Position numbers and translations under genes: made by a program. The notes beneath the pieces were generated by a model. That model did no database searches. It saw only the letters and a program-made list of their open reading frames with translations, and was not told the DNA's origin. Source: Rhodobacterales bacterium (GTDB lineage: Bacteria; Pseudomonadota; Alphaproteobacteria; Rhodobacterales; Rhodobacteraceae). Taken from it: a stretch of DNA of 64,000 bases. Positions 1 through 64,000 of this stretch are shown here, piece after piece (the stretch's first letter is position 1; each line of letters starts with the position of its first letter). The stretch is from positions 1-64,000 of the forward strand of contig JANYFE010000078.1 of NCBI GenBank assembly GCA_025362795.1, in the 5' to 3' direction.

Positions 1-81
1 CTCGCGCACCGGGTAGCCCCGATCCTCGACTTGGGCCACGGCATCGCGCTTGAACTCGTCTGTGAATTTGCTTGCGGACAT
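1..81 (-). CDS. IS3-family transposase OrfA, N-terminal 27 codons (runs off the left edge)
   Basis: The visible residues begin MSASKFTDEFKRDAVAQV, which matches the start of the helix-turn-helix domain of IS3/IS911-type OrfA proteins (HTH_Tnp_1). OrfA binds the terminal repeats and is normally joined to OrfB by programmed frameshifting. The ATG at 81 is preceded by AAGGAGG with good spacing, so the start is secure. The rest of the gene is outside the window, so whether it is intact cannot be judged. Confidence 0.8.
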   Translation of the reverse strand, partial: MSASKFTDEFKRDAVAQVEDRGYPVRE

Positions 82-141
82 ATCGTCCTCCTTGCTTCCA
101 AAATTACCAAGCAAGGCGTCTACAAATCTAGGGGCTATTCA
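1..141 (-). mobile_element. IS3-family insertion sequence, one end only
   Basis: The window opens inside an insertion sequence read on the minus strand. It contains the start of an orfA-type transposase gene (81 down to 1) and about 60 bp of non-coding end. The outer boundary is placed at about 141, because the reading frame of a second transposase gene (139-255) is broken exactly there by the bases TGAATAGCCCC, a plausible IS terminus. The other end and orfB lie outside the window, so the target duplication cannot be checked. Confidence 0.7.
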
Positions 142-255
142 CAGCGACCCGCGCTTGCGCAGAGAATCCGGGTAGCTGGACCAGTGCGTCATGCGGTAGC
201 GGGCGGGTATCGGTTTGCGGTAGCGGGCGGGTATCGGTTTGCGCACAGGCCCCAT
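139..255 (-). pseudogene. IS5-like transposase, N-terminal fragment interrupted by the IS3 element
   Basis: From an ATG at 255 the minus strand encodes 38 residues. The last part, MTHWSSYPDSLRKRGSL, resembles the start of IS5-type DDE transposases, where W follows RGSL. Here the next codon is TGA, formed at the junction with the IS3 end, so the gene is cut by the insertion. Upstream of the conserved part, RKPIPARY occurs twice because a 24-bp unit is duplicated in frame. The rest of the gene should lie on the far side of the IS3 element. Confidence 0.65.
192..239. repeat. Two tandem copies of a 24-bp unit
   Basis: Positions 192-215 and 216-239 are identical 24-bp units, directly adjacent. 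They lie in the transposase fragment and duplicate eight residues without changing the frame. This looks like slippage or an unequal-exchange duplication. Confidence 0.95.
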
Positions 256-265
256 CTAAACGAAT

Positions 266-284
266 GGATTCACGGTGTGAATCC
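266..284. repeat. 8-bp inverted repeat, likely the terminus of the IS5-like element
   Basis: GGATTCAC (266-273) and GTGAATCC (277-284) form a perfect inverted repeat with a 3-bp spacer. It sits just upstream of the transposase start at 255, where an IS end is expected. It may also act as a small regulatory hairpin. The exact IS boundary is not defined. Confidence 0.45.
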
Positions 285-343
285 TCGGAAAACAGAGCTG
301 TGCAACAACGCCCGTTCATTGTCAGCCGTCGGTTCAGGCGGCG

Positions 344-366
344 CGGGGGGATGTGACATCCCCCCG
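344..366 (-). terminator. Hairpin just downstream of clpB
   Basis: CGGGGGGATGT (344-354) pairs perfectly with ACATCCCCCCG (356-366), starting 8 bp past the clpB stop. There is no T-tract on the minus strand, so it may end or protect the transcript rather than be a classic intrinsic terminator. Confidence 0.5.
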
Positions 367-373
367 AACAGGT

Positions 374-2986
374 TCAGTGCACCACCGCCGTGGCTGGCCG
401 CTCCCGGCGCGACGCTATCACCCTGTCGCCGACGATCAACCCCTCTGGCCCCGCTGTCACTACAACGGTGGACCCGTCCAGAACATCGCCCGACAGGATC
501 ATCTGCGCCAACTGGTCCTGCAAATGGCGCTGGATCACCCGTTTCAAGGGACGCGCGCCATACACCGGGTCATACCCCTCTTCAGCCAGCCAGCCGCGCG
601 CCCCGGCTTTCAGATCCAATGTGATCTTCCGCCCCACCAGCCGATTTTCAAGCCCGCGCAGTTGGATGTCGACGATAGCCCCCATGTCGCTGCGCGCCAG
701 CCGGTCAAAAATCACCGTTTCATCCAGCCGGTTCAGGAATTCGGGGCGGAAATGCACTCGTACTGCCTCCATGACTTCCTCGCGGGCCCGTGTCGGGTCG
801 GCCCCATCCGGCAACTGGCTCAAGGCATAAGCGCCAAGGTTCGAGGTCAGGATGATCAGGGTCTGCTTGAAATCCACGGTGCGGCCCTGACCATCTGTCA
901 GAACGCCATCATCCAGAACCTGCAACAGCACGTTGAACACGTCGGGGTGGGCCTTTTCCACCTCGTCGAACAGCACGACCTGATAGGGCCGGCGGCGGAC
1001 GGCTTCGGTAAGGACACCGCCTTCATCATAGCCGACATAGCCGGGCGGGGCGCCGATCAGGCGACTGACGGCGTGTTTCTCCATGAATTCGCTCATGTCG
1101 ATCCGCACCATCGCACTGTCGTCGTCGAACAGATAGGCGGCCAAAGCCTTGGTCAGTTCGGTCTTGCCAACGCCGGTGGGGCCAAGGAACAGGAAGCTGC
1201 CCAACGGGCGCCCCTCGTCATTCAGGCCGGCGCGTGCGCGACGGACGGCATTGGACACGGCTGTCACTGCGGTGTGCTGACCGATGACCCGTTTGCCCAA
1301 TTCCTCTTCCATCCGCAGCAGCTTTTCGCGGTCGCCTTCCAGCATCTTGGCCACCGGAATCCCGGTCCAGCGTTCGACGACCTCAGCAATCTGTTCAGGC
1401 CGCACGGCCTCGCTGACCAAAGCGTCGCCTTCGCGCGCCTCGGCCTCGACCAGCTTCTTTTCCAGCCCCGGAATGATGCCGTAGGACAGCTCGCCCGCCC
1501 GACCCAAATTGCCGTCGCGCTTGGCCTGGTCGAGTTCGGACCGCGCCTTTTCAAGTTGTTCTTTCACCTCGCGTGACGCTTCCAAAGCCGCCCGTTCGTT
1601 CTGCCATTTCAGCGTCATCTCTGACGAATGCTCCAGCAACTCGGCAAGTTCCTTTAGCAATTTTTCCAACCGGTCCTTGGATGCCGCGTCGTCTTCCTTT
1701 TTCAACGCCTCGGCTTCGATCTGCAATTGCAGGATCTGGCGGTCAAGCTGGTCCAACTCCTCGGGCTTGCTATCCACCTCCATCCGCAGACGGCTGGCAG
1801 CTTCGTCCATCAGGTCAATGGCCTTGTCGGGCAGGAAACGATCGGTAATGTAGCGGTGTGACAGGGTGGCCGCAGCCACAAGGGCGCTGTCGGAAATGCG
1901 CACGCCGTGGTGGAGTTCGTATTTCTCTTTGATGCCGCGCAGGATTGAAATCGTGTCCTCGACGGTCGGTTCCGACACCATCACCGGCTGGAACCGGCGC
2001 GCCAAGGCCGCATCCTTTTCGACATATTTGCGGTATTCGTCCAGGGTCGTGGCACCGACGCAATGCAGATCGCCCCGCGCCAAGGCCGGTTTGATCAGGT
2101 TGGCCGCGTCCATCGCGCCATCGGATTTGCCGGCACCGACCAGCGTGTGCATCTCGTCGATGAACAGGATGATCTCACCTTCGGCAGAGGTGACTTCGTT
2201 CAGGACCGCTTTCAGGCGCTCCTCGAATTCACCGCGATATTTCGAGCCCGCAATCAGCGACCCCATATCCAGTGCCATCAGCTTTTTGTTGCGCAATGAT
2301 TCCGGCACGTCGCCATTCACAATGCGCAAGGCAAGGCCTTCGGCAATTGCGGTCTTGCCGACACCGGGTTCGCCGATCAGCACCGGATTGTTCTTGGTCC
2401 GGCGGCTAAGAACCTGCATCGTCCGGCGAATCTCGTCATCGCGGCCAATGATGGGGTCGATCTTGCCTTGCTCTGCCGCTTCGGTCAGATCGCGGGCATA
2501 TTTCTTGAGGGCGTCATAACCCGCTTCGGAGTTTTCCGTATCCGCCGTGCGCCCTTTGCGAATGTCATTGATCGCGGAATTCAGTTTTTGCGCGGTCACA
2601 GCACCTGCATCCAACGCCTCTTTCGCCTTCGATGCCACCATCGCCAAAGCCATCAGAATCCGCTCGACCGGCACAAAGGAGTCGCCGGCCTTTTTGGCGA
2701 CTTTTTCGGCCTCGTCTAGCACCTTGACCAGCCCGGGGTCCATGAACGGCTGCGCGTCGCCCGTCACCTTGGGCAACTTGGCCAGAATCAAAGTCAGTGC
2801 CTCGATCACACGCTGCGGTTCGCCCCCGGCACGGCGGATCAGGTTGCTCGCCAGCCCCTGATCATCGTCCATGATCGCTTTCAGAAGGTGTTCGGGGGCC
2901 AACCGTTGATGGCTGTCCCGCATCGCGATGGTCTGCGCGGCATTCAAAAAACCGCGCGACCGCTCGGTGAATTTCTCAAGATTCAT
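374..2986 (-). CDS. clpB: ATP-dependent disaggregase ClpB
   Basis: A protein of 870 aa, the usual ClpB length. ClpB is a cytosolic hexameric AAA+ chaperone that works with DnaK-DnaJ-GrpE to pull proteins out of heat-induced aggregates. Visible features in order are the N-terminal Clp repeat domain (about 1-145), the first AAA+ module with Walker A GEPGVGKT (205-212), a long charged coiled-coil middle domain (about 400-525), and the second AAA+ module with GPTGVGKT followed by the pore-type segment [13 protein letters not shown]. The start at 2986 was chosen because [15 protein letters not shown] is the conserved family N-terminus and GGAG lies upstream; the frame stays open for more than 100 codons further upstream but that stretch does not look coding. 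The gene is divergent from queG and appears monocistronic. Confidence 0.97.
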
Positions 2987-3128
2987 CTGAAGTCTCCCAT
3001 TCCAGCACCGCGACGGACGCCCTTCATAGGCACGTCCGTCGTGGCCTGTCGCTAACTTGGGTGGTCGTGAGGTGCGATGCAAGATTGCCACAGGATCGCG
3101 GGCCGAAAATTCCGTGGTAGAAGGCGCG

Positions 3129-4157
3129 ATGGACAGGTTGCGCGACAGGTTGGCAGCAGAGGCAAAGGCAGTTGGCTTTGCCAAGATGGGCATTTGTGCG
3201 CCAGACGCCACGCCGGAAACGGCACCGCGCTTGCGCAAGTTTTTGGCCGAAGGCAGGCATGGCCACATGGGGTGGCTGGCAGAGCGCGAGGCTTGGCGCG
3301 GCTCTGCGGCGGCTCTGTGGCCGCAGGCGCGATCGGTGATCATGCTGGCCGACTCCTACGCACCCAAGGCCGATCCGCTGGAGGTTTTGCAGCATCCCGA
3401 CCGGGCTGCAATTTCGGTCTACGCACAAGGCCGCGACTATCATGACCTGATCAAAAAACGCCTCAAACGCCTTGGCCGCTGGCTGATCGAACAGAAGTCG
3501 TGTGAAATCAAGGTTTTTGTCGATACCGCTCCGGTGATGGAAAAGCCGCTTGCCCAGGCCGCCGGCCTTGGCTGGCAGGGCAAGCACACCAATCTTCTGA
3601 GCCGCGATCTTGGCAACTGGTTCTTCCTGGGTGCCATCTTCACCACGCTCGACCTGCCGAAGGACAGCACGGAGATCAGCCACTGCGGCAGCTGCACCGC
3701 CTGTCTGGATATTTGCCCGACCCAGGCGTTTCCCGCGCCCTATCAACTGGACGCCAGACGCTGCATTTCCTACCTGACCATCGAACATCATGGCCCGGTA
3801 GATCCCGAATTGCGCCCGTTGCTGGGCAATCGCATCTATGGTTGTGACGATTGCCTTGCGATCTGCCCTTGGAATAAATTCGCGCAAGCGGCGAGCGAGT
3901 TGGGCTATCAGGGCTATGTAGATGCGCCGCATCTGGCTGACCTTGCCATGCTGGACGACGCGGCATTCCGCCAGCGCTTTGCCGGCAGCTCCATCAAGCG
4001 GATCGGGCGCAGCCGATTTGTCCGCAACGTGCTGTATGCGGTTGGAAATTCCGGCGCGGCGGGCTTGCGCCCTGTAGCAGAGTCGCTGTTGAATGATGCC
4101 GATGAAACCGTAGCGGATGCGGCAAAATGGGCCGTGACGCGGCTGAGGGGGTACTGA
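3129..4157 (+). CDS. queG: Epoxyqueuosine reductase QueG
   Basis: A protein of 342 aa. QueG is a cobalamin-dependent, two [4Fe-4S] cytosolic enzyme that reduces epoxyqueuosine to queuosine in tRNA anticodons, the last step of that pathway. The sequence shows the catalytic Asp in [10 protein letters not shown] (D132) and two ferredoxin-type clusters: C186, C189, C192, C196 in [12 protein letters not shown], and C239, C242, C246 in [10 protein letters not shown] with C212 between them. The ATG at 3129 ([13 protein letters not shown]) fits the family start and follows AGAAGG; an in-frame upstream start at 3057 gives an atypical extension. It overlaps the next gene by 1 nt (TGATG), so the two are probably co-transcribed. 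Confidence 0.93.
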
Positions 4158-4921
4158 TGGACCGGTTGAGAGGCAAGGTGGCGATCATCTCTGGCGGGGC
4201 GACCGGCTGCGGGGCCGCAGCGGTGCGCTTGTTCGCGGCAGAGGGGGCGGCTGTCGGGATCATCGACCGCAACGTGGCGGACGGGCAAGCGTTGGCAGCG
4301 GAAATGGTGGCTGCGGGGCATATCGTGATGTTTGCAGCCGCTGATGTTTCAAAGGGGCCAGAGGTCTCCCGCGCCGTGGACGCTGTGCGCAGCGCACTGG
4401 GTCCGGTGAATGTGCTTTTCAACCATGCGGGCACCATTGTTATCAAACCGTTTTTGCAGACAGAGGAGGCGGAGTGGGATTTCCTGTTCGATGTGAACGT
4501 CAAGTCGATGTATCTGATGACCCGCGCTGTACTGCCGATGATGCTGGAACAGGGTCGCGGGGCGATCGTCTGCACATCGTCGATATCCGCCGTTTATGGC
4601 ACGCCGAACGAAGTGCTGTATGATGCGACCAAGGGTGCCTGCCACATGTTTGCCCGGGCGATTGCGGTGGAATTTCGCGACCGTGGCATTCGCTGCAACG
4701 CGGTCTGCCCGGGATTTATCGAAACGCCGCATGGCAACCGCGAGATCCGCGATCTGGCGGCGCTTGGCGTTGACGTGTCAGAAGCCGCGATACGTGCCGC
4801 CCAAAGCCGGATGGGTCAACCCGAAGACGTCGCGCGGGCGGCGCTGTATCTGGCTTCGGACGATGCTGATTTTGTGAACGGCACGCAGTTGTTTGTGGAC
4901 AATGGATTTTCGGCGGCGTGA
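4157..4921 (+). CDS. Short-chain dehydrogenase/reductase (SDR family)
   Basis: A protein of 254 aa, a normal length for a classical SDR. It is a predicted cytosolic NAD(P)-dependent oxidoreductase of unknown substrate. The cofactor motif SGGATGCGA (12-20) fits TGxxxGxG with Ser for Thr. D37 at the end of the second beta strand (IIDRN) suggests NAD preference. NHAG (89-92) replaces the usual NNAG. The catalytic Ser is in CTSSIS, and Y155/K159 form YxxxK. PGFIETP is the usual loop after the active site. It overlaps queG by 1 nt but has no evident link to queuosine. A stem-loop follows the stop. Confidence 0.85.
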   Translation: MDRLRGKVAIISGGATGCGAAAVRLFAAEGAAVGIIDRNVADGQALAAEMVAAGHIVMFAAADVSKGPEVSRAVDAVRSALGPVNVLFNHAGTIVIKPFLQTEEAEWDFLFDVNVKSMYLMTRAVLPMMLEQGRGAIVCTSSISAVYGTPNEVLYDATKGACHMFARAIAVEFRDRGIRCNAVCPGFIETPHGNREIRDLAALGVDVSEAAIRAAQSRMGQPEDVARAALYLASDDADFVNGTQLFVDNGFSAA

Positions 4922-4933
4922 ACCGAAAAGGCG

Positions 4934-4967
4934 GCCGTGCACCAGGGCATCAAGCCCCGTGCACGGC
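4934..4967 (+). terminator. Stem-loop after the queG-SDR pair
   Basis: GCCGTGCAC (4934-4942) pairs perfectly with GTGCACGGC (4959-4967) around a 16-nt loop, starting 12 bp past the SDR stop. Only TTC follows, so the T-tract is weak. Confidence 0.55.
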
Positions 4968-5079
4968 TTCGCCAATGCGGGCGCCTGTCGGCGATGAGTG
5001 GCGGGTCGCGGCTTGCGCGTTAGGCCCGACTGCGATTCGGGTGTAGGCTAAGAAACTTGGTCAAGCAAAGGAGCGGCCC

Positions 5080-5262
5080 ATGCCCACACATCTGGCAGAT
5101 CATCGCACCGAACCCAGTTCCAGCCGGATGACGCAATTCCTGCGGATCGACCGCAACCACTCCGATGCGGTCTGGCACCCGGTGTGGCGGAACACTCCTG
5201 ACGCGTCGGACAGCCGCCGCATGGTGGAATTCCTGCGGATCGACCGTCGACGCGAAGAATAG
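5080..5262 (+). CDS. Small basic protein with two FLRIDR repeats (unknown)
   Basis: A 60-aa protein I do not recognise. It is supported by AAAGGAG 7 nt before the ATG and by an internal repeat: SRMTQFLRIDRNH (15-27) and SRRMVEFLRIDRRR (45-58) flank a linker with two WxP-like turns (VWHPVWRNTP). No signal peptide or membrane segment is seen. The arginine-rich, short, duplicated design could suit a nucleic-acid or protein-binding peptide, but that is only inference. It stands alone between an SDR operon with a terminator-like hairpin and a glyoxalase-related gene. Confidence 0.6.
   Translation: MPTHLADHRTEPSSSRMTQFLRIDRNHSDAVWHPVWRNTPDASDSRRMVEFLRIDRRREE
5135..5246. repeat. 19-bp exact direct repeat inside the small gene
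   Basis: AATTCCTGCGGATCGACCG occurs at 5135-5153 and again at 5228-5246, 93 bp apart and in the same reading frame. It encodes the FLRIDR core of both protein repeats. Confidence 0.95.
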
Positions 5263-5434
5263 TGGCGATTGACAGGCTCACCGCGGCGACCTATGCGGCT
5301 GGTCAGGGCCGGGGCCCCTGCCGCCTGCTGGTGCAAACCATGGTGAAGCCCCCGATCTGACCCGCGATCTTTTCACCGCCGGGACGTTTGGCAATGCAGG
5401 CTCCGAACCGCACTTCCGGCCAAGTGAGGGATAG

Positions 5435-5860
5435 ATGGGACAGAAACCCACAATGGACGGCGCCAAGGCACAGGCCAAGGCTTTGCGTGTGGCTCTGGCG
5501 GCTGAGGGGCGCGAGATTGGCCATGGCCAAGCGCTGGAACTGGTTGCCAAAAGCCACGGTTACAAAGACTGGAACACACTGCATGCGGCGATTGGCAACG
5601 GGCCAGCGCCGCCGGTCAATCTGGGACAACTGGTCGAGGGGGCCTATTTGAAGCAGGCGTTCATCGGCTGGGTTTCGGGGATCAAGGAGCTGTCCTCAGG
5701 TCGCTACGAGGTGGTGCTGGAGTTTGATGAGCCCGTCGATGTCGTAACCTTTGACAGCTTTTCCAACTTTCGCAGCCGCGTAACCAAAGTCATCGGACCT
5801 GACGGAAGCAGTTTCGAGGCAACCTCAGACGGCGTGCCGCATCTGGTGTTGCGGGTCTGA
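5435..5860 (+). CDS. Glyoxalase-related protein (conserved domain protein)
   Basis: A 141-aa protein. The N-terminal half (about 8-55; AKAQAKALRVALAAEG, then SHGYKDWNTLHAAIG) matches the helical domain annotated as glyoxalase-related in proteobacteria, often found alone or beside glyoxalase-type domains. The C-terminal half (about 65-141) is predicted beta-rich and lacks recognised catalytic residues. No signal peptide is visible, so a cytosolic location is likely. GAGGG lies before the ATG at 5435. An internal Met at codon 7 is an alternative start. Substrate and function are unknown. Confidence 0.7.
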   Translation: MGQKPTMDGAKAQAKALRVALAAEGREIGHGQALELVAKSHGYKDWNTLHAAIGNGPAPPVNLGQLVEGAYLKQAFIGWVSGIKELSSGRYEVVLEFDEPVDVVTFDSFSNFRSRVTKVIGPDGSSFEATSDGVPHLVLRV

Positions 5861-5920
5861 CCGCTTGCGGTTCACCCGGGTACGCCCGCTTTCGCCAGAG
5901 GTTCCTTGGTTTGGATGGGA

Positions 5921-5948
5921 GCCTCCGGCGGAAGTATTTGGTCGAGAT
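5921..5948. repeat. GC-rich extragenic element at a convergent gene end
   Basis: GCCTCCGGCGGAAGTATTTG and the bases after it lie between two convergent gene ends. From memory, very similar stretches are common at gene ends in Rhodobacteraceae genomes, where the CCTCCGGCGG core folds and TATTT follows as a terminator-like tail. Only one copy was noticed here, so the repeat status rests on outside knowledge. Confidence 0.4.
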
Positions 5949-5961
5949 GCATACAGAGACG

Positions 5962-7971
5962 TTATCGTGCTTCACGCTCCAGATTCAGCCACAGCACTTC
6001 GGCTTCGGTCAGGGTAATTGCTGCGCCGGGTAGGGTCGAAGCGATTTCACCGGGACTGCGTGGGCCGATCAGCGCGAGTGACGGGAACGTCTGGTTCAGC
6101 ACCCAGGCGGTTGCGATGTTATGGGCGCTGACACCGCGCTCTGCTGCCAAGGTTTCGGCCCGTTTGCGACGCTCGGCATTGGTCGGGCTGCCGAAACAAG
6201 TTTCCGGCGCGGTGTCGGCGGGCAGGCGGTTCCGCAGCGCCTCTGGCAGGAAATAGCCGCGCGCCTGCGACGACCAACTCAGATGCGTAACGCCGCCCCT
6301 GCGCAGTGCGGCGAGCGTTTCGGGCGTGTTCGACGTGATGCAGCCCACCCAGACCGGTTTTTCCATCACTGCCAGCGACAGGTTGTTGTTCTGAATGCGG
6401 AACGGCTCCAACCCATGTTTTGCGGCATAGCCATTCGCCTCGGCAAGCCGCGCAGGCGACCAGTTCGAGCCACCAAAGATACCGATCTTGCCTGCGGCCT
6501 TCATCTGGTTCAGCGCATCGACAAATTCGCCGACCGGGACGGCAGGGTTGTCCCGGTGCATTATGTAGATCGGTGCAAATGCCAGCCCCAGGCGCTCCAG
6601 AGACATATCCAGCTGGGTAGCGACAGCGCGGGGGGTGCAGTAGGGGGTGTGGCCGCCTTTGGCGACGACGACGACATCCTTGGCCACCCCCCGTGCGGCG
6701 ATCCATTCGCCCAGAACTTTCTCGTGCAGGCCCCCACCGTAGACAAAGCCGGTGTCAAAGGCGTTGCCGCCGGCCTCCAGCCACGCATCCCAGACAATCG
6801 CGCCCTCTGCGACCGTGTTGCGGTTGTCACAGCCCAGAATCAGTTTCGACACCGGCAAAGCGACGCCGTCAAGCGCGACCTTGGGCAGGGCGGGCAGGCC
6901 TTTGGGCACCACACCAACCAGTTTGCGGTTGGTAGCAGGGATTTCGGTGAAGGTCTTGTAGCCCAGTTCGCTGCGCCATTTGTCCAACAGTTCATTGTTG
7001 CCAATGCTGTCGGCGTGGCTGGGCGCAGGGTGTGGCGCCTGCAACAGCCCGGCTGCAATGGCTTTCGACACATGCTCTGCTTCAAAAGCGAACAGCATGC
7101 GCTCGTCGCCCAGCACTTCCGTGCGGGTTTGTGTGCCGAGCGTTATGTGCAACTTGGTCGTGGACGGCCCGGCGTTGCGACCCGGCACCCAAGGATCGTC
7201 AATCACGATCTGGCCTTTGGGCCCGGTGATCACTGCCCGGTTGTCCATATTCCGCGCCACCGCCACTGCGATTTCGGCGGTAAATCCCGAGGCAAAGGTC
7301 AAAAGGCCGTAAGCGACTGCATCGACACCGGTCTGGGCAAGCATGCCAGTGCCCTTGACACTGACGGGATTGGCAAAGGGCGCACTTTCTGCCGCACCGG
7401 CAATCAGGCGTGCCAGCGAGGCAGGATAACCGCCGACATCTAGAATGCCGCCACCGCCCAACGCCAGTTCATACAGGCGCGAGCCGGGGCGATAAGGCGC
7501 GTTGAAGCCGAAATGGGTCTTGATATGCTGCGGTGTGCCGATTTCACCCGCAGCAATAATCTCCAGCACGCGCGCGATCTGCGGGTGGCAGCGGTACATG
7601 AAGGCTTCCATGAAGAAGCGGCCTTCTTGGGCGGCTACTTCGGTTACCGCCGTCACTTCTGCCGCGTTCATCCCCGCAGGCTTTTCGCACAGCACATGTT
7701 TGCCCGCACGCAATGCGGCGATGGACAGTTCGGCGTGCCACGGGTGCGGCGTCGCGACATAAACCGCATCTACATCGGGGTCAGCCAGCAGGGCTGCATA
7801 GTCGGCGTAGCGTTTCAACTCGGGGATGGCATATTGGTCCCCGAATGCTTTGCGGCGGGACACGTCGCGGCTGGCGATGGCCGTGAGTTTACCACTTTTG
7901 GACTGCGCCAGCCCGTCGGCATAGTTACGGGCGATCGCCCCTGGGCCAATGATGCCCCAACGTATTGTCAT
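5962..7971 (-). CDS. Gfo/Idh/MocA oxidoreductase fused to an aldo/keto reductase
   Basis: A 669-aa two-domain protein. Residues 1 to about 335 form a Gfo/Idh/MocA unit: Rossmann motif GIIGPGAIA (6-14) and EKP (96-98), whose Lys is catalytic in the family. Residues from about 365 form an aldo/keto reductase with the complete tetrad D406, Y411, K438, H472. Both halves use NAD(P) and act on sugars, polyols or small carbonyls, so one could oxidise what the other reduces; this is inference. The start at 7971 (MTIRWGIIG) follows GGGAGG. The frame is open further upstream into the decayed LysR gene, but that part is not the same protein. Confidence 0.88.
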   Translation of the reverse strand: MTIRWGIIGPGAIARNYADGLAQSKSGKLTAIASRDVSRRKAFGDQYAIPELKRYADYAALLADPDVDAVYVATPHPWHAELSIAALRAGKHVLCEKPAGMNAAEVTAVTEVAAQEGRFFMEAFMYRCHPQIARVLEIIAAGEIGTPQHIKTHFGFNAPYRPGSRLYELALGGGGILDVGGYPASLARLIAGAAESAPFANPVSVKGTGMLAQTGVDAVAYGLLTFASGFTAEIAVAVARNMDNRAVITGPKGQIVIDDPWVPGRNAGPSTTKLHITLGTQTRTEVLGDERMLFAFEAEHVSKAIAAGLLQAPHPAPSHADSIGNNELLDKWRSELGYKTFTEIPATNRKLVGVVPKGLPALPKVALDGVALPVSKLILGCDNRNTVAEGAIVWDAWLEAGGNAFDTGFVYGGGLHEKVLGEWIAARGVAKDVVVVAKGGHTPYCTPRAVATQLDMSLERLGLAFAPIYIMHRDNPAVPVGEFVDALNQMKAAGKIGIFGGSNWSPARLAEANGYAAKHGLEPFRIQNNNLSLAVMEKPVWVGCITSNTPETLAALRRGGVTHLSWSSQARGYFLPEALRNRLPADTAPETCFGSPTNAERRKRAETLAAERGVSAHNIATAWVLNQTFPSLALIGPRSPGEIASTLPGAAITLTEAEVLWLNLEREAR

Positions 7972-8044
7972 GGTAGCCTCCCTCGTTGCCGACATTGGTA
8001 GCAAAGGGCGGAGCGAAGGCGAAGAGGAATTATTTACTAAAATA

Positions 8045-10490
<2,446 letters not shown>

Positions 10491-10495
10491 TGGTT

Positions 10496-10519
10496 AGGGT
10501 GCGTCCTGCGACGCGCCCT
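10496..10519. terminator. Hairpin between the aldo/keto reductase remnant and ilvE
   Basis: AGGGTGCGTC (10496-10505) pairs with GACGCGCCCT (10510-10519), 10 bp with one G-U pair and a 4-nt loop. It lies 15 bp past the ilvE stop on the minus strand and just after the remnant on the plus strand. GCTTT follows on the plus strand; it could serve both directions. Confidence 0.55.
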
Positions 10520-10533
10520 GCTTTAATCCCGCT

Positions 10534-11400
10534 TCAGGCCCGGACCAACTTTTCATATTCGGTCGCCACCCGTCTGGTCAGATCGCCCACTTCGAAGTTG
10601 AAATCGCCGATCGAACCCACCGGCGTGACCTCTGCCGCGGTGCCGGTCAGCCAGCACTGTTCGAAACCTTCCAGTTCGCCCGGCATGATATGCCGCTCAT
10701 GCACCTTGACCTGCATGTCTTTCAACATCCCAATCACCGATTGCCGGGTGATGCCGTTCAGGAAGCTGTCGGCCAGCGGAGTATGCACTTCGCCATCCTT
10801 GACGAAAAAGATGTTGGCGCCGGTCGCCTCTGCCACATAACCGCGATAGTCGAACATCATAGCGTCTGAACAACCCTTGGCCATCGCGGCGTGTTTGGAC
10901 ATGGTGCAGATCATGTACAGACCCGAAGCCTTGGCCGCAGAAGGGATTGTCTCGGGCGACGGACGCTTCCATTTCGAGATGTCCAGTTTGGCCCCCTTCA
11001 TTTTCGCATCGCCGTAATACGCACCCCAGGTCCAGCAGGCGACCGCCAGACGAACCGGATTGCCCAGCGAGGCGACCCCCATCTCTTCCCCCGCGCCCCG
11101 AAACGCGATGGCACGGACATAGGCATCGGTCAGGCCATTGGCCTTCAGCACGGCTTCTTTAGCGGCGTTGATGTCCGCCACCGAATAGGGGATCGGCATA
11201 TCAAGCAATTCACCCGACTTTCGCAGCCGCGCCGAATGTTCGGACGATTTGAAAATCTTGCCGTTGTAGCAGCGCTCGCCTTCGAACACAGCGCTGGCGT
11301 AATGCAGCGCATGGGTCAGGATATGCACGTTCGCATCACGCCATTCCACCAGTTTGCCGTCCATCCAGATCTTGCCGTCCCGGTCGTCATATCCTGCCAT
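10534..11400 (-). CDS. ilvE: Branched-chain amino acid aminotransferase
   Basis: A 288-aa fold-IV PLP enzyme that transfers the amino group between glutamate and the keto acids of Leu, Ile and Val in the cytosol. Visible marks are the N-terminal DGKIWMDGKLVEWRDANVHI, the PLP lysine K157 in PSAAKASG, and EATGANIFF (phosphate-binding region). The second of two adjacent ATG codons (11400) was chosen because GGAGG lies 5 nt before it; starting at 11403 adds only one Met. It is divergent from the petP-like gene, with about 140 bp for the promoters of both. Confidence 0.93.
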   Translation of the reverse strand: MAGYDDRDGKIWMDGKLVEWRDANVHILTHALHYASAVFEGERCYNGKIFKSSEHSARLRKSGELLDMPIPYSVADINAAKEAVLKANGLTDAYVRAIAFRGAGEEMGVASLGNPVRLAVACWTWGAYYGDAKMKGAKLDISKWKRPSPETIPSAAKASGLYMICTMSKHAAMAKGCSDAMMFDYRGYVAEATGANIFFVKDGEVHTPLADSFLNGITRQSVIGMLKDMQVKVHERHIMPGELEGFEQCWLTGTAAEVTPVGSIGDFNFEVGDLTRRVATEYEKLVRA

Positions 11401-11540
11401 CATGGCCTCCATCTTTGCGAATGTTGCGCGTTAAAGGTCCGTTTCGGACATAATATTGCGCGAAATCGTCCGCTGGCTAACAGTTGCATCTTGGAATGTC
11501 AACAAGGCTGACGTAAATTCAGGGAAAGGGAGATTGGATC

Positions 11541-12041
11541 ATGGCCGATAACGCGACCAGTGGCGAAAGCCTGCTGTTTTTGACCGACGAACAATTGCGC
11601 AAGGGCATCGAGGCGATGTTCTTCGCCTATCAGGGCTTTACCGCCGACCCCGACCGCATTCTGGATACGCTGGAATATGGCCGCGCTCACCACCGTGCTG
11701 TGCATTTCATCAACCGCTCTCCGGGCCTGACGGTGTCCAGTCTGCTGGCGATTCTGGGCGTGACTAAGCAAAGCCTGAATCGGGTGCTGCGCACCCTGTT
11801 CGAGGATGGCCTGGTCGAGGCGCGGGTGGGCAAGACCGACAAACGCGAACGCCGCCTGCACCTGACCGAAAAGGGCGCGGCTTTGGAACGGTCGCTGTCC
11901 GATGCGCAGCGGGCCCGGATGCGGGCGGCTTACCGCGCCGCGGGTCCACAGGCCGTTCAAGGATTTCGCATGGTGCTGGAGGCGATGATGGACCCTGAAA
12001 TGCGACGCCAGTATCAAGGGTTCAAGGAGGATAACCCATGA
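11541..12041 (+). CDS. petP: MarR-family transcriptional regulator, PetP-like
   Basis: A 166-aa winged-helix protein. The MarR core is seen as VHFINRSPGLTVSSLLAILG, the recognition helix around VTKQSLNRVLRTLFEDGLV (80-98) and the wing KTDKRERRLHLTEKG. It overlaps the following response regulator by 4 nt (ATGA). A MarR-type gene joined to an OmpR-type gene of this size matches petP-petR of Rhodobacter capsulatus (165 and 227 aa there, from memory), so the symbol is used on length, order and family; the cytochrome bc1 genes are not nearby. A purine-rich GGGAAAGGGAG precedes the start. Confidence 0.75.
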   Translation: MADNATSGESLLFLTDEQLRKGIEAMFFAYQGFTADPDRILDTLEYGRAHHRAVHFINRSPGLTVSSLLAILGVTKQSLNRVLRTLFEDGLVEARVGKTDKRERRLHLTEKGAALERSLSDAQRARMRAAYRAAGPQAVQGFRMVLEAMMDPEMRRQYQGFKEDNP

Positions 12042-12739
12042 CCGAGCAGCAAGCGCATCTACTGGTTGTCGATGACGACGAACGCATCCGAGGGCTGTTG
12101 CAGAAATTCCTGATCCGCAATGGTTTTCTGGTTTCCACCGCCCGCGATTCCGCACAGGCCCGCCGGCTTCTGGCCGGGTTAGAGTTCGACATGCTGGTCC
12201 TTGACGTGATGATGCCGGGCGAAGACGGCATCACCCTGACCCGCGACCTGCGCCGGACGATGACCGTGCCGATACTGTTGCTGACCGCCAAAGGCGAAAG
12301 CCTGAACCGGATCGAGGGGCTGGAAGCAGGGGCCGATGACTACCTGGTCAAGCCGTTTGAACCCAAAGAACTGCTGCTGCGGATCAACGCCATCTTGCGC
12401 CGTGTGCCACAGATAAAGCCGGCCTTGGTCGGGCCGAAATCCCTGCTTCTGGGGGCGGTGAGGTATGACCTTGACCGGGGCGAACTGTGGCGTGGGCCGG
12501 ATTTGATCCGCCTGACCGCAACAGAGGCACAGCTGATGCGGATTTTTGCGTCGGCGCCCGGCGCCGCCATTCCCCGCGACCGGCTGGCCGGAGATGCTGA
12601 GGGTGACGCGGTAGCTGCGCAGGAACGCGCGGTGGACGTGCAGATCACCCGTCTGCGGCGCAAGATCGAGGATGATCCCAAACAGCCCCGCTATCTGCAA
12701 ACGGTCCGCGGCGAAGGGTATATGCTGCAACCGGATTGA
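12038..12739 (+). CDS. petR: OmpR-family response regulator, PetR-like
   Basis: A 233-aa two-domain regulator. The receiver has the acidic pocket VVDDDE (11-15), phospho-acceptor D56 in LVLDVMMPGEDG, and K105 in DDYLVKPFEP. The C-terminal winged helix (about 135-233) ends VDVQITRLRRKIEDDP and RGEGYML, as in OmpR/PhoB proteins. It overlaps petP by 4 nt and has no histidine kinase beside it, as reported for petPR. Its targets cannot be told from the sequence. Confidence 0.85.
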   Translation: MTEQQAHLLVVDDDERIRGLLQKFLIRNGFLVSTARDSAQARRLLAGLEFDMLVLDVMMPGEDGITLTRDLRRTMTVPILLLTAKGESLNRIEGLEAGADDYLVKPFEPKELLLRINAILRRVPQIKPALVGPKSLLLGAVRYDLDRGELWRGPDLIRLTATEAQLMRIFASAPGAAIPRDRLAGDAEGDAVAAQERAVDVQITRLRRKIEDDPKQPRYLQTVRGEGYMLQPD

Positions 12740-12788
12740 GGCACAGGGCAGCGCTCTCTGGCCGGTGATACCGGTGCATGCCTGTGCC
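12740..12788 (+). terminator. Extended hairpin after petR
   Basis: GGCACAGG (12740-12747) pairs with CCTGTGCC (12781-12788), enclosing a smaller CCGGT-GAT-ACCGG hairpin. It starts at the petR stop. There is no T-tract, so termination is uncertain. Confidence 0.4.
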
Positions 12789-12909
12789 GAAAGACCCCGG
12801 ACGGATGCCGTGATCTGCTTGGCGAAATTTCGGCCTGCGATTCGGGTGGCGACTGGACTTGCCCTGGTCTCAGAAGCATTGTCCGCCCATGCATCGCCGG
12901 AGGAATGTC

Positions 12910-15900
12910 ATGCCCAGCAATCTGCCTTTAGAAATGCGTCTGCGCCGGATGAACAAGAGGCTGGAGGAGTTGCAGCTGTGGGTCGACCGAGAGGTCGTCA
13001 CGCTGGAGGGTTGGACCTTGCAGGGCCAGCCAATTGCCAAGGGGGCCCGGTGGCAGGATGACGGTGAACCCTTGGGTTTTGCACATCCTGTCGTTGCAGT
13101 GCCTGCGCACTGGCCGTTGGACGAAGTGCGCCTGCATCTGTGGCTGGGCGGCGAGGGGCTGTTGCGGATCATTGGTGATACGACAGTTTCCTTTGGCCTC
13201 AACCCGCCGCACATGGACTTTCCGCTGACACAGAGCCGCTTCCGCATCGAGGCGGACTGCGTGGCGCGGCTGGAACAGGGCGTGCCAAACCGTGATGCGG
13301 CGTTGGGGCGGACCGAACTGGTCTGGGTCGAGCGTGACCTTGCCGATTTTATCCTGATGCTGCAGCAGGTCGTGGAACTGGTGCGCTCGGTCGGAGGGTA
13401 TGAGGTCGAGCCGATCCCGGTGCCAGCCTATTTCCCGAACCGAAAACACCCCGACCATTCCGCGCCACATGCCGTGTGCAAACCCATTCTGGACCTCGCC
13501 GAGGCGGCTTTTCATCTGCTGGACTGGCCGACCGACACGAAAACCTATCTTCCGCGCATTGCCCGCAGTGCGCCGTCAAGGCAAGTCTGGAAACTGCCTG
13601 CCCTGGACAGCCGGCTTGAACCGCTGTCTGACCGCGCCCGCGCCTCGGTAACGGCGGCGCGGGATCATCTGCGCGACGGGCTGAAAGCGCTGCAAGCCCG
13701 CTTCCCGCAAGAGGGTTCGATTGCGCTGACCGGCCATGCCCATATCGATCTTGCCTGGCTGTGGCCGATGGTAGAAACGCGGCGGAAAGGCGTGCGGACC
13801 TTTCACACTGCGCTGCAACTGATGGACCAGTTCCCCGAATTTCGATTCAACCACTCGACCGCCCAGCTTTACGATTTCGTAGGGCAGGACGACCCCGCGC
13901 TTTTGGCCGCCATCACCGAGAAGGCGGCGACCGCGCAGTGGGAGCCGATTGGCGCGATGTGGGTCGAACCTGACACCAACATGCCCTGCGGTGAATCGCT
14001 CATCCGGCAATTGCTGTATGGCATCCGCTATTTCGACCGCCAGTTCGGCAAGCGGTCGACTGTGCTGTGGCTGCCCGACGTCTTTGGCTTTTCGCCGGTG
14101 TTGCCGCAACTGTTGAAAGATGTCGGCATGACGTCGGTTTTTACCATCAAGACCAATTGGTCAGAAAAGAACAAACTGCCGCATGACCTGTTTCACTGGC
14201 AAGGCCTGGATGGGTCCAAGGTGGTCTTCCACACCTTTGAAAACCCCGCGAACGGCTATAACGCCGAACTGGGACCACGGGCGACGATCGAAACCTGGCG
14301 CAATTATCAGGACAAGGAACTGCTGCCTGAAAGCCTGCTGTGCTATGGGTTCGGCGATGGTGGTGGTGGCCCGACCGAAGAGATGATCCTGCGCGCACGG
14401 CAGCTTGCGGATTTCCCGCTGGTACCAAAACTGGCGCATGTCACGGTTAGCGACTGGTTCGCGGGCCTTCCGTCGCGCTTGACCGCAGCGCTGCCAGATT
14501 GGGTCGGCGAGATATATCTGGAATATCATCGCGGCACCCTGACGACACAGGGCCGCACCAAATACCTGCATCGCCGCGCTGAACGTGCCTTGGTGACGGC
14601 GGAAACCCTGTCGTCAATGGCCAGCCTGCTGGGTGCGCCGATCGCCAAAACGCTTGAAACCGATTGGCATATACTGCTGCGCAACGAATTTCACGACATT
14701 CTGCCGGGCTCGTCGATCCGCGAGGTTTATGAGGTGGCCGAGGCAGAACTGTCCGGCGTGATCGCTGCGGGCCGGGCGCGTCAGACGCAGGCGATGGCCG
14801 CACTGGTCGGCATTTTCAGCGCAGGCGACGCCCCGGGCGTGATCGTCGCCAACCCCGACCTGTCGCCGCGTCCGTTGCGCGTTGCATCTGAGACGGCGCT
14901 GCCTGGCGGGCAGGCCGTGGCGGACGGCATTGTGCTGGCCGCGCCGGTGATGATCGGCGGTCTGTCGGTGCTGGCCTGCAAGGCGGAGACCCTACCCCTG
15001 TCGTCGGGTCTGTCAGTGTCGCCTCTGCGGTTGGAGAATGATTTCGTCAAGGTTCGGCTCAATGCCGACGGCACTCTGGGCAGTCTGTTCGACAAACGCA
15101 TGGGCCGCGAATGCCTGGCGGGCCGCGGCAACCAGATCATGGCCTATGCCGACAAACCGCGCTTTTTCGACGCCTGGGATATCGAAGAGGATTATGTGGC
15201 GAGTGCCGTCGAACTGCTGGCCATCGCCCCGGCAGAAGTTGTCGAGAAAGGCCCGCACCGCGTCGCCGTCCGCATCCGGCGCAGCTTTGGGGCCAGCACC
15301 ATCACTCAGGAAATCCGCCTTTGGGCCAACTCACCACGGGTCGAAATCAAGACCGACATCGACTGGCACGATCGCCGCACCCTGGTGAAGGCCCGGTTCC
15401 CGCTGGCGATCCACGCCGACCACGCCACCTTTGAATGTGCTTGCGGGGTGATCCAGCGGCCCACCCATCGCAATACGCCGTGGGACGCAGCGAAATACGA
15501 AGTGGCGGCCCACCGCTTTGCCGATCTGTCAGAGCCGGGCTTCGGCGTCGCTCTGCTGAATGACGGCAAGTATGGCCATGACGTGCTGGCCAACGAAATC
15601 GGGATCAGCTTGCTGCGCTCGCCGGTTTATCCTGATTTCCTGGCCGATGAAGGCCTGCAAAGCTTTACCTATGCCCTGCTGCCGCATCCCGGTGACTGGC
15701 TGTCGGGCGGCGTTCTGGCTGAAGCAGAGGATCTGAACCAACCGCTGTTGGCTGCGGTGGCGCCGGTGGTGCAAGACCGTCAACGGCAGGCGGTCGTGGC
15801 AGATGGCTGGCCACTTGCGCTATCCGCCCTGAAACCGTCCGAGGACGGAGAAGGGCTGATCTTGCGGCTTTACGAACCCGCCGGCGGTCGCGCCAGACCG

Positions 15901-16032
15901 CAAATCACCCTGCCGGAAGGCTGGTCTCTGGCCGGAGAGGTCAATTTGCTGGAGGAGCAGAAACCCGCCACTGATCTGACTTTCGGCCCGTTCCAAATTC
16001 GCGGCCTTATGCTGAAACGGGCCGCACAGTGA
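12910..16032 (+). CDS. Alpha-mannosidase, glycoside hydrolase family 38
   Basis: A 1040-aa enzyme predicted to release alpha-linked mannose with retention, using a divalent metal. The N-terminal jelly-roll-like region (about 1-260) precedes the catalytic domain. Metal ligands H278 and D280 lie in GHAHIDLAWLWP, the nucleophile/metal ligand D390 in WLPDVFGFSPVLP, and a second His-Asp pair in RNEFHDILPGSS. Beta-rich C-terminal domains follow, giving a normal total length. No signal peptide is seen, so it should act in the cytosol on imported oligosaccharides. ATG 12910 follows GGAGG. The stop overlaps the next gene (GTGA), so the two form an operon. Confidence 0.93.
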   Translation: MPSNLPLEMRLRRMNKRLEELQLWVDREVVTLEGWTLQGQPIAKGARWQDDGEPLGFAHPVVAVPAHWPLDEVRLHLWLGGEGLLRIIGDTTVSFGLNPPHMDFPLTQSRFRIEADCVARLEQGVPNRDAALGRTELVWVERDLADFILMLQQVVELVRSVGGYEVEPIPVPAYFPNRKHPDHSAPHAVCKPILDLAEAAFHLLDWPTDTKTYLPRIARSAPSRQVWKLPALDSRLEPLSDRARASVTAARDHLRDGLKALQARFPQEGSIALTGHAHIDLAWLWPMVETRRKGVRTFHTALQLMDQFPEFRFNHSTAQLYDFVGQDDPALLAAITEKAATAQWEPIGAMWVEPDTNMPCGESLIRQLLYGIRYFDRQFGKRSTVLWLPDVFGFSPVLPQLLKDVGMTSVFTIKTNWSEKNKLPHDLFHWQGLDGSKVVFHTFENPANGYNAELGPRATIETWRNYQDKELLPESLLCYGFGDGGGGPTEEMILRARQLADFPLVPKLAHVTVSDWFAGLPSRLTAALPDWVGEIYLEYHRGTLTTQGRTKYLHRRAERALVTAETLSSMASLLGAPIAKTLETDWHILLRNEFHDILPGSSIREVYEVAEAELSGVIAAGRARQTQAMAALVGIFSAGDAPGVIVANPDLSPRPLRVASETALPGGQAVADGIVLAAPVMIGGLSVLACKAETLPLSSGLSVSPLRLENDFVKVRLNADGTLGSLFDKRMGRECLAGRGNQIMAYADKPRFFDAWDIEEDYVASAVELLAIAPAEVVEKGPHRVAVRIRRSFGASTITQEIRLWANSPRVEIKTDIDWHDRRTLVKARFPLAIHADHATFECACGVIQRPTHRNTPWDAAKYEVAAHRFADLSEPGFGVALLNDGKYGHDVLANEIGISLLRSPVYPDFLADEGLQSFTYALLPHPGDWLSGGVLAEAEDLNQPLLAAVAPVVQDRQRQAVVADGWPLALSALKPSEDGEGLILRLYEPAGGRARPQITLPEGWSLAGEVNLLEEQKPATDLTFGPFQIRGLMLKRAAQ

Positions 16033-17093
16033 CACAAACCATCGCCGATATCGAAACCCCCGCCGTGCTGATCGACCTTGACGTGGTCGAGGCGAACATC
16101 GCGCGGGTGCAGGCGCAGTTCGATGGCCTGGGCGTTGGCTTTCGGCCGCATATCAAGACCCACAAAATCCCCTACCTGGCGCGCCTGCAAATGCAGGAAG
16201 GGGCGATCGGAATTGCCGCGCAGAAGGTGTCGGAAGCCGAGGTGTTTGCGGCAGAGGGTTTTGACGACATCACCTTGTGCTTCAACCTGCTGTCGCCTGA
16301 CAAGATCACCCGGGTCCGCAGGCTGATGGACAGCTGCCACATGACCGTGGTGGCGGATAATGCTCAGGTCGTTCAGGCGCTGTCGGCGGGCATGGCCGGG
16401 GTCGCAACCCCGCTGGATGTGCTGGTCGAATGCGAGACGGGGATGCACCGCTGCGGCGTGCAAACCCCCGAGGCGGCGCGTGATCTGGCAGTGTTGATCG
16501 ACGCCGCGCCGGGCCTGCGTTTTGCCGGGCTGATGACTTATCCGGCCCCCGGTGGCGTCCATCAGGTCGAGGCGTTCATGTCCGCCGCCCGCCCCCTTTG
16601 CATCGCCGCAGTCGGCCATTGCGACACGATTTCTGGCGGTGGCACGCCGTCGATGGCCGAGGCGGGCCTGGCCCCGACCGTCACCGAATACCGCGCCGGA
16701 ACTTATATCTACAATGACCGTTCCATGGTTGACCGGGGCGCCTGCACGTTGGCGGATTGTGCGCTGACCGTGCTGGCCACCGTGGTCAGCCGCCCGACCG
16801 ACACGCGCGCCGTTCTGGATTCCGGTTCCAAATCGCTGACTTCCGACCTTGTCGGCCTGACCGGCCATGGCTCGATCCTCGGCTATCCCGGCGCCGAGAT
16901 CCCCTCCCTCAGCGAGGAACATGGCCGGGTCGACCTGATCCATTGCGCCTCCAGGCCCCAGATTGGCGACAAGGTGCAGATCGTGCCGAACCATGCCTGC
17001 CCGGTCAGCAATCTGGTCGACCATGTGATTTTCCACCGCAGCGGCGTGGTCCTGCGCAGTGAACCCGTGGCCGCACGCGGCTGCGTTCAATAG
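16029..17093 (+). CDS. Fold-III PLP enzyme of the D-threonine aldolase / D-serine dehydratase type
   Basis: A 354-aa protein related to alanine racemase-fold enzymes that cleave or dehydrate D-beta-hydroxy amino acids. The PLP lysine region RPHIKTHK (39-46; probably K43) and the C-terminal metal motif PNHACPVSNL are visible. His-x-Cys in that motif is the zinc pair of D-serine dehydratases; D-threonine aldolases may have Asp in the Cys position. It starts at GTG (16029) overlapping the GH38 stop by 4 nt, so it is translationally coupled. Why it travels with an alpha-mannosidase is unclear; breakdown of glycosylated Ser/Thr peptides is one speculative link. Confidence 0.8.
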   Translation: MTQTIADIETPAVLIDLDVVEANIARVQAQFDGLGVGFRPHIKTHKIPYLARLQMQEGAIGIAAQKVSEAEVFAAEGFDDITLCFNLLSPDKITRVRRLMDSCHMTVVADNAQVVQALSAGMAGVATPLDVLVECETGMHRCGVQTPEAARDLAVLIDAAPGLRFAGLMTYPAPGGVHQVEAFMSAARPLCIAAVGHCDTISGGGTPSMAEAGLAPTVTEYRAGTYIYNDRSMVDRGACTLADCALTVLATVVSRPTDTRAVLDSGSKSLTSDLVGLTGHGSILGYPGAEIPSLSEEHGRVDLIHCASRPQIGDKVQIVPNHACPVSNLVDHVIFHRSGVVLRSEPVAARGCVQ

Positions 17094-17160
17094 CCGATTG
17101 CACATTTTCCACGGTCAAAAACAATCCTTGATAAACGCGGGCAAATCAGACTTTATGCTT

Positions 17161-17176
17161 AGGAAACCGTTTTCCT
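17161..17176 (+). promoter_or_regulatory. LacI-type operator O1
   Basis: AGGAAACCGTTTTCCT is a near-perfect palindrome with a central CG, the usual architecture of LacI/GalR operators. It lies about 100 bp before the substrate-binding protein gene whose operon encodes a LacI-type regulator. Its centre is 53 bp (about five helical turns) from O2. Confidence 0.75.
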
Positions 17177-17214
17177 TGATAAGATTCGAGCCGAATCAAC
17201 CTCGGACTTGAGCC

Positions 17215-17228
17215 AGAAAACGTTTTCT
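17215..17228 (+). promoter_or_regulatory. LacI-type operator O2
   Basis: AGAAAACGTTTTCT is a perfect 14-bp palindrome around CG, 40 bp before the ATG at 17268. It shares the form GAAAnCGTTTTC with O1, which suggests the same regulator, probably the LacI-family product of the gene at 20315. Confidence 0.8.
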
Positions 17229-17267
17229 TTTTGCAGCCGAGCGTCTCGGCACCAATGGGAGGAAGAT

Positions 17268-18521
17268 ATGAAAAGCCTGTCTGTACCCGGTTTTCGCCGG
17301 TTGCTTGTGACTGCCTCGCTGGTCGCGATGGTCGCCAGTCCGGTTTCTGCAGAGACCCTCACAATGTGGGTCCGCGAGTCTGCCGCCGATCCTGGCAAGC
17401 TGATGGTCGACCTGTGGAACGGTAAACATGACAACAAGATCGAGTTGACCGCGATCCCCGATACCCAGCTTGTGACCAAGCTTGCCACATCGGTCGCCGG
17501 CGGCAATGCGCCCGACCTTGTGTCGTTCGACCTGATCTACATGCCCGACTTCATGAAGGCCGGTTTCCTGACCGACGTGACGGACCAACTGGCCGCCGAC
17601 CCGCATTATGCAACCCATGTTCAAGCCTACAAAGACATCTCGACCTATGAAGGCAAAACCTACGGTGTCGGTTTTACCCCGGATGTGTCGGTGCTGGTCT
17701 GGAACAAGGATCTGTTCAAGGCCGCCGGTCTGGACCCCGAAAAGGGCCCGACCACTATTCAGGAAATCGTAGATGACGCCCGCAAAGTCCACGCGCTTGG
17801 CAAGGACACTTACGGCTTCTGGTTTTCGGGCGCTTGCCCCGGCTGCAACATCTTTGTGACCTCGCCGATGATGGTGGCGGCGGGTTCCAAGATTCTGCCC
17901 AAGAATGGCACCGATGAGGCGCTGACCGGCGACGGTGTCAAGACTGTGCTGGAAGCCTACAAGACCATGTGGGACGAGGGGCTGATCCCGGCATCCGCCG
18001 AAACCGACACCGGCGCCAACTTCGTCTCGGCCTTTGTCGGCGGCAACATCGGCATTGCGGGCACCGGCGGTTTCCTGATCTCGCTGATGAAACGCGAACA
18101 TCCTGACTTCAACTACGGCATGACCCTGCTTCCTGGCATCAGCGCCGGTCAGGTTTCCGGCTTTGTCGGTGGCGACGTGGTGGCGATCCCGGCCAAGGGC
18201 AAGAACGAAGCGGCGGCGCGGGAATTCCTGACCTGGGTGCTGTCGGACGAGGCGCAACTGGATGGGCTGGCCAAGAATTCGATCCTGACCACCCGCACCG
18301 ATCTGGCGGACAATGAATATACCAAGGGCAACCAGCCGGTGCTGATGACTGCCAAGGCGTTGGCCGCAGGTTATGTGCCGTGGGTGTTCCACTTTGCAGA
18401 CATGGTGAACTCTGACAGCAGCCCCTGGATTCAGATGCTGCAACAGGCGATCTTTGATGGCGACATAGATGGCGCAATCACCGAGGCCCGTGCTGCGATG
18501 CTGGAAATCGCGGCCCGCTAA
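17268..18521 (+). CDS. Sugar ABC transporter substrate-binding protein
   Basis: A 417-aa periplasmic binding protein of the family-1 (MalE/UgpB-like) group. A Sec signal peptide is clear: basic MKSLSVPGFRRL, hydrophobic VTASLVAMVAS, cleavage at about VSA-ET. The mature part has the family pattern around VTKLATSVAGGNAPDLVSFD and KTYGVGFTPDVSVLVWNKDLF. ATG 17268 follows GGGAGGA. It is the first gene after the two LacI-type operators and heads a transporter operon. A strong hairpin after its stop probably raises its level over the permeases. The substrate is most likely an oligosaccharide released from or processed by the GH127/GH38 enzymes. Confidence 0.92.
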   Translation: MKSLSVPGFRRLLVTASLVAMVASPVSAETLTMWVRESAADPGKLMVDLWNGKHDNKIELTAIPDTQLVTKLATSVAGGNAPDLVSFDLIYMPDFMKAGFLTDVTDQLAADPHYATHVQAYKDISTYEGKTYGVGFTPDVSVLVWNKDLFKAAGLDPEKGPTTIQEIVDDARKVHALGKDTYGFWFSGACPGCNIFVTSPMMVAAGSKILPKNGTDEALTGDGVKTVLEAYKTMWDEGLIPASAETDTGANFVSAFVGGNIGIAGTGGFLISLMKREHPDFNYGMTLLPGISAGQVSGFVGGDVVAIPAKGKNEAAAREFLTWVLSDEAQLDGLAKNSILTTRTDLADNEYTKGNQPVLMTAKALAAGYVPWVFHFADMVNSDSSPWIQMLQQAIFDGDIDGAITEARAAMLEIAAR

Positions 18522-18528
18522 CACCACC

Positions 18529-18555
18529 GGCTGCGGCGTTGCTTGCGCCGCAGCC
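18529..18555 (+). terminator. Intercistronic hairpin between binding protein and permease genes
   Basis: GGCTGCGGCG (18529-18538) pairs perfectly with CGCCGCAGCC (18546-18555) around a 7-nt loop and is followed by ATTTT. This position, just after the binding-protein gene of an ABC operon, is a known place for partial termination or 3'-end protection. Confidence 0.7.
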
Positions 18556-18588
18556 ATTTTGGCAGTCGTTGCTGACAGGATCCATGGC

Positions 18589-19467
18589 ATGAGCAGGCGC
18601 AGCCGCAACAGATGGGTAGGTCTGGTCTATACCACACCGGCGCTGGCGTTTGTGTCGGTCTTTGTGCTGTGGCCGCTGTGTCATGTGCTGTGGTTGTCGT
18701 TGACCTCGCGCAGCCTCCTTGGGGGCGGGGAATTCATCGGGTTCGACAATTATACCCGGGCCTTCGCCGACAAGAGTTTCTGGCAGGCGCTGGAATTCAC
18801 GCTGACCTATACCGCCTATATCACGCCGATCCTGTTGGTGCTGAACCTCGCGCTGGCGCTGCTGACAGCTGCCGATACGCCACTGCGGCGCCTGACGCGC
18901 ACCGTGATTTTCCTGCCCGTCGTCATCGGCCTCGCCTCGTCCTCGCTGCTTTGGTACTGGCTGTTCGACCAGCAGGTCGGGTTGTTCAACAAACTGCTGG
19001 TGGATCTTGGCATCCTGACGGAACCGATGATCTGGTTCCGCAAGGCCGCCAGCGCGCAGGTCGCCGTTACGATCTCGGTCGTGTGGAAGGTCGTTGGTTT
19101 TGGCATGATCCTGATGGTTGCGGGCATTCAGGCCATAAGCAATGACATCATCGAGGCCAGCCGCATTGACGGGGCATCCAGTTTCCTTCGGGTCCGGCGA
19201 ATCGTCATTCCGCTCGCCATGCGGTCGATCGTGATGGCGACCGTCATCTCTGTGATCGGGTCGATGCTGGCGTTCGACCAGTTCTATCTGATGACCAAGG
19301 GCGGCCCGCGCGGCCAAACCTTCACCTCGGTCTATTGGGTCTTTCAGAATGGCTTTGCCCGCTTCGAACTCGGCTACTCGTCGGCGCTGTCGGTGATCTT
19401 GATGGTCATCATCACTTCCGCCACTGCGCTGCAACTGTGGCTGTCACGCAAAGGGTCGAAAGCATGA
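18589..19467 (+). CDS. Sugar ABC transporter permease 1 (MalF/UgpA-like)
   Basis: A 292-aa inner-membrane permease with about six transmembrane helices, starting with the YTTPALAFVSVFVLWPL segment. The cytoplasmic coupling motif is seen as EASRIDGASSFLRVRRIVIPL (EAA loop) near residues 192-212. ATG 18589 is the only start close to the family N-terminus. Its stop overlaps the next ATG (ATGA), so the two permeases are coupled. Confidence 0.92.
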   Translation: MSRRSRNRWVGLVYTTPALAFVSVFVLWPLCHVLWLSLTSRSLLGGGEFIGFDNYTRAFADKSFWQALEFTLTYTAYITPILLVLNLALALLTAADTPLRRLTRTVIFLPVVIGLASSSLLWYWLFDQQVGLFNKLLVDLGILTEPMIWFRKAASAQVAVTISVVWKVVGFGMILMVAGIQAISNDIIEASRIDGASSFLRVRRIVIPLAMRSIVMATVISVIGSMLAFDQFYLMTKGGPRGQTFTSVYWVFQNGFARFELGYSSALSVILMVIITSATALQLWLSRKGSKA

Positions 19468-20318
19468 GCATGGCACTTCGCCCCCGGCGAGTCAGGCGCG
19501 GCGAGTATCTTGTGGCCGCCATCTGCGTGGGAATGATCACCATCATGATATGGCCGATCGTCATGTCCTTTCTGGCGTCGATCAAACCACCAGACGAGGC
19601 ATCGCGCCCGCCGCCGCATTATTTGCCGCAGTCGCTCAGCCTTGAAAACTACCGGTCCATTCTCACCTACCACGCCGGGCTTGCGGTCTATGTGGGCAAC
19701 TCGCTGGCGGTGGCCGGGCTGACCATCGTGTTCTGTCTGGTGCTGTCGGTGCCTGCGGGCTATGGCCTGGCCCGGTTCGACATTCCCGGCAAAGAGGTAA
19801 TCTTCCTGATCCTGCTGGCGTCGATGATGCTGCCGTTTCAGGCCTTGTTGGTGCCGCTTTACCTGCTGTTTTCCCATATCGGCCTGACCGCCAGCAAACT
19901 GGGCCTCGCGATCCTGCACACCATGCTGCAACTGCCGTTTTCCATCTACCTGATGCGCAATTCGTTCGAGGGCATCCCCAAGGAAATGGAAGAGGCCGCA
20001 GTGGTCGATGGTGCCACCAGCCTGTTCACGCTGCGCCGGATTTTCCTGCCGCTGGTCATGCCCGGCATGGTTACGGTGGCGCTGTTCGCCTTCATCACCT
20101 CGTGGAATGAATTTCTGGGGGCATTGATCCTGATGAATGATGAAAAGCAGTTCACCGTTCCAATCATGATGACCGGGGTCAGCAGCGGCAATTTCGGCTC
20201 GGTGAACTGGGGCGGGCTGCAGGCGTCGGTGATCGTGTCGATTCTGCCCTGCCTGATCATCTACCTGCTTTTGCAGCGCTACTACATGACGGGTCTGTTG
20301 TCCGGGGCGGTCAAATGA
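19464..20318 (+). CDS. Sugar ABC transporter permease 2 (MalG/UgpE-like)
   Basis: A 284-aa inner-membrane permease, partner of the preceding one. It has about six helices and the EAA loop EEAAVVDGATSLFTLRRIFLP about two thirds along, followed by NEFLGALILMND, typical of MalG-type subunits. It starts at the ATG inside the ATGA overlap with permease 1 and ends in another ATGA overlap with the lacI-type gene. Confidence 0.92.
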   Translation: MSMALRPRRVRRGEYLVAAICVGMITIMIWPIVMSFLASIKPPDEASRPPPHYLPQSLSLENYRSILTYHAGLAVYVGNSLAVAGLTIVFCLVLSVPAGYGLARFDIPGKEVIFLILLASMMLPFQALLVPLYLLFSHIGLTASKLGLAILHTMLQLPFSIYLMRNSFEGIPKEMEEAAVVDGATSLFTLRRIFLPLVMPGMVTVALFAFITSWNEFLGALILMNDEKQFTVPIMMTGVSSGNFGSVNWGGLQASVIVSILPCLIIYLLLQRYYMTGLLSGAVK

Positions 20319-21337
20319 ACCCGCGCGATCTGCCCCGCACGGCCCCCACAATCCGCGACGTCGCACGGGAAGCAGGCGTGTCCATCGGCACCGTGTCCAA
20401 AGCGCTTAATAAGACCGGCGCAATTGCGCCCGAAACGCGCGCCCGGGTGATCGAGGTGGCGGAACGGCTGCAATTCCGCCCCAATACTCTGGCAAAAAGC
20501 CTGCATTCCGGCCTGTCAGGGTCGATCGGCCTGATTTCCAATGACAGCTTTGGTCGCTTCACCATGCCGATCATGGAAGGGTTGGAGCGCGTACTGGCAC
20601 CGCAAGGAATTGGCGTCTTCATGTGCAACGCCACCGACGACCCCGCCCGCGAGGCGGCGCATGTCGAACAGCTGATGGCCAAGCAGATCGACGGCATTGT
20701 TGTGACGGCCCGCCGCTCTGATCGCCGCCCGTCGGTGCATCTGGAAGGCCTCGGCATTCCGGTGATTTACGTCTTTTCCCACTCTGACGACCCCGGTGCC
20801 CTGACCCTGCTGCCGGATGACAAGGGCGGCGCAGAACTTGCGGTCAGTCACCTGCTGCAGATCGGTCGCCGCCGCATCGCCCATGTGACCGGGCCCGAAC
20901 ATTTCGAAGCAGTCCACCTGCGCCGCAAAGGTTATCTTGATGCCCTGTCCACCGTGGACGCCAGCCCGCTGCCGACCCTGAATGGCAAGTGGACCGAGGC
21001 TTGGGGCCGCGATGCCGTAGCCCAGCTTTACGGACCCGGCAAAACCAACCCCGATGCGCTGTTCTGTGGCAATGATCTGATTGCCCGTGGTGCCGCCGAT
21101 GCTTTGCGCGAGTTGGGCCGTTTGGTCCCCGATGATGTCGCCATTGTCGGCTTCGACAACTGGGCGGTGATGGCAGAAGCCTGCCGCCCCGCGCTTACCT
21201 CCATCGACATGAATCTTGCGGGCCTTGGTGCGGAAGCCGGGCGTTGCATGGCCGCGATGATTGGCGGCCAACCCGAACACGGGCAGCGCTTGCTGCCTTG
21301 TACTCTCATCACCCGGGCCTCCACGCTCGGGTACTAA
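20315..21337 (+). CDS. LacI-family transcriptional regulator of the sugar operon
   Basis: A 340-aa repressor-type protein. The N-terminal HTH is clear (TIRDVAREAGVSIGTVSKAL, about 12-31), followed by the hinge region RPNTLAKSLHSG and a periplasmic-binding-protein-like effector domain ending around IDMNLAGLGAEAGRCMAAM. It overlaps permease 2 by 4 nt and precedes the GH127 gene, so it is encoded within the operon it probably controls through the palindromes at 17161 and 17215. The inducer is likely a sugar released by the local hydrolases. Confidence 0.93.
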   Translation: MNPRDLPRTAPTIRDVAREAGVSIGTVSKALNKTGAIAPETRARVIEVAERLQFRPNTLAKSLHSGLSGSIGLISNDSFGRFTMPIMEGLERVLAPQGIGVFMCNATDDPAREAAHVEQLMAKQIDGIVVTARRSDRRPSVHLEGLGIPVIYVFSHSDDPGALTLLPDDKGGAELAVSHLLQIGRRRIAHVTGPEHFEAVHLRRKGYLDALSTVDASPLPTLNGKWTEAWGRDAVAQLYGPGKTNPDALFCGNDLIARGAADALRELGRLVPDDVAIVGFDNWAVMAEACRPALTSIDMNLAGLGAEAGRCMAAMIGGQPEHGQRLLPCTLITRASTLGY

Positions 21338-21348
21338 AGGAGAATACC

Positions 21349-23241
21349 TTGCGGAAATATGCGTCGGTCACATTCAGTGACGTGAAAATCACCGGGCCAT
21401 TCTGGTCGGAACGGCTTGATACCGTGTTGAACAGCACCATCCCCAGCCAGCATCGCCAGCTTGCAAGTTATGGCATGCTGGACAGCCTGAAACTGCCGCA
21501 ACCCGTGCCACCGCTGCGCATTCCCCGCAACCGCCACAACTTCACCACCCAGATTTTCTGGGATTCGGACGTCGGCAAATGGGTCGAGGCTGCCAGCTAT
21601 GCCCTGTCGCACCGCCGCGATCCGGTGGTCGAGGCCCAGATTGAATCCATCGTGGACGATCTCGAAAAGTCGCAAGCCCCCGACGGCTATCTCAACTGCT
21701 GGTATCTGGAACGCGAGCCTGAAAACCGCTGGACCAACCTGCGCGACAACCACGAGTTGTATAACGCCGGTCACATGCTGGAGGGTGCGGTGGCCTATTT
21801 CCACGCCACCGGCCGCGACCGCCACATGCAGATCATGATGCGCTACATGGACCATATCGCCGCCACCTTCGGCCCGAACCCCGGCCAGAAGCGCGGCTAC
21901 TGCGGCCATCAGGAAATCGAACTGGCCCTCGTCAAACTGTACCACGCGACCGGGACCAGGAAATACCTCGACCTCGCCACCTATTTCATCAACGAACGCG
22001 GCAGCCAGCCGCATTACTTTGACATCGAACGCGCGGCGCGGGGCGAGGCACCAGAGACATTCCTGCAAGGCACCTACGAATACAGCCAGTCCCACATTCC
22101 GGTCCGCCAACAAACCAAAGTCGTGGGCCACGCGGTTCGTGCCATGTACATGTACACCGCGATGGCCGACCTCGCCGCTGAACACGATGATGACGGCCTC
22201 AAAATGGCCTGTGAAACCTTGTGGGCCGACGTGACCCGCACCCGCATGTATGTGACCGGCGGCTTTGGCCCCTCGGCCAGCAACGAAGGCTTCACCAAGG
22301 ACTACGACCTGCCCAACGACACCGCCTATGCCGAAACCTGCGCCAGCGTTGCAATGGTGTTCTGGGCGGCGCGGATGCTGAACCTCGACCTTGATGGGCA
22401 ATATGCCGACATTCTGGAACTGGCGCTGTACAACACCTCGCTCGCGGGCCTCAGCCGCGACGGCACCCAGTATTTCTACGACAACAAACTGGATAGCGAC
22501 GGCTCGCATCAACGGTGGGATTGGCACCCCTGCCCGTGTTGCACAATGAACGTCGCCCGTCTGGTCGCCTCCATCGCCGGCTACTTCTACTCCGTCGCGG
22601 ATACCGAAATTGCCGTCCATCTGTATGGCGGCGCTAAAACGACTCTCGACGTGGCTGGCGGCAAAGTCACCCTCACCGAAACCTCAAACTACCCGTGGTC
22701 CGGCGATATCAGTCTCACATTGGACCCGGAAGGCGCTGCCGACTTTACCCTTGCCCTCCGCATCCCCAACTGGACCAAAGGCGCGACCGCCCGCGTCAAC
22801 GGCGCACCGGTGCTGATGACCACCGAACGCGGCTATCTCAAGATCACGCGGCATTGGGCCAAAGGCGACCGCGTGGAACTCTCGCTCCCGATGCCCGCCG
22901 AACGCCTGTATGCCCACCCTGATGTGCGGCAAGACGTGGGCCGCGTTGCCCTGCGCCGGGGGCCACTGGTCTATTGCGTCGAAAGCCATGACATCGTGGG
23001 CCCGGTGGTCCGCATGCGCCTGCCTTCGACGGCAGCGCTGACCTCTGAATGGCGCGGCGATCTGTTGGGCGGCATTACCGTGGTCAAAGCTGACGCGCAG
23101 CTGACGGATGCCGCGAAATGGGGTGCAGCACTTTACCGGGGCACCCCGCCAACCGAAGCGCCATCGCCCCTTGTCGCCGTGCCCTATTACATCTGGTGCA
23201 ACCGGGGCGCCAACCCGATGCAGGTCTGGGTGCAGGAGTAA
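21349..23241 (+). CDS. GH127-family glycoside hydrolase (beta-L-arabinofuranosidase type)
   Basis: A 630-aa enzyme with an (alpha/alpha)6-type N-terminal region and beta-rich C-terminus. The zinc-thiolate site of GH127 is complete: E313, E329, C331, and the pair C397-C398 in CPCCTMNVARL. In the characterised enzyme HypBA1 the corresponding spacing of the two Glu (16) and Glu to Cys (2) is the same. The last Cys is the nucleophile. No signal peptide is seen, so it acts on imported substrates. The start is probably TTG at 21349, since AAAGGAG lies 6 nt upstream; no suitable ATG fits. Family members also act on other beta-L-sugars, so the substrate is not certain. Confidence 0.88.
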   Translation: MRKYASVTFSDVKITGPFWSERLDTVLNSTIPSQHRQLASYGMLDSLKLPQPVPPLRIPRNRHNFTTQIFWDSDVGKWVEAASYALSHRRDPVVEAQIESIVDDLEKSQAPDGYLNCWYLEREPENRWTNLRDNHELYNAGHMLEGAVAYFHATGRDRHMQIMMRYMDHIAATFGPNPGQKRGYCGHQEIELALVKLYHATGTRKYLDLATYFINERGSQPHYFDIERAARGEAPETFLQGTYEYSQSHIPVRQQTKVVGHAVRAMYMYTAMADLAAEHDDDGLKMACETLWADVTRTRMYVTGGFGPSASNEGFTKDYDLPNDTAYAETCASVAMVFWAARMLNLDLDGQYADILELALYNTSLAGLSRDGTQYFYDNKLDSDGSHQRWDWHPCPCCTMNVARLVASIAGYFYSVADTEIAVHLYGGAKTTLDVAGGKVTLTETSNYPWSGDISLTLDPEGAADFTLALRIPNWTKGATARVNGAPVLMTTERGYLKITRHWAKGDRVELSLPMPAERLYAHPDVRQDVGRVALRRGPLVYCVESHDIVGPVVRMRLPSTAALTSEWRGDLLGGITVVKADAQLTDAAKWGAALYRGTPPTEAPSPLVAVPYYIWCNRGANPMQVWVQE

Positions 23242-23244
23242 CCA

Positions 23245-24324
23245 ATGGCCCATGTCGAACTGACCGACCTCAGCAAAACCTTCGGGGCCTTTCAGGCCCT
23301 GCAAGACATCTCGCTGCATATCGAAAAGGGCGAATTTTGTGCCTTGCTGGGCCCTTCCGGCTGCGGGAAATCGACACTGTTGCGACTGATTGCCGGGCTG
23401 GAGGATGTGACCTCTGGCGAGATTCGGATCAATGGCCGCGACGTGACGGATATGGAACCCGCGGACCGCAAGATTGCGATGGTCTTTCAAAGTTATGCGC
23501 TTTACCCGCATATGACCGTCGCCGAAAACATCGCCTTCTCGCTGGAAGCAGCAGGCATGCCCAAGGCCCCGCGCCTTGCGCGCGCCGCCGAGGTCGCCAA
23601 AACCCTGCAACTCGACCACCTGCTGAACCGCCGCCCCGCCTTGCTGTCCGGCGGTCAGCGTCAGCGCGTCGCCATCGGTCGCGCCCTTGTTCGCGACCCC
23701 GAGGTCTTTCTGTTCGACGAACCGCTCTCCAACCTCGACGCGATGCTGCGGGTCCAGATGCGGATGGAACTTTCCAGCCTGCACCACGACCTTGCGGCAA
23801 CCATGATCTATGTGACCCATGACCAGGTCGAGGCGATGACGATGGCGGACCGCATTGTGGTGATGGATCAGGGCCGCATCCGCCAGATCGGCGCGCCGAT
23901 GGCGCTTTACGCCCACCCCGCCGACCGTTTTGTCGCCGCGTTCATCGGCTCGCCCTCGATGAATTTTCTACCCGGCACGATCACCGGGACCGGCGCACAG
24001 CTGACCCTTGACCTCGGGCGTGCCGCCAAGCCCTTTACGCTGACGCCGCGCGGGCAATCCGCGGCCAAAGGCCCTGCCGATCTGGGCATCCGCCCGGAAC
24101 ACGCGACCCTGACCGCGCCTGATGCGACCGATGCCACGCTTCCCGCCCGCATCCGTCTGGTCGAACGGCTTGGCAACCAAACGCTGGTTCACCTGGAAAC
24201 CGCCGCTGGCCCTTTCACCCTGCAAGGCCCCGGTGACCTGCCCGCCAAACCCGGCGATCAGACGGCACTGTCCTTCGACCCAAGCCGCGCCCATGTCTTC
24301 GGTCCGGATGGCAAGGCGATCTGA
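23245..24324 (+). CDS. Sugar ABC transporter ATPase (UgpC/MalK-like)
   Basis: A 359-aa ATPase. Walker A GPSGCGKST, Q-loop VFQSYALYPHM, signature LSGGQRQRVAIGRAL, Walker B VFLFDEPLSNLD and the switch His in YVTHDQ are all present in the first 240 residues. The C-terminal part (about 240-359) is the OB-type regulatory domain of the MalK/UgpC group. It starts 3 nt after the GH127 stop, so it is the last gene of the operon and powers the two permeases. A strong bidirectional terminator follows. Confidence 0.93.
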   Translation: MAHVELTDLSKTFGAFQALQDISLHIEKGEFCALLGPSGCGKSTLLRLIAGLEDVTSGEIRINGRDVTDMEPADRKIAMVFQSYALYPHMTVAENIAFSLEAAGMPKAPRLARAAEVAKTLQLDHLLNRRPALLSGGQRQRVAIGRALVRDPEVFLFDEPLSNLDAMLRVQMRMELSSLHHDLAATMIYVTHDQVEAMTMADRIVVMDQGRIRQIGAPMALYAHPADRFVAAFIGSPSMNFLPGTITGTGAQLTLDLGRAAKPFTLTPRGQSAAKGPADLGIRPEHATLTAPDATDATLPARIRLVERLGNQTLVHLETAAGPFTLQGPGDLPAKPGDQTALSFDPSRAHVFGPDGKAI

Positions 24325-24372
24325 CAGTGGGGTGATTTTAGCCTAATTGTGACATGCTGCGCCGTCACAAAC

Positions 24373-24404
24373 GAAAATGCCCGACCAATCGGCCGGGCAT
24401 TTTC
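24373..24404. terminator. Bidirectional intrinsic terminator
   Basis: GAAAATGCCCG (24373-24383) pairs perfectly with CGGGCATTTTC (24394-24404), with a 10-nt loop. A-runs on one side and T-runs on the other allow it to end both the sugar operon (+) and the VPLPA-CTERM gene (-). Confidence 0.85.
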
Positions 24405-24442
24405 AAAGATTGAACACGCGCCGCCTGAGCGGCGCGGTTGGA

Positions 24443-25135
24443 TCAGGCCGATTTGCGACGACGTGCCGCAAGCAGACCGCCCAAACCAGTCAGCAGCAGC
24501 AGGCCACCCGCCGGCAGCGGAACTGCCTGAACGTCGAAGCGAACGACCATATCGTCGAAGTCACGGTCGCCAACGCCGACACCCTGAGAGTTCGCACCAA
24601 AACCGTCATCGAGCAGCGCGATGATCGAATGGCCATCAGTGCTGAGGTGAGTGAAGCCCATGCCAATGTTCTTGTGGTTCGAGGTGCCACCATTCGTGAT
24701 CACGCCGACCGGGTTAAACGCGGTCGTGGTGAACAGGAAGTCCAGAAAGTTCCCGCCGGTTTGCGTGAACTGAATCTGCGCCCCAACCGACCCCTTGTTG
24801 TACAGCGACCCGCCGCTGACCGTTTCAAAGACGTAGTTCTGCGCGTTGGCATCCTTGCCAAGGAAGGTAACCGTGATCAGCGCCTTGCCAACCGCGTTCA
24901 GCCAAAGACCACCAGCGGTGTTTCCCGCGCCTGTCAGACCGTTGTCAACCGGCGAACGAAAACGAGTGATCCAATCACCTACGTTGACGCCGGTTCCCGG
25001 TGACGGGTTAAAGTTAGTCGTAAGTTGCTGGTTTACGCCATTGCCGGTAACCGAAAACGTCGCAGCTGAGGCAACAGACGCTGTCAAAAGAACAGCAGCC
25101 CCCACCACACCCAGGATCTTATTATAAATTCCCAT
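24443..25135 (-). CDS. VPLPA-CTERM sorting-domain protein
   Basis: A 230-aa secreted protein. The signal peptide (hydrophobic VVGAAVLLTASVASA, cleavage about ASA-AT) is followed by a low-complexity, Gly/Thr/Asn-rich middle, and a C-terminal sorting tail: VPLPAGGLLLLTGLGGLL followed by ARRRKSA, which is motif, helix and basic end. Proteins of this class are recognised and processed by an XrtD-type exosortase, present at 37963. The middle contains DRDFDDMVVRFDV, common in PEP-CTERM-type proteins, but no catalytic motif. ATG 25135 is favoured by GGAG 8 nt upstream; a GTG at 25144 is the alternative. It stands alone. Confidence 0.9.
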   Translation of the reverse strand: MGIYNKILGVVGAAVLLTASVASAATFSVTGNGVNQQLTTNFNPSPGTGVNVGDWITRFRSPVDNGLTGAGNTAGGLWLNAVGKALITVTFLGKDANAQNYVFETVSGGSLYNKGSVGAQIQFTQTGGNFLDFLFTTTAFNPVGVITNGGTSNHKNIGMGFTHLSTDGHSIIALLDDGFGANSQGVGVGDRDFDDMVVRFDVQAVPLPAGGLLLLTGLGGLLAARRRKSA

Positions 25136-25723
25136 TTCATTCACTCCGTTGAACTAACATAACGGGCATCGTCCGCATGTGCTCCGCGGACTTCGCCCAG
25201 ACCCCGTTGACACGACCCCTAACATTCCCGCTCCCGTAGAGCTTTGCGGAAATGTACAGAACTCGCGCCGCACCTACGTAGAATAGACGATGTGGCAGGC
25301 AATTAACACACTTTTGCCATGATATCCCCATAAAACAACTTAGAGGAGAAGTGGCGGCCGCCCGTGCTGCGGAATTTTGCGAATTTGCGCAATTTTGTTA
25401 AACTGTTGCCAAACTGAGGACAAATTCAGGCGTGGCGGGGGTCACAAGACACCTTCCAGACGCGGTTACGGGCCGAATCACTTCTCTCCTGGTCCTGATT
25501 TTCGGCGCCCAAAATTGACAGGCGGGGGTTGCGAAACTGACCGCCGCCAAGTGCCTTTTCCGTGTATTCTCCATGTAACAGAGCGGCGCTTTTGTCGCGT
25601 TTTGTGGGCTGCAATCCCGGCCTTGCGACCCCCAATTTCGCCTGCGCCACGGGCCGGAACTCGCGGGACCAACCTGGCCGGATCAAAAGCGGAAAACCGT
25701 TCGTCCCGGCTGCAATTGCAGGG
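25136..25723. other. 588-bp region without a recognisable gene
   Basis: It lies upstream of the VPLPA-CTERM gene and downstream of a glycosyltransferase gene, both on the minus strand. An A+T-richer patch near 25361-25420 is a candidate promoter region for the VPLPA-CTERM gene. A 12-bp palindrome CTGCAATTGCAG is at 25710-25721, just past the end of the glycosyltransferase gene. Short open frames here have no ribosome-binding sites and no family resemblance. Confidence 0.5.
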
Positions 25724-26968
25724 CTAAACCTGCGTTTGATAAGCCCGCTGCCAGCTTTCGGCAACGGATTCCCACGTAAACTTGGCTTCTGCCCGGGCGC
25801 GGGCCTTGGCAGAGATTATGTCGGCGAGGGCCGCATCCTGCGCCAAACGGTCCAATGCCTTTGCCAACCCGGCTACCACGGTTTCGTCGCTTGTGGTCTC
25901 GACAAGAATGGCAGACCCTGCGTCACCCAGCATCGCAGGCCCCCCCCAACGCAAGGCAATCACCGGCAGACCGATCGCCATGGCCTCTTGCATAACGATT
26001 CCGTTTGCCTCTGCCAGCGACGCGAAAAGATAGCCGCGATAGGCGGCATAGGCGGCAAGAAGATCGTCGTGGCTGGCGACCCAGCCTTTGAAGATGACCC
26101 GGTCTTGCAGGCCAAGGCGCACTACCAGTGCGGTCAACTCAGGCCGCTTTTCACCGTCGCCAAAGATATCAAGGCAGATCGTCGGCCCGGCTTTCGCCAC
26201 CGCCCGAATAGCCAGATCGGTCCCCTTGTGATCGACCAGCCGACCGGAACAGACAAAACGCGGGTTCACCCCGGCGTGTTGCAGGCGCGGATTCTGAAAA
26301 ATCGCCGCGCTGACGCCGGAATCGACAACGTCCACCATCCGCTGTTCCGGGCATCCCGCCAAACGGAGCGAGGCCCGCGTGCGTTCGTAGCCTGAAACCA
26401 AAACCGTGTCGAAGCGCAGCTTTTCGCGGAAAGTCCAGCCAAGAACCACCTGCGACACAGCGTGGAGGCGCTCGCGGAACCGGTCTTTCCAGGACATCCG
26501 GCTACGAAACGCCGGGGGATAATAGATGTTGCCGGTCAGCGGACCGAGGACCGCTTTGTAGCCCCTGAGCGGAAAGCGCAATGCAACCGGGGAGACCGGC
26601 GATATGTAATGCAGGATCGGTGTCGCACCCGTTGCGGCCTCTGCGGCGATCATCGGCCGCACTTTGAGGTGGAAATAAATGCTCAGACAGCCCCGCAGCG
26701 GCGCTACCCGCCACATAAAGCGTTGCAGGCCGGTGTCTGGAACGGTGCGCAGCTGCGCCTCTGGCAGGAACAGGCCATGACCCCGGGCTCTGGCGTGGGT
26801 GAACACCACCAGCTCATGCCCCGATTCCCTTAAGAAATCAGCATATTGCTGGCTTTTGATCGCCTCACCCCCGGCGCTGGAACCGAACCGTTCGGAGATC
26901 AGGAAAATGCGGGCCTTTGCGGCGGAGGTATTGGCCAAATCTGCTCCTTTTGGAACTAACGTTCGCAT
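25724..26968 (-). CDS. Glycosyltransferase family 4 (GT-B fold)
   Basis: A 414-aa predicted cytosolic or membrane-peripheral glycosyltransferase. The C-terminal donor-binding half has FVCSGRLVDHKGTDLAIRA, LDIFGDGEKRPEL and the EX7E-like ASLAEANGIVMQEAMAIG, all typical of GT4. The N-terminal acceptor half starts RIFLISERFGSSAGGEAIKS. Sugar and linkage cannot be told. It is the last of four same-strand genes (31922 down to 25724), 13 nt after the preceding glycosyltransferase, and probably builds the same polysaccharide. Confidence 0.88.
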   Translation of the reverse strand: MRTLVPKGADLANTSAAKARIFLISERFGSSAGGEAIKSQQYADFLRESGHELVVFTHARARGHGLFLPEAQLRTVPDTGLQRFMWRVAPLRGCLSIYFHLKVRPMIAAEAATGATPILHYISPVSPVALRFPLRGYKAVLGPLTGNIYYPPAFRSRMSWKDRFRERLHAVSQVVLGWTFREKLRFDTVLVSGYERTRASLRLAGCPEQRMVDVVDSGVSAAIFQNPRLQHAGVNPRFVCSGRLVDHKGTDLAIRAVAKAGPTICLDIFGDGEKRPELTALVVRLGLQDRVIFKGWVASHDDLLAAYAAYRGYLFASLAEANGIVMQEAMAIGLPVIALRWGGPAMLGDAGSAILVETTSDETVVAGLAKALDRLAQDAALADIISAKARARAEAKFTWESVAESWQRAYQTQV

Positions 26969-26981
26969 GAAAGGTCTCTGT

Positions 26982-28301
26982 CTAACTGTCTATCTTAAAG
27001 CTTGGACCGCCTGATCCGTTCTGCGCTGCAACATCGGCGGGGCGCAGGCCCCTCCCGGTTCCAGCGAACAACTGGTACAGCCACGCCGCTTCGACCGCAA
27101 TATCGTGTTCCTTCAGCACTTTCTGGCGGCCCGCCTCGCCCATCCGGGCGCATAGCCCTTGATCACCCAGCAACGCCCTCAGCCGCACCGTCAGGTTTTC
27201 AACATCGCCGGGGGGCACAAGAAAGCCGCTCAGCCCGTCGTCCACCAGTTCCGGGACGCCACCCACCTGGGTCGCTATAACCGGAAGCCGGCTCGCCATC
27301 GCTTCCATCAGCACCACCGGCACTCCCTCGGCAAAACTGGGCAGCACCAGCATGTCTGCATCGTCCAGCAAAGCCGTGACCGCGCTTTCGTCAAGATAGC
27401 CGGCAAATTGGACGGCAGCCTGCACGCCCAGCGCCTTGGCCTGCGCCTCTAGCATATTCCGGGCCGGACCGTCCCCGGCAATGGTCAAATGCGCATTGGG
27501 ATAATCACTTCGCGCGGCGGCAAAAGCCTGCAGCAGCAGTGACACGCCCTTGACCGCGTCAAGCCGTCCCACGAAAACCAGATGGCCGGTAAAGTCCCGG
27601 CGCGGGTGGTGGCCATAGGTTGTTGGCTCCACGCCACAATGAACAATGCGCAGCTTGTCCCAATGGATCTGATCCGAAAACAGCATGACCTGACTGCGGC
27701 AGAAGTGGCTTATGCAGGCAATGAAACCGGCTCGCGCGACTTTGGCATCAATGTGCCACCAACGGGCCTCGAAGAACAGGCTCGGCCCGTGCATGGTGAT
27801 GCTGAAGGGAATGCCGGACAGCTCGCTTGCCAGCATGGTCAGTGATCCGCTGGAATCGCCGAAATGGTTGTGCATGTGCACGACGCCCTGGTCCTGCATG
27901 TGCCGGGCCAGAACGCCAGCCTCCGCGAAATAGAACGCCTGCCACACCAACGCCTTCAAACCCGGCGGGCGTGTCGCAAAGGCCAGGCGCAGCGCCGAAA
28001 ACCACCGCCCCGGGCTTCTGGTCAGCAGGGCAAAATGGGCCGCCAGCAGCCGGCGCGGCGCAAGGGCTGCGTCCATCACACAATACGTCGCTGCCGCCTC
28101 GGCTTGCTGATCTGCACCCACGATTGTCTTGGCCAGCGGGCGCCGCACCGTGCAGGTCAAAACCTTCGCCCCCAACTGCCGCAGCGCCATGATCTCGCGC
28201 TGGATGAAAGTATGCGACACTTTGGGATATTCCCCAGTCACATAGGCAATCGGGCCGGCAAGCGGTTCAGGACGGGCAAATTTTGGATCAGATGGCGACA
28301 T
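26982..28301 (-). CDS. Glycosyltransferase family 4 (GT-B fold)
   Basis: A 439-aa glycosyltransferase. N-terminal YVTGEYPKVSHTFIQREI is typical of exopolysaccharide GT4 enzymes of the colanic-acid type. The donor side has LVFVGRLDAVKGVSLLLQAF, LTIAGDGPARNMLEAQA and LPSFAEGVPVVLMEAMAS. It begins directly after the stop of the preceding gene (TGAATG), so translation is probably coupled. The sugar is unknown. Confidence 0.9.
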   Translation of the reverse strand: MSPSDPKFARPEPLAGPIAYVTGEYPKVSHTFIQREIMALRQLGAKVLTCTVRRPLAKTIVGADQQAEAAATYCVMDAALAPRRLLAAHFALLTRSPGRWFSALRLAFATRPPGLKALVWQAFYFAEAGVLARHMQDQGVVHMHNHFGDSSGSLTMLASELSGIPFSITMHGPSLFFEARWWHIDAKVARAGFIACISHFCRSQVMLFSDQIHWDKLRIVHCGVEPTTYGHHPRRDFTGHLVFVGRLDAVKGVSLLLQAFAAARSDYPNAHLTIAGDGPARNMLEAQAKALGVQAAVQFAGYLDESAVTALLDDADMLVLPSFAEGVPVVLMEAMASRLPVIATQVGGVPELVDDGLSGFLVPPGDVENLTVRLRALLGDQGLCARMGEAGRQKVLKEHDIAVEAAWLYQLFAGTGRGLRPADVAAQNGSGGPSFKIDS

Positions 28302-29264
28302 TCAAGACCCCGCCATTTCCCGGCTCAGTGCCCCACCCTTCCAGCGCGACGCGAACGCTGCCTCGATCTCGGCTATCGCTTGGTGCCTGCCGACCCGCAG
28401 GGCGCGGCGTTGGTAAGCCCGGATGAACTGACGCAACTCGGCATCATCGTGCTGCGGCAACCCTTGCGCCCAAGCCTTGACATAGCCCCACCAGGTCGCC
28501 AGCCCGCCAATAACCAACGGGGGGTGTCCCATGCGGTACAGGCAGGTCGCCATGAAATACCAATAGTCGCTGCCCATGTAGTACTGCCCATAACCATGCC
28601 GCATCCGGCCGGTCAGAATGCCCTTCTGGCTGGCACCCATCGGGCGCAAGTGTTCAAACCGCAGATTCGGGTCATCCCAGCTGCACGCGACCCAGCCCAA
28701 CTGGCGCGATTTGTGGCAGTCGATGGCGTCCCACATCACTTCATGGACAAACCCGCCGATGTCGTTGAAACAGGAAACCCGGTAGAATTTGGTCATCCCG
28801 ACCGACATTTCATCGCCGCATTTCTCGCTGACCAGACGGCCAGCACTGGTGCGGAAATAGGGTTTCCCGCTGCAACTGCCGATCCGCGGGTTGGCGACCA
28901 TCCGCGCCATCAGCCCGCTGAAATATCCCACCGGCAAATCCAGATCGAGATCAAGCTTGCACAGATAGTCAAAGCCCGCAGACCCAACCTGATTCAAGCC
29001 GTAATAGAAGGCCTCGACCACACCCGGCCCCACGGCACGGCTGCCGCGATCCGGTTTGGTGACAATCCTGATCCAGTCGAACCGCCCGGCGTAGTCACGC
29101 AAAATCGCAGGGGTTTCGTCGGTTGACCCGTCATCGACAATGACCCACAGCGCGGGCTGCGCATCCTGTGCCACCACGCTGTCCAGCGTGCGCCGCATAT
29201 AGGCCGCTTCGTTGCGGCAGGGCGTCACCAACAGGTAGCGTCCCGGGTTTGGATCAAAGGACAT
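28302..29264 (-). CDS. Glycosyltransferase family 2 (GT-A fold)
   Basis: A 320-aa enzyme. N-terminal LVTPCRNEAAYMRRTLDSVV and VIVDDGSTDETPAIL are the nucleotide-sugar-binding start of GT2, and the acidic DLDLDLP motif near residue 107 is the metal-binding DxD equivalent. No long transmembrane region is evident, so it probably works at the inner face of the membrane. GGAG lies 8 nt before the ATG at 29264. It is adjacent to the GT4 gene and follows the adenylation/acyltransferase gene by 39 nt. Confidence 0.88.
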   Translation of the reverse strand: MSFDPNPGRYLLVTPCRNEAAYMRRTLDSVVAQDAQPALWVIVDDGSTDETPAILRDYAGRFDWIRIVTKPDRGSRAVGPGVVEAFYYGLNQVGSAGFDYLCKLDLDLDLPVGYFSGLMARMVANPRIGSCSGKPYFRTSAGRLVSEKCGDEMSVGMTKFYRVSCFNDIGGFVHEVMWDAIDCHKSRQLGWVACSWDDPNLRFEHLRPMGASQKGILTGRMRHGYGQYYMGSDYWYFMATCLYRMGHPPLVIGGLATWWGYVKAWAQGLPQHDDAELRQFIRAYQRRALRVGRHQAIAEIEAAFASRWKGGALSREMAGS

Positions 29265-29303
29265 AGGCAGGCTCCAACAAACGTGGCGGATTTGGCTTGG
29301 ATA

Positions 29304-31922
29304 TCACGGGAAATACATCCGTCTCAGGCGCAGGAAACCATAGGCGAAGGCCGATAGAAATGCCGCAAGCGTGACCATCAGCCCGACGGTTTCAGATATG
29401 CCCAGATGCACCAGGATATCTTTGACCGGGATGACGATACGATGAAAGGCAAAGATCGGCAGCGCCAATCCACCCACCAGGATCAGCGCCTTTACGACAG
29501 ATTTGGGAACGGCTGGCAAATCGGCCCAGCGCCGGATGGCTTGCATCAAAACACCTGCAAAACACAGGGCGAAACAGAAATCGACGGCCCAGCCCAGAAC
29601 CGTATTGAACAAAGCAGACGAGCGGCTGGAAAAGACGGCAGCGCCATAAATCTCAAAACTGCACAGCGCCAGAAACGCAAAGCCCACTGCGCCAAATGCC
29701 ACCAAATTGCGGGCGGCCCGGTCGCCATCGGGCTGACGCTGCAACCAGAACCCGACAGCGATCCCCAGAAACGTCAGCGGACCGGTGCGGAAAATGCTGT
29801 ATTTTGCCACCAGCAGCAGACGCGGCCATTCCAGCACAGATGACAGCGGGTCAGCCGGCAAAAGCGCCACCACCAGCCAACCCACGGGCCATAACACCAA
29901 ACCGATGGCGACGCTCCACAGCAAGGGATCGCGGCGGCGGGCCAGAAAACCGAGGCAGGGCAGCGCGACCGCCAAAGCAATGACATAATAGGCCAGCACG
30001 TTGTAAAAAGATTCGGCAATGGTTCGGCCATCGATGCGGCTGCCGCTCAGCATATCAAGTGTCAGCGACACAATGGCGGTCAGCACCAGACCCGACAGAA
30101 CCAGAGTCAACGAGGATCGCAGCCTTTTCGCCACCGAGGCCCGTTGTGCCGGCAGACGCGGTAACATGAAAAAGCCAAGGCCAATACCAAAGACCGACGC
30201 AAACCCCGCAGTACCCATCCGGTAGAAGATGCTCAGCACCGGATCCACCAGATCCCCAATCTTCAGCCTTTGGGTCAGACCCGGCCCCCAATGCGACAAA
30301 AGCACGGTGAGCACCATAAAGCCGCGCGTCGCGTTGATCGCCCAGCTTTCAATGGTGGTCTTTGGCAGCGCCTCAGTCTTGACCGACCCCGAGATCCCAT
30401 CTGTGCTGGCCTCTTGCGTGCAATCTTCCAGCAATGCTATTTCCTGCACGCTGCGGCCTTCAAGCGTCGCCCGCACCGCAGGACGGCTGAAGCCCAGTTC
30501 CATCACCAGCCCGATTTGCACCGCGCTCAGGCTATCGCCGCCGACAAGGTAAAAGTTCTGATCCGCCGTGATCGAAATATCGCCCACCACGGTTTTCCAC
30601 GCGTCCGTCAGCCGCTGTTCGGTGGGCGTAAGCTTCGGCATGGCTTCTGGCGCCACATTGGTGCGCGGCAGGGTCGCAGCGGCACCGGCTATGTAGGTTT
30701 CGCTCAGCGACTTGCGCCGCACTTTGCCGGTGTCCGTAGTCGGCAACCGGTCCAGCACCTGAACCTTCAACGCGCCGCTCTGCACTATACCATGCCGCTT
30801 CAGCGCCAACTCTGCCGCCGCCACCAAAAGGTCGCGTCCCTCGCCAGCAGAGTGCGCCAAGCTTAGCAGAACCGTTTCACCGCGCAGAGGGTCGGGCACC
30901 GCAGCCACCGCAAAATCACCCGGCTCCTTAACCAGCGCCCGAATGTCGCGCTCCAGCGCCTCGGCCCCCAGTTTTACCCCGGCAATGTTGATCTGATCGT
31001 CCAGCCGGCCCAGATACCACAGCACTCCATTTCGGATCTCGCCACGGTCGCGGGTGTGCAGCCAGCCGTCTGCATCGACGATGGGTTGCAACACGCCGCT
31101 TTCGTCCACGATGCCAAGCGCCACATGATCGCCGCGAATGCAAATCTCGCCGTCCGGCCCGATCCGCAGCTCTGTCCCCGCGCCGCCGCTGCCAACCGAT
31201 TCCAGCATGTCGCCGTCATTTTGTGACACATCCAGAAAGGTTGTCCGCGACGCCTCGGTCAGACCATAATGCTGAACGATGCGCGCGTTCGGAAACAACG
31301 CCTTCATCGCGGCCTTTTCTGCACCGGACATCGACTGGCTGCCGATCTCGATCCAGCGCACCTTTTGCCCCGCCGCACCGATGGTGTCGGGACTCGCAAG
31401 GATGATCCGCCACAGACTGGGGACCGCCGATATGGCATTGATCTCTCCGGCCACCAGCATGTCGCGAATTTCCAACGGATCAAAGCGTTCGGGCAGGTAG
31501 AAAGCCCCCCCCACCGCCGAAATCGCCCGAACCCGCCCCAACCCAAAGGAAAACGTCACTGGCACGCCGATATACTCGCGCACCGACCCATCCAGCCCCA
31601 TCGCGGCATTCAGGCGGCTGACCGCGTCGGCAAGGTTGCGATGGCTCAGCAACACCGGCTTGGGCCTGCCCTCGGTCCCCGATGTCAGAACAATCTGGGC
31701 CGGATCGTCCGAAAGCTTTGGGTGATGTTCAAGACGTCCCCAGCCAAGGCGCGCCCCAACCTGCACCAGGTCGCTGGCAAAAAGACCGGGATGCAAGCCC
31801 GTCGGACTGGCATCCTTGACGATGGCAAATACCGTTCCCGCGTCATAAAGCCGAAAGACATTTTCCACGTAGTCCAGAGAATTCGCAGCAGATAAAAACA
31901 CCAAAGACATGCGATCTTGCAT
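29304..31922 (-). CDS. Fusion of adenylation domain, acyl carrier domain and membrane acyltransferase
   Basis: An 872-aa protein with three parts. Residues 1-410 are an AMP-forming adenylation domain: LTSGTEGRPKPV (79-90), HYGLTEAS (218-225), GRLDDQINIAGVKLGAEALE (305-324) and the catalytic Lys K400 in PTTDTGK. Residues about 430-500 are a phosphopantetheine carrier with S464 in VGGDSLSA. Residues about 525-872 are an integral-membrane domain with about ten helices that opens ATRGFMVLTVLLSHWGPG, like acyltransferase-3/OpgC proteins (RG and TM1 His). The design suggests activation of an acid, loading on the attached carrier and transfer to a polysaccharide, a one-chain version of the DltA-DltC-DltB logic. 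This is inference. The N-terminus is short for an adenylation domain. The start could also be the ATG at 31910. Confidence 0.85.
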   Translation of the reverse strand: MQDRMSLVFLSAANSLDYVENVFRLYDAGTVFAIVKDASPTGLHPGLFASDLVQVGARLGWGRLEHHPKLSDDPAQIVLTSGTEGRPKPVLLSHRNLADAVSRLNAAMGLDGSVREYIGVPVTFSFGLGRVRAISAVGGAFYLPERFDPLEIRDMLVAGEINAISAVPSLWRIILASPDTIGAAGQKVRWIEIGSQSMSGAEKAAMKALFPNARIVQHYGLTEASRTTFLDVSQNDGDMLESVGSGGAGTELRIGPDGEICIRGDHVALGIVDESGVLQPIVDADGWLHTRDRGEIRNGVLWYLGRLDDQINIAGVKLGAEALERDIRALVKEPGDFAVAAVPDPLRGETVLLSLAHSAGEGRDLLVAAAELALKRHGIVQSGALKVQVLDRLPTTDTGKVRRKSLSETYIAGAAATLPRTNVAPEAMPKLTPTEQRLTDAWKTVVGDISITADQNFYLVGGDSLSAVQIGLVMELGFSRPAVRATLEGRSVQEIALLEDCTQEASTDGISGSVKTEALPKTTIESWAINATRGFMVLTVLLSHWGPGLTQRLKIGDLVDPVLSIFYRMGTAGFASVFGIGLGFFMLPRLPAQRASVAKRLRSSLTLVLSGLVLTAIVSLTLDMLSGSRIDGRTIAESFYNVLAYYVIALAVALPCLGFLARRRDPLLWSVAIGLVLWPVGWLVVALLPADPLSSVLEWPRLLLVAKYSIFRTGPLTFLGIAVGFWLQRQPDGDRAARNLVAFGAVGFAFLALCSFEIYGAAVFSSRSSALFNTVLGWAVDFCFALCFAGVLMQAIRRWADLPAVPKSVVKALILVGGLALPIFAFHRIVIPVKDILVHLGISETVGLMVTLAAFLSAFAYGFLRLRRMYFP

Positions 31923-32212
31923 CAGAAAAGCCTTGAAACAGACGGCGGCCGCTGTTCGGCCGTTGGCAGGTCTTAGCCAGATTTGTAGGCCCGCGATAGG
32001 AGAAATTGGACAAAACGGGTCATCGCAAACACTAATTCTGGGCGATTTCTGACATTTTTGGCGAGGGCACTGGTGAGCGACAGACGACGCGCGGGGCCGT
32101 TCGTGCCCCGCCCCGATGTGGCACCAAACCGCTAGGCCGCCGAATTCAAGGTGACAAGCCGTCGGTTTTTCGGCATCGACGGCAGCGAAGCGATGAAGGG
32201 GACCGGATCGAC

Positions 32213-32989
32213 GTGACGCCTGTAATTTCATTTCGACCTGGCAGCGGCACCGCGGAAAGCGGGGCTGTCGTTGCGGTCAATTTTGCCACCCGTGCCGCAC
32301 TTTTCGGCGATATCGAAGGGCGGCTGCGGGCGGGTCAGGGGTTTGCACTCGCGACGCTCAATCTGGATCATCTGGTCAAGCTGCGCCGCCTTCCGGCCTT
32401 TTTAGCAGCCTATGTCCAGCAGACCCATGTGGTGGCCGATGGCAATCCGGTTGTCTGGCTGTACCGCCTTGCCGGTCATCCGGTGGACCTGATGCCGGGT
32501 TCGGAACTGATTGAACCCCTGGTGGCGATTGCTGCCAGACTTGGCGTTCCGATTGCCCTGTTTGGTGCCACGGAACAAACACTTGCGGACGCGGCGGCGC
32601 GGCTGCAATCCGCCAACCCCGGTCTGAATGTGGCTGCCTGCGTCGCCCCGCCGCAGGGCTTCGATCCGGCGGGGCCAGCCGGGACCGCAGCCTTGCAGCA
32701 GCTTGCCGCTTCGGGCGCAGGGTTGTGCTTTGTCGCTCTCGGCGCACCAAAGCAGGAAATCCTCGCGGCGCGGGGTCTGGCCATGTCGCCGGGCATCGGA
32801 TTTGTCTCGATCGGCGCGGGATTGGATTTCATTGCTGGCAGCCAGACCAGAGCCCCGGTCTGGGTGCGGCGGTTGGCTTTGGAATGGGCCTGGCGCATGA
32901 TGCTCAGCCCGCGCCGGCTGGCCCGGCGTTACCTCGACTGTATCCTGATACTACCAGGTCTTGCGATAAATGCTTGGCGGACCCGCTAG
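32213..32989 (+). CDS. WecG/TagA/CpsF-family glycosyltransferase (GT26)
   Basis: A 258-aa enzyme of the group that adds a ManNAc-type or glucosyl sugar to a lipid-linked intermediate. Typical pieces are ATLNLDHLVKLRR, the catalytic-site VADGNPVVWLYRLAG, LFGATEQTLADAAARL, FVALGAPKQEIL and the C-terminal LEWAWRMMLSPRRLARRYL membrane-associating tail. It starts at GTG (32213) after GAAGGGG. It is divergent from the adenylation/acyltransferase gene with 290 bp between them, which probably holds both promoters. Confidence 0.9.
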   Translation: MTPVISFRPGSGTAESGAVVAVNFATRAALFGDIEGRLRAGQGFALATLNLDHLVKLRRLPAFLAAYVQQTHVVADGNPVVWLYRLAGHPVDLMPGSELIEPLVAIAARLGVPIALFGATEQTLADAAARLQSANPGLNVAACVAPPQGFDPAGPAGTAALQQLAASGAGLCFVALGAPKQEILAARGLAMSPGIGFVSIGAGLDFIAGSQTRAPVWVRRLALEWAWRMMLSPRRLARRYLDCILILPGLAINAWRTR

Positions 32990-33111
32990 AACATGCGTCT
33001 ATGGATCCAATAATCCGCCGCCCTTTTTGCGCCACCTTGGTGACAATGTTTCGCCGTGCTACATTCGTAAAATTCGAGCAATAGGTGATGACTGACGATG
33101 GGGTGCTGACA

Positions 33112-33441
33112 ATGAACACTGCTGCTGCACCGTCTCAGATTTCATTTCCCGTCCCTCAGGGCATTCACGGCACCCGCGCCGCCCTGTTCCACCTGTGGCG
33201 CAAGCCAGACAATATGCCCGACAGGCCACTATCGGTGCCATACCCCCAAATCGACATGATCGCGGGAACCGTAACCGCCCGCTTTTCGCAGAGCGCTGAC
33301 GCGACCGTCCGGATCGTTCCGCTGACCGATGCCAACCCGGAGACGTCCATGACACAGGGCGACAAATCCGACGTTGAAAGCGCCGAGGCCCGCAGAACCC
33401 GGCTCAGCGCAACGCTGATGGACGATATCTTCATTTTCTGA
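33112..33441 (+). CDS. Hypothetical protein, 109 aa
   Basis: I do not recognise this protein. It has no signal peptide, membrane segment or catalytic motif; the C-terminal third is acidic and polar (SDVESAEARRTRLSATLMDD) and ends in a hydrophobic IFIF. The ATG at 33112 is chosen since GGGG lies 8 nt upstream; ATG 33088 would add eight residues. It is the last gene before a very strong terminator and lies 120 bp after the WecG-type gene on the same strand, so it may belong to that transcript. Confidence 0.5.
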   Translation: MNTAAAPSQISFPVPQGIHGTRAALFHLWRKPDNMPDRPLSVPYPQIDMIAGTVTARFSQSADATVRIVPLTDANPETSMTQGDKSDVESAEARRTRLSATLMDDIFIF

Positions 33442-33487
33442 ACCGGTTGGGTCGGACAGACCGGTCTGGCTTGATACCTGGCACAGC

Positions 33488-33526
33488 AAACCAAGGGGCC
33501 GCGGATTTTCCGCGGCCCCTTGGTTT
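33488..33526. terminator. Strong bidirectional hairpin
   Basis: AAACCAAGGGGCCGCGG (33488-33504) pairs perfectly over 17 bp with 33510-33526, with a 5-nt ATTTT loop. A/T ends make it a terminator for the small gene (+) and for the RTX gene (-), whose stop codon begins inside it. Confidence 0.85.
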
Positions 33527-36474
33527 CAGATTTCGATGGTCATCCAGTTCATGTCGCTGGCATGCATCCCGACCAGCGTGACAGCATTGGTCGCATCGCC
33601 GATGGTCAGGTTGCCCTGCGCGTCTTCGCTGACCATCGCCATCAAAGCATCATGTGACACAATGCCCTTGCTGGTGAAGTCCAACACATCGTCGCTGGTA
33701 AAGTCCATGATCTGGTCATGGCCCTGCCCAACAGAGATATAGAACCGGTCGCTGCCGCTGCCGCCGGTCAGAACATCGTCACCCTTGCCGCCCAAAAGCG
33801 TATCATCCCCTGACCCGCCAGACAGGCTGTCATTGCCGCGGCGGCCCATAAGATAGTCGTTGCCACCAGCGCCATCGACCACGTCATTCTGCAGGCGGCC
33901 TTCAAAGCGGTCATTGCCAGACGTGGCGATGATACCATGCACCGATGTTGCCACGCTGCTCAGCGCCAGACTTGCGGCAATCGGGTCTGTGGTGGTCGGG
34001 GAGTTTGGCAGGTGGAAGGTGTTGCCAATCACCCCCAAAGCCGACACGTTATAATCGCACAGGAGAGAGTTGGGATCGAGTCCCAGCGCCACACCCAGTG
34101 CAGATAGCGGGTCGATGGCCCGGATTGTGACACCGGCTCCGGTAGTATCGTCAACCTGAACCAGCTCCGCATCCGCACCGTCAATCAGATCACCCTGCAC
34201 CGATATGTGCAGCGTTATGGGGCCGTCCGGAACCTTGTTCAGCAGATCGCTCAGGCTTTTGGTGACATTGCCGTCAAAGCGGAAGGATTCAATGCCGTAG
34301 ATCAGGTCGGATGTGCCCGCACCGGTCAACCGATAGCCGCTGCCCTCTGCAATCAAGGTATAGCCGTTTGCGCTTCCGGCCAGTACCAGAACATCGTCAC
34401 CGGCGCCGCCGATTACGGTATCCTGACCAGTGCCGCTGGTGATTGTATCATCGCCTGCACCGCCCACCAAACTGTTGTCGCCGCTGGTACCCGTCAGGGT
34501 CTTGCCGGGCACGTCTCCCATGTGCAGCAGGCTGTTCAGCGTGACGATGACATTGCCGTCAAAGCGGAAGGTTTCGACACCTGTCACGTAATGCGCAGTG
34601 TTGGGGCCGATCAGGCGATAGCCGTCACCCTCCGCGACAAGCGTATAGGATTGCGGCCCACCGGCCAGAACCAACACATCCTGACCACCTTCGCCGGCGA
34701 TGGCGTCGTGGCCCTTGCCCGATACCAGCACATCATTGCCGTTGCCGCCGATCAGAAAATCATCCTTGTCGGTGCCGGTCAGCGTGCCGCCGGTATCGCC
34801 TGCGGTTTTGATCACACCCTGCTGATATTGCACCCCGCCACCATCGCCAAACCACGATGCGGAATGGGCGTTCAGATCAGCCAGCAGATCAGCCCTTGGG
34901 TTATGGTCGCCAATTGCGCTCAACAGGCCCCATGCCCCGAATTTGTTGGCGGCGGCGACATCCCCGAACTGCATGAACGGGCCGTCGCTGATGGAAGCCC
35001 AGGCGTCCCACAACTGGTGATACAGCGTGGCCATGTCGGCACTGCGCACGTATTTCGACAAGAAGTCGGTCAGCGTCGTCAGATCCGTCGCGCTCAGCCC
35101 GCTCAGCCCAAAACTTTGCAGCAGATGCTGCCCGCCCTCGTAGGCGATGAAGTCCAACCCGAACTGGTCCGCGACGGCCTTGCTGGCCTGCCAGCGGCCC
35201 ATGATCTGCGGGATGGAACCGGAATAGTTCGGATCCTCCATCCGGGCGGTCAACCAGGCGGCGGCATCAGTCGGTGACGCCTTGATATGCGCGATGAGTT
35301 CGGCGCGAAGATCGGTTTTCACCATCGTCTGCGCACCGAAATAGGTCGTCACCGCAAGGGAATCAAAGACTGACCCCGGCGCGACATAACCATTGGGGTC
35401 CATTTTGAGCCACAATGGCGCTGTCAGAAGCCAGGTCGCATTGCTTACGCTGCCGGTCTGGATGCCCAGAACATTGTCCACCCGGCTGTCAGCATCGCTG
35501 CCAAACACGTTGTCCCAGATTAAAGCCGATTTGGTCGCCAACATCGCGTTAAAGTCGATATAGGCCCGCGAATCCGTCGAACCCCACACTGCTTTCGCCT
35601 GATCCTGCAGCCAATGCGTCTGATCAAAGCTCCAGTTCCAGGTTTCGTTGCTGTATTCCACATGCACCTTCAGCGCCGGGTTCAGGTGGTCGTGGACGTA
35701 GCTTGCGAACTTGCGGATATAGTCCTCGTCTGCGCCCGCCGGCATGTTGAACCAGGGCTCGGTCCCGGTCTGGTTGGCCAGTTGCACCATCACCTCAACC
35801 GGAACGCCGCCCTGCATCCAGCTGGCATCGCCGACGGTTGGCCGATCTGCCCAGCTGGCATGGGTTGCGCCGTTGGTCTCCATCCAGTCCATAAAGCGCA
35901 GTTGCCGTGCATCCTGCACGACCGACAGCCACTCCGGATTGAAAATCTCGCCCGCGGCATGCAGCGCCTCGTACTTTTGCGGCACAAGCGAAATATCGCG
36001 AATGTAATTGCCGTTGTGGTTGGGGTCAGTCACCGTAATATCCAACCCCATCGTTCCGCCCGCAGTGTTCTGCACCACAATGCGGCCCGGTTCAGAGCTG
36101 AGGATTTTCATATCCCCCGACAGTTTCAGCGTGCCCTCACCCTCATAGGTCAGCACATATATCCCGGTCCGCGACGCGGCTGCCGTCGGGTTGTCCGCGC
36201 TGTCGCCCCAGGCCCAGATCGTGCCCACCGCCGTCATCCCCGGCGGTATCTTGGTCGGCCATCCGTCGGCGTCCAGGTAGCCACCGCTGCCCAGCGCATC
36301 GTTCTTCATGGCCGTCCAGTTGATCTTGTCATGGGCTACGAAGGGACGCGACTCGTGCATCAGGTCCAGAAATGGACGCTCCGTTGATGAATCCGCCAGA
36401 CCGGACAAGCCGAAGGCCAGCGTGGGGTCTTTAAGTCCTGTTCCTGCAAGCACTGTTGTATCCTCACCCGGCAT
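33526..36474 (-). CDS. RTX-repeat protein with N-terminal glycosidase-like domain, type I secretion candidate
   Basis: A 982-aa protein. Residues about 30-550 form a conserved domain with NE in VEYSNETWNW (N276-E277) and a later Glu in IAYEGGQHL (E446), the pattern of acid/base and nucleophile in clan GH-A (beta/alpha)8 glycosidases; catalysis is inference. Calcium-binding GGxGxDxxx repeats occur in three blocks (about 567-605, 660-700, 851-912). The first two are each followed by a module reading GYRL, TGVETFRFDG. There is no signal peptide, and the last residues (MNWMTIEI) resemble type I secretion tails. The T1SS genes at 55715-60320 are the obvious route. Start ATG 36474 follows GGGGG. 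It is a close paralogue of the gene at 46280. Confidence 0.85.
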   Translation of the reverse strand: MPGEDTTVLAGTGLKDPTLAFGLSGLADSSTERPFLDLMHESRPFVAHDKINWTAMKNDALGSGGYLDADGWPTKIPPGMTAVGTIWAWGDSADNPTAAASRTGIYVLTYEGEGTLKLSGDMKILSSEPGRIVVQNTAGGTMGLDITVTDPNHNGNYIRDISLVPQKYEALHAAGEIFNPEWLSVVQDARQLRFMDWMETNGATHASWADRPTVGDASWMQGGVPVEVMVQLANQTGTEPWFNMPAGADEDYIRKFASYVHDHLNPALKVHVEYSNETWNWSFDQTHWLQDQAKAVWGSTDSRAYIDFNAMLATKSALIWDNVFGSDADSRVDNVLGIQTGSVSNATWLLTAPLWLKMDPNGYVAPGSVFDSLAVTTYFGAQTMVKTDLRAELIAHIKASPTDAAAWLTARMEDPNYSGSIPQIMGRWQASKAVADQFGLDFIAYEGGQHLLQSFGLSGLSATDLTTLTDFLSKYVRSADMATLYHQLWDAWASISDGPFMQFGDVAAANKFGAWGLLSAIGDHNPRADLLADLNAHSASWFGDGGGVQYQQGVIKTAGDTGGTLTGTDKDDFLIGGNGNDVLVSGKGHDAIAGEGGQDVLVLAGGPQSYTLVAEGDGYRLIGPNTAHYVTGVETFRFDGNVIVTLNSLLHMGDVPGKTLTGTSGDNSLVGGAGDDTITSGTGQDTVIGGAGDDVLVLAGSANGYTLIAEGSGYRLTGAGTSDLIYGIESFRFDGNVTKSLSDLLNKVPDGPITLHISVQGDLIDGADAELVQVDDTTGAGVTIRAIDPLSALGVALGLDPNSLLCDYNVSALGVIGNTFHLPNSPTTTDPIAASLALSSVATSVHGIIATSGNDRFEGRLQNDVVDGAGGNDYLMGRRGNDSLSGGSGDDTLLGGKGDDVLTGGSGSDRFYISVGQGHDQIMDFTSDDVLDFTSKGIVSHDALMAMVSEDAQGNLTIGDATNAVTLVGMHASDMNWMTIEI

Positions 36475-36980
36475 GGCATCCCCCAATTCCTGCTTCGAGA
36501 CATGACCAGACTTGGCAGCTGATCATATTTTGACTGTTCCGGATCCATTCCCGGAGAACTGTCATATAAGCCGAACATAATAGGCCGTATATTGGCCTGA
36601 ATGTGTCAGACTCGTGATCGAAGCACGGCATTTGAGTGCAGCCCTTTGATGACATATTATTTCAGAGGCTGCAAAGAACGGACTCAACCCCGCAGCCCGT
36701 AGTGGCGACACTTTGCCAAGGGCGCTATATATTGAGCAGTTTCCCGCCTAGAAACAGCCCCACTGGGAATAGGGACAATTCAACAATAGTGCCATTTTCC
36801 GCTGTGATCAGGGCTCGGCGAGATTCGGCTCAGTGCGAAAGCGGCGAATCCGGGCCATACAATCGGCCTTTGCCGTGCAGATTTGGGGATTCCCTGCGAC
36901 AATCTGATGATCTGCACAACCAGCGCGACCATGCAGAACGGGTGGCGATGCCGGATCACGAACCCGACAAAATCCGCACC
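36475..36980. other. 506-bp upstream region of the RTX gene
   Basis: No gene was recognised. The stretch is A+T-richer than its surroundings around 36520-36800, with candidate promoter-like TATTAT and TTATAT on the minus strand near 36560-36585, and an inverted repeat at 36582-36598. It is long for this compact locus and probably holds the regulated promoter of the RTX gene. Confidence 0.5.
36582..36598. promoter_or_regulatory. Inverted repeat AGGCC-N7-GGCCT
   Basis: AGGCC (36582-36586) and GGCCT (36594-36598) are separated by an A/T-only-plus-G spacer (GTATATT). It lies about 110 bp before the RTX gene start and could be a regulator site. There is no matching copy before the paralogue at 48310. 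Confidence 0.3.
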
Positions 36981-37958
36981 TTATTTGATGTGCTGCGACG
37001 CGATGGCGCGAATTCTGATTCGGATGCTGCTGTGCCACCGCGAGAAGCCGAACCAGCGGGTCAGCTTTTCACCAACATACAGGCCGGTTCCGAAACGCTT
37101 CATGCCAAACCGCCAAACCGCAAGCCGGTTCACCACGCGCAGCCGCAGCTGCTCCACAAGGCCGATCGCACGGGCCGGTGCGGTCGGTGTATAGCCGCGG
37201 CTTTGCATCAGCGTTGCGGCTCTGGATTCAAGCTGCGCGATCTCTTGCGGATGTGACAGGCGGCGCCATTGCTCGACCAGCGAGGCATCCGGTGCGCGGT
37301 AAGTCGTAGAGCGGTGAAACTCCAGCACCTTCGGGTCATAGGCCAGCCCCAGGAACTGGCACAGCCGGATAAGCTCTGCTTCGACATTCAGAATGAACGT
37401 CTCATAGCGCAGTTCAAACACCTGCCCGGCCACAAGGCCCGTCCCGCCGCTGTCCCATTCCGTCTCGGTCTGAATCCAATGGGCCACGCCGTGATAAAGT
37501 GTCCCCGCCCAGCCCATCCCGATGGACGAACGCGCGACGTCGCGGGGATCGCGCAACAGGTGCAGGACTCTGACCGTCGGCAGCGCCTTGCGCAACTTGC
37601 CAAAATTGCGGTGCAGGTTGATGATCAGGATCTGCTTCCCCGAACCCTGCGCCGCGATCTGCCGCAGCATCTCCATCAGCAAATCCAGCCCGTCCAGCCG
37701 ATCTGGCAACACCAGAGTCATCGACTGAAAAACACGGTCGTTGCGCAGCGCCACAAGATCATAGCGCCAGCCCCCCGCCAGCGTCGGGTCTTCGGTGATA
37801 AAGTCGAACAGAAAGTCCGCCTCGCCGGGATTGAAAATCTCGCCATGCTCTCGCAGCATCACTTTCAGCAAGGTTGTCCCAGACCGCAGTGACCCGTACA
37901 GGAAAACAATCTCACCCGCCAAACCGGGTGCGAGTTCCGTCGTAACCATCAGCCCCAT
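36981..37958 (-). CDS. Sulfotransferase-family protein
   Basis: A 325-aa P-loop protein of the PAPS-dependent sulfotransferase superfamily. The 5'-phosphosulfate loop is YGSLRSGTTLL (21-31) and the 3'-phosphate motif is LHLLRDPRDVARSS (132-145). It begins 4 nt after the exosortase stop on the same strand, so the two are probably co-transcribed. The acceptor is unknown, but the setting suggests a polysaccharide sugar. ATG 37949 is an alternative start. Confidence 0.85.
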   Translation of the reverse strand: MGLMVTTELAPGLAGEIVFLYGSLRSGTTLLKVMLREHGEIFNPGEADFLFDFITEDPTLAGGWRYDLVALRNDRVFQSMTLVLPDRLDGLDLLMEMLRQIAAQGSGKQILIINLHRNFGKLRKALPTVRVLHLLRDPRDVARSSIGMGWAGTLYHGVAHWIQTETEWDSGGTGLVAGQVFELRYETFILNVEAELIRLCQFLGLAYDPKVLEFHRSTTYRAPDASLVEQWRRLSHPQEIAQLESRAATLMQSRGYTPTAPARAIGLVEQLRLRVVNRLAVWRFGMKRFGTGLYVGEKLTRWFGFSRWHSSIRIRIRAIASQHIK

Positions 37959-37962
37959 CAGT

Positions 37963-39561
37963 TCAAGCCCCGGGCACGAAACGCGGCAGCGGCACCACCA
38001 CGGCACGCATGGCATCCTTCAGCCGCGCTTCCGCTGTGGCGTCACTTTCGCCTTTGGCTATCGGTGTGATCAGGCGCACCAATGCCCCGTCACTTCGGCC
38101 GGTTTTCACCTTGCTCAGCGTCATCACCACTTTGGCGTAGTACGACGAAGCCGTCTGCACGCCCTGCTGATCGTACCAGTAATAGACCACCATCCGCTCA
38201 AGCCCCTTCTGGATGATGACCCGGTTCAGCGTGAATGGGGCACCCGGGGTGTCGGCCGGCGCGTCAATCGGCTCCAGAGACGAGATTTCCCAGCCTGCAG
38301 ACGGCAAGCAGATGGTCGGCGAATGGGTGCCGCCATCCATCTGATCGCGGTACCAGGCAATGAACAGATCGACGCCCTGCGCCGCACCCGGCTTGGTCAG
38401 GGTGACAGAGTGGTAGTCATCCGCCGCCAGAACTTTGGCCACCTTCGGGTCCAGCCGGAACGGGGCAGTCGAAGTCCAATCGCCCAGTTGCGCCGGAAAG
38501 GCAAAAAAGGACTCACGCTCCACCGATGCCATCTGTCGCGCGGGGATCACCTGCCAGGCCAACGCACCCATTGCCATCAGCGCTGTCACCCCGATCAAAG
38601 CCCGCGACGGCTCGATCAGACGCAGGCGGGCCAGTTGCGGCCCCAGCCCGTCAAAGTCCAGGTCAAGTGCGGCGGCCAGACTCATCTTCTTGGGATTGAG
38701 GAAAAGCATGAATCGCGCCAACCCGAACAGGATCAGAACGCAGGCAACAAAGATCACCCAACCTTCCATAAGATGGGTCAGACCTTCGACAAATTCGACG
38801 CCATACCGGTCGACCACCGCACCCGCGATGGCGATCCGCACAGAGTTCATAAAGACGGTGATCGGCGCGGCGGACACCAGAAGCACGGCCTTGTGCCATA
38901 AAGGGCCTTTATACAGCACCGAGAAGATGTAGGAAAATGACAGGATGGGGAACAGATAGCGCAGCCCGGAACAGGCCTCGGCCACATGCAGTTTGTAGAC
39001 GCCCAGATCAATGATGTTGCCGTCCAGAAAGACCGGCACATTCAGCAGGTCAAGAAAGTACACGCCCAGATGCGAAGAGACGCCCTGCAGATAGGTCGAC
39101 AGCCCATAGTACAACACGCTTGGCAGCGGCAGCATATAGACAAGGTGCAAGACCGGCGGCCAGAACTGCTTGCCCTGCTTCCAGCCAAAGCTCAGTAAAA
39201 TCAATCCCCCGATCCACAGGATCATCGCGTAAGCCGCGAAGTCCGAAATCTGGATCAACCGCCCGACACCGCCCAGAACCACCGCAGCAAAAATGACCGC
39301 CACGCCCGCGCCCCGGTCTGTCACCGGGCCCAGCAGCACCGGAACCCGCTTCAGATGGCGCAAGAACAGGAACGTCGACAGGATCGGGATCAGCGGGCCA
39401 TGACTGTATTCTGGCAACTGCCAGGCCGAAAGCAGCGCGGCAACGCCGGTCTGTAAATAGACCCCCGCCGACAACACCGCGATAACCAGCAGCACCACGC
39501 CCCAAGTCTGCGTGGTGCCCCGGTAGGACGCAGGCTGAACCATCGAATCCGCAACCGACAT
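37963..39561 (-). CDS. xrtD: Exosortase with C-terminal EpsI domain (XrtD type, VPLPA-CTERM)
   Basis: A 532-aa inner-membrane protease/transpeptidase-like enzyme. The N-terminal part (1-290) has about eight helices and the catalytic triad Cys-Arg-His: C197 in VAEACSGLRYLFP, R242 in NSVRIAIAG and H263 in LTHLMEGW. Residues about 335-520 form a periplasmic EpsI-like domain with HSPTICLPSAGWEI (C418). Exosortases cut and reattach proteins bearing CTERM tails; two such proteins with VPxPA motifs are in this window (24443 and 55048). The xrtD name rests on that pairing and on the fused architecture. A sulfotransferase gene follows at 4 nt. Confidence 0.9.
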   Translation of the reverse strand: MSVADSMVQPASYRGTTQTWGVVLLVIAVLSAGVYLQTGVAALLSAWQLPEYSHGPLIPILSTFLFLRHLKRVPVLLGPVTDRGAGVAVIFAAVVLGGVGRLIQISDFAAYAMILWIGGLILLSFGWKQGKQFWPPVLHLVYMLPLPSVLYYGLSTYLQGVSSHLGVYFLDLLNVPVFLDGNIIDLGVYKLHVAEACSGLRYLFPILSFSYIFSVLYKGPLWHKAVLLVSAAPITVFMNSVRIAIAGAVVDRYGVEFVEGLTHLMEGWVIFVACVLILFGLARFMLFLNPKKMSLAAALDLDFDGLGPQLARLRLIEPSRALIGVTALMAMGALAWQVIPARQMASVERESFFAFPAQLGDWTSTAPFRLDPKVAKVLAADDYHSVTLTKPGAAQGVDLFIAWYRDQMDGGTHSPTICLPSAGWEISSLEPIDAPADTPGAPFTLNRVIIQKGLERMVVYYWYDQQGVQTASSYYAKVVMTLSKVKTGRSDGALVRLITPIAKGESDATAEARLKDAMRAVVVPLPRFVPGA

Positions 39562-39872
39562 ATGAAACTTTCCGCTTTATAAAGTATGAACTGATTCCGA
39601 CGATGCGCTCGCAAAACTGTGGCGCAGAGTAACCCAACACCCAGCATCGCGCAATTGTGCCGATACACACATCTCGGCGGATGCGGGCACTCACGCAAAG
39701 AAAACCGTGCCTTTCCCGCTAAAACTGCGTTGCCCCGGCGGTTTTGGAAACACTCTGTCATCAAAACGCAGCACAACGGGGCGGGCGACCGGCCCACTGG
39801 ATGCGGTAGACAAGGGTCCGGCTTTGTTGTTCCTTGCAGGGTGTTGACCATTTCCAGCAAGAAAGCGCCCGG
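39562..39872. other. 311-bp divergent intergenic region
   Basis: It separates the exosortase gene (-) from the GT61 gene (+), so it should carry both promoters. I see no clear -35/-10 pair, no long palindrome and no convincing small gene. Confidence 0.5.
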
Positions 39873-40895
39873 ATGGATATGTCGGAAAAGGTCATTACCC
39901 TCGATTCGTGGCAAAGCGGCCCGGCCCGTCTGATCACTGCGCCCAGCTATCTGATCGACCGGTTTGTCCCCGCCTGCGAGATCATTCACTTGCCGCCCAA
40001 AGCCGTTGGCGGCGGCGAGGTTGCCCTGCGGATTGGCCCTGTTCTGGCCGAACCCCCGAAGACCGCCGGTCTGCTGCCGCGCGTGGCACAGGCGTTCAGG
40101 GGCAGGCAGGCGCCGCAAACCCACTCCGGTATCCTGATGGATTTCCGCGCCTGGTCGCCGGGTAACTGGGCGCACTTTCTGAACAACCACATTCCGCTGC
40201 TGGTCTTTGCCTGCGACACCCTGAACGTCGCGGTGCAAGACTGTGTAATGGTCCTGCCCGCCGACACGCCGCGCTATATCCGCGAGGTCGCCGTGCTGTT
40301 CGGCTTGGCAATCACCTGCACCAATGCCCCCCTCAGCGGCACCGGACTGCACTATCGGCTAAGCGGCTGGCCCGCCATTCGTGCAGTGCGCGCCCGCTGG
40401 GTGCAGACCGCCTATCTGCAAACCCGCACCGCTGGTTTTGCCGCCAGCCGTCCCATCCCCGCCAAGGTTTTTCTGTCGCGCCGCAAGACCCGGCACCTTG
40501 AAAACGCCACCGAGGTCGAAGCCTTTCTGGCCAGCCGCGGCTATGCCACCCTGTGCCCCGAGGATCTTTCCCCCGCCGATCAGTTCCGTCTGTTTGAACA
40601 GGCCGAAAGCATCGTGGCGATCCACGGTGCCGGCCTTGCGCCCTTGCTCTACCGTTCGCCAAACTCGGCGTTGCGGCAGCTGATCGAAATCCTGCCATGC
40701 GGTCACATGACGGATGTTTACCGGATGATGGCGGAACAGGTCGGTTGCAGCTGGATCGGTTTGCGTGGCCGGATCAAGCCCGAACATGTTCTGCCCGCCT
40801 ATGATTTTGACCGCCCGTTCCAGCGCTTTTCGCTCAGCGCCTTTTCGGTGGACATCCGTTCTCTGGCGCTTGCCCTAGACATGGCCGGGCCTTGA
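39873..40895 (+). CDS. Glycosyltransferase family 61 (DUF563)
   Basis: A 340-aa enzyme. The C-terminal half carries the family marks: VFLSRRKTRHLENATEVEAF, then EQAESIVAIHGAGLAPLLY, where HGAGL is the conserved donor-binding motif. The N-terminal part includes DFRAWSPGNWAHFLNNHIPLL, also typical. No transmembrane segment is apparent. The start may be either of two nearby ATG codons (39873 or 39879), both with weak ribosome-binding sites. It heads a row of five plus-strand genes, the rest sulfotransferase-like. Confidence 0.87.
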   Translation: MDMSEKVITLDSWQSGPARLITAPSYLIDRFVPACEIIHLPPKAVGGGEVALRIGPVLAEPPKTAGLLPRVAQAFRGRQAPQTHSGILMDFRAWSPGNWAHFLNNHIPLLVFACDTLNVAVQDCVMVLPADTPRYIREVAVLFGLAITCTNAPLSGTGLHYRLSGWPAIRAVRARWVQTAYLQTRTAGFAASRPIPAKVFLSRRKTRHLENATEVEAFLASRGYATLCPEDLSPADQFRLFEQAESIVAIHGAGLAPLLYRSPNSALRQLIEILPCGHMTDVYRMMAEQVGCSWIGLRGRIKPEHVLPAYDFDRPFQRFSLSAFSVDIRSLALALDMAGP

Positions 40896-40989
40896 GGCAG
40901 GCGTGTTTTGGCCCCTGAAAACCCCGTCCTTGTTGACAAGCATAGGGTTCACGTCGAGGTTATTGTTCTGTGTTAAGGATATTTTGCGA

Positions 40990-41691
40990 ATGAGTTTGGT
41001 CAATTTCATCGGATCACGGATCATTACCGCCGAAGCGGCCCGCATCTCGGCGCCTCCGGGCACGATCATCCGGGGGGGCTATCGCAACATCGTTCTTGCC
41101 ACACCCATGCGCAGCGGAACGCATATCGCGATGGATCTGATCATGAACAATCTGCCGCGTTACCGGCGGCGCCCGCTTTACATCAACCTCGACACCTTGC
41201 TTTTGCGCGACCTTGCCCGTGACACCCTGTATGATGCGGCGGGTTATGTCGTGAAAACCCACTTCCCTTCCGGCCGGGTGCGCAACTTCCGGCCTCAGAT
41301 CGAGCGGCTCGCACGGCAAAGCCTTGTCGTGATTGTTCATCGCCCCACCGCTGAAATCCGCGCGTCGCTGCAACGCTGGGTCGATGCCGGGCCCGATCTG
41401 CCGCGCATCAGAAAGCAGCTTGCCAATCTGGAGTCGGAGCTCGCCGAGTTTCACACCTTCTGGCAGGCCTTTTCGCCCTATAATGTCACATTCCGCGATC
41501 TGTTCGATGCAGAGCGCTGTCAGGTCATCGTTTCCGACATCGCCCGCCTGACCGACCATCCCGACACCTATTGCAAGACGCCACTGGTGCCGGTTTCAAA
41601 GCCGATGCTCGTCTATCTGAATAAGGCCCTGACCCGAACGCTGGGACGCCACGCTCCGCGCATCGACACCACGATCCGCTCGTTGCGCTAG
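40990..41691 (+). CDS. P-loop sulfotransferase-like protein
   Basis: A 233-aa protein. The P-loop is ATPMRSGTHIAMDLIMN (about 37-53), with SGTH in place of SGTT/S; the 3'-phosphate-binding part is VVIVHRPTAEIRASLQRW. It is shorter than most sulfotransferases and ends shortly after the substrate region. AAGGA lies 10 nt before ATG 40990. It is one of four consecutive sulfotransferase-like genes, each of a different subfamily. Confidence 0.72.
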   Translation: MSLVNFIGSRIITAEAARISAPPGTIIRGGYRNIVLATPMRSGTHIAMDLIMNNLPRYRRRPLYINLDTLLLRDLARDTLYDAAGYVVKTHFPSGRVRNFRPQIERLARQSLVVIVHRPTAEIRASLQRWVDAGPDLPRIRKQLANLESELAEFHTFWQAFSPYNVTFRDLFDAERCQVIVSDIARLTDHPDTYCKTPLVPVSKPMLVYLNKALTRTLGRHAPRIDTTIRSLR

Positions 41692-41768
41692 CGGCCTGTG
41701 CCGGTTCGCGATCCCGCTTCCGATATTGGTCGCAGTATGGCATCAGCCCAGTAACAAAAGGATCGGCC

Positions 41769-42650
41769 ATGTCGGACCCCAGACACATTTTCACTGTGAT
41801 CGGATTGCAGCGGTCCGGCAACCATGCCGTGATCGACTGGATCGGTTCGCTGTATCCGTCCTTTGCCTTTTACAACAACAACCCCCACGACCTTTTCGCG
41901 GATGTCGACGGGTTGAAAACCCTGATTGCGTCGCGCCCCGAGCCCTGCATCGTCTTTTCGTTCGAGGATTCGCCGGGCAAGACCCCCGATGCCACCCAGC
42001 CGCTGGTTGCGTCCGTCACGTCGTTTCCCGCCGATCGCTTTGCGGATTTTGACTGCCTGACGCTGTTCATCCTGCGCGATCCTTACAATCACTGGGCAAG
42101 TCGCGTGGTCGGCCACAGCTCCGCGACCGAACGGGGCACCGGGTTGACCAGCGATCCAAGCTGGGACCATTTTCGCAGGAACTGGCTGGCCTTCGCAGAC
42201 CTGCGTTCACAGCGGCCCGATGATTTCATCTTGTTCAACGATTGGTTCCGCCGCGCGGATTACCGCCGCGACATCTGCCGTCGCCTTGGCGGAACTTATT
42301 GCGAAACGACGCTGAACCAGATTCCCACGGCAGGCGGCGGCAGTTCGTTTGATGCCACCCCGCGCAAAAGCTATGGCGTGATGTTGCGGAACTGGCGGCA
42401 CTATGTATCGGCCGGCTTCTTGACCAAGCTGATGCGCAAACCAACTTATTATCTGCGCCGCGTCCTGTCGCGGCCCCAACTGGGCAGTCAGCTCAAGGTC
42501 GATCAACGCTGGCAAGCCATCAGCGCACAGCCAGAGGCCCAGGCGTTGTTTTCCGACGCGGCAATCCGGGCGCAGGCACAAGGTCTGTTTGACGCGTCCA
42601 TATTGCCGCCACAGCCCGCTCTGGCCGTCATCGCGAAGTCCGGGACCTGA
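41769..42650 (+). CDS. P-loop sulfotransferase-like protein
   Basis: A 293-aa protein. The P-loop is FTVIGLQRSGNHAVIDW (about 8-24), with SGNH, and the second motif is LTLFILRDPYNHWASRV. These match the 5' and 3' nucleotide-binding motifs of sulfotransferases. AAAAGGA precedes ATG 41769. It lies 77 bp after the previous sulfotransferase-like gene. Function on a polysaccharide acceptor is inference. Confidence 0.72.
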   Translation: MSDPRHIFTVIGLQRSGNHAVIDWIGSLYPSFAFYNNNPHDLFADVDGLKTLIASRPEPCIVFSFEDSPGKTPDATQPLVASVTSFPADRFADFDCLTLFILRDPYNHWASRVVGHSSATERGTGLTSDPSWDHFRRNWLAFADLRSQRPDDFILFNDWFRRADYRRDICRRLGGTYCETTLNQIPTAGGGSSFDATPRKSYGVMLRNWRHYVSAGFLTKLMRKPTYYLRRVLSRPQLGSQLKVDQRWQAISAQPEAQALFSDAAIRAQAQGLFDASILPPQPALAVIAKSGT

Positions 42651-42843
42651 ATTCGCTGCTTGCGACCCGTTGCACCGCGCGCCGGCTCTGATGACGTGAC
42701 CGCAATTAACTCTGGGCTGTATGCCCATGGAACTACCGCCCTAAGCTGCAATTCGCGTTTTTACAGTTGCTGGTTGCCACATCTGGGGAATCTGGCTACC
42801 GTTGCGCGGGGTTTCTGGGGCGAGCACTACGAAAGGCAACGCC

Positions 42844-43536
42844 GTGATAATCTCGCATTCCCATCGCTTTATCTTTTTGAAAACCAACAAGACCGCTGGC
42901 ACCTCGGTCGAAATTGCCTTGTCGAAGTTCTGTGATGACCGCGATGTTCTAACCCCTTTCAACGCCGCAGACGAGGATTTGCGTCAGGAACTTGGTGCCC
43001 GCCGCTCCCAGAATTATCAGGCAAGCCTGCGGGAATATTCCCCCGCCGACTGGGCCTCTCGTTTGTTGCGCGGTGAAAAAAGACTGCGGTTTTACAATCA
43101 CATACCAGCCGCTTTGGTGCAGTCGAGGGTGCCAAAAGACGTTTGGCTGAATTACTATAAATTCTGCATCGAACGCAATCCGTGGGACCGTGTCGTGTCC
43201 TCTTACTTCTGGCGCAACAAAACAGAGCCGCGCCCTTCCGTTTCCGAATGGCTTGACAGCGGCGGTCACAAAATTCTGAAACAGAATGGTCAGGACTTGT
43301 ATTGCATCGACGGCAAGATCGTAGTCGATCGCGTGCTGCGCTTTGAAAATCTGGCCGCAGAGTTGGACGAGGTTCGCCAAAGCCTTGCCTTGCAACAGCC
43401 CCTTGACCTGCCGCGCGCCAAGGGCGATTTCCGCAAAGACCGGCGGCACTACCGCGACATTCTGACTTCCGCCGAACGTGACCGGATCGCCCAGGATTTC
43501 GCCTTCGAGATCGCGACCTTTGGCTATGAATTCTGA
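42844..43536 (+). CDS. Sulfotransferase family 2-like protein
   Basis: A 230-aa protein beginning with the short P-loop HRFIFLKTNKTAGTSVEIAL, the arrangement seen in carbohydrate sulfotransferases (usually PKTGGTS). The 3'-phosphate motif is FCIERNPWDRVVSSYFW. The start is GTG at 42844, chosen because GAAAGG lies just upstream and because the P-loop is expected within 20 residues of the N-terminus in this group. About 190 bp separate it from the preceding gene. Confidence 0.8.
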   Translation: MIISHSHRFIFLKTNKTAGTSVEIALSKFCDDRDVLTPFNAADEDLRQELGARRSQNYQASLREYSPADWASRLLRGEKRLRFYNHIPAALVQSRVPKDVWLNYYKFCIERNPWDRVVSSYFWRNKTEPRPSVSEWLDSGGHKILKQNGQDLYCIDGKIVVDRVLRFENLAAELDEVRQSLALQQPLDLPRAKGDFRKDRRHYRDILTSAERDRIAQDFAFEIATFGYEF

Positions 43537-43619
43537 CCCTTGGCGTGGTCGCAGGCTTAGTGCTTGAGCGTCGCCACCAAAGCCTCTAGACCAATGCGGT
43601 GAACATTAGGACGGAGCCT

Positions 43620-44240
43620 ATGTTGAAGCAGCCCAAGGTATTCTGTATCGGATTTCACAAGACCGGAACCTCGTCCTTGCGGCGGGCGCTGCAAATGCTG
43701 GGATACACCGTCGCGGGCTTTGACCAGTTCCGCCACCTTGCCCAGAGACCCGGACTGACGCGGGCAGAGGTTGTTGCCCTGGCTACCACAACCGCGCGCG
43801 ATTTTGACGCTGTGCAGGATATGCCCTGGCCCGTGCTTTTTGCAGAACTGGATCAGGCATTTCCGGGCAGCAAGTTCATCCATGTCGTGCGCGAACCGAC
43901 CAGCTGGATCAAAAGTGCGGTTGGCGATTTTGGCAATCAGGGCAATGAACTGCGGCGTTTTGTTTATGGCAGCCCCGCGCCTGTCGGCCATGAACAGGCA
44001 TGGCTGGACCGCTACCACCAGCACAATGCCGATGTTGCGGCCTATTTCGCGGACCGTCCGCAGGATTTCCTGTCGCTGCGGCTGGAAAACGGCGGGGTCA
44101 GCTGGGCTGCGATCTGCCCGTTCCTTGGCGCCGCCATTCCCGACGCGCCGTGGCCCCACACCAACACCCGCCGCTCCAAGAAAACCCGGCAGTTCCTGAT
44201 GCGAATGGTGGGCTGGCTGCTGCCCGTCAAGCGGCGCTGA
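43620..44240 (+). CDS. Sulfotransferase-family protein
   Basis: A 206-aa protein with P-loop VFCIGFHKTGTSSLRRAL (about 6-23) and HVVREPTSWIKSAV as 3'-phosphate motif. FHKTGTSSL is frequent in the small bacterial sulfotransferase group. ATG 43620 follows AGGACGGAGCCT; an upstream in-frame start at 43599 lacks such a site. It ends 39 bp before the convergent end of the ABC flippase gene, without a clear terminator. Confidence 0.8.
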   Translation: MLKQPKVFCIGFHKTGTSSLRRALQMLGYTVAGFDQFRHLAQRPGLTRAEVVALATTTARDFDAVQDMPWPVLFAELDQAFPGSKFIHVVREPTSWIKSAVGDFGNQGNELRRFVYGSPAPVGHEQAWLDRYHQHNADVAAYFADRPQDFLSLRLENGGVSWAAICPFLGAAIPDAPWPHTNTRRSKKTRQFLMRMVGWLLPVKRR

Positions 44241-44279
44241 CAGCCGAAACCTGACCATCAGCCGCCCGCACTTCGCCAG

Positions 44280-46094
44280 TCAGATCATATCATTGCCGTC
44301 CACCAGACTGCGGAACTTTTCGTTGCTCTGGTACAGGTCGGCATAAGTCCCCAGACCAATCATCCGCCCGCGCTCCAGCACCAGGATCTGGTTGCAGTTG
44401 CGCACGGTGCTGATCCGATGCGCGATCAGCAGGATGGTCTTGCTGCCGCTCAGCGCGCCAATCGCCCGCACGACTTCCTGCTCGGTCAGATTGTCCAGCG
44501 CGCTCGTCGCCTCGTCAAACACGATGATCCCGGGATTGTTGTACAAGGCCCGCGCAATGCCGATCCGCTGGCGTTGCCCGCCTGACAGCCGCACACCACG
44601 CTCGCCGACCTTGGTGGCAAAGCCTTCCGCCATCTGGGTTTCGACGAAATCGAGGATTTGCGCCATCCGCGCAGCGTCACGAACCCGGTCGTGATCTATA
44701 TCGGCAGGCTTGACGCCCAGCGCGATGTTTTCCGCCACGCTGGCATCCAGCAGAAAAATATCCTGCGGCACATAGCCAAGATCGGCCTGCCAAGCCCGCA
44801 GGTTCTGCGGCGTGACCACGGTGCCATCCACCCGGATTTCGCCAGTGTCCGCGGCCAGCAGCCCCAGAAAAAGGTCAACCAGCGTGGTTTTGCCCGCGCC
44901 GGTGCTGCCGACGATCCCCAGCGTCGACCCCGCCGGTATGGTCAGGCTGATGTCGTGCAACGAGACAGCCTCGCTTTTGGGATAGCTGAAGCCAAGTCCG
45001 GCCAATTCGACTTCGCGGTGAAACGGCAGCGGTTCGACATGTCCTTCATGCAGCAAAGGCAGGGCGTCACGCGCTGCCAGATCTTCGGAAATACTGTCCA
45101 GCGCCGCCTCTCCAAAACGCAGCTGCGTCACCGATTGATAGATGCCCTGCACCGCGGGCAAGATGCGATAGCCCGAAAAGGCATAGAATCCCAACAACGG
45201 CAAAATCTGCGCCAAGGGACCGGTTGCACTGTCGCGGTACTTGACCATCAGCGCCAGCGTCAGAAGGATGACGCCGCCAAAGGCAATGGCCTCGATCGTA
45301 TAGCGCGGCACCATCGACAGGGTAGAGTTCATTGCCTGCAACTGCGAAAACCGCTTTGTCACGCTGCTGAACGCGTCGCGGTAATAGGCCTCTCGGCCCA
45401 GCAGCTTGATCGTCTTGATACCGCCCAGCGCTTCGGCGGTGATCCGATAACGCTCCTTGTTAGCCAGCACGCGCTCGCGCCCGGCCCGCGAGATATAACG
45501 CCGGATCACAAGGTAGATCCCGCCATAACTGACGACCAGAACCGCAATACCAATCAAGGCCACGCCGGGGTTCACGACTACAAGCAATGTCACCAGCACG
45601 ATCAACAGCGTGGTTTGTGCGAACAGGTTGGTGGCCGGTTGATAGACCTGCGTGACCAGCAACGATATTTCCGACAGCAGATCCTTCGCCATGTCGCCGG
45701 TGTGGCGGTTCAGATAAAAGGCATAAGGTTGCCGCAAATAGGTGTCCATCAACCGCGACGCGATGGAAAAGCTGCGCATCATGGTAAAGCGGTTGACCAG
45801 AAACAGCCCGACGGTGCGCACCGAAGCCGAGATGATCAGCAGCGCAAAAGAGGCGCTACCCAGAAAAATCAAAAAGCTTTCGGTCCCGCCGGACCCCAGA
45901 AAGCTGTAAATCCTGGCCAGAACCTGATTGCTCTGGATCAGACCCGGATTGGCCAAAACAGCCAGAAACGGCATGATAGAGACGGTTCCCAGCGTGTCGA
46001 ACAGTGCCATGACGGTCACGATCGCCAGAACCACCCAAGCCTGCCGCTGTTCGCGCGCGTCCAGCAGCCTGTAGGCTTTTAAAAGTTGCTTCAA
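44280..46094 (-). CDS. ABC transporter of the PglK/MsbA type (lipid-linked glycan flippase candidate)
   Basis: A 604-aa half-transporter: six transmembrane helices in the first about 330 residues, then an ATPase with Walker A GSTGAGKTT, signature LSGGQRQRIGIARAL, Walker B IIVFDEATSALD and the His switch LLIAHRIST. The layout and the N-terminus KQLLKAYRLLDAREQRQ resemble PglK, which flips lipid-linked oligosaccharides. No binding protein or second subunit is nearby, which suits such a flippase. There is no ATG at the N-terminus; TTG 46094 after GGGGGA is favoured over TTG 46118. Confidence 0.85.
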   Translation of the reverse strand: MKQLLKAYRLLDAREQRQAWVVLAIVTVMALFDTLGTVSIMPFLAVLANPGLIQSNQVLARIYSFLGSGGTESFLIFLGSASFALLIISASVRTVGLFLVNRFTMMRSFSIASRLMDTYLRQPYAFYLNRHTGDMAKDLLSEISLLVTQVYQPATNLFAQTTLLIVLVTLLVVVNPGVALIGIAVLVVSYGGIYLVIRRYISRAGRERVLANKERYRITAEALGGIKTIKLLGREAYYRDAFSSVTKRFSQLQAMNSTLSMVPRYTIEAIAFGGVILLTLALMVKYRDSATGPLAQILPLLGFYAFSGYRILPAVQGIYQSVTQLRFGEAALDSISEDLAARDALPLLHEGHVEPLPFHREVELAGLGFSYPKSEAVSLHDISLTIPAGSTLGIVGSTGAGKTTLVDLFLGLLAADTGEIRVDGTVVTPQNLRAWQADLGYVPQDIFLLDASVAENIALGVKPADIDHDRVRDAARMAQILDFVETQMAEGFATKVGERGVRLSGGQRQRIGIARALYNNPGIIVFDEATSALDNLTEQEVVRAIGALSGSKTILLIAHRISTVRNCNQILVLERGRMIGLGTYADLYQSNEKFRSLVDGNDMI

Positions 46095-46250
46095 ACTCTT
46101 CCCCCAAATGCTTTCCAAACGACGAGCCGCCTGAAGAGGACCAAACAGCTATCCGTTAACGCCTAAACACAAAAATCAGGCCACATGAAGACACAGTTAC
46201 ATGAGAAACCGATTTTCCCTGCCGTTCTCAAAAGGCATGCGCAAGCGCAA

Positions 46251-46273
46251 GCAGGCTGTTGTCGACAGCCTGC
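46251..46273 (-). terminator. Hairpin after the second GH-like gene
   Basis: GCAGGCTGT (46251-46259) pairs perfectly with ACAGCCTGC (46265-46273) with a 5-nt loop. It lies 7 bp past the stop at 46280 on the minus strand and separates this gene from the flippase gene. Confidence 0.65.
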
Positions 46274-46279
46274 ACAATC

Positions 46280-48310
46280 TTAACCGTGCAGCATCTCTTT
46301 CAGGGTTTTCAGGGAATTTCCGTCGAATCGAAAGACTTCGACCCCCGTGACCATATGGGCGGTATCGGGTCCGGTCAGGCGATAGCCGTCGCCGTTCGGC
46401 ACAAGTTTATAGGCCGCAGGTTCGCCGGACAGAACCAAAACATCCTGACCACCCTCGCCAGCGACAACGTCATTGCCCTTGCCGGTGACCAGTTCGTCAT
46501 TGCCCTTGCCGCCGATCAGGAAGTCGTCCTTGTCGGTACCGGTCAGGGTTTCGCCAGCATCTGTGGCCAACCTGATGACACCCTGCTGGTAGCGCGCGCC
46601 GCCGCCGTCGCCAAACCACGATGTGCCATGCGCGTTCAGATCGACCAACAACTCCAGACGGGGGTTAACATCGCCCAAGGCGCTGGCCAAACCCCAGGCG
46701 CCAAATTTGTTGGCAGCCGCGACGTCGCCGAACTGCATGAACGGGCCGTCTCCAACAGTGGCCCAGGCATCCCACAGCCGCTGGTACAACGTCGCCATTT
46801 CGGCACTGCGCACATATGTCGACAAAAAGTCGGTCAGCGCCGCCAAGTCGGCTTCGCTTATTTTCTTCAGGCCAAAGCTTTGCAGCAGATGCTGCCCGCC
46901 TTCATAGGCAACGAATTTCAGCCCGAACTCATCGGCGATGGCTTTGCTGGCCTTCCAGCGGCCGATAATCGCCGGAATAGAACCGGGATACCCTGCGTCC
47001 TGCATCCGGGCCGTCAGCCAGGTGGCCGCATCCGTCGGTGACGCTTTGATCTGCGCCAGCAGATCGGCCCGCAGGTCGGGCTTCGCCATCGTCTGCGCCC
47101 CGAAGTAACTGGTCAGCGCCAGCGAATCAAAGACCTTGCCCGGCGCCACAAAGCCAGCTGGATCTTTCTCTGCCCATAGCGGCGCGGTCAAAAGCCGCTT
47201 GGCATTGCCTTCGCTGCCGGTCTGGATCGCCAGCACATTGTCGACCCTGGCAGCGGCATCGGCACCAAACACCTCGCCCCAGATCAAGGCAGATCTGGTC
47301 GCCAGCATCGCGTTATAGTCGATATAGGCCCGCTCGTCCGTCGTCCCCCAAACCGCCGTCGCCTGTTCTTGCAACCAATGGGTCTGGCGGAATTTCCAGT
47401 TCCAGGTCTCGTTGCTGTACTCCACATGCACCTTCAGCGCCGGATTCAGGTGGTCTCGCACGTAGCTGGCGAACTGGCGGATATAGCCGTCATCCGCCCC
47501 GGCCGGCATGTTGAACCACGGTTCGGTCCCGGTCTGGTTGGCCAGTTGCACCATCACCTCGACCGGAACACCGCGCCGCATCCAGGACGCATCACCCACC
47601 GTCGGCCGCTCTGCCCACTTGGCCTGGGTCGTGCCATTGGTCTCCATCCAGTCCATAAAGCGCAGGACCCGCGCGTCCTGCACCACGTTCAACCAGTCGG
47701 GGTTGAAAATCTCACCCGCAGCATGCAGCGCCACATATCGCTGCGGCACAACCGAGATGTCGCGGATGTAATTGCCGTTGCGATTGGGGTCGGTCACCGT
47801 GATATCCAGCCCCATCGCGCCGCCCGCGGTGTTCTGCATCACAATCCGGCCCGGTTCAGAGCTGAGGATTTTCATATCCCCCGACAATTTCAGCGTGCCC
47901 TCGCCCTGATAGGTCAGCACATAGACCCCCAGCCGCGACGCCGCCGCCAGACTTTCCCTACTGTTGCCCCAGGCCCAGGTTGTCCCGACCGCCGTGATAC
48001 CATCGGGAATCCGGGTCGGCCAACCCTGCGCATCCAGATAACCGCCGCTGGCAAGGTCTTCATTCTTCATCGCATTCCACGCCTTCTTGTCGTGACCGAC
48101 AAAGGGACGGGACTCGTGCATCAGGTCCAGAAAGGGGCGTTCGGTTGACGAATCCGCGATGCCCGCCAGATTGTAAGCCAGCAAGGGATTTGAAACGCCC
48201 ACCGCAGGCAAAACTTCGCCCACCGACCGCGATGCCGGCGTAAACGCCAGAATCAAGGCCGTCGCCACCCCGCACATCATCCGCCGTGCACCCAAAGTCC
48301 GCAGTTCCAC
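46280..48310 (-). CDS. Glycosidase-like protein with short RTX block, Sec-export candidate
   Basis: A 676-aa paralogue of the gene at 33526. It shares the whole N-terminal domain, with NE in VEYSNETWNW (N300-E301) and the later Glu in VAYEGGQHL (E470). Unlike the other copy it starts with a signal-peptide-like segment (basic MELRTLGARR, hydrophobic VATALILAF, then PASRS), and it has one RTX block (about 590-628) and one GYRL/FRFDG module before it stops. It therefore seems to leave the cytosol by Sec. The start is GTG 48310 with AAAGG 7 nt before. It is 3 nt downstream of the Wzy-like gene. Confidence 0.82.
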   Translation of the reverse strand: MELRTLGARRMMCGVATALILAFTPASRSVGEVLPAVGVSNPLLAYNLAGIADSSTERPFLDLMHESRPFVGHDKKAWNAMKNEDLASGGYLDAQGWPTRIPDGITAVGTTWAWGNSRESLAAASRLGVYVLTYQGEGTLKLSGDMKILSSEPGRIVMQNTAGGAMGLDITVTDPNRNGNYIRDISVVPQRYVALHAAGEIFNPDWLNVVQDARVLRFMDWMETNGTTQAKWAERPTVGDASWMRRGVPVEVMVQLANQTGTEPWFNMPAGADDGYIRQFASYVRDHLNPALKVHVEYSNETWNWKFRQTHWLQEQATAVWGTTDERAYIDYNAMLATRSALIWGEVFGADAAARVDNVLAIQTGSEGNAKRLLTAPLWAEKDPAGFVAPGKVFDSLALTSYFGAQTMAKPDLRADLLAQIKASPTDAATWLTARMQDAGYPGSIPAIIGRWKASKAIADEFGLKFVAYEGGQHLLQSFGLKKISEADLAALTDFLSTYVRSAEMATLYQRLWDAWATVGDGPFMQFGDVAAANKFGAWGLASALGDVNPRLELLVDLNAHGTSWFGDGGGARYQQGVIRLATDAGETLTGTDKDDFLIGGKGNDELVTGKGNDVVAGEGGQDVLVLSGEPAAYKLVPNGDGYRLTGPDTAHMVTGVEVFRFDGNSLKTLKEMLHG

Positions 48311-48313
48311 GAT

Positions 48314-49927
48314 CTAGCCTTTCTCGTTCTGCCCCGCGCTCATCCGCGTCGCAGGGCGTGGCCGGGCAAACATCGGCCGCTGGTCCTGTTGCGCGATGGA
48401 TGCGGCGCTTTCAGTTTCGGCTTGCGCGGCGTAACGGCATCGCCCGCATAGCGCACCCGCAATCATCCAGGTCACTGGCGTCATGGTCGCGTTCAGGATC
48501 ATGTCGATCAGATTGGCCGCCAGAATAAGACACAGCCCGGCAGTGGCGAAATCCGGCTGAAGGCTGCGCCGTCGCCACAGCAGCAAAAAGATCGGGGCGC
48601 ACAACAGGCCGAAGGTCGCCACATAGCCCAGCCATCCAGTTTCCCCCATCAGCAGCACCCACATGCCGTCGGTAGTGCTGATGTTCAGGCCGGTTTTGGG
48701 GTCATGCAGCCGCGCCCGGCCATAGCCACCCCAGCCCGCCAGCGGCTGCTCATTCGCATGTGCCAGCAGCTGATCTTCGTTGTCAAAGCGGAACATAAGC
48801 GAATCCGCACGATCGACACTTATGGACGCCACCGCCTGATAAATGCTGTTGACCGGCACCAGCCCCGCACCACGCAGCATCGGATAAGTTATCACGACAA
48901 GGGCGACCAGCGCTGCAACCAGAATCTGCCAGCGCGGCGCAAGCAGCAATATCAGCGGGCCTGCGACCATCAGAACCATGACCGCACCCAGACTGTGACA
49001 CAGCAACAAAACCATCGACAGCCACAGCCCGGCCAAAAGATAGACGCTCCGCCGCCCGGTGGTTTTCTCGTGCCGCCACAGCGCAAAGCCGGCGCAGGCG
49101 ACCATCACCAGAAAAATCGCAAGCCACAGGCCGTGCTGCAAGAAAACCACCGGGCGAAATCCGTCATCACGTTTGGCCTGGGCAAAGGATTGTGCCAAAA
49201 ACCCGTAAACCCACTTGCTGATCTGCGGGCTAAGCCGGACTTCCAGCAGGGTCGGCACGGAATAAATCAGACCGCAGATGCACAGAATCCGCAGCAGGAT
49301 GGCCTGACCGTTCGGGCTGCCCAACAAGCGCTGCGCCAGCCAAAACGGCAAGACCAGCACGATCGCGGTCAGGATCATCGACATCGAATCGTACAGCGCC
49401 AGCCCCTGCAACGTGCGCGGGCCGACATGCAAAGGCTGCTGGTTGGTATAAAGCGTCAGGAATTGTGTTAACAGGGCCAGCCCGATCAGCAGCAGGATAA
49501 GGCGCGGCATTGGCAGGATGCCGGCAGGATTTGCGACGGTTGACTGAATTTGGGCGCTGGTTCTGACCGCGCGTCTTTCAGTCTGTCGGGTAAAGCCAAG
49601 TGCGCGCCCCTCCGCCGGTGCGCTGGCCGCGGCGGTCCTCGTCTCTTGGCGGGTCATGGGTCGCTCACTGCGCGACCGCGACACATAGGCGGATCCTGCT
49701 TCGTCCAACGCGGAAAAATAGGACATGACCGCAGCCGCCATCACCGGAATGAATGCCTTGTCCAGCGTCGGCAGCAAAGGCGGGTTGATCCCCACACCAA
49801 ACGGCAACAGCAGATAACCACCCAGCACCGACCAGACCAGCGCCTGAGCCTGCGGCAACATGCGGAACAGCAGGAATACGACAACGGGCCAGCTGAAAAG
49901 GGCAAGATAAGAAAAGCTATTGGGCAT
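48314..49927 (-). CDS. O-antigen ligase/polymerase-like membrane protein (Wzy/WaaL type)
   Basis: A 537-aa inner-membrane protein with about ten helices in two blocks separated by a soluble basic stretch (about residues 85-140). A large periplasmic loop carries LAHANEQPLAGWGGYGRARL, like the conserved loop of Wzy_C/WaaL proteins. Members join repeat units or attach glycans to an acceptor. The ATG at 49927 gives a helix at the N-terminus as expected; extension to 49996 adds a non-membrane stretch. It is 3 nt upstream of the GH-like gene, so they are likely one transcript. Confidence 0.8.
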   Translation of the reverse strand: MPNSFSYLALFSWPVVVFLLFRMLPQAQALVWSVLGGYLLLPFGVGINPPLLPTLDKAFIPVMAAAVMSYFSALDEAGSAYVSRSRSERPMTRQETRTAAASAPAEGRALGFTRQTERRAVRTSAQIQSTVANPAGILPMPRLILLLIGLALLTQFLTLYTNQQPLHVGPRTLQGLALYDSMSMILTAIVLVLPFWLAQRLLGSPNGQAILLRILCICGLIYSVPTLLEVRLSPQISKWVYGFLAQSFAQAKRDDGFRPVVFLQHGLWLAIFLVMVACAGFALWRHEKTTGRRSVYLLAGLWLSMVLLLCHSLGAVMVLMVAGPLILLLAPRWQILVAALVALVVITYPMLRGAGLVPVNSIYQAVASISVDRADSLMFRFDNEDQLLAHANEQPLAGWGGYGRARLHDPKTGLNISTTDGMWVLLMGETGWLGYVATFGLLCAPIFLLLWRRRSLQPDFATAGLCLILAANLIDMILNATMTPVTWMIAGALCGRCRYAAQAETESAASIAQQDQRPMFARPRPATRMSAGQNEKG

Positions 49928-50139
49928 TCTAAGGCCGCGACCGCCCCCTAACACGTTGCAATCCTGCCTCTCTAGCACTTTACCCCCGCTTTGCACATGT
50001 GGAATGCTGGGGCCGACAAACCATCGCCTACGGCCAGAAATCGCTTACGAATGGCGGGCAAAACGCCTATAAGATCGTCGGATGTAGCTGTTTTCGATCG
50101 CGACTTTTGCATGGACCGCGCCCGGGTGAGATTTGATTG

Positions 50140-51150
50140 ATGACTGTAAAGCGATTGCCGATGCCGCCCTCCCCCCCCCGCAAGCTGGTTGTCTCCATCA
50201 TCAACTTCCGGACCGGACCGCTTACCCTGAACTGCGTCCGGTCAGTTCTGGCCGATCTTGACGGGACCGGAGCTGACCGGATTGATGCCGAGATTATCGT
50301 GGTCGACAACCGCTCTGGCGATGGTTCCGACGCGCTGATTGCCGACTGGATTGCCGCGCAGCCGCAACCGGTTCCGGTCCGCCTGATCCGGTCTGCGACC
50401 AATGCGGGGTTTTCAGGCGGCCACAATCAGGCCATCGCGGCGCAAGCGGCCGAATTCTACCTTGTCCTGAATTCGGATGCGCTGCTCAGGCCCGGCTTTC
50501 TGTCCAGCATACTGGCGGCGGCGCAGATGCAACCCGCAGCTGGCCTGCTGGCGCCCCGCATCGAATACGAAGACGGCCGGCAGCAAACCAGCTGCTTCCG
50601 CTTTCCCGGCCCGTTCAGCGAACTGGTCCGCGGTGCCAACAGTGGTCCGGTCACGCGGTTTTTCGCCCGCCATGTCGTGGCGCTGGACATGCCACCAGAA
50701 AACCAAAAGATCGAGTGGGCCAGCTTTGCCTGCATCCTGTTGCGCCGTAGCATGATCGACGCCATCGGCCTGATGGATGAAGGCTATTTCCTGTATTTCG
50801 AGGATACCGAATACTGCCTCCGGGCTCGCAAGGCTGGCTGGCGGATCACTTATGTGCCGGACGCCCGCGCCGTGCATTTTCGCGGTGGCAGTGGCCCGGT
50901 CAAGGCGCTGTCCGCCGCCCGCAAAGGCCTGCCCGCCTATTTTTACGCCTCGCGGTCGCGGTTTCTGTGTCAGGCGCACGGTCGGGCGGGCCTGCTTGCG
51001 GCCAATCTGCTGTGGTGTCTTGGCCGCGTCATCGCCCATCTGCGCCGGCTGGTCGGAAAACCGGTCTTTCCATCCAACCAGAACGAGATGCGGGATATCT
51101 GGATAAACGCTTTCGCACCGCTTGGCACGTCCTCTGGCAAGGCGGATTAG
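50140..51150 (+). CDS. Glycosyltransferase family 2 (rhamnosyltransferase-like)
   Basis: A 336-aa GT-A enzyme. VVSIINFRTGPLTLNCVRSV and IIVVDNRSGDGSDALI bind the nucleotide sugar, LVLNSDALLRPGFL is the DxD-type motif, and DEGYFLYFEDTEYCLRARKAGW is the acceptor-side region typical of rhamnosyltransferase-type GT2 enzymes. ATG 50140 is close to the family start. Three nt separate it from the following sulfotransferase gene. It is divergent from the Wzy-like gene. Confidence 0.9.
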   Translation: MTVKRLPMPPSPPRKLVVSIINFRTGPLTLNCVRSVLADLDGTGADRIDAEIIVVDNRSGDGSDALIADWIAAQPQPVPVRLIRSATNAGFSGGHNQAIAAQAAEFYLVLNSDALLRPGFLSSILAAAQMQPAAGLLAPRIEYEDGRQQTSCFRFPGPFSELVRGANSGPVTRFFARHVVALDMPPENQKIEWASFACILLRRSMIDAIGLMDEGYFLYFEDTEYCLRARKAGWRITYVPDARAVHFRGGSGPVKALSAARKGLPAYFYASRSRFLCQAHGRAGLLAANLLWCLGRVIAHLRRLVGKPVFPSNQNEMRDIWINAFAPLGTSSGKAD

Positions 51151-51153
51151 GCA

Positions 51154-51999
51154 ATGTCCCTGCCGGATTTCCTGATCATCGGCGCCATGAAATGCGGCAC
51201 TACCACGCTTCAGGCGCAACTTGCGGCACAGCCCGGCATCTTCATGACCACGCCGAAAGAGCCGAATTTCTTTTCCGATGACGATGTCTTTGCGCGGGGC
51301 ATGGCGTGGTATCAGGCGCTGTTCGCTGCGGCTGCCCAGAACGATCTGAAAGGCGAGGCCAGCACGCATTACACCAAACTGCCGACCCACCCCGAAACGC
51401 TGCCCCGCCTGCTGGCTGCGGTTCCGGCACCCAAACTGATCTACCTGATCCGCAATCCGGTCGAACGCGCGGTGTCGCATTACATCCACGAATGGTCACA
51501 GGGCAAGATGGCCGACGACATCGACGCCGCCTTCCACCAGCACCCCGAATTGATCGACTATGGCTGTTACGGCAAACAACTGGCCCCCTATGTGCGTGCC
51601 TATGGCCGCGAACGGATCCTGCTCTCCAGTCTGGAAACTCTGCAAAGCACGCCGCAAATGCTGCTGGATCAGGTCGGTACCTTTCTGGGGCACCCCGGTG
51701 CGCTGGTCTGGCACGCCGAAATGGCACAGGAAAACGTCTCCAAACTGCGGACGCGGCGATTTCCGTTGCAGGCGCTGTTGGTCGACAACCCGCTGGCCAC
51801 CGCCCTGCGCCGCAACCTTGTCCCCAAATCCATCCGCACCCGCATTCGGCAAACCCGGCAGATGACCGAACGCCCGACCCTGACGCCGGCCCTGCGCACC
51901 AGACTGGAGTCGGTTTTTGCGCAGGACCATGCGCAGCTTTGCGCCCTGTTCCCCGACTGCGCCGCGATCCGGGCCAGCTATCCGTTCGTGCCGGCATGA
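51154..51999 (+). CDS. Sulfotransferase (heparan sulfotransferase-like domain)
   Basis: A 281-aa protein with the clearest sulfotransferase signature in the window: P-loop FLIIGAMKCGTTTLQAQL (about 6-23) and KLIYLIRNPVERAVSHYIHE (3'-phosphate site). KEPNFF near residue 37 is also typical of the NDST-like group. It lies between two GT2 genes with a 3-nt gap before and a 4-nt ATGA overlap after, so sulfation and sugar addition are co-expressed. Confidence 0.9.
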   Translation: MSLPDFLIIGAMKCGTTTLQAQLAAQPGIFMTTPKEPNFFSDDDVFARGMAWYQALFAAAAQNDLKGEASTHYTKLPTHPETLPRLLAAVPAPKLIYLIRNPVERAVSHYIHEWSQGKMADDIDAAFHQHPELIDYGCYGKQLAPYVRAYGRERILLSSLETLQSTPQMLLDQVGTFLGHPGALVWHAEMAQENVSKLRTRRFPLQALLVDNPLATALRRNLVPKSIRTRIRQTRQMTERPTLTPALRTRLESVFAQDHAQLCALFPDCAAIRASYPFVPA

Positions 52000-52979
52000 A
52001 CGACCGGCCACCCGCCAGCCGCATCGCCGCCGTCCTCATCGGTCGCAACGAAGGGGCGCGGCTGATCCGCTGTCTGGCTTCGGTTCAGGGCACGGCGAGC
52101 CGGATGATTTACGTCGATTCCGGCTCTAGCGATGGCAGCGTCGCCGCGGCCAAGGGTGCGGGGGCAGAGGTCGTCACGCTGGACCTGACCCAGCCCTTCA
52201 CCGCCGCCCGGGCGCGCAATGCCGGGCTGGCACAGCTGATGCGCGGCGATGTCCCCGATTACATCCAGTTCGTCGATGGCGATTGCGAAGTGCAGCCCGG
52301 CTGGATTGCTGTGGCGCACGGCTTTTTGCAGGCCACACCCCGCGCCGCCGTAGCCTGTGGCAGGCGGCGCGAACGCTTTCCGGACGCTTCGGTCTACAAC
52401 CGCCTGTGTGACCGCGAATGGGATACGCCGATTGGCCAGACCCGATCCTGTGGTGGCGATGCGCTGATCCGTCTGGCCGCTCTGGCAGACGTTGGTGGCT
52501 ACAACCCCAACCTCATCGCCGGTGAAGAGCCTGAACTCTGCGTCCGTCTGCGCGGCAAGGGCTGGCAGGTTTGGCGGCTAGACCATGAAATGACCCTGCA
52601 CGACGCGGCGATGACCCGGTTTGGGCAATGGTGGAACCGCAGCCGCCGCGCCGGTCATGCCTATGCCGAAGGGGCCGCCCTGCACGGTGCCGCGCCCGAA
52701 AGGCTTGGTGTGTCCGGCCTGCGCCGCGCCCTGGCCTGGGGTCTGGCTCTGCCTCTGATCGCCGTGGCGGGATCTCTGGCAAGCCCGTGGACCCTGATAC
52801 TTTTTATCGCCTGGCCCGCCCAGATCCTGCGCCTCGCCACGCGGGAAGGTTTCGACCGCGCCGGTTGGCAGCGCGCCTTCTTCCTCGTCTTGGGCAAGAT
52901 CCCTGAATCATTCGGGGCTTTGGAATACTGGCTGCGCCGCCTCGTCACCCGCCCTGCCGGACTGATCGAATACAAATAG
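51996..52979 (+). CDS. Glycosyltransferase family 2 with C-terminal membrane helices
   Basis: A 327-aa GT-A enzyme. AAVLIGRNEGARLIRCL and IYVDSGSSDGSV are the donor-binding start, and FVDGDCEVQPGW is the DxD region; EEPELCVRLRGKGW matches the catalytic-base helix. Two hydrophobic segments at about 245-290 should hold it in the inner membrane. It starts in an ATGA overlap with the sulfotransferase gene and is convergent with manC, 22 bp away. Confidence 0.88.
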   Translation: MNDRPPASRIAAVLIGRNEGARLIRCLASVQGTASRMIYVDSGSSDGSVAAAKGAGAEVVTLDLTQPFTAARARNAGLAQLMRGDVPDYIQFVDGDCEVQPGWIAVAHGFLQATPRAAVACGRRRERFPDASVYNRLCDREWDTPIGQTRSCGGDALIRLAALADVGGYNPNLIAGEEPELCVRLRGKGWQVWRLDHEMTLHDAAMTRFGQWWNRSRRAGHAYAEGAALHGAAPERLGVSGLRRALAWGLALPLIAVAGSLASPWTLILFIAWPAQILRLATREGFDRAGWQRAFFLVLGKIPESFGALEYWLRRLVTRPAGLIEYK

Positions 52980-53001
52980 CGCCGCAGTTTGCCGAAACCG
53001 C

Positions 53002-54438
53002 CTACCCCTTCGCACCCTGACCGCGGGAATAAACGTCATCATAGCGGATGATGTCATCCTCCCCCAGATAGGTGCCGGTCTGCACCTCGATCAAAACCAT
53101 TGGCACTTTGCCGGGGTTTTCCAGCCGGTGAACAGAGCCCAGCGGGATATAGACCGATTGATTCTCGGACAGCAGCTTGACCTCTGCATCTACCGTGGTC
53201 CGCGCGGTGCCTGACACCACGATCCAATGCTCCGACCGGTGAAAATGGCTTTGCAGGCTCAGCGAGGCACCGGGATGCACGACGATGCGTTTGACCTGAA
53301 ACCGGTCCGACATTGCCAATGTCTCGAACCAGCCCCAGGGCCGATGGTCGCGCGCAAAGGCTTCGGCCTGTTTGGCCCCCTTGGCCTTCAACAGCGCCAC
53401 CGCCTGTTTGACCTCTTGCGCCCGCGACCGGTCGGCGACCAGCACGGCATCGGGCATGGCAATCACAACGATGTTGGTCAACCCGATCCCGACCAGTTCC
53501 ATCCCGTCCGATTCGGACCGCAACAGACTGTCGCGGCAATCCAGCGCCGAAACCTGGCCCCGCGTCACCTCGCCCCCGGCGTCCGGCCCGCTTTCACGCC
53601 AGACCGAATCCCAGTCGCCCAGATCCGACCACCCGCCCGCAAACGGCACGACGGCAAGGTTTTCCGCCCGCTCCATAATGGCATAGTCGATCGAGATATC
53701 TTTGACCTTTTCCCAGGGCTTCGCCGCCAGCCGCAGAAATGCCAGATCGGCCGCCGCACCTGCCACGGCCTCCGTGACCGGGGCCAGCAACGCCGGGGCA
53801 TGGGCCGCGAATGCCGCAAGGATGCTTTTGGCCGAAAACAGAAAAATCCCCGCGTTCCACAGGAAGGTGCCGGCGGCCAGCATCTCCGCCGCCCGCGTCG
53901 CATTGGGTTTTTCGACAAACCGGGTCAGCGGCAGCACCCGCGGCGAAAAATCACCCGGATCGCCGCCAACCTCGACCCAGCCATAACCGGTTTCGGGCCG
54001 GGTCGGGCGAATGCCAAATGTGACGATTTTTCCTTCACGCGCGGCCGATGCCGCAGCGGCAACTGCGGCGTGAAAGGCGGCAACATCCGAAACCACATGG
54101 TCCGACGGCGCAATCAGCACCAGCGCATCGGGATCCTTGGCCGCGACATGCAGCGTTGCCGCCAAAATCGCCGGGGCGGTATTTCTGGGAGAAGGTTCAA
54201 TCAGGATCGCCGCAGCGCTCTGCTCTATCTGAGCCAGCTGTTCGGTGACGATAAACCGATAATCCGAACTCGTCACCACCACAGGTGCCGCAAATTCAGC
54301 GCCCGACAACCGCCGTGCTGCCGCCTGAAACAGGCTTTCATCATCGGTCAGTTTGGCGAATTGTTTGGGATAGCTTTTGCGCGAAAGCGGCCAAAGCCTG
54401 GTGCCAGAACCACCACAAAGAAGGATCGGAGTAATCAC
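53002..54438 (-). CDS. manC: Mannose-1-phosphate guanylyltransferase / mannose-6-phosphate isomerase
   Basis: A 478-aa bifunctional type-II enzyme that makes GDP-mannose and interconverts fructose-6-P and mannose-6-P. The N-terminal nucleotidyltransferase has LLCGGSGTRLWPLSRKSYPKQ cut to the motif GGSGTRLWP (9-17) and FVEKP; the C-terminal cupin carries HFHRSEHWIVVSGTA and QSVYIPLGSVHRLENPG. It starts at GTG 54438. It gives a mannose-type donor to the local glycosyltransferases. Symbols cpsB/algA are also used for this family. Confidence 0.93.
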   Translation of the reverse strand: MITPILLCGGSGTRLWPLSRKSYPKQFAKLTDDESLFQAAARRLSGAEFAAPVVVTSSDYRFIVTEQLAQIEQSAAAILIEPSPRNTAPAILAATLHVAAKDPDALVLIAPSDHVVSDVAAFHAAVAAAASAAREGKIVTFGIRPTRPETGYGWVEVGGDPGDFSPRVLPLTRFVEKPNATRAAEMLAAGTFLWNAGIFLFSAKSILAAFAAHAPALLAPVTEAVAGAAADLAFLRLAAKPWEKVKDISIDYAIMERAENLAVVPFAGGWSDLGDWDSVWRESGPDAGGEVTRGQVSALDCRDSLLRSESDGMELVGIGLTNIVVIAMPDAVLVADRSRAQEVKQAVALLKAKGAKQAEAFARDHRPWGWFETLAMSDRFQVKRIVVHPGASLSLQSHFHRSEHWIVVSGTARTTVDAEVKLLSENQSVYIPLGSVHRLENPGKVPMVLIEVQTGTYLGEDDIIRYDDVYSRGQGAKG

Positions 54439-54541
54439 GTGTCAAGTTCCACAATTGCTGCCTAACGTTGCAAACGTGGCCTATCCGGCGCAACGGCGCA
54501 ACAACATTGGCGGCCCCTGTGCTGCAAACCCCGCGTCGGCG

Positions 54542-54751
54542 TTACCCGTGAACCGCATCCGTAAGAGCGTCAGGCGTGCTGGAGTTGCCCCAGTGCCAGA
54601 GGGTCGTGGCCAGAATGGCAAGCATCATGCCCCCAAACCCGAATCCCATGTATCCCAGTAACGCAAGCCCGATACCTAAGCCGCTTACAAGGGCGATAAG
54701 CGCTGCGCTTACCCCAGATATCATGCCGCATATCACAAGACCAAATGCCAC
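54542..54751 (-). CDS. Small membrane protein, 69 aa
   Basis: A short protein of two predicted transmembrane helices (about residues 2-23 and 25-50) with many Gly, ending in a polar tail. I do not recognise a family. It starts at GTG 54751, supported by a strong AGAGGAGG 5 nt before; the in-frame ATG at 54799 has no such site. It stands alone between manC and a VPxPA-CTERM gene, divergent from the latter. A role in envelope biogenesis is only suggested by its place. Confidence 0.55.
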   Translation of the reverse strand: MAFGLVICGMISGVSAALIALVSGLGIGLALLGYMGFGFGGMMLAILATTLWHWGNSSTPDALTDAVHG

Positions 54752-54912
54752 AGCCACCTCCTCTGCATGGCTGTCAGGGCCCGTCGAAACCGGCCCCACA
54801 GCTGTCGCAGGTGTTACGATGTTCTCATTCTGTCGCCAAACCGTTCATGATTTCATAACAGTGCAGAAATGCGGCAGAAATTGGCCTCGAACGGCAAGTT
54901 TTTAGGGCAGAA

Positions 54913-54930
54913 TGCGGAAACGTTGCCGCA
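54913..54930. promoter_or_regulatory. Imperfect 18-bp inverted repeat before the second VPxPA-CTERM gene
   Basis: TGCGGAAACGTTGCCGCA has 7-bp arms with one mismatch around ACGT. It lies about 120 bp before the start at 55048, in the 296-bp divergent region, and could be an operator. No other clear signal was seen in that region. Confidence 0.3.
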
Positions 54931-55047
54931 ATGAATCCAAGAAATCGATTGTTTCCAATTCTCTTATTGTTCGTGCGGATCTGGGCTGGTATCAGAATGT
55001 CGGCAAAGCTGTCGTTCCGGCCGCTGTTAATCTGTGAAAGTGTGTCG

Positions 55048-55644
55048 ATGATGTTGATCTGGGCAAAACGTTTGGCGGTTGTTGCGTCTGTGGCGCTGGC
55101 AGGCGTGTCGGCACAAGCCGCCACGATCACTTTTGATCTGACAGGCCGCACCAGCCTTGGCAGTTCGATGGCATTCCATCAGGACGGGCTTGGCCTGGTC
55201 GTTTCCTCTGCCCATGTAGCGCCGTCCGGTGCCCTGATCCAAAGCGGTCTGGTATCGGAAAGCGGCAGCGGACTTGGCATGTTGGCAAACCGCAAGGATG
55301 ACACCGCCAAGCTGGATGGCAAAGGCCAGAAAGAAGTGCTGGAGTTTCTGTTCAGCTCTGACGTCACGATCAAATCCATCACCTTCGCCCTGATCAAGGT
55401 CGGCAGCAAGGCGACGGGCTACATGGATGGCATGCTGCTTGGGTTTGCCTCGGTATCGCCGAACATCGATGTCAGCGCGTTGGGTCTGCATTCCGACTAT
55501 TTCGGGATCGGCGCCAAGGGTAAGGACTCGGCCTTCCGCATTTCCAGCATCACGGTCAGCACCGTTCCGGTTCCGGCGGCGGGTCTGCTGCTGTTGTCCG
55601 GGTTGGCCGGGCTTTCGGTGTTCCGCCGCAAACGCCGCGCCTGA
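55048..55644 (+). CDS. VPxPA-CTERM sorting-domain protein
   Basis: A 198-aa secreted protein. The signal peptide (MMLIWAKRLAVVASVALAG, cleavage about AQA-AT) leads a mature part with no known enzyme motif. The C-terminal sorting tail is VPVPAAGLLLLSGLAGLS followed by VFRRKRRA: motif, hydrophobic helix and basic end, as for exosortase substrates. It should be handled by the exosortase at 37963. ATG 55048 is chosen because the signal peptide then starts normally; upstream in-frame ATGs give an unusual 40-residue extension. A strong terminator follows. Confidence 0.88.
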   Translation: MMLIWAKRLAVVASVALAGVSAQAATITFDLTGRTSLGSSMAFHQDGLGLVVSSAHVAPSGALIQSGLVSESGSGLGMLANRKDDTAKLDGKGQKEVLEFLFSSDVTIKSITFALIKVGSKATGYMDGMLLGFASVSPNIDVSALGLHSDYFGIGAKGKDSAFRISSITVSTVPVPAAGLLLLSGLAGLSVFRRKRRA

Positions 55645-55669
55645 CACTACGCCCAGCGCAGTTTACAAG

Positions 55670-55694
55670 GCCCCGGTCCACGCCGGGGCTTTTT
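55670..55694 (+). terminator. Intrinsic terminator
   Basis: GCCCCGG (55670-55676) pairs with CCGGGGC (55683-55689) around a 6-nt loop, followed by TTTTT (55690-55694). It ends the VPxPA-CTERM gene. Confidence 0.9.
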
Positions 55695-55714
55695 GCTGCG
55701 CAAATCCGTTTGGC

Positions 55715-57082
55715 TCAGAGTTGACCCGCAACCGGCGCAGCGCCCAAACCCAGTGCGATGTACAGCGCCAGCGTGTCACTGGCATAGTCGCGCTGGGTTT
55801 GGGCCAGATAGGTCCGCGCCTGCGACACGGCGCGTTCCCGGTCCAGCAGGTCCAGCGCCGTCACATCACCGTTGCCGACCATCATCTTGCGTGACAGATC
55901 CAGCGCCTCTTGGTTCAACCTGACCACCCGCCCGGCCCGAGCCGCCGCCAGTCTGTCGCCCGAAACCGCCACCAGCGCCGATTCCACGCCTTCGACCGCC
56001 GACAGAACCGCAAGCCGCCAGCTGTAATAGGCCTGCTCGGCCCGGGCCTGTGCCGCGCCGACCTCTGCCTTCAACCGTGGCCGCCCCAGTATCGGCAGCG
56101 ACAACCCCAAGGTCATGGTCTGCGTTGACCCAAGATTGGCATCAAGCGGGGCCGAGATCTGGCCGCGCAGGCTCAGACTGGGGTAAAGCGCGGCAGCGGC
56201 CTGCCCCATATCCTGCACGGCGGCGGCGTAAAGCTGCTCCGCCTCGCGGATATCGGGACGGCGGCGCACCAGATCGGCCGGGATACCAATACCGTTCGGG
56301 CGGTCCAGCATCGGCTGCCTGCCGTTATAGGACAGGTCAATCCCCAATGCTCCGGCGGGCACCCCCAGCAGCGTCGCGATCTTGTTGGCCTGCCGCGCAA
56401 TGTTGGCATTCATTTGCGGAATGCGTGCCTCAGTCTCTGCCACCAGCGCCTCGGCGCTCAGGATATCCAGCCGGGTTGCCGCACCCAGTTTGATTTGCGC
56501 GGCAAGACTGGCCTCGGTTTTCCGCCGCGACGCCAGATCAAGCTGCTGCTGACCAAGCTGCGCCTGATAGAACCGCAAGTCGACATAGGCCTGCGTCAGA
56601 TTGCCAAGCAGCGTCAGGCGGGCGTTCTGTTCGCCAAATTTCACGGCATCCAGCCGCGCCGCAGCGGCGCCCGCCACATGGCGCTGCCTGCCGCCAAACG
56701 GCGACACGCTGACCGACAAGGCCGCCGCCCCGGTGTCGCTGTAGGTGCTGTGGTCGGCGGTCAGGTTCAACTCGTCCGACAGCGGATTGCCTGCCGCCTT
56801 TGAATTGGCCTCTGCCTCGCGCAGCCGGGCTTCGGCTATCTTGATCGACACGTTTTGCGCCAGCCCCTGCGCGACCAACTGGTCCAGCACCGGGTCATGG
56901 AAGCCATGCCACCATTGCGTCTCGGCTGCGGTCAGCATCGGCACCGGGGCCAGCCTGGAATAATGCCCCGGCAGGTCCATCCGCGCCTCGGGCATCGGCG
57001 TATTTGGGCCACAGCCCGCCAGCACCAAAGCGCCCGCAGGAAGAAACTGCGCAAGATTGCGCATCAAATAATGCAAGTGCAT
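55715..57082 (-). CDS. Outer-membrane efflux lipoprotein, NodT/TolC family (type I secretion)
   Basis: A 455-aa outer-membrane channel component. The N-terminus has a lipobox LVLAGC (19-24), so it should be acylated at C24, as in NodT-type TolC proteins. Two repeats of the OEP domain are seen, with the coiled regions around IAEARLREAEANSKAAGNPL and DLVRRRPDIREAEQL, the latter a hallmark of the family. It is downstream of the HlyD-type and ABC genes, and so should complete a three-part exporter. A later ATG at 57064 would still leave the lipobox near the N-terminus. Confidence 0.88.
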   Translation of the reverse strand: MHLHYLMRNLAQFLPAGALVLAGCGPNTPMPEARMDLPGHYSRLAPVPMLTAAETQWWHGFHDPVLDQLVAQGLAQNVSIKIAEARLREAEANSKAAGNPLSDELNLTADHSTYSDTGAAALSVSVSPFGGRQRHVAGAAAARLDAVKFGEQNARLTLLGNLTQAYVDLRFYQAQLGQQQLDLASRRKTEASLAAQIKLGAATRLDILSAEALVAETEARIPQMNANIARQANKIATLLGVPAGALGIDLSYNGRQPMLDRPNGIGIPADLVRRRPDIREAEQLYAAAVQDMGQAAAALYPSLSLRGQISAPLDANLGSTQTMTLGLSLPILGRPRLKAEVGAAQARAEQAYYSWRLAVLSAVEGVESALVAVSGDRLAAARAGRVVRLNQEALDLSRKMMVGNGDVTALDLLDRERAVSQARTYLAQTQRDYASDTLALYIALGLGAAPVAGQL

Positions 57083-57105
57083 CTGCCCTGCCTCTGCCTC
57101 TGCCT
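57083..57105 (-). repeat. Hexanucleotide repeat in the leader of the TolC-like gene
   Basis: On the coding strand AGGCAG occurs three times in tandem, followed by GGCAG directly before the ATG at 57082. The repeats contain Shine-Dalgarno-like AGG, so a change of copy number could move the ribosome site. Confidence 0.8.
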
Positions 57106-57243
57106 CGTCCGAACGCGGATACGGGATCTTTTCGATCCTCTTCGCTTCGGACGCTTATCGATAGCACGGTCCCTTCGCCCGCACCATCTGACCCTGTTCA
57201 AACCCTGCTTTTCGGGTCGGCGGTGTCACTCTTGGGGCACGGC

Positions 57244-58560
57244 TTACTGTTCGCGGAACGCCTTGTCGAAATAGACGAGGAACGGGTGCAGCAGATAATC
57301 AAGCGGGCTGCGGGTGCCGGTGGTGATGAAAGCCTCGACCGGCATGCCGGGGACCAGAACCTTGTCGCCCAGCAATCCGATCTGGGACTTGTCCGGAATG
57401 ATCGTCACGGCATAGTAATTCTGCCGCGTCGTCTCATCCGCCAGAACATCGGCCGAGATTTTCACCAGCCTGCCACCGATCGGCGGGGTTTCGCGCTGAT
57501 CAAAAGACGTGAAATGCAGCGACACCGGTTGGTTCAAGTGAATTTCGTCGATATGCGTGGCATCGACCTTGACCGCGACTACCAGCGGCTGATCTTGCGG
57601 AATGATGTACATCAGCGGCTCGGCCCGCTGCACCACCGACTGCACCGCAAAGAATTTTGATCCGTAGACGATCCCAGAAACCGGGGCCCTGATGTCCAGC
57701 CGCGTCAGTATATCGCGCAGCGCCAAACCCTGTTCTGCAAGGTCATAGGATTTGCCCTGAATGTCGCGCAATTGGGTCACGGCCTCTTCCCGCCGCTTGG
57801 TCTGCAATTGCAAGATCGCAATCGCATTGGCGGAAATCTGGCCCTTCAGATCGGCGATCTGGGCATTCAGCTGACCCACCTGCCCTTGCGCGGTTGCCAG
57901 TTCCCGTTCGGTATCCATCGCGCGGGACGACTGGGTAAGCCCCTGGCTCAAAAGCTCTTTCTGGTCGGACAATGCCAGGGTCAAAAGCTCTGACTGACGG
58001 TTGACCGCCGTCAGTTGTGCGGCCACTCCGGCGATCCGGTTCTGGATCTGTTCGCTCTGTTCTTTCAGCAGTCCGGTCTCTTGCGACAGCGAATCCAGGC
58101 GGGCGCGGAACAGACTGCGCTCTGACGCCAGCCGGGATTCGAAATCCGGCCCGGTGAAATCCGCGCCAGAGAATGTCGCCGACGGCACGACATCCGGCCT
58201 GTTGTCGCGCTCTGCCTCCAGCCGTGCCTGCCGCGCGGCAAGATCGCGCAACTGACCTTCGACAATCGCCAGTTCCGATTGGGTCCGGTTGCCATCCAGC
58301 CTGACCAGCACGTCACCGGCCTTTACCCGGTCGCCATCCCGGGCCAGAATTTCACCCACCACACCGCCATCGGGATGCTGCACGACCTGACGGTTTGATT
58401 CGACCTGAATGACCCCGGGCGCCACCACGGCCCCGGCAATCTGCGTGTCCGCCGACCAGAAACCAAAGCCGCCGATCAGCAGCAGGATGGCGACAAAGCC
58501 CACCGTCAGTGGCACCGGCGCGGGCCAGGTCTTGCCGGTTTGCGGGGTGGGTCTGGTCAT
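57244..58560 (-). CDS. HlyD-family type I secretion adaptor
   Basis: A 438-aa periplasmic adaptor. One transmembrane helix near residues 19-37 anchors it; VVAPGVIQVESNRQVVQHPDGGVV opens the lipoyl-like part, a long coiled coil spans about residues 80-280, and DIRAPVSGIVYG and GMPVEAFITTGTRSPLDYLL close the beta domain as in PrtE/HlyD. It bridges the ABC exporter and the TolC-like channel. It overlaps the ABC gene by 4 nt (ATGA). Confidence 0.92.
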   Translation of the reverse strand: MTRPTPQTGKTWPAPVPLTVGFVAILLLIGGFGFWSADTQIAGAVVAPGVIQVESNRQVVQHPDGGVVGEILARDGDRVKAGDVLVRLDGNRTQSELAIVEGQLRDLAARQARLEAERDNRPDVVPSATFSGADFTGPDFESRLASERSLFRARLDSLSQETGLLKEQSEQIQNRIAGVAAQLTAVNRQSELLTLALSDQKELLSQGLTQSSRAMDTERELATAQGQVGQLNAQIADLKGQISANAIAILQLQTKRREEAVTQLRDIQGKSYDLAEQGLALRDILTRLDIRAPVSGIVYGSKFFAVQSVVQRAEPLMYIIPQDQPLVVAVKVDATHIDEIHLNQPVSLHFTSFDQRETPPIGGRLVKISADVLADETTRQNYYAVTIIPDKSQIGLLGDKVLVPGMPVEAFITTGTRSPLDYLLHPFLVYFDKAFREQ

Positions 58561-60320
58561 GGCACCTTGTCACTTTGCAGCTTGCTGCGCAGGTTCGCGG
58601 CATTCTTGACTGATTTTTCCAACACCTGATCCCGCGGGCCGGCGGTGGTGATCTGGCCATTTTCCAGCACGATCAGATAGTCGCATTCGGCAATGGCAAG
58701 CGGGCGGTGCGTCATGATGATCACGGCCTTGCCCGCCGCCTTGAACTCGCGCACCGTGGCATTCAGCGCCTCGCTGCCTTCGGCGTCCAGCGCCGAATTG
58801 GGCTCGTCCAGAATAAGCAACGCCGGGTCGCCATACAGCGCTCGCGCCAGGGCGATCCGCTGGCGCTGGCCGCCCGACAGCTGGTTGGCGTTGCCTTCGA
58901 TGATCGTGTTGTAGCCCTCTGGCAACGCCAGAATCATCTGATGCGCATTGGCCCGCGTTGCGGCGGCCACCACCGCTTCGGACACCGGCGACTGTGACAT
59001 GCGGGCAATATTTTCGGACACGCTGCCGGTAAACAGCGTAACGTTTTGTGGCAGATAGCCGATATGGCGGCCCAGGGCGTCTGCCTCGTACTGATCCAAT
59101 GTCGCGCCACCCAGCCGGATTTCCCCCGATGAGATCGGCAAATAGCCCAGAACCGCCCGCGCCAGCGTCGATTTGCCTGACCCACTCAGCCCGATAACCC
59201 CCAGCGCCTTGCCGGGGTCCAGCCGGAAAGACACATTGCGGATCATCGGCAGCCGCGATCCGGTCGGCACCACGGTCAGCCCGCTGACCACCAGCCGCGC
59301 CTCGGGCACCGGCAGTTCGGCCAGCGGCGGATAGACCGGCGTTGCCGCCAGATAGCGCGCCAGCGACAGCCAGCTTGACCGTGCCCGCTGCACCACCTGC
59401 CACTGACCCAGCGCCTGCTCGATGGGCGCAAGCCCGCGTCCCAGAAGGATAGAGCTTGCGACCATGCCGCCGGAACTCATCTGGCCTTTCAACAGGTAAT
59501 AGGCCCCGATCGCCAGCATCACCGACTGCAGATACATGCGAAACGTCTTGGTCACGGCGCTGAAACTGCCGGTCCAGTCATTGGCCGCCAGCACATGCTC
59601 CAGCCCTTCGATCCGCCGTGTTACCCAGCGTTGCGTCATCACGCTGCGCATGCCTTGCGTCATCACCACTTCGGCCCCGGCGCGGACCTGTTCGGCGAAA
59701 AATGTGGCGCCTTGCGATGCCGTCTGGGCGCGAACCACCTTGCGGGCGGTCAGCATCTGGTTGGCAATGGTCAGAAAGACCAGAATGACACCGCCCGCAA
59801 TCCCAGCCCAGCCCAGCATCGGGTGAAACAGGAACAGCGCGGCCATGAAAAACGGTGCCCAGGGCAGGTCCATCAGCGCCAGCAACACCGGAGAGATGAA
59901 AAGCTGCTGGATCGCCTCGACATCCCGCAGCGCCGACACCGGCATGGCGCGTTCCGACGGGCTGGCGGCACGGCGCAACGTGGCCTCGAACACCCGCTTG
60001 TCCAGCGCGGTCTGGAACCGTGCGCCAACCCGCGCCATCACCCGGCCCCGCGCAAAATCCAAAAGCGCCATCAGCAGGAACAGAAACGAGACCAGCAGGA
60101 ACAGCGCCGTCAGCGTCTCGACCGACCGCGAGGTCAGAACGCGGTCATAGACTTGCAGCATGAACAGCGACCCGGTCAGGCCCAAGAGGTTGACGAACAT
60201 GCTGAAGATGAACGCCGCCCACATCAGCCCCGCGCCCAACCGGCGCGCAGCGCGCAGTTCTTCGGGTCCGGCGGCAACAGAGGACATGGAGGAGGGCTTT
60301 CCTTGCTCGACCGTTTTCAC
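58557..60320 (-). CDS. Type I secretion ABC permease/ATPase (PrtD family)
   Basis: A 587-aa inner-membrane exporter. Six helices precede the ATPase; GSLFMLQVYDRVLTSRS (50-66) and RDVEAIQQLF are typical of PrtD-type proteins. Walker A is GLSGSGKST (377-385), followed by LSGGQRQRIALARAL and LLILDEPNSALD. There is no peptidase domain, which fits RTX substrates with C-terminal signals such as the 982-aa protein at 33526. The start is GTG 60320; ATG 60287 is an alternative. Confidence 0.93.
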   Translation of the reverse strand: MKTVEQGKPSSMSSVAAGPEELRAARRLGAGLMWAAFIFSMFVNLLGLTGSLFMLQVYDRVLTSRSVETLTALFLLVSFLFLLMALLDFARGRVMARVGARFQTALDKRVFEATLRRAASPSERAMPVSALRDVEAIQQLFISPVLLALMDLPWAPFFMAALFLFHPMLGWAGIAGGVILVFLTIANQMLTARKVVRAQTASQGATFFAEQVRAGAEVVMTQGMRSVMTQRWVTRRIEGLEHVLAANDWTGSFSAVTKTFRMYLQSVMLAIGAYYLLKGQMSSGGMVASSILLGRGLAPIEQALGQWQVVQRARSSWLSLARYLAATPVYPPLAELPVPEARLVVSGLTVVPTGSRLPMIRNVSFRLDPGKALGVIGLSGSGKSTLARAVLGYLPISSGEIRLGGATLDQYEADALGRHIGYLPQNVTLFTGSVSENIARMSQSPVSEAVVAAATRANAHQMILALPEGYNTIIEGNANQLSGGQRQRIALARALYGDPALLILDEPNSALDAEGSEALNATVREFKAAGKAVIIMTHRPLAIAECDYLIVLENGQITTAGPRDQVLEKSVKNAANLRSKLQSDKVP

Positions 60321-60464
60321 GGCTTTTCTTCTAGATTGTGCTGGTTTAGCGCCGCTTTGGAAACAATTCGTTTCGCAACGGGCAGAATTGCGCGGTCTGT
60401 GGCCGCTTTGACGCTGAACCAGCCCGGCGGGTCCGGACCGGCCGGCCCGGCACCAGGTCGCGGT

Positions 60465-61298
60465 TCAATAATAGGATTGGTCGTGCCCCGTCATGCCGCC
60501 AAAATAGCTGCATTTGTTCAGAACCACACCCAGAACATTGGTCAAATTGGCGACTTCCTGCTCGCAGCGGTCGATCTGTGCCAGCGTGCTGCTGCCAGCC
60601 GCCGCGACGATCAGGGCGCAGTCGATCTGGCTGAAAAAGCCAAGGTTGTCGTCATTGCCCTGCATCGGCGGCGTATCGAAAATGATGATGTCCGGCTTCC
60701 AGATGCTTTCGATCCGGTCCAGCGCTTCGGTGGTCGCACTGCCGGCCAGCAGTTCGGCAGACCGCAAGACCGGCCCGCTGTTGGCGCAAACCGCCAGGTT
60801 GCTGCCCCGCCGCAGCGCGTAATCCCCCAACCGAGCCTCGGGTCGCAGCAGCCCCGAGATATCCGGCGCGTGACGCAGGTCCAGCATGTTGGCCAGCGCA
60901 GGCCGCCGCATGTCAAAGTCCATCAGGATCACTTTGATCTCGCCATTGCGCGCCAGACTAAGCGCCAGGTTCAGGCTGATGGTGCTTTTGCCACATTTTG
61001 TGGTGGGCGAGGTCACGGCAAGCCGGGTCCATTTGTTTTCCGCCATCTGCCGGGTAACGCGGGACCGCAATATGTCGTAGGGCGTCGAAAACTCGGTGCC
61101 CAGAATGGCACTGATCCGCTTGCGACGGCCCAGTTTCGGGGTGATCTCAAAGGTGGGCAGCGACAGCCAGTCGCCGATCGGCTCTGACTGACCCTGCTGC
61201 GCATTCGAGGTCCGGCCAAAGTCATCCACCGGCTTTCGGGCCGGTATCGCGTCGCGCACTGCGCGCGCCTTGGCCATTGCGGCTTCCAGTCTTTCCAT
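60465..61298 (-). CDS. CpsD/CapB-type tyrosine kinase of polysaccharide synthesis
   Basis: A 277-aa cytosolic BY-kinase-like protein. Walker A is TSPTTKCGKST (96-106), in which the usual P-G-E before GKS is replaced by T-K-C. Walker A' VILMDFDMRRP (123-133) is canonical and IIIFDTPPM is Walker B. The C-terminus has few tyrosines (DQSYY), so autophosphorylation capacity may be low. The protein pairs with the Wzc-like membrane protein encoded just upstream and controls chain length and export. AAGGA lies 8 nt before the ATG. Confidence 0.87.
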   Translation of the reverse strand: MERLEAAMAKARAVRDAIPARKPVDDFGRTSNAQQGQSEPIGDWLSLPTFEITPKLGRRKRISAILGTEFSTPYDILRSRVTRQMAENKWTRLAVTSPTTKCGKSTISLNLALSLARNGEIKVILMDFDMRRPALANMLDLRHAPDISGLLRPEARLGDYALRRGSNLAVCANSGPVLRSAELLAGSATTEALDRIESIWKPDIIIFDTPPMQGNDDNLGFFSQIDCALIVAAAGSSTLAQIDRCEQEVANLTNVLGVVLNKCSYFGGMTGHDQSYY

Positions 61299-61355
61299 CG
61301 TCCGATCCTTCCCGCGCCGCTTCGTTACGTCTGCCGGCCCCTGTGGCTTGCCGGG

Positions 61356-62924
61356 CTACAGGCCCAGCTTGGCCTTGACCGAGGCATAAATAACGTCAAG
61401 CGGTTTGTAATATGTATCAACCAGATAAAGCGCAGCCGGCAGGCCCAGCGCCATCAGCAGCACCAGTGCCGCAATCACCAGCCGCTGCCGCGTTGCCTCG
61501 CTTGGCGTCCGCACATAAGGAATGGTGCCGATGGTCGTGATCTTCAGATGGCGCTCCAGTTCAACCGGACGCCGCACCGAATGGTTCAGCAATTCCAGCA
61601 ACCCGATCAAGGCCAAGCCCAGCAGTAGCCCTACAAATGCGCCCAAAATGACAATCCTCGGGCGGTTCGGGCGGGCCGGTGTATCCGGAACGCTCGCCGC
61701 ATCCAGAACGCCGATACGCTGCCCCTTTGACAGAGCCTCGATCCTTTCGCCGGTCGAGGCTTTGGATAGCCTGTCAGTTGCGGTGTCGTATTGCGCCTGA
61801 ATGTTGGTGTAGTCGCGGTTCAGCGCCGCCAGCTGCACGGCGACACCGGCACTGCGATCAATCGAATCTTTCAGACTCTTCAGCTGCTTGGTTAATTCAT
61901 CCTGCTGCTGATTTTTCTGGTTGATCTGGGCGTCAATCTGGGTCGTCTGAATGTCGATCAGCGACATCGGCTTGGTATCAGCGGCGGTGGCGTCGGCCCC
62001 GTCAGCTGCAACCTGGCTGTCTGCCGCCTTGGTCTGCGCATCGACCTTGGACTGAAACTCCGCAATCTTGGCCTGCAGGATCTTCACCTTCGGATTCTCG
62101 GGCGACAGAACCGCCAAAGCCGCGCTCAGTTCGGCCTGCAGTTCGGCCAGTTGCTTGGCCTCCGGCGTCTGCTGCTGCGTCGCCTGCCCGCCTGCCAACT
62201 GGCCGGTCGAACGGTAAATCTCTATCAGCCGCTGCCTTTGGTCTTTTAGGCTGGAAATGTCGCGCTCCACACCGGCAAGCCGTTCCTGCATGTTGGTCTG
62301 CTGCGTCAGCCGATAGTTCAGCGTGTCCGGCAAGGCGTCAGAATTCTTGTTCTGAAAGTCCAGGATCTTGGCACTCTGGGTGCTCAGGTCCGCACTCAGC
62401 CGTTCGACCTCTTGCCGGAAGAACTGCAAAGTGTCCTGCGCCTGCCCGGTCCGCGTCGCGGTGTTGTCGGTCAGAATGCGCGTGACATATTCATTGACCA
62501 CATCGCTGGACACCTTGGCCTTCTCGGCGGCGAAGGTGATCGTCATCAGGTTGGCCTGATCGCGGCCCGACTGTTTGGTGATCGTGGTGTTCCGGCGGAT
62601 CGCATCGACAATCGCGTCGGGCGACATGTCGTCGGACTTGCCCAAGACATTGAACTTGCGGGCGATTTCCAGCAGGTTTGACCGCGTCATCAACCGTTGC
62701 TCGATCACCTGCAACTGTTCCAGCGCCGCAGTTGAAACGGTCGGTGCGGCCAGCGCATCGGGTATCTGCGGCGATTCCAGCAACAGCCTGGCCGTCGACT
62801 CATAGACCGGCGGCAGCTTCAGCGCGATATATCCTGAAATCGCAGTGATCGCCCCGAACACGATGATCAGGATGGGCAGGCGGCGCATGAGGATCGAAAC
62901 GTAATAGCGGATATCGGGCTTCAT
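61356..62924 (-). CDS. Wzc/GumC-type polysaccharide chain-length and export protein
   Basis: A 522-aa inner-membrane co-polymerase. A transmembrane helix near 14-33 (LPILIIVFGAITAISGYI) precedes the Wzz domain (KLPPVYESTARLLLESPQIP), long coiled coils fill about 165-390, and a second helix pair lies near 430-455 and 480-500. No kinase domain is fused; that is the separate gene at 60465. Its stop-start overlap with the ATPase gene (ATGA at 62921-62924) indicates one operon. Confidence 0.9.
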   Translation of the reverse strand: MKPDIRYYVSILMRRLPILIIVFGAITAISGYIALKLPPVYESTARLLLESPQIPDALAAPTVSTAALEQLQVIEQRLMTRSNLLEIARKFNVLGKSDDMSPDAIVDAIRRNTTITKQSGRDQANLMTITFAAEKAKVSSDVVNEYVTRILTDNTATRTGQAQDTLQFFRQEVERLSADLSTQSAKILDFQNKNSDALPDTLNYRLTQQTNMQERLAGVERDISSLKDQRQRLIEIYRSTGQLAGGQATQQQTPEAKQLAELQAELSAALAVLSPENPKVKILQAKIAEFQSKVDAQTKAADSQVAADGADATAADTKPMSLIDIQTTQIDAQINQKNQQQDELTKQLKSLKDSIDRSAGVAVQLAALNRDYTNIQAQYDTATDRLSKASTGERIEALSKGQRIGVLDAASVPDTPARPNRPRIVILGAFVGLLLGLALIGLLELLNHSVRRPVELERHLKITTIGTIPYVRTPSEATRQRLVIAALVLLMALGLPAALYLVDTYYKPLDVIYASVKAKLGL

Positions 62925-63880
62925 GCGCCGTCTCCCTTGACGGTGCCGGGCGCAGTCGTGATGTCCGCTGCCCGCTCCACGGCGTCATCGACTTGCAGTT
63001 GGGTGGCGAAGAATATGTTGTCCTCCAACACTTGCTCCAAAATTTCGGTATCGACCCGTTGGGTTTCCGTCGTCCAGGCGTAGAACAACGCCATGTCGCA
63101 GAATTGATTGATCAGCCGCGGTACGCCTTTTGTCACCACATGGACAAAAACCATCGCCTCGGGCGAAAACTCGGTGCCGGTGCCACCCACCGCCCGCAGC
63201 CGGTGAATGATGAACGCGGCGGTGGTTTCCTGATCCAGCGGATGCAGGTGATAACTGACGGCGATCCGCTGCGCCAGCTGCACCAGATTCGGTTGGCGGA
63301 TCATCTCGCGCAGTTCGGGTTGCCCGACCAGCACCAGTTGAATGACTTCGTCCTTGCCGGTGTTGATATTGGTCAGCATCCGCAGCTCTTCCAGGCTTTC
63401 CTGCGACAAGTTCTGCGCCTCGTCAAAGATCAGCAGAATCCGGCGGTTGGCCGCGTATTCCGCAATCATGAAGTCCTGCATCTGCTGAAACAGCTGCACA
63501 TAACCGGCATTGGCATCAAACGTCATGCCCAGCGAGTTCATCACCCATTGAATAAGCGCCCCGCGTCCGCCCTGCGCGTTGGACACCAGCCCGACCGTGG
63601 TGGTCTGATCCAGCCGCAGCAGCATTTCGCGCAGCAGGGTCGTCTTGCCGCAGCCGATTTCACCGGTCAACAACGTCACCGGCGACCGCACGATAATGCC
63701 GAACTCCAGCACAGAGAACGCCTTGCGGTATTCCTTGGACCAGAACAAAAGGTCAGGGTCCGGCAACAGGGTAAACGGCCGCTCCCGAAACCCAAAGAAG
63801 TCGGCGTAGAACCCTTTGTGCCCGGCGGCCTGTGATGGTGCCGCTGGTCTGGTTGCGGTCTCTTTTGGTCTGCTTACCAT
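62921..63880 (-). CDS. ExeA-like AAA ATPase of exosortase/polysaccharide loci
   Basis: A 319-aa ATPase. The N-terminal FFGFRERPFTLLPDPDLLF is the typical start of this group, Walker A is LLTGEIGCGKTTLLREM (around 70-86), Walker B is RILLIFDEAQNLS, and LVLVGQPELREMI is the sensor region. Such ATPases accompany exosortases and Wzc genes and are thought to support polysaccharide export, but their mechanism is not settled. It overlaps the Wzc-like gene by 4 nt. The ATG at 63880 has only a weak ribosome site. Upstream operon genes may lie beyond the window. Confidence 0.88.
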   Translation of the reverse strand: MVSRPKETATRPAAPSQAAGHKGFYADFFGFRERPFTLLPDPDLLFWSKEYRKAFSVLEFGIIVRSPVTLLTGEIGCGKTTLLREMLLRLDQTTTVGLVSNAQGGRGALIQWVMNSLGMTFDANAGYVQLFQQMQDFMIAEYAANRRILLIFDEAQNLSQESLEELRMLTNINTGKDEVIQLVLVGQPELREMIRQPNLVQLAQRIAVSYHLHPLDQETTAAFIIHRLRAVGGTGTEFSPEAMVFVHVVTKGVPRLINQFCDMALFYAWTTETQRVDTEILEQVLEDNIFFATQLQVDDAVERAADITTAPGTVKGDGA

Positions 63881-64000
63881 AACGTCATCAAACCTTTTAC
63901 GCCCTCACGCCGTTGCGCCTGCCCGGCATCATGGCAAGCCCCCATTTGTGCGACCCTTTGCGCAAAAGCAACCCGTCCAGGTGATTCGGTGTAGAAAACA

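Follow-up and report, generated by a model that had tools for sequence, protein, structure and literature searches.

The three elements of a carrier-dependent acyl transfer, an AMP-forming adenylation (A) domain, a carrier domain and a transmembrane acyltransferase (TmAT) domain, lie in one conserved reading frame within a window of 64,000 nucleotides from a Rhodobacterales bacterium. We interpret the encoded protein as a self-loading transmembrane acyltransferase, a reading to which we assign a probability of about two in three, as there is no biochemistry, the donor chemistry is inferred, and both the acid and the acceptor are unidentified. No description of such a protein was found in the literature searched. 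The gene and its domains are arranged as follows:

29304-31922, minus strand: A-carrier-TmAT fusion gene (872 aa plus stop; full-length alignment of 33 rows)
30687-31922, minus strand: short AMP-forming adenylation domain, residues 1-412 (PF00501; SGTEG 81-85, HYGLTEAS 218-225, K400)
30408-30617, minus strand: carrier domain, residues about 436-505 (PF00550), with the invariant S464 site at 30531-30533
29307-30368, minus strand: ten-helix TmAT domain, residues 519-872 (AlphaFold2, Foldseek)
30291-30326, minus strand: R533-x10-H544, the TMH1 Arg/His motif of AT3 proteins (Arg 33/33, His 32/33)

A first-pass annotation of this DNA had described a single 872-aa frame with adenylation, carrier and membrane domains in this order, and had proposed a check for homologues of the same architecture. 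The frame is real, the search was run, and the order recurs in relatives: all 33 rows (the window and 32 relatives) align along the whole chain. The relatives share 30-56% identity and stem from Rhodobacterales, Chlorobiaceae, one cyanobacterium, one planctomycete and gammaproteobacteria. Culturable marine bacteria with the gene include Roseovarius pacificus and R. halotolerans. A frameshift, a joining of genes or a sequencing error behind the fusion is ruled out, since the full chain is common to these 33 rows. An alternative ATG at 32231 lies upstream and would yield a protein of 975 aa; the alignment of the relatives starts near the start at 31922 and not at this ATG, and the extra stretch overlaps a WecG-type gene on the opposite strand (32213-32989).

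The relatives were collected with two peptide patterns, RWIEIGSQ and [NK]ARIV[QM]HY, and the best 80 of 83 were kept as loci. The two alignments of the window type (A2 and A3) use 32 of its 40 loci and leave out cut sequences (L033, L071), a near copy (L040), broken frames (L057, L058) and proteins with extra carriers (L063, L088, L104). For a sister type, in which the same A and carrier domains are joined to a Pfam AT3 domain (AT3-type or type II), alignment A5 holds 26 of the 30 tree rows, without L075 and L076 (short or cut), L089 and L094. The latter counts as type II in the tree, later proved to be a thioesterase form and is taken apart in the neighbour count, which leaves 29 type II loci. 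Profile searches were performed with A3, A4 and A5, and at most 3 to 7 candidates per genome were scored.

The membrane domain had been described as OpgC/AT3-like, a label that holds at the level of the superfamily by fold, residues and relatives; a link to OpgC is not shown, and there is no Pfam acyltransferase match. The AlphaFold2 model of this domain (pLDDT 94.2, pTM 0.91) contains ten membrane helices, counted from the helix list. Among the best 50 of 397 Foldseek matches, HGSNAT chains take places 1-4 with a probability of 1.00, the next match reaches 0.25, and transporters do not exceed 0.30, which renders an unrelated transporter, the refutation named in the first-pass annotation, unlikely. 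The match to HGSNAT itself has an E-value of 8.4e-3 and a TM-score of 0.55, and no fold match in the PDB attains an E-value of 0.001. Scored against the conserved residues of the TmAT superfamily, as given in the available part of PMC12423673 and with helices assigned from the model, the Phe and Gly of TMH2 (FxxxxG) and the Gly of TMH6 are present in 33/33 rows, and the aromatic residue of TMH9 is Tyr in 25 and Phe in 8 rows, the window being among the latter. Basic residues occupy TMH3 domain positions 81 and 84 in 25/33 and 23/33 rows, respectively, and the strict R..R..P of ordinary AT3 proteins was detected in none of the 32 window-type rows scanned.

The membrane domain of the window lacks any Pfam acyltransferase match, PF01757 included; with an E limit of 1, this family is matched by 4/33 window-type rows, the best of them at 1.2e-8, and the window is not among them. 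With the same limit, 15 Pfam families match at least one of the 33 rows; OpgC (PF10129) is not one of these, and MBOAT families were not matched by the window domain or by the 33 rows. The comparison of window-type and AT3-type membrane profiles was weak, with a probability of only 5%, and when PDB sequences were searched with the profile of the membrane domain, just two chains came up, both of receptors (GPCR), at E 0.03-0.05. Predicted fold, residues and relatives together support the view that the membrane domain is a divergent TmAT of the AT3/HGSNAT superfamily. The placement of the domains relative to each other is not confidently predicted in the full-length model (pTM 0.54). An excess of Lys and Arg in the loops on the N-terminal side, found in 30/33 rows (13 versus 11 in the window), fits a cytoplasmic location of the A and carrier domains, as far as a charge pattern can indicate.

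In the adenylation domain, Pfam AMP-binding (PF00501) matches residues 65-270 at 4.5e-28, and all motifs named in the first-pass annotation are present: TSGTEG at 80-85, HYGLTEAS at 218-225, K400 and, in the carrier, GGDS with S464. S81, G82, T83, G85, H218, R226 and K400 are invariant in the 33 rows, as are Y219, G220, T222 and E223; the SGT motif, YGxTE and the catalytic Lys of ANL enzymes are all present. The short N-terminus noted earlier is likewise real: 64 residues cover the first 154 positions of the Pfam profile.

The acid is less well defined. Gly127, conserved in 80/80 rows, aligns to the LgrA Asp by which A domains for amino acids bind the alpha-amino group (DltA itself was not aligned), and D-alanine is therefore unlikely. 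The positions that align to the acid pocket, assigned solely from sequence alignment, are polar and nearly invariant (R130, R226, E192 and H218 80/80, R132 79/80). E192 and H218 overlap the peptide patterns used to find the 80 loci; in the five relatives that the profile search added, R130, R132, R226 and E192 are each kept in 5/5 and H218 in 3/5, with Asn in the other two. The best reading is that the acid loaded by the A domain would be small and polar and other than a typical alpha-amino acid; its identity is not established. The neighbourhoods do not name it either: among the gene clusters annotated, none that many loci have in common makes an obvious acid. Alternatively, the protein might load fatty acids and build an acylated lipid, with a fatty-acyl-ACP synthetase as its A domain. 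The annotation of one plasmid relative reads fatty acid--CoA ligase family protein, and the top NCBIfam score falls to a long-chain ligase model, though at 115 bits far under the cut-off of 476; the polar, near-invariant residues aligned to the pocket suit a small polar acid better than a long chain, and we give this possibility very little credence.

The carrier domain is matched by Pfam PP-binding (PF00550) over residues 436-478 (1.4e-4; 22.4 bits, cut-off 20.8). Its predicted phosphopantetheine serine, S464, is invariant in 33/33 rows, as is D463. A gene for an Sfp/HetI-like phosphopantetheinyl transferase lies directly upstream in three Chlorobiaceae loci (72, 153 and 99 bp); the only such transferase found in the genome studied here is AcpS-like. 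Seven frames (six distinct sequences) contain two to four carriers, and all of them have a TauD-type dioxygenase gene directly upstream.

The A and carrier domains are repeatedly linked to different acyltransferase or thioesterase domains. All 26 C-termini used of the sister type match PF01757 at E up to 0.01, five loci (by reading; L093 tested) bear a serine-acetyltransferase-like domain, and L094 bears a thioesterase. At fewest, the A-domain tree implies at least 8 partner changes; its strongly supported branches force fewer. Conversely, a second A-domain family is found together with the AT3-type membrane domain: all nine distinct further matches have an A and a carrier domain, eight in one frame and one as an overlapping gene pair. 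A profile search that did not depend on the peptide patterns retrieved 11 non-self relatives in 394 genomes of the window's own family. Ten of them comprise A, carrier and a membrane domain with R-x10-H (four window-type, six AT3-type), and the eleventh is cut at a contig end. Six of them, being the same DNA, had already been collected with the patterns, and such pattern-found loci were also the source of the profile (A4); the five new relatives (L108, L111, L116, L117, L118) all carry the three parts. Three matches came from plasmid records, and in none of them did a single place cover 80% of the query.

Which donor feeds the membrane domain is a matter of inference. An AT3 review (PMC9558356), in its available text, draws on CmmA, TmaT and OatA to argue for acyl-CoA instead of ACP as the physiological donor, and according to the portion of PMC12423673 at hand the most conserved TmAT residues bind the acyl-CoA donor. 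The TmAT domain studied here might thus use acyl-CoA as well, with the A domain making the activated acid and the carrier being a way-station or a relic. Besides the preference of the review, the best NCBIfam scores of the A domain, which belong to acyl-CoA ligases, the retained TMH1 Arg and the TMH3 basic residues kept in most window-type rows are compatible with such a donor. Yet S464 and D463 are invariant, unlike in a relic; some relatives have two to four carriers, three others a neighbouring phosphopantetheinyl transferase, and two A-domain families keep a carrier ahead of the AT3-type membrane domain. Moreover, the TMH1 Asp of DxxR, which belongs to the CoA site, is missing in 32/33 window-type rows (Asn in the window) and in 26/26 AT3-type rows, but present in 12/16 controls (18 AT3 loci, motif picked in 16; L132 and L136 look mispicked; the motif filter scanned 25/26 type II and 32/33 window-type rows). 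As stated in the part of PMC12423673 seen, OacB, an AT3 protein, can do without this Asp, and HGSNAT requires it. We consider the acyl-CoA reading improbable. A clean rule by which loss of the CoA site accompanies the fusion is not upheld, since the split-gene relative L146 keeps DxxR and RxxR, and since the window type mostly keeps the TMH3 basic residues, so that loss of the site is not shown for it. L146 does not serve as a CoA-using control, because its membrane gene overlaps a separate A-carrier gene. The idea of a carrier-linked donor, already put forward in the first-pass annotation, stands as the best reading, with the donor step itself inferred.

The acceptor can be approached through the neighbouring genes only:

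28302-29264, minus strand: family 2 glycosyltransferase, next gene downstream after a 39 bp gap (PF00535 4.1e-14)
26982-28301, minus strand: GT4 glycosyltransferase (EpsE-like), abutting the former (PF00534 1.1e-43; best NCBIfam EPS_EpsE 5.9e-67, under cut-off)
25724-26968, minus strand: GT4 glycosyltransferase (PF13692 1.3e-22)
32213-32989, plus strand: WecG/TagA/CpsF glycosyltransferase, divergent neighbour (PF03808 1.5e-42)
37963-39561, minus strand: VPLPA-CTERM exosortase XrtD, same polysaccharide region (TIGR04152, 603 bits, cut-off 400)

The proposal of polysaccharide acylation rests on this neighbourhood alone; it fits the window type better than the sister type. Three same-strand glycosyltransferase genes come after the fusion gene, with gaps of 39, 0 and 13 bp, and a glycosyltransferase or other polysaccharide gene was recognised in 32/40 window-type loci, 14 of which have XrtD. 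For AT3-type loci the figure is 11/29, and 18/29 are without a recognised polysaccharide gene within the stretch available. These counts use one Pfam-tested representative per cluster and miss genes of unannotated clusters. The polysaccharide genes could be incidental, the acceptor being a lipid, a lipid-linked precursor or another envelope molecule, and some Rhodobacter and Tabrizicola loci adjoin genes for DUF4175 and a PLP decarboxylase and a ParB-type gene. The gene order in the window and the 32 window-type loci with polysaccharide genes speak against such an acceptor, and we regard it as unlikely overall.

For the self-loading acyltransferase we propose four steps. A phosphopantetheinyl transferase, of which only an AcpS-like one was found in this genome, would arm S464. 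The cytoplasmic A domain would then spend ATP on activating a carboxylic acid that is small and polar and probably lacks an alpha-amino group, and would attach it to the carrier in thioester linkage, as inferred from the invariant catalytic residues. The carrier arm, in place of acyl-CoA, may enter the cytoplasmic mouth of the TmAT domain and bring the thioester near R533 and H544, a step deduced from fold and fusion. Finally, an acceptor beyond the membrane would receive the acyl group; going by the neighbourhood, this is most likely a sugar of the exopolysaccharide made by the surrounding cluster.

If this is true, the protein is a natural counter-example to the acyl-CoA-donor view of AT3 enzymes, donor choice becomes directly testable (S464A is expected to abolish transfer), and a one-chain tool for placing chosen acids on exported glycans is at hand; it would also point to an independent origin of carrier feeding in MBOAT (Dlt) and in TmAT enzymes. 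More tentatively, and with somewhat less than even confidence, we suggest that TmAT branches gave up free acyl-CoA for an attached carrier loaded by the protein itself, that the cassette is exchangeable among at least three unrelated folds (TmAT, serine-acetyltransferase-like hexapeptide and thioesterase), and that in tandem-carrier forms the acid is hydroxylated on the carrier by the upstream dioxygenase before membrane passage.

Several known systems resemble parts of the fusion. With AT3/TmAT acyltransferases such as OafB, OatA and HGSNAT it shares the ten-helix fold, R-x10-H, FxxxxG, the TMH6 Gly and the TMH9 aromatic residue, but it differs by the A and carrier domains in front and the missing TMH1 Asp; the fusion partners named in the accessible part of the AT3 review are SGNH and alanine racemase domains. 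One paper in which all three Pfam names occur (PMC13032640) merely has oatA and dlt genes in a table, as far as it was available. NRPS-like A-PCP modules have the same A-carrier order, and McyG A-PCP is the first structural match of the full model and LgrA the best PDB match of the family profile. Unlike these modules, the window protein lacks about 90 N-terminal profile positions of the A domain, has Gly at the Asp235 position, contains no condensation domain and ends in a membrane transferase. The XrtA-associated acyl-CoA ligase (TIGR03098) is likewise an AMP-forming ligase in an exosortase setting and matches the A domain at 1.3e-27, yet with 96.5 bits against a cut-off of 592, and the 517-position ligase model is matched over the A domain only.

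The Dlt pathway is the parallel drawn in the first-pass annotation, which saw the functions of DltA, DltC and DltB united in one chain. The three-domain layout agrees with this comparison. On the reading proposed here, both systems feature AMP-forming activation, a carrier thioester and a membrane enzyme that takes the carrier's arm, and DltC is armed by AcpS (PMC9338922, seen in part). The Dlt pathway, however, distributes these tasks over three proteins, and DltB has an MBOAT membrane domain, which PMC12423673, in the part available, treats as structurally distinct from TmAT; the fusion lacks the Asp for an alpha-amino group and is set in exopolysaccharide loci. On the best reading, the working logic is like that of DltA-DltC-DltB, carried out with an unrelated membrane enzyme.

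The frame noted in the first-pass annotation is confirmed, and its product is supported in outline as a single chain combining acid activation, a carrier and transmembrane transfer:

31922 to 29304, minus strand: fusion of adenylation (A), carrier and membrane domains, 872 aa

The A domain and carrier proposed for this frame in the first-pass annotation are borne out by Pfam, which places AMP-binding at residues 65-270 (4.5e-28) and PP-binding at residues 436-478 (1.4e-4); the remainder of the protein has no Pfam match at E up to 0.1. The short adenylation N-terminus, also remarked on at that stage, proved to be family-wide: the first 154 positions of the Pfam profile are represented by 64 residues, and the SGT motif lies near residue 68-93 wherever it was found in the family. 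Because the MenE model PRK07824 of NCBIfam (362 positions) describes a similarly short kind, this form by itself is not unique. The best 25 NCBIfam models listed for the window protein, and for four relatives that represent the two membrane types and the hexapeptide type, all score below their cut-offs.

The membrane domain was modelled by AlphaFold2 from 33 rows (pLDDT 94.2, pTM 0.91) and has, by our count, ten membrane helices in a predicted fold resembling HGSNAT. Human HGSNAT accounts for Foldseek matches 1-4 against the PDB (probability 1.00, TM 0.49-0.55, E 8e-3 to 8e-2), and the fifth match has a probability of 0.25; no match among the best 50 of 397 has an E-value of 0.001 or better. 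HGSNAT belongs to the TmAT superfamily, which includes AT3, according to PMC12423673. The residue list given there was compared with 33 window-type rows, made up of the window protein and 32 relatives. Arg in TMH1, Phe and Gly in TMH2 and Gly in TMH6 are present in 33/33, His at +11 from the Arg in 32/33, and TMH9 carries Tyr (25) or Phe (8); the TMH1 Asp of the signature occurs in just one row. PF01757 matches four of the 33 rows, the window protein not among them. Lys/Arg counts indicate a cytoplasmic N-terminal side for 30/33 rows, with a narrow margin (13 vs 11) for the window protein. The earlier proposal of an OpgC/AT3-like domain stands at superfamily level: membership in TmAT is supported in outline by the predicted fold and most signature residues, but the domain does not satisfy the Pfam models for AT3 and OpgC.

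Relatives with the same domain order exist. Scanning genome contigs with two peptide patterns yielded 83. The best 80 were retained, and the 40 labelled window type come from Rhodobacterales, Parvularculaceae, Emcibacteraceae, Sphingosinicellaceae, Chlorobiaceae, a cyanobacterium, a planctomycete and gammaproteobacteria. Along the whole chain, 32 of these 40 align with the window protein (30-56% identity), and invariant positions include S464, D463, K400, H218, R226, R533 and W545. A profile search that did not use the patterns found the module in 12/394 genomes of the window's own family and in 2/398 drawn across the phylum, self included in both counts. Ten of the 11 own-family relatives carry the carrier and an R-x10-H membrane domain in one frame (four window-type, six AT3-type), and the incomplete 11th ends at a contig end. 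Six of these relatives coincide in their DNA with pattern-found loci; the other five are new, and each contains all three parts. The other 15 sampled genomes of the window's genus gave weaker matches only (best 9.4e-19), and the window-type membrane profile, searched in 289 genomes of the class at E up to 1e-5, matched the window alone. Given the full-chain relatives and the low counts in profile searches, the architecture is real, rare and patchy. Three plasmid relatives are variously without an annotated feature, called "AMP-binding protein", or called "fatty acid--CoA ligase family protein".

The same A domain and carrier are joined to other partners. In type II the partner is a different membrane domain, and PF01757 matched all 26 sequences used (best 8e-28). 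Five loci (L093, L098, L100, L102, L103) have a soluble C-terminus read as serine-acetyltransferase-like; in L093, the only one tested, it matches Hexapep (3.4e-8) and PDB serine acetyltransferases (3e-14). These fusions possibly represent a cytoplasmic carrier-fed acyltransferase. A further partner was found once only, in a Gemmatimonadota MAG:

L094:3528-5951: A-carrier-thioesterase fusion, thioesterase match 4.4e-19

The A-domain tree requires at least 8 changes of partner type, a count that took L094 as type II. The A domain plus carrier is read as an exchangeable donor part, and the common denominator of its partners is an acyl thioester. In a Rhodobacteraceae MAG (L060:6154-7971), a transposase-like stretch, identified by reading, follows the carrier.

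A second A-domain family, distinct from that of the window, is also joined to the type II membrane domain. The profile of this domain matched nine distinct places (E up to 1e-10) across 289 genomes of the class and 398 of the phylum. Eight (L137, L138, L140-L145) combine an A domain of ordinary length, a carrier and AT3 in single frames, four of them in one family of the class. Pfam, run on L137, L138, L140 and L144, found AMP-binding and Acyl_transf_3 in all; PP-binding reaches the gathering score in L137 and L144, falls below it in L140 and is not listed in L138, where inspection by eye shows a GGDS carrier site. The ninth match is a split version:

L147:3795-6771: AMP-binding gene with a carrier-like end, and an AT3 gene

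The listed AT3 start overlaps the end of the AMP-binding gene by 8 bp, and the carrier was detected by a custom profile, not by Pfam. With eight fusions and one overlapping pair, the type II domain was never seen without A domain and carrier in this sample.

Data for CmmA, and likewise for TmaT and OatA, are stated to favour acyl-CoA over ACP as the donor of AT3 enzymes, and the fusions named are with SGNH and alanine-racemase domains (PMC9558356, available portion). The terms "adenylation" and "AMP-binding" have zero occurrences in the text of this review, nor does "adenylation" occur in that of the TmAT paper (PMC12423673) or the OafB-fold paper. A literature search, with subscription papers mostly outside its scope, returned no adenylation-carrier-AT3/TmAT protein among the matches listed. 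Eighteen ordinary AT3 proteins from related genomes served as controls; where the motif was picked (16), the TMH1 Asp is present in 12 and R..R..P in 11. Type II has the Asp in 0/26 and R..R..P in 0/25 scanned, and Leu replaces the TMH2 Phe in 24/26. Window-type rows lack the strict R..R..P (0/32 scanned), with basic residues in TMH3 kept in most. Judged against the controls, the missing Asp and R..R..P suggest, from sequence only, that the donor site has changed in type II and, more weakly, in the window type. The split-gene relative L147 keeps both Asp (DxxR) and RxxR.

As to the acid, the Asp of linear gramicidin synthase that we take to be the alpha-amino-holding position of the NRPS code aligns to Gly127, which is Gly in 80/80 rows. 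Near-invariant across partner types are R130, E192, H218 and R226 (80/80 each) and R132 (79/80); E192 and H218 overlap the search patterns. The five new profile-search relatives keep R130, R132, R226 and E192 (5/5), and H218 in three, with Asn in two. These conserved polar residues may line the acid pocket, an argument from alignment without a structure, and the pattern is read as one small, polar, non-alpha-amino acid putatively common to most members of the family, or to all of them. Near solved structures include oxalyl-CoA synthetase and malonyl-CoA ligase, and also 4-coumarate ligase and McyG A-PCP; this is compatible with a small polar acid without deciding the matter.

The neighbourhood bears on the acceptor. 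Three glycosyltransferase genes follow the fusion gene on the same strand, and the region holds WecG, XrtD exosortase, a Wzy_C protein, sulfotransferases, a GDP-mannose pyrophosphorylase-type gene and export genes. Individual genes in or beside this region are:

21244-23241: GH127 beta-L-arabinofuranosidase-type gene, beside the polysaccharide region
33526-36486: large RTX calcium-repeat protein, among polysaccharide genes, flanked by the WecG-type gene on one side and the exosortase on the other
36981-38015: sulfotransferase-type gene
37963-39561: VPLPA-CTERM exosortase XrtD and DUF3485/EpsI domain in one chain, in the polysaccharide region
46280-48310: large RTX calcium-repeat protein, among polysaccharide genes
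51154-51999: sulfotransferase-type gene

The GH127-type gene sits between a LacI-type regulator and a sugar ABC transporter ATPase. The two sulfotransferase-type genes suggest a sulfated product; such genes occur at 15/40 window-type loci, and XrtD at 14/40. Recognised polysaccharide genes are found at 32/40 window-type loci within the stretch available per locus (29/34 of those of 15 kb or longer) versus 11/29 type II loci. On this basis, a glycan is the likely acceptor for the window type, the matter being unsettled for type II.

Whether the carrier is functional is addressed by its companions. Each of the three Chlorobiaceae loci has an Sfp/HetI-like phosphopantetheinyl transferase upstream, at distances of 72, 153 and 99 bp and on the same strand (that of L048 matches PF01648 at 4.4e-18 and TIGR00556 just above cut-off), and a weaker relative is located 7.6 kb away from the L103 gene. 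Seven frames (L108, L063, L071/L115, L116, L104, L088), amounting to six distinct sequences since L071 and L115 are the same DNA, hold 2 to 4 carriers, the first of which looks degenerate in L088 and L104 (GGDL, GGDP). In all seven the gene directly upstream, on the same strand, encodes a TauD/TfdA-type dioxygenase, and those frames that are placed on the A-domain tree fall in two separate parts. A dioxygenase of this type also precedes L069 and L101, whose frames end before carriers can be counted; it adjoins the incomplete frame L096 on the other strand and lies about 5 kb from L056, which has one carrier. NRPS systems are known for hydroxylating carrier-bound substrates, and by analogy the tandem-carrier forms are inferred to permit hydroxylation on the carrier.

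In the window's genome the sole PF01648 match is a frame which, by reading, is AcpS-like. In D-alanylation, AcpS arms DltC (PMC9338922). On the reading supported here in outline, the window protein works in the manner of the Dlt system of DltA, DltC and DltB, without belonging to it.
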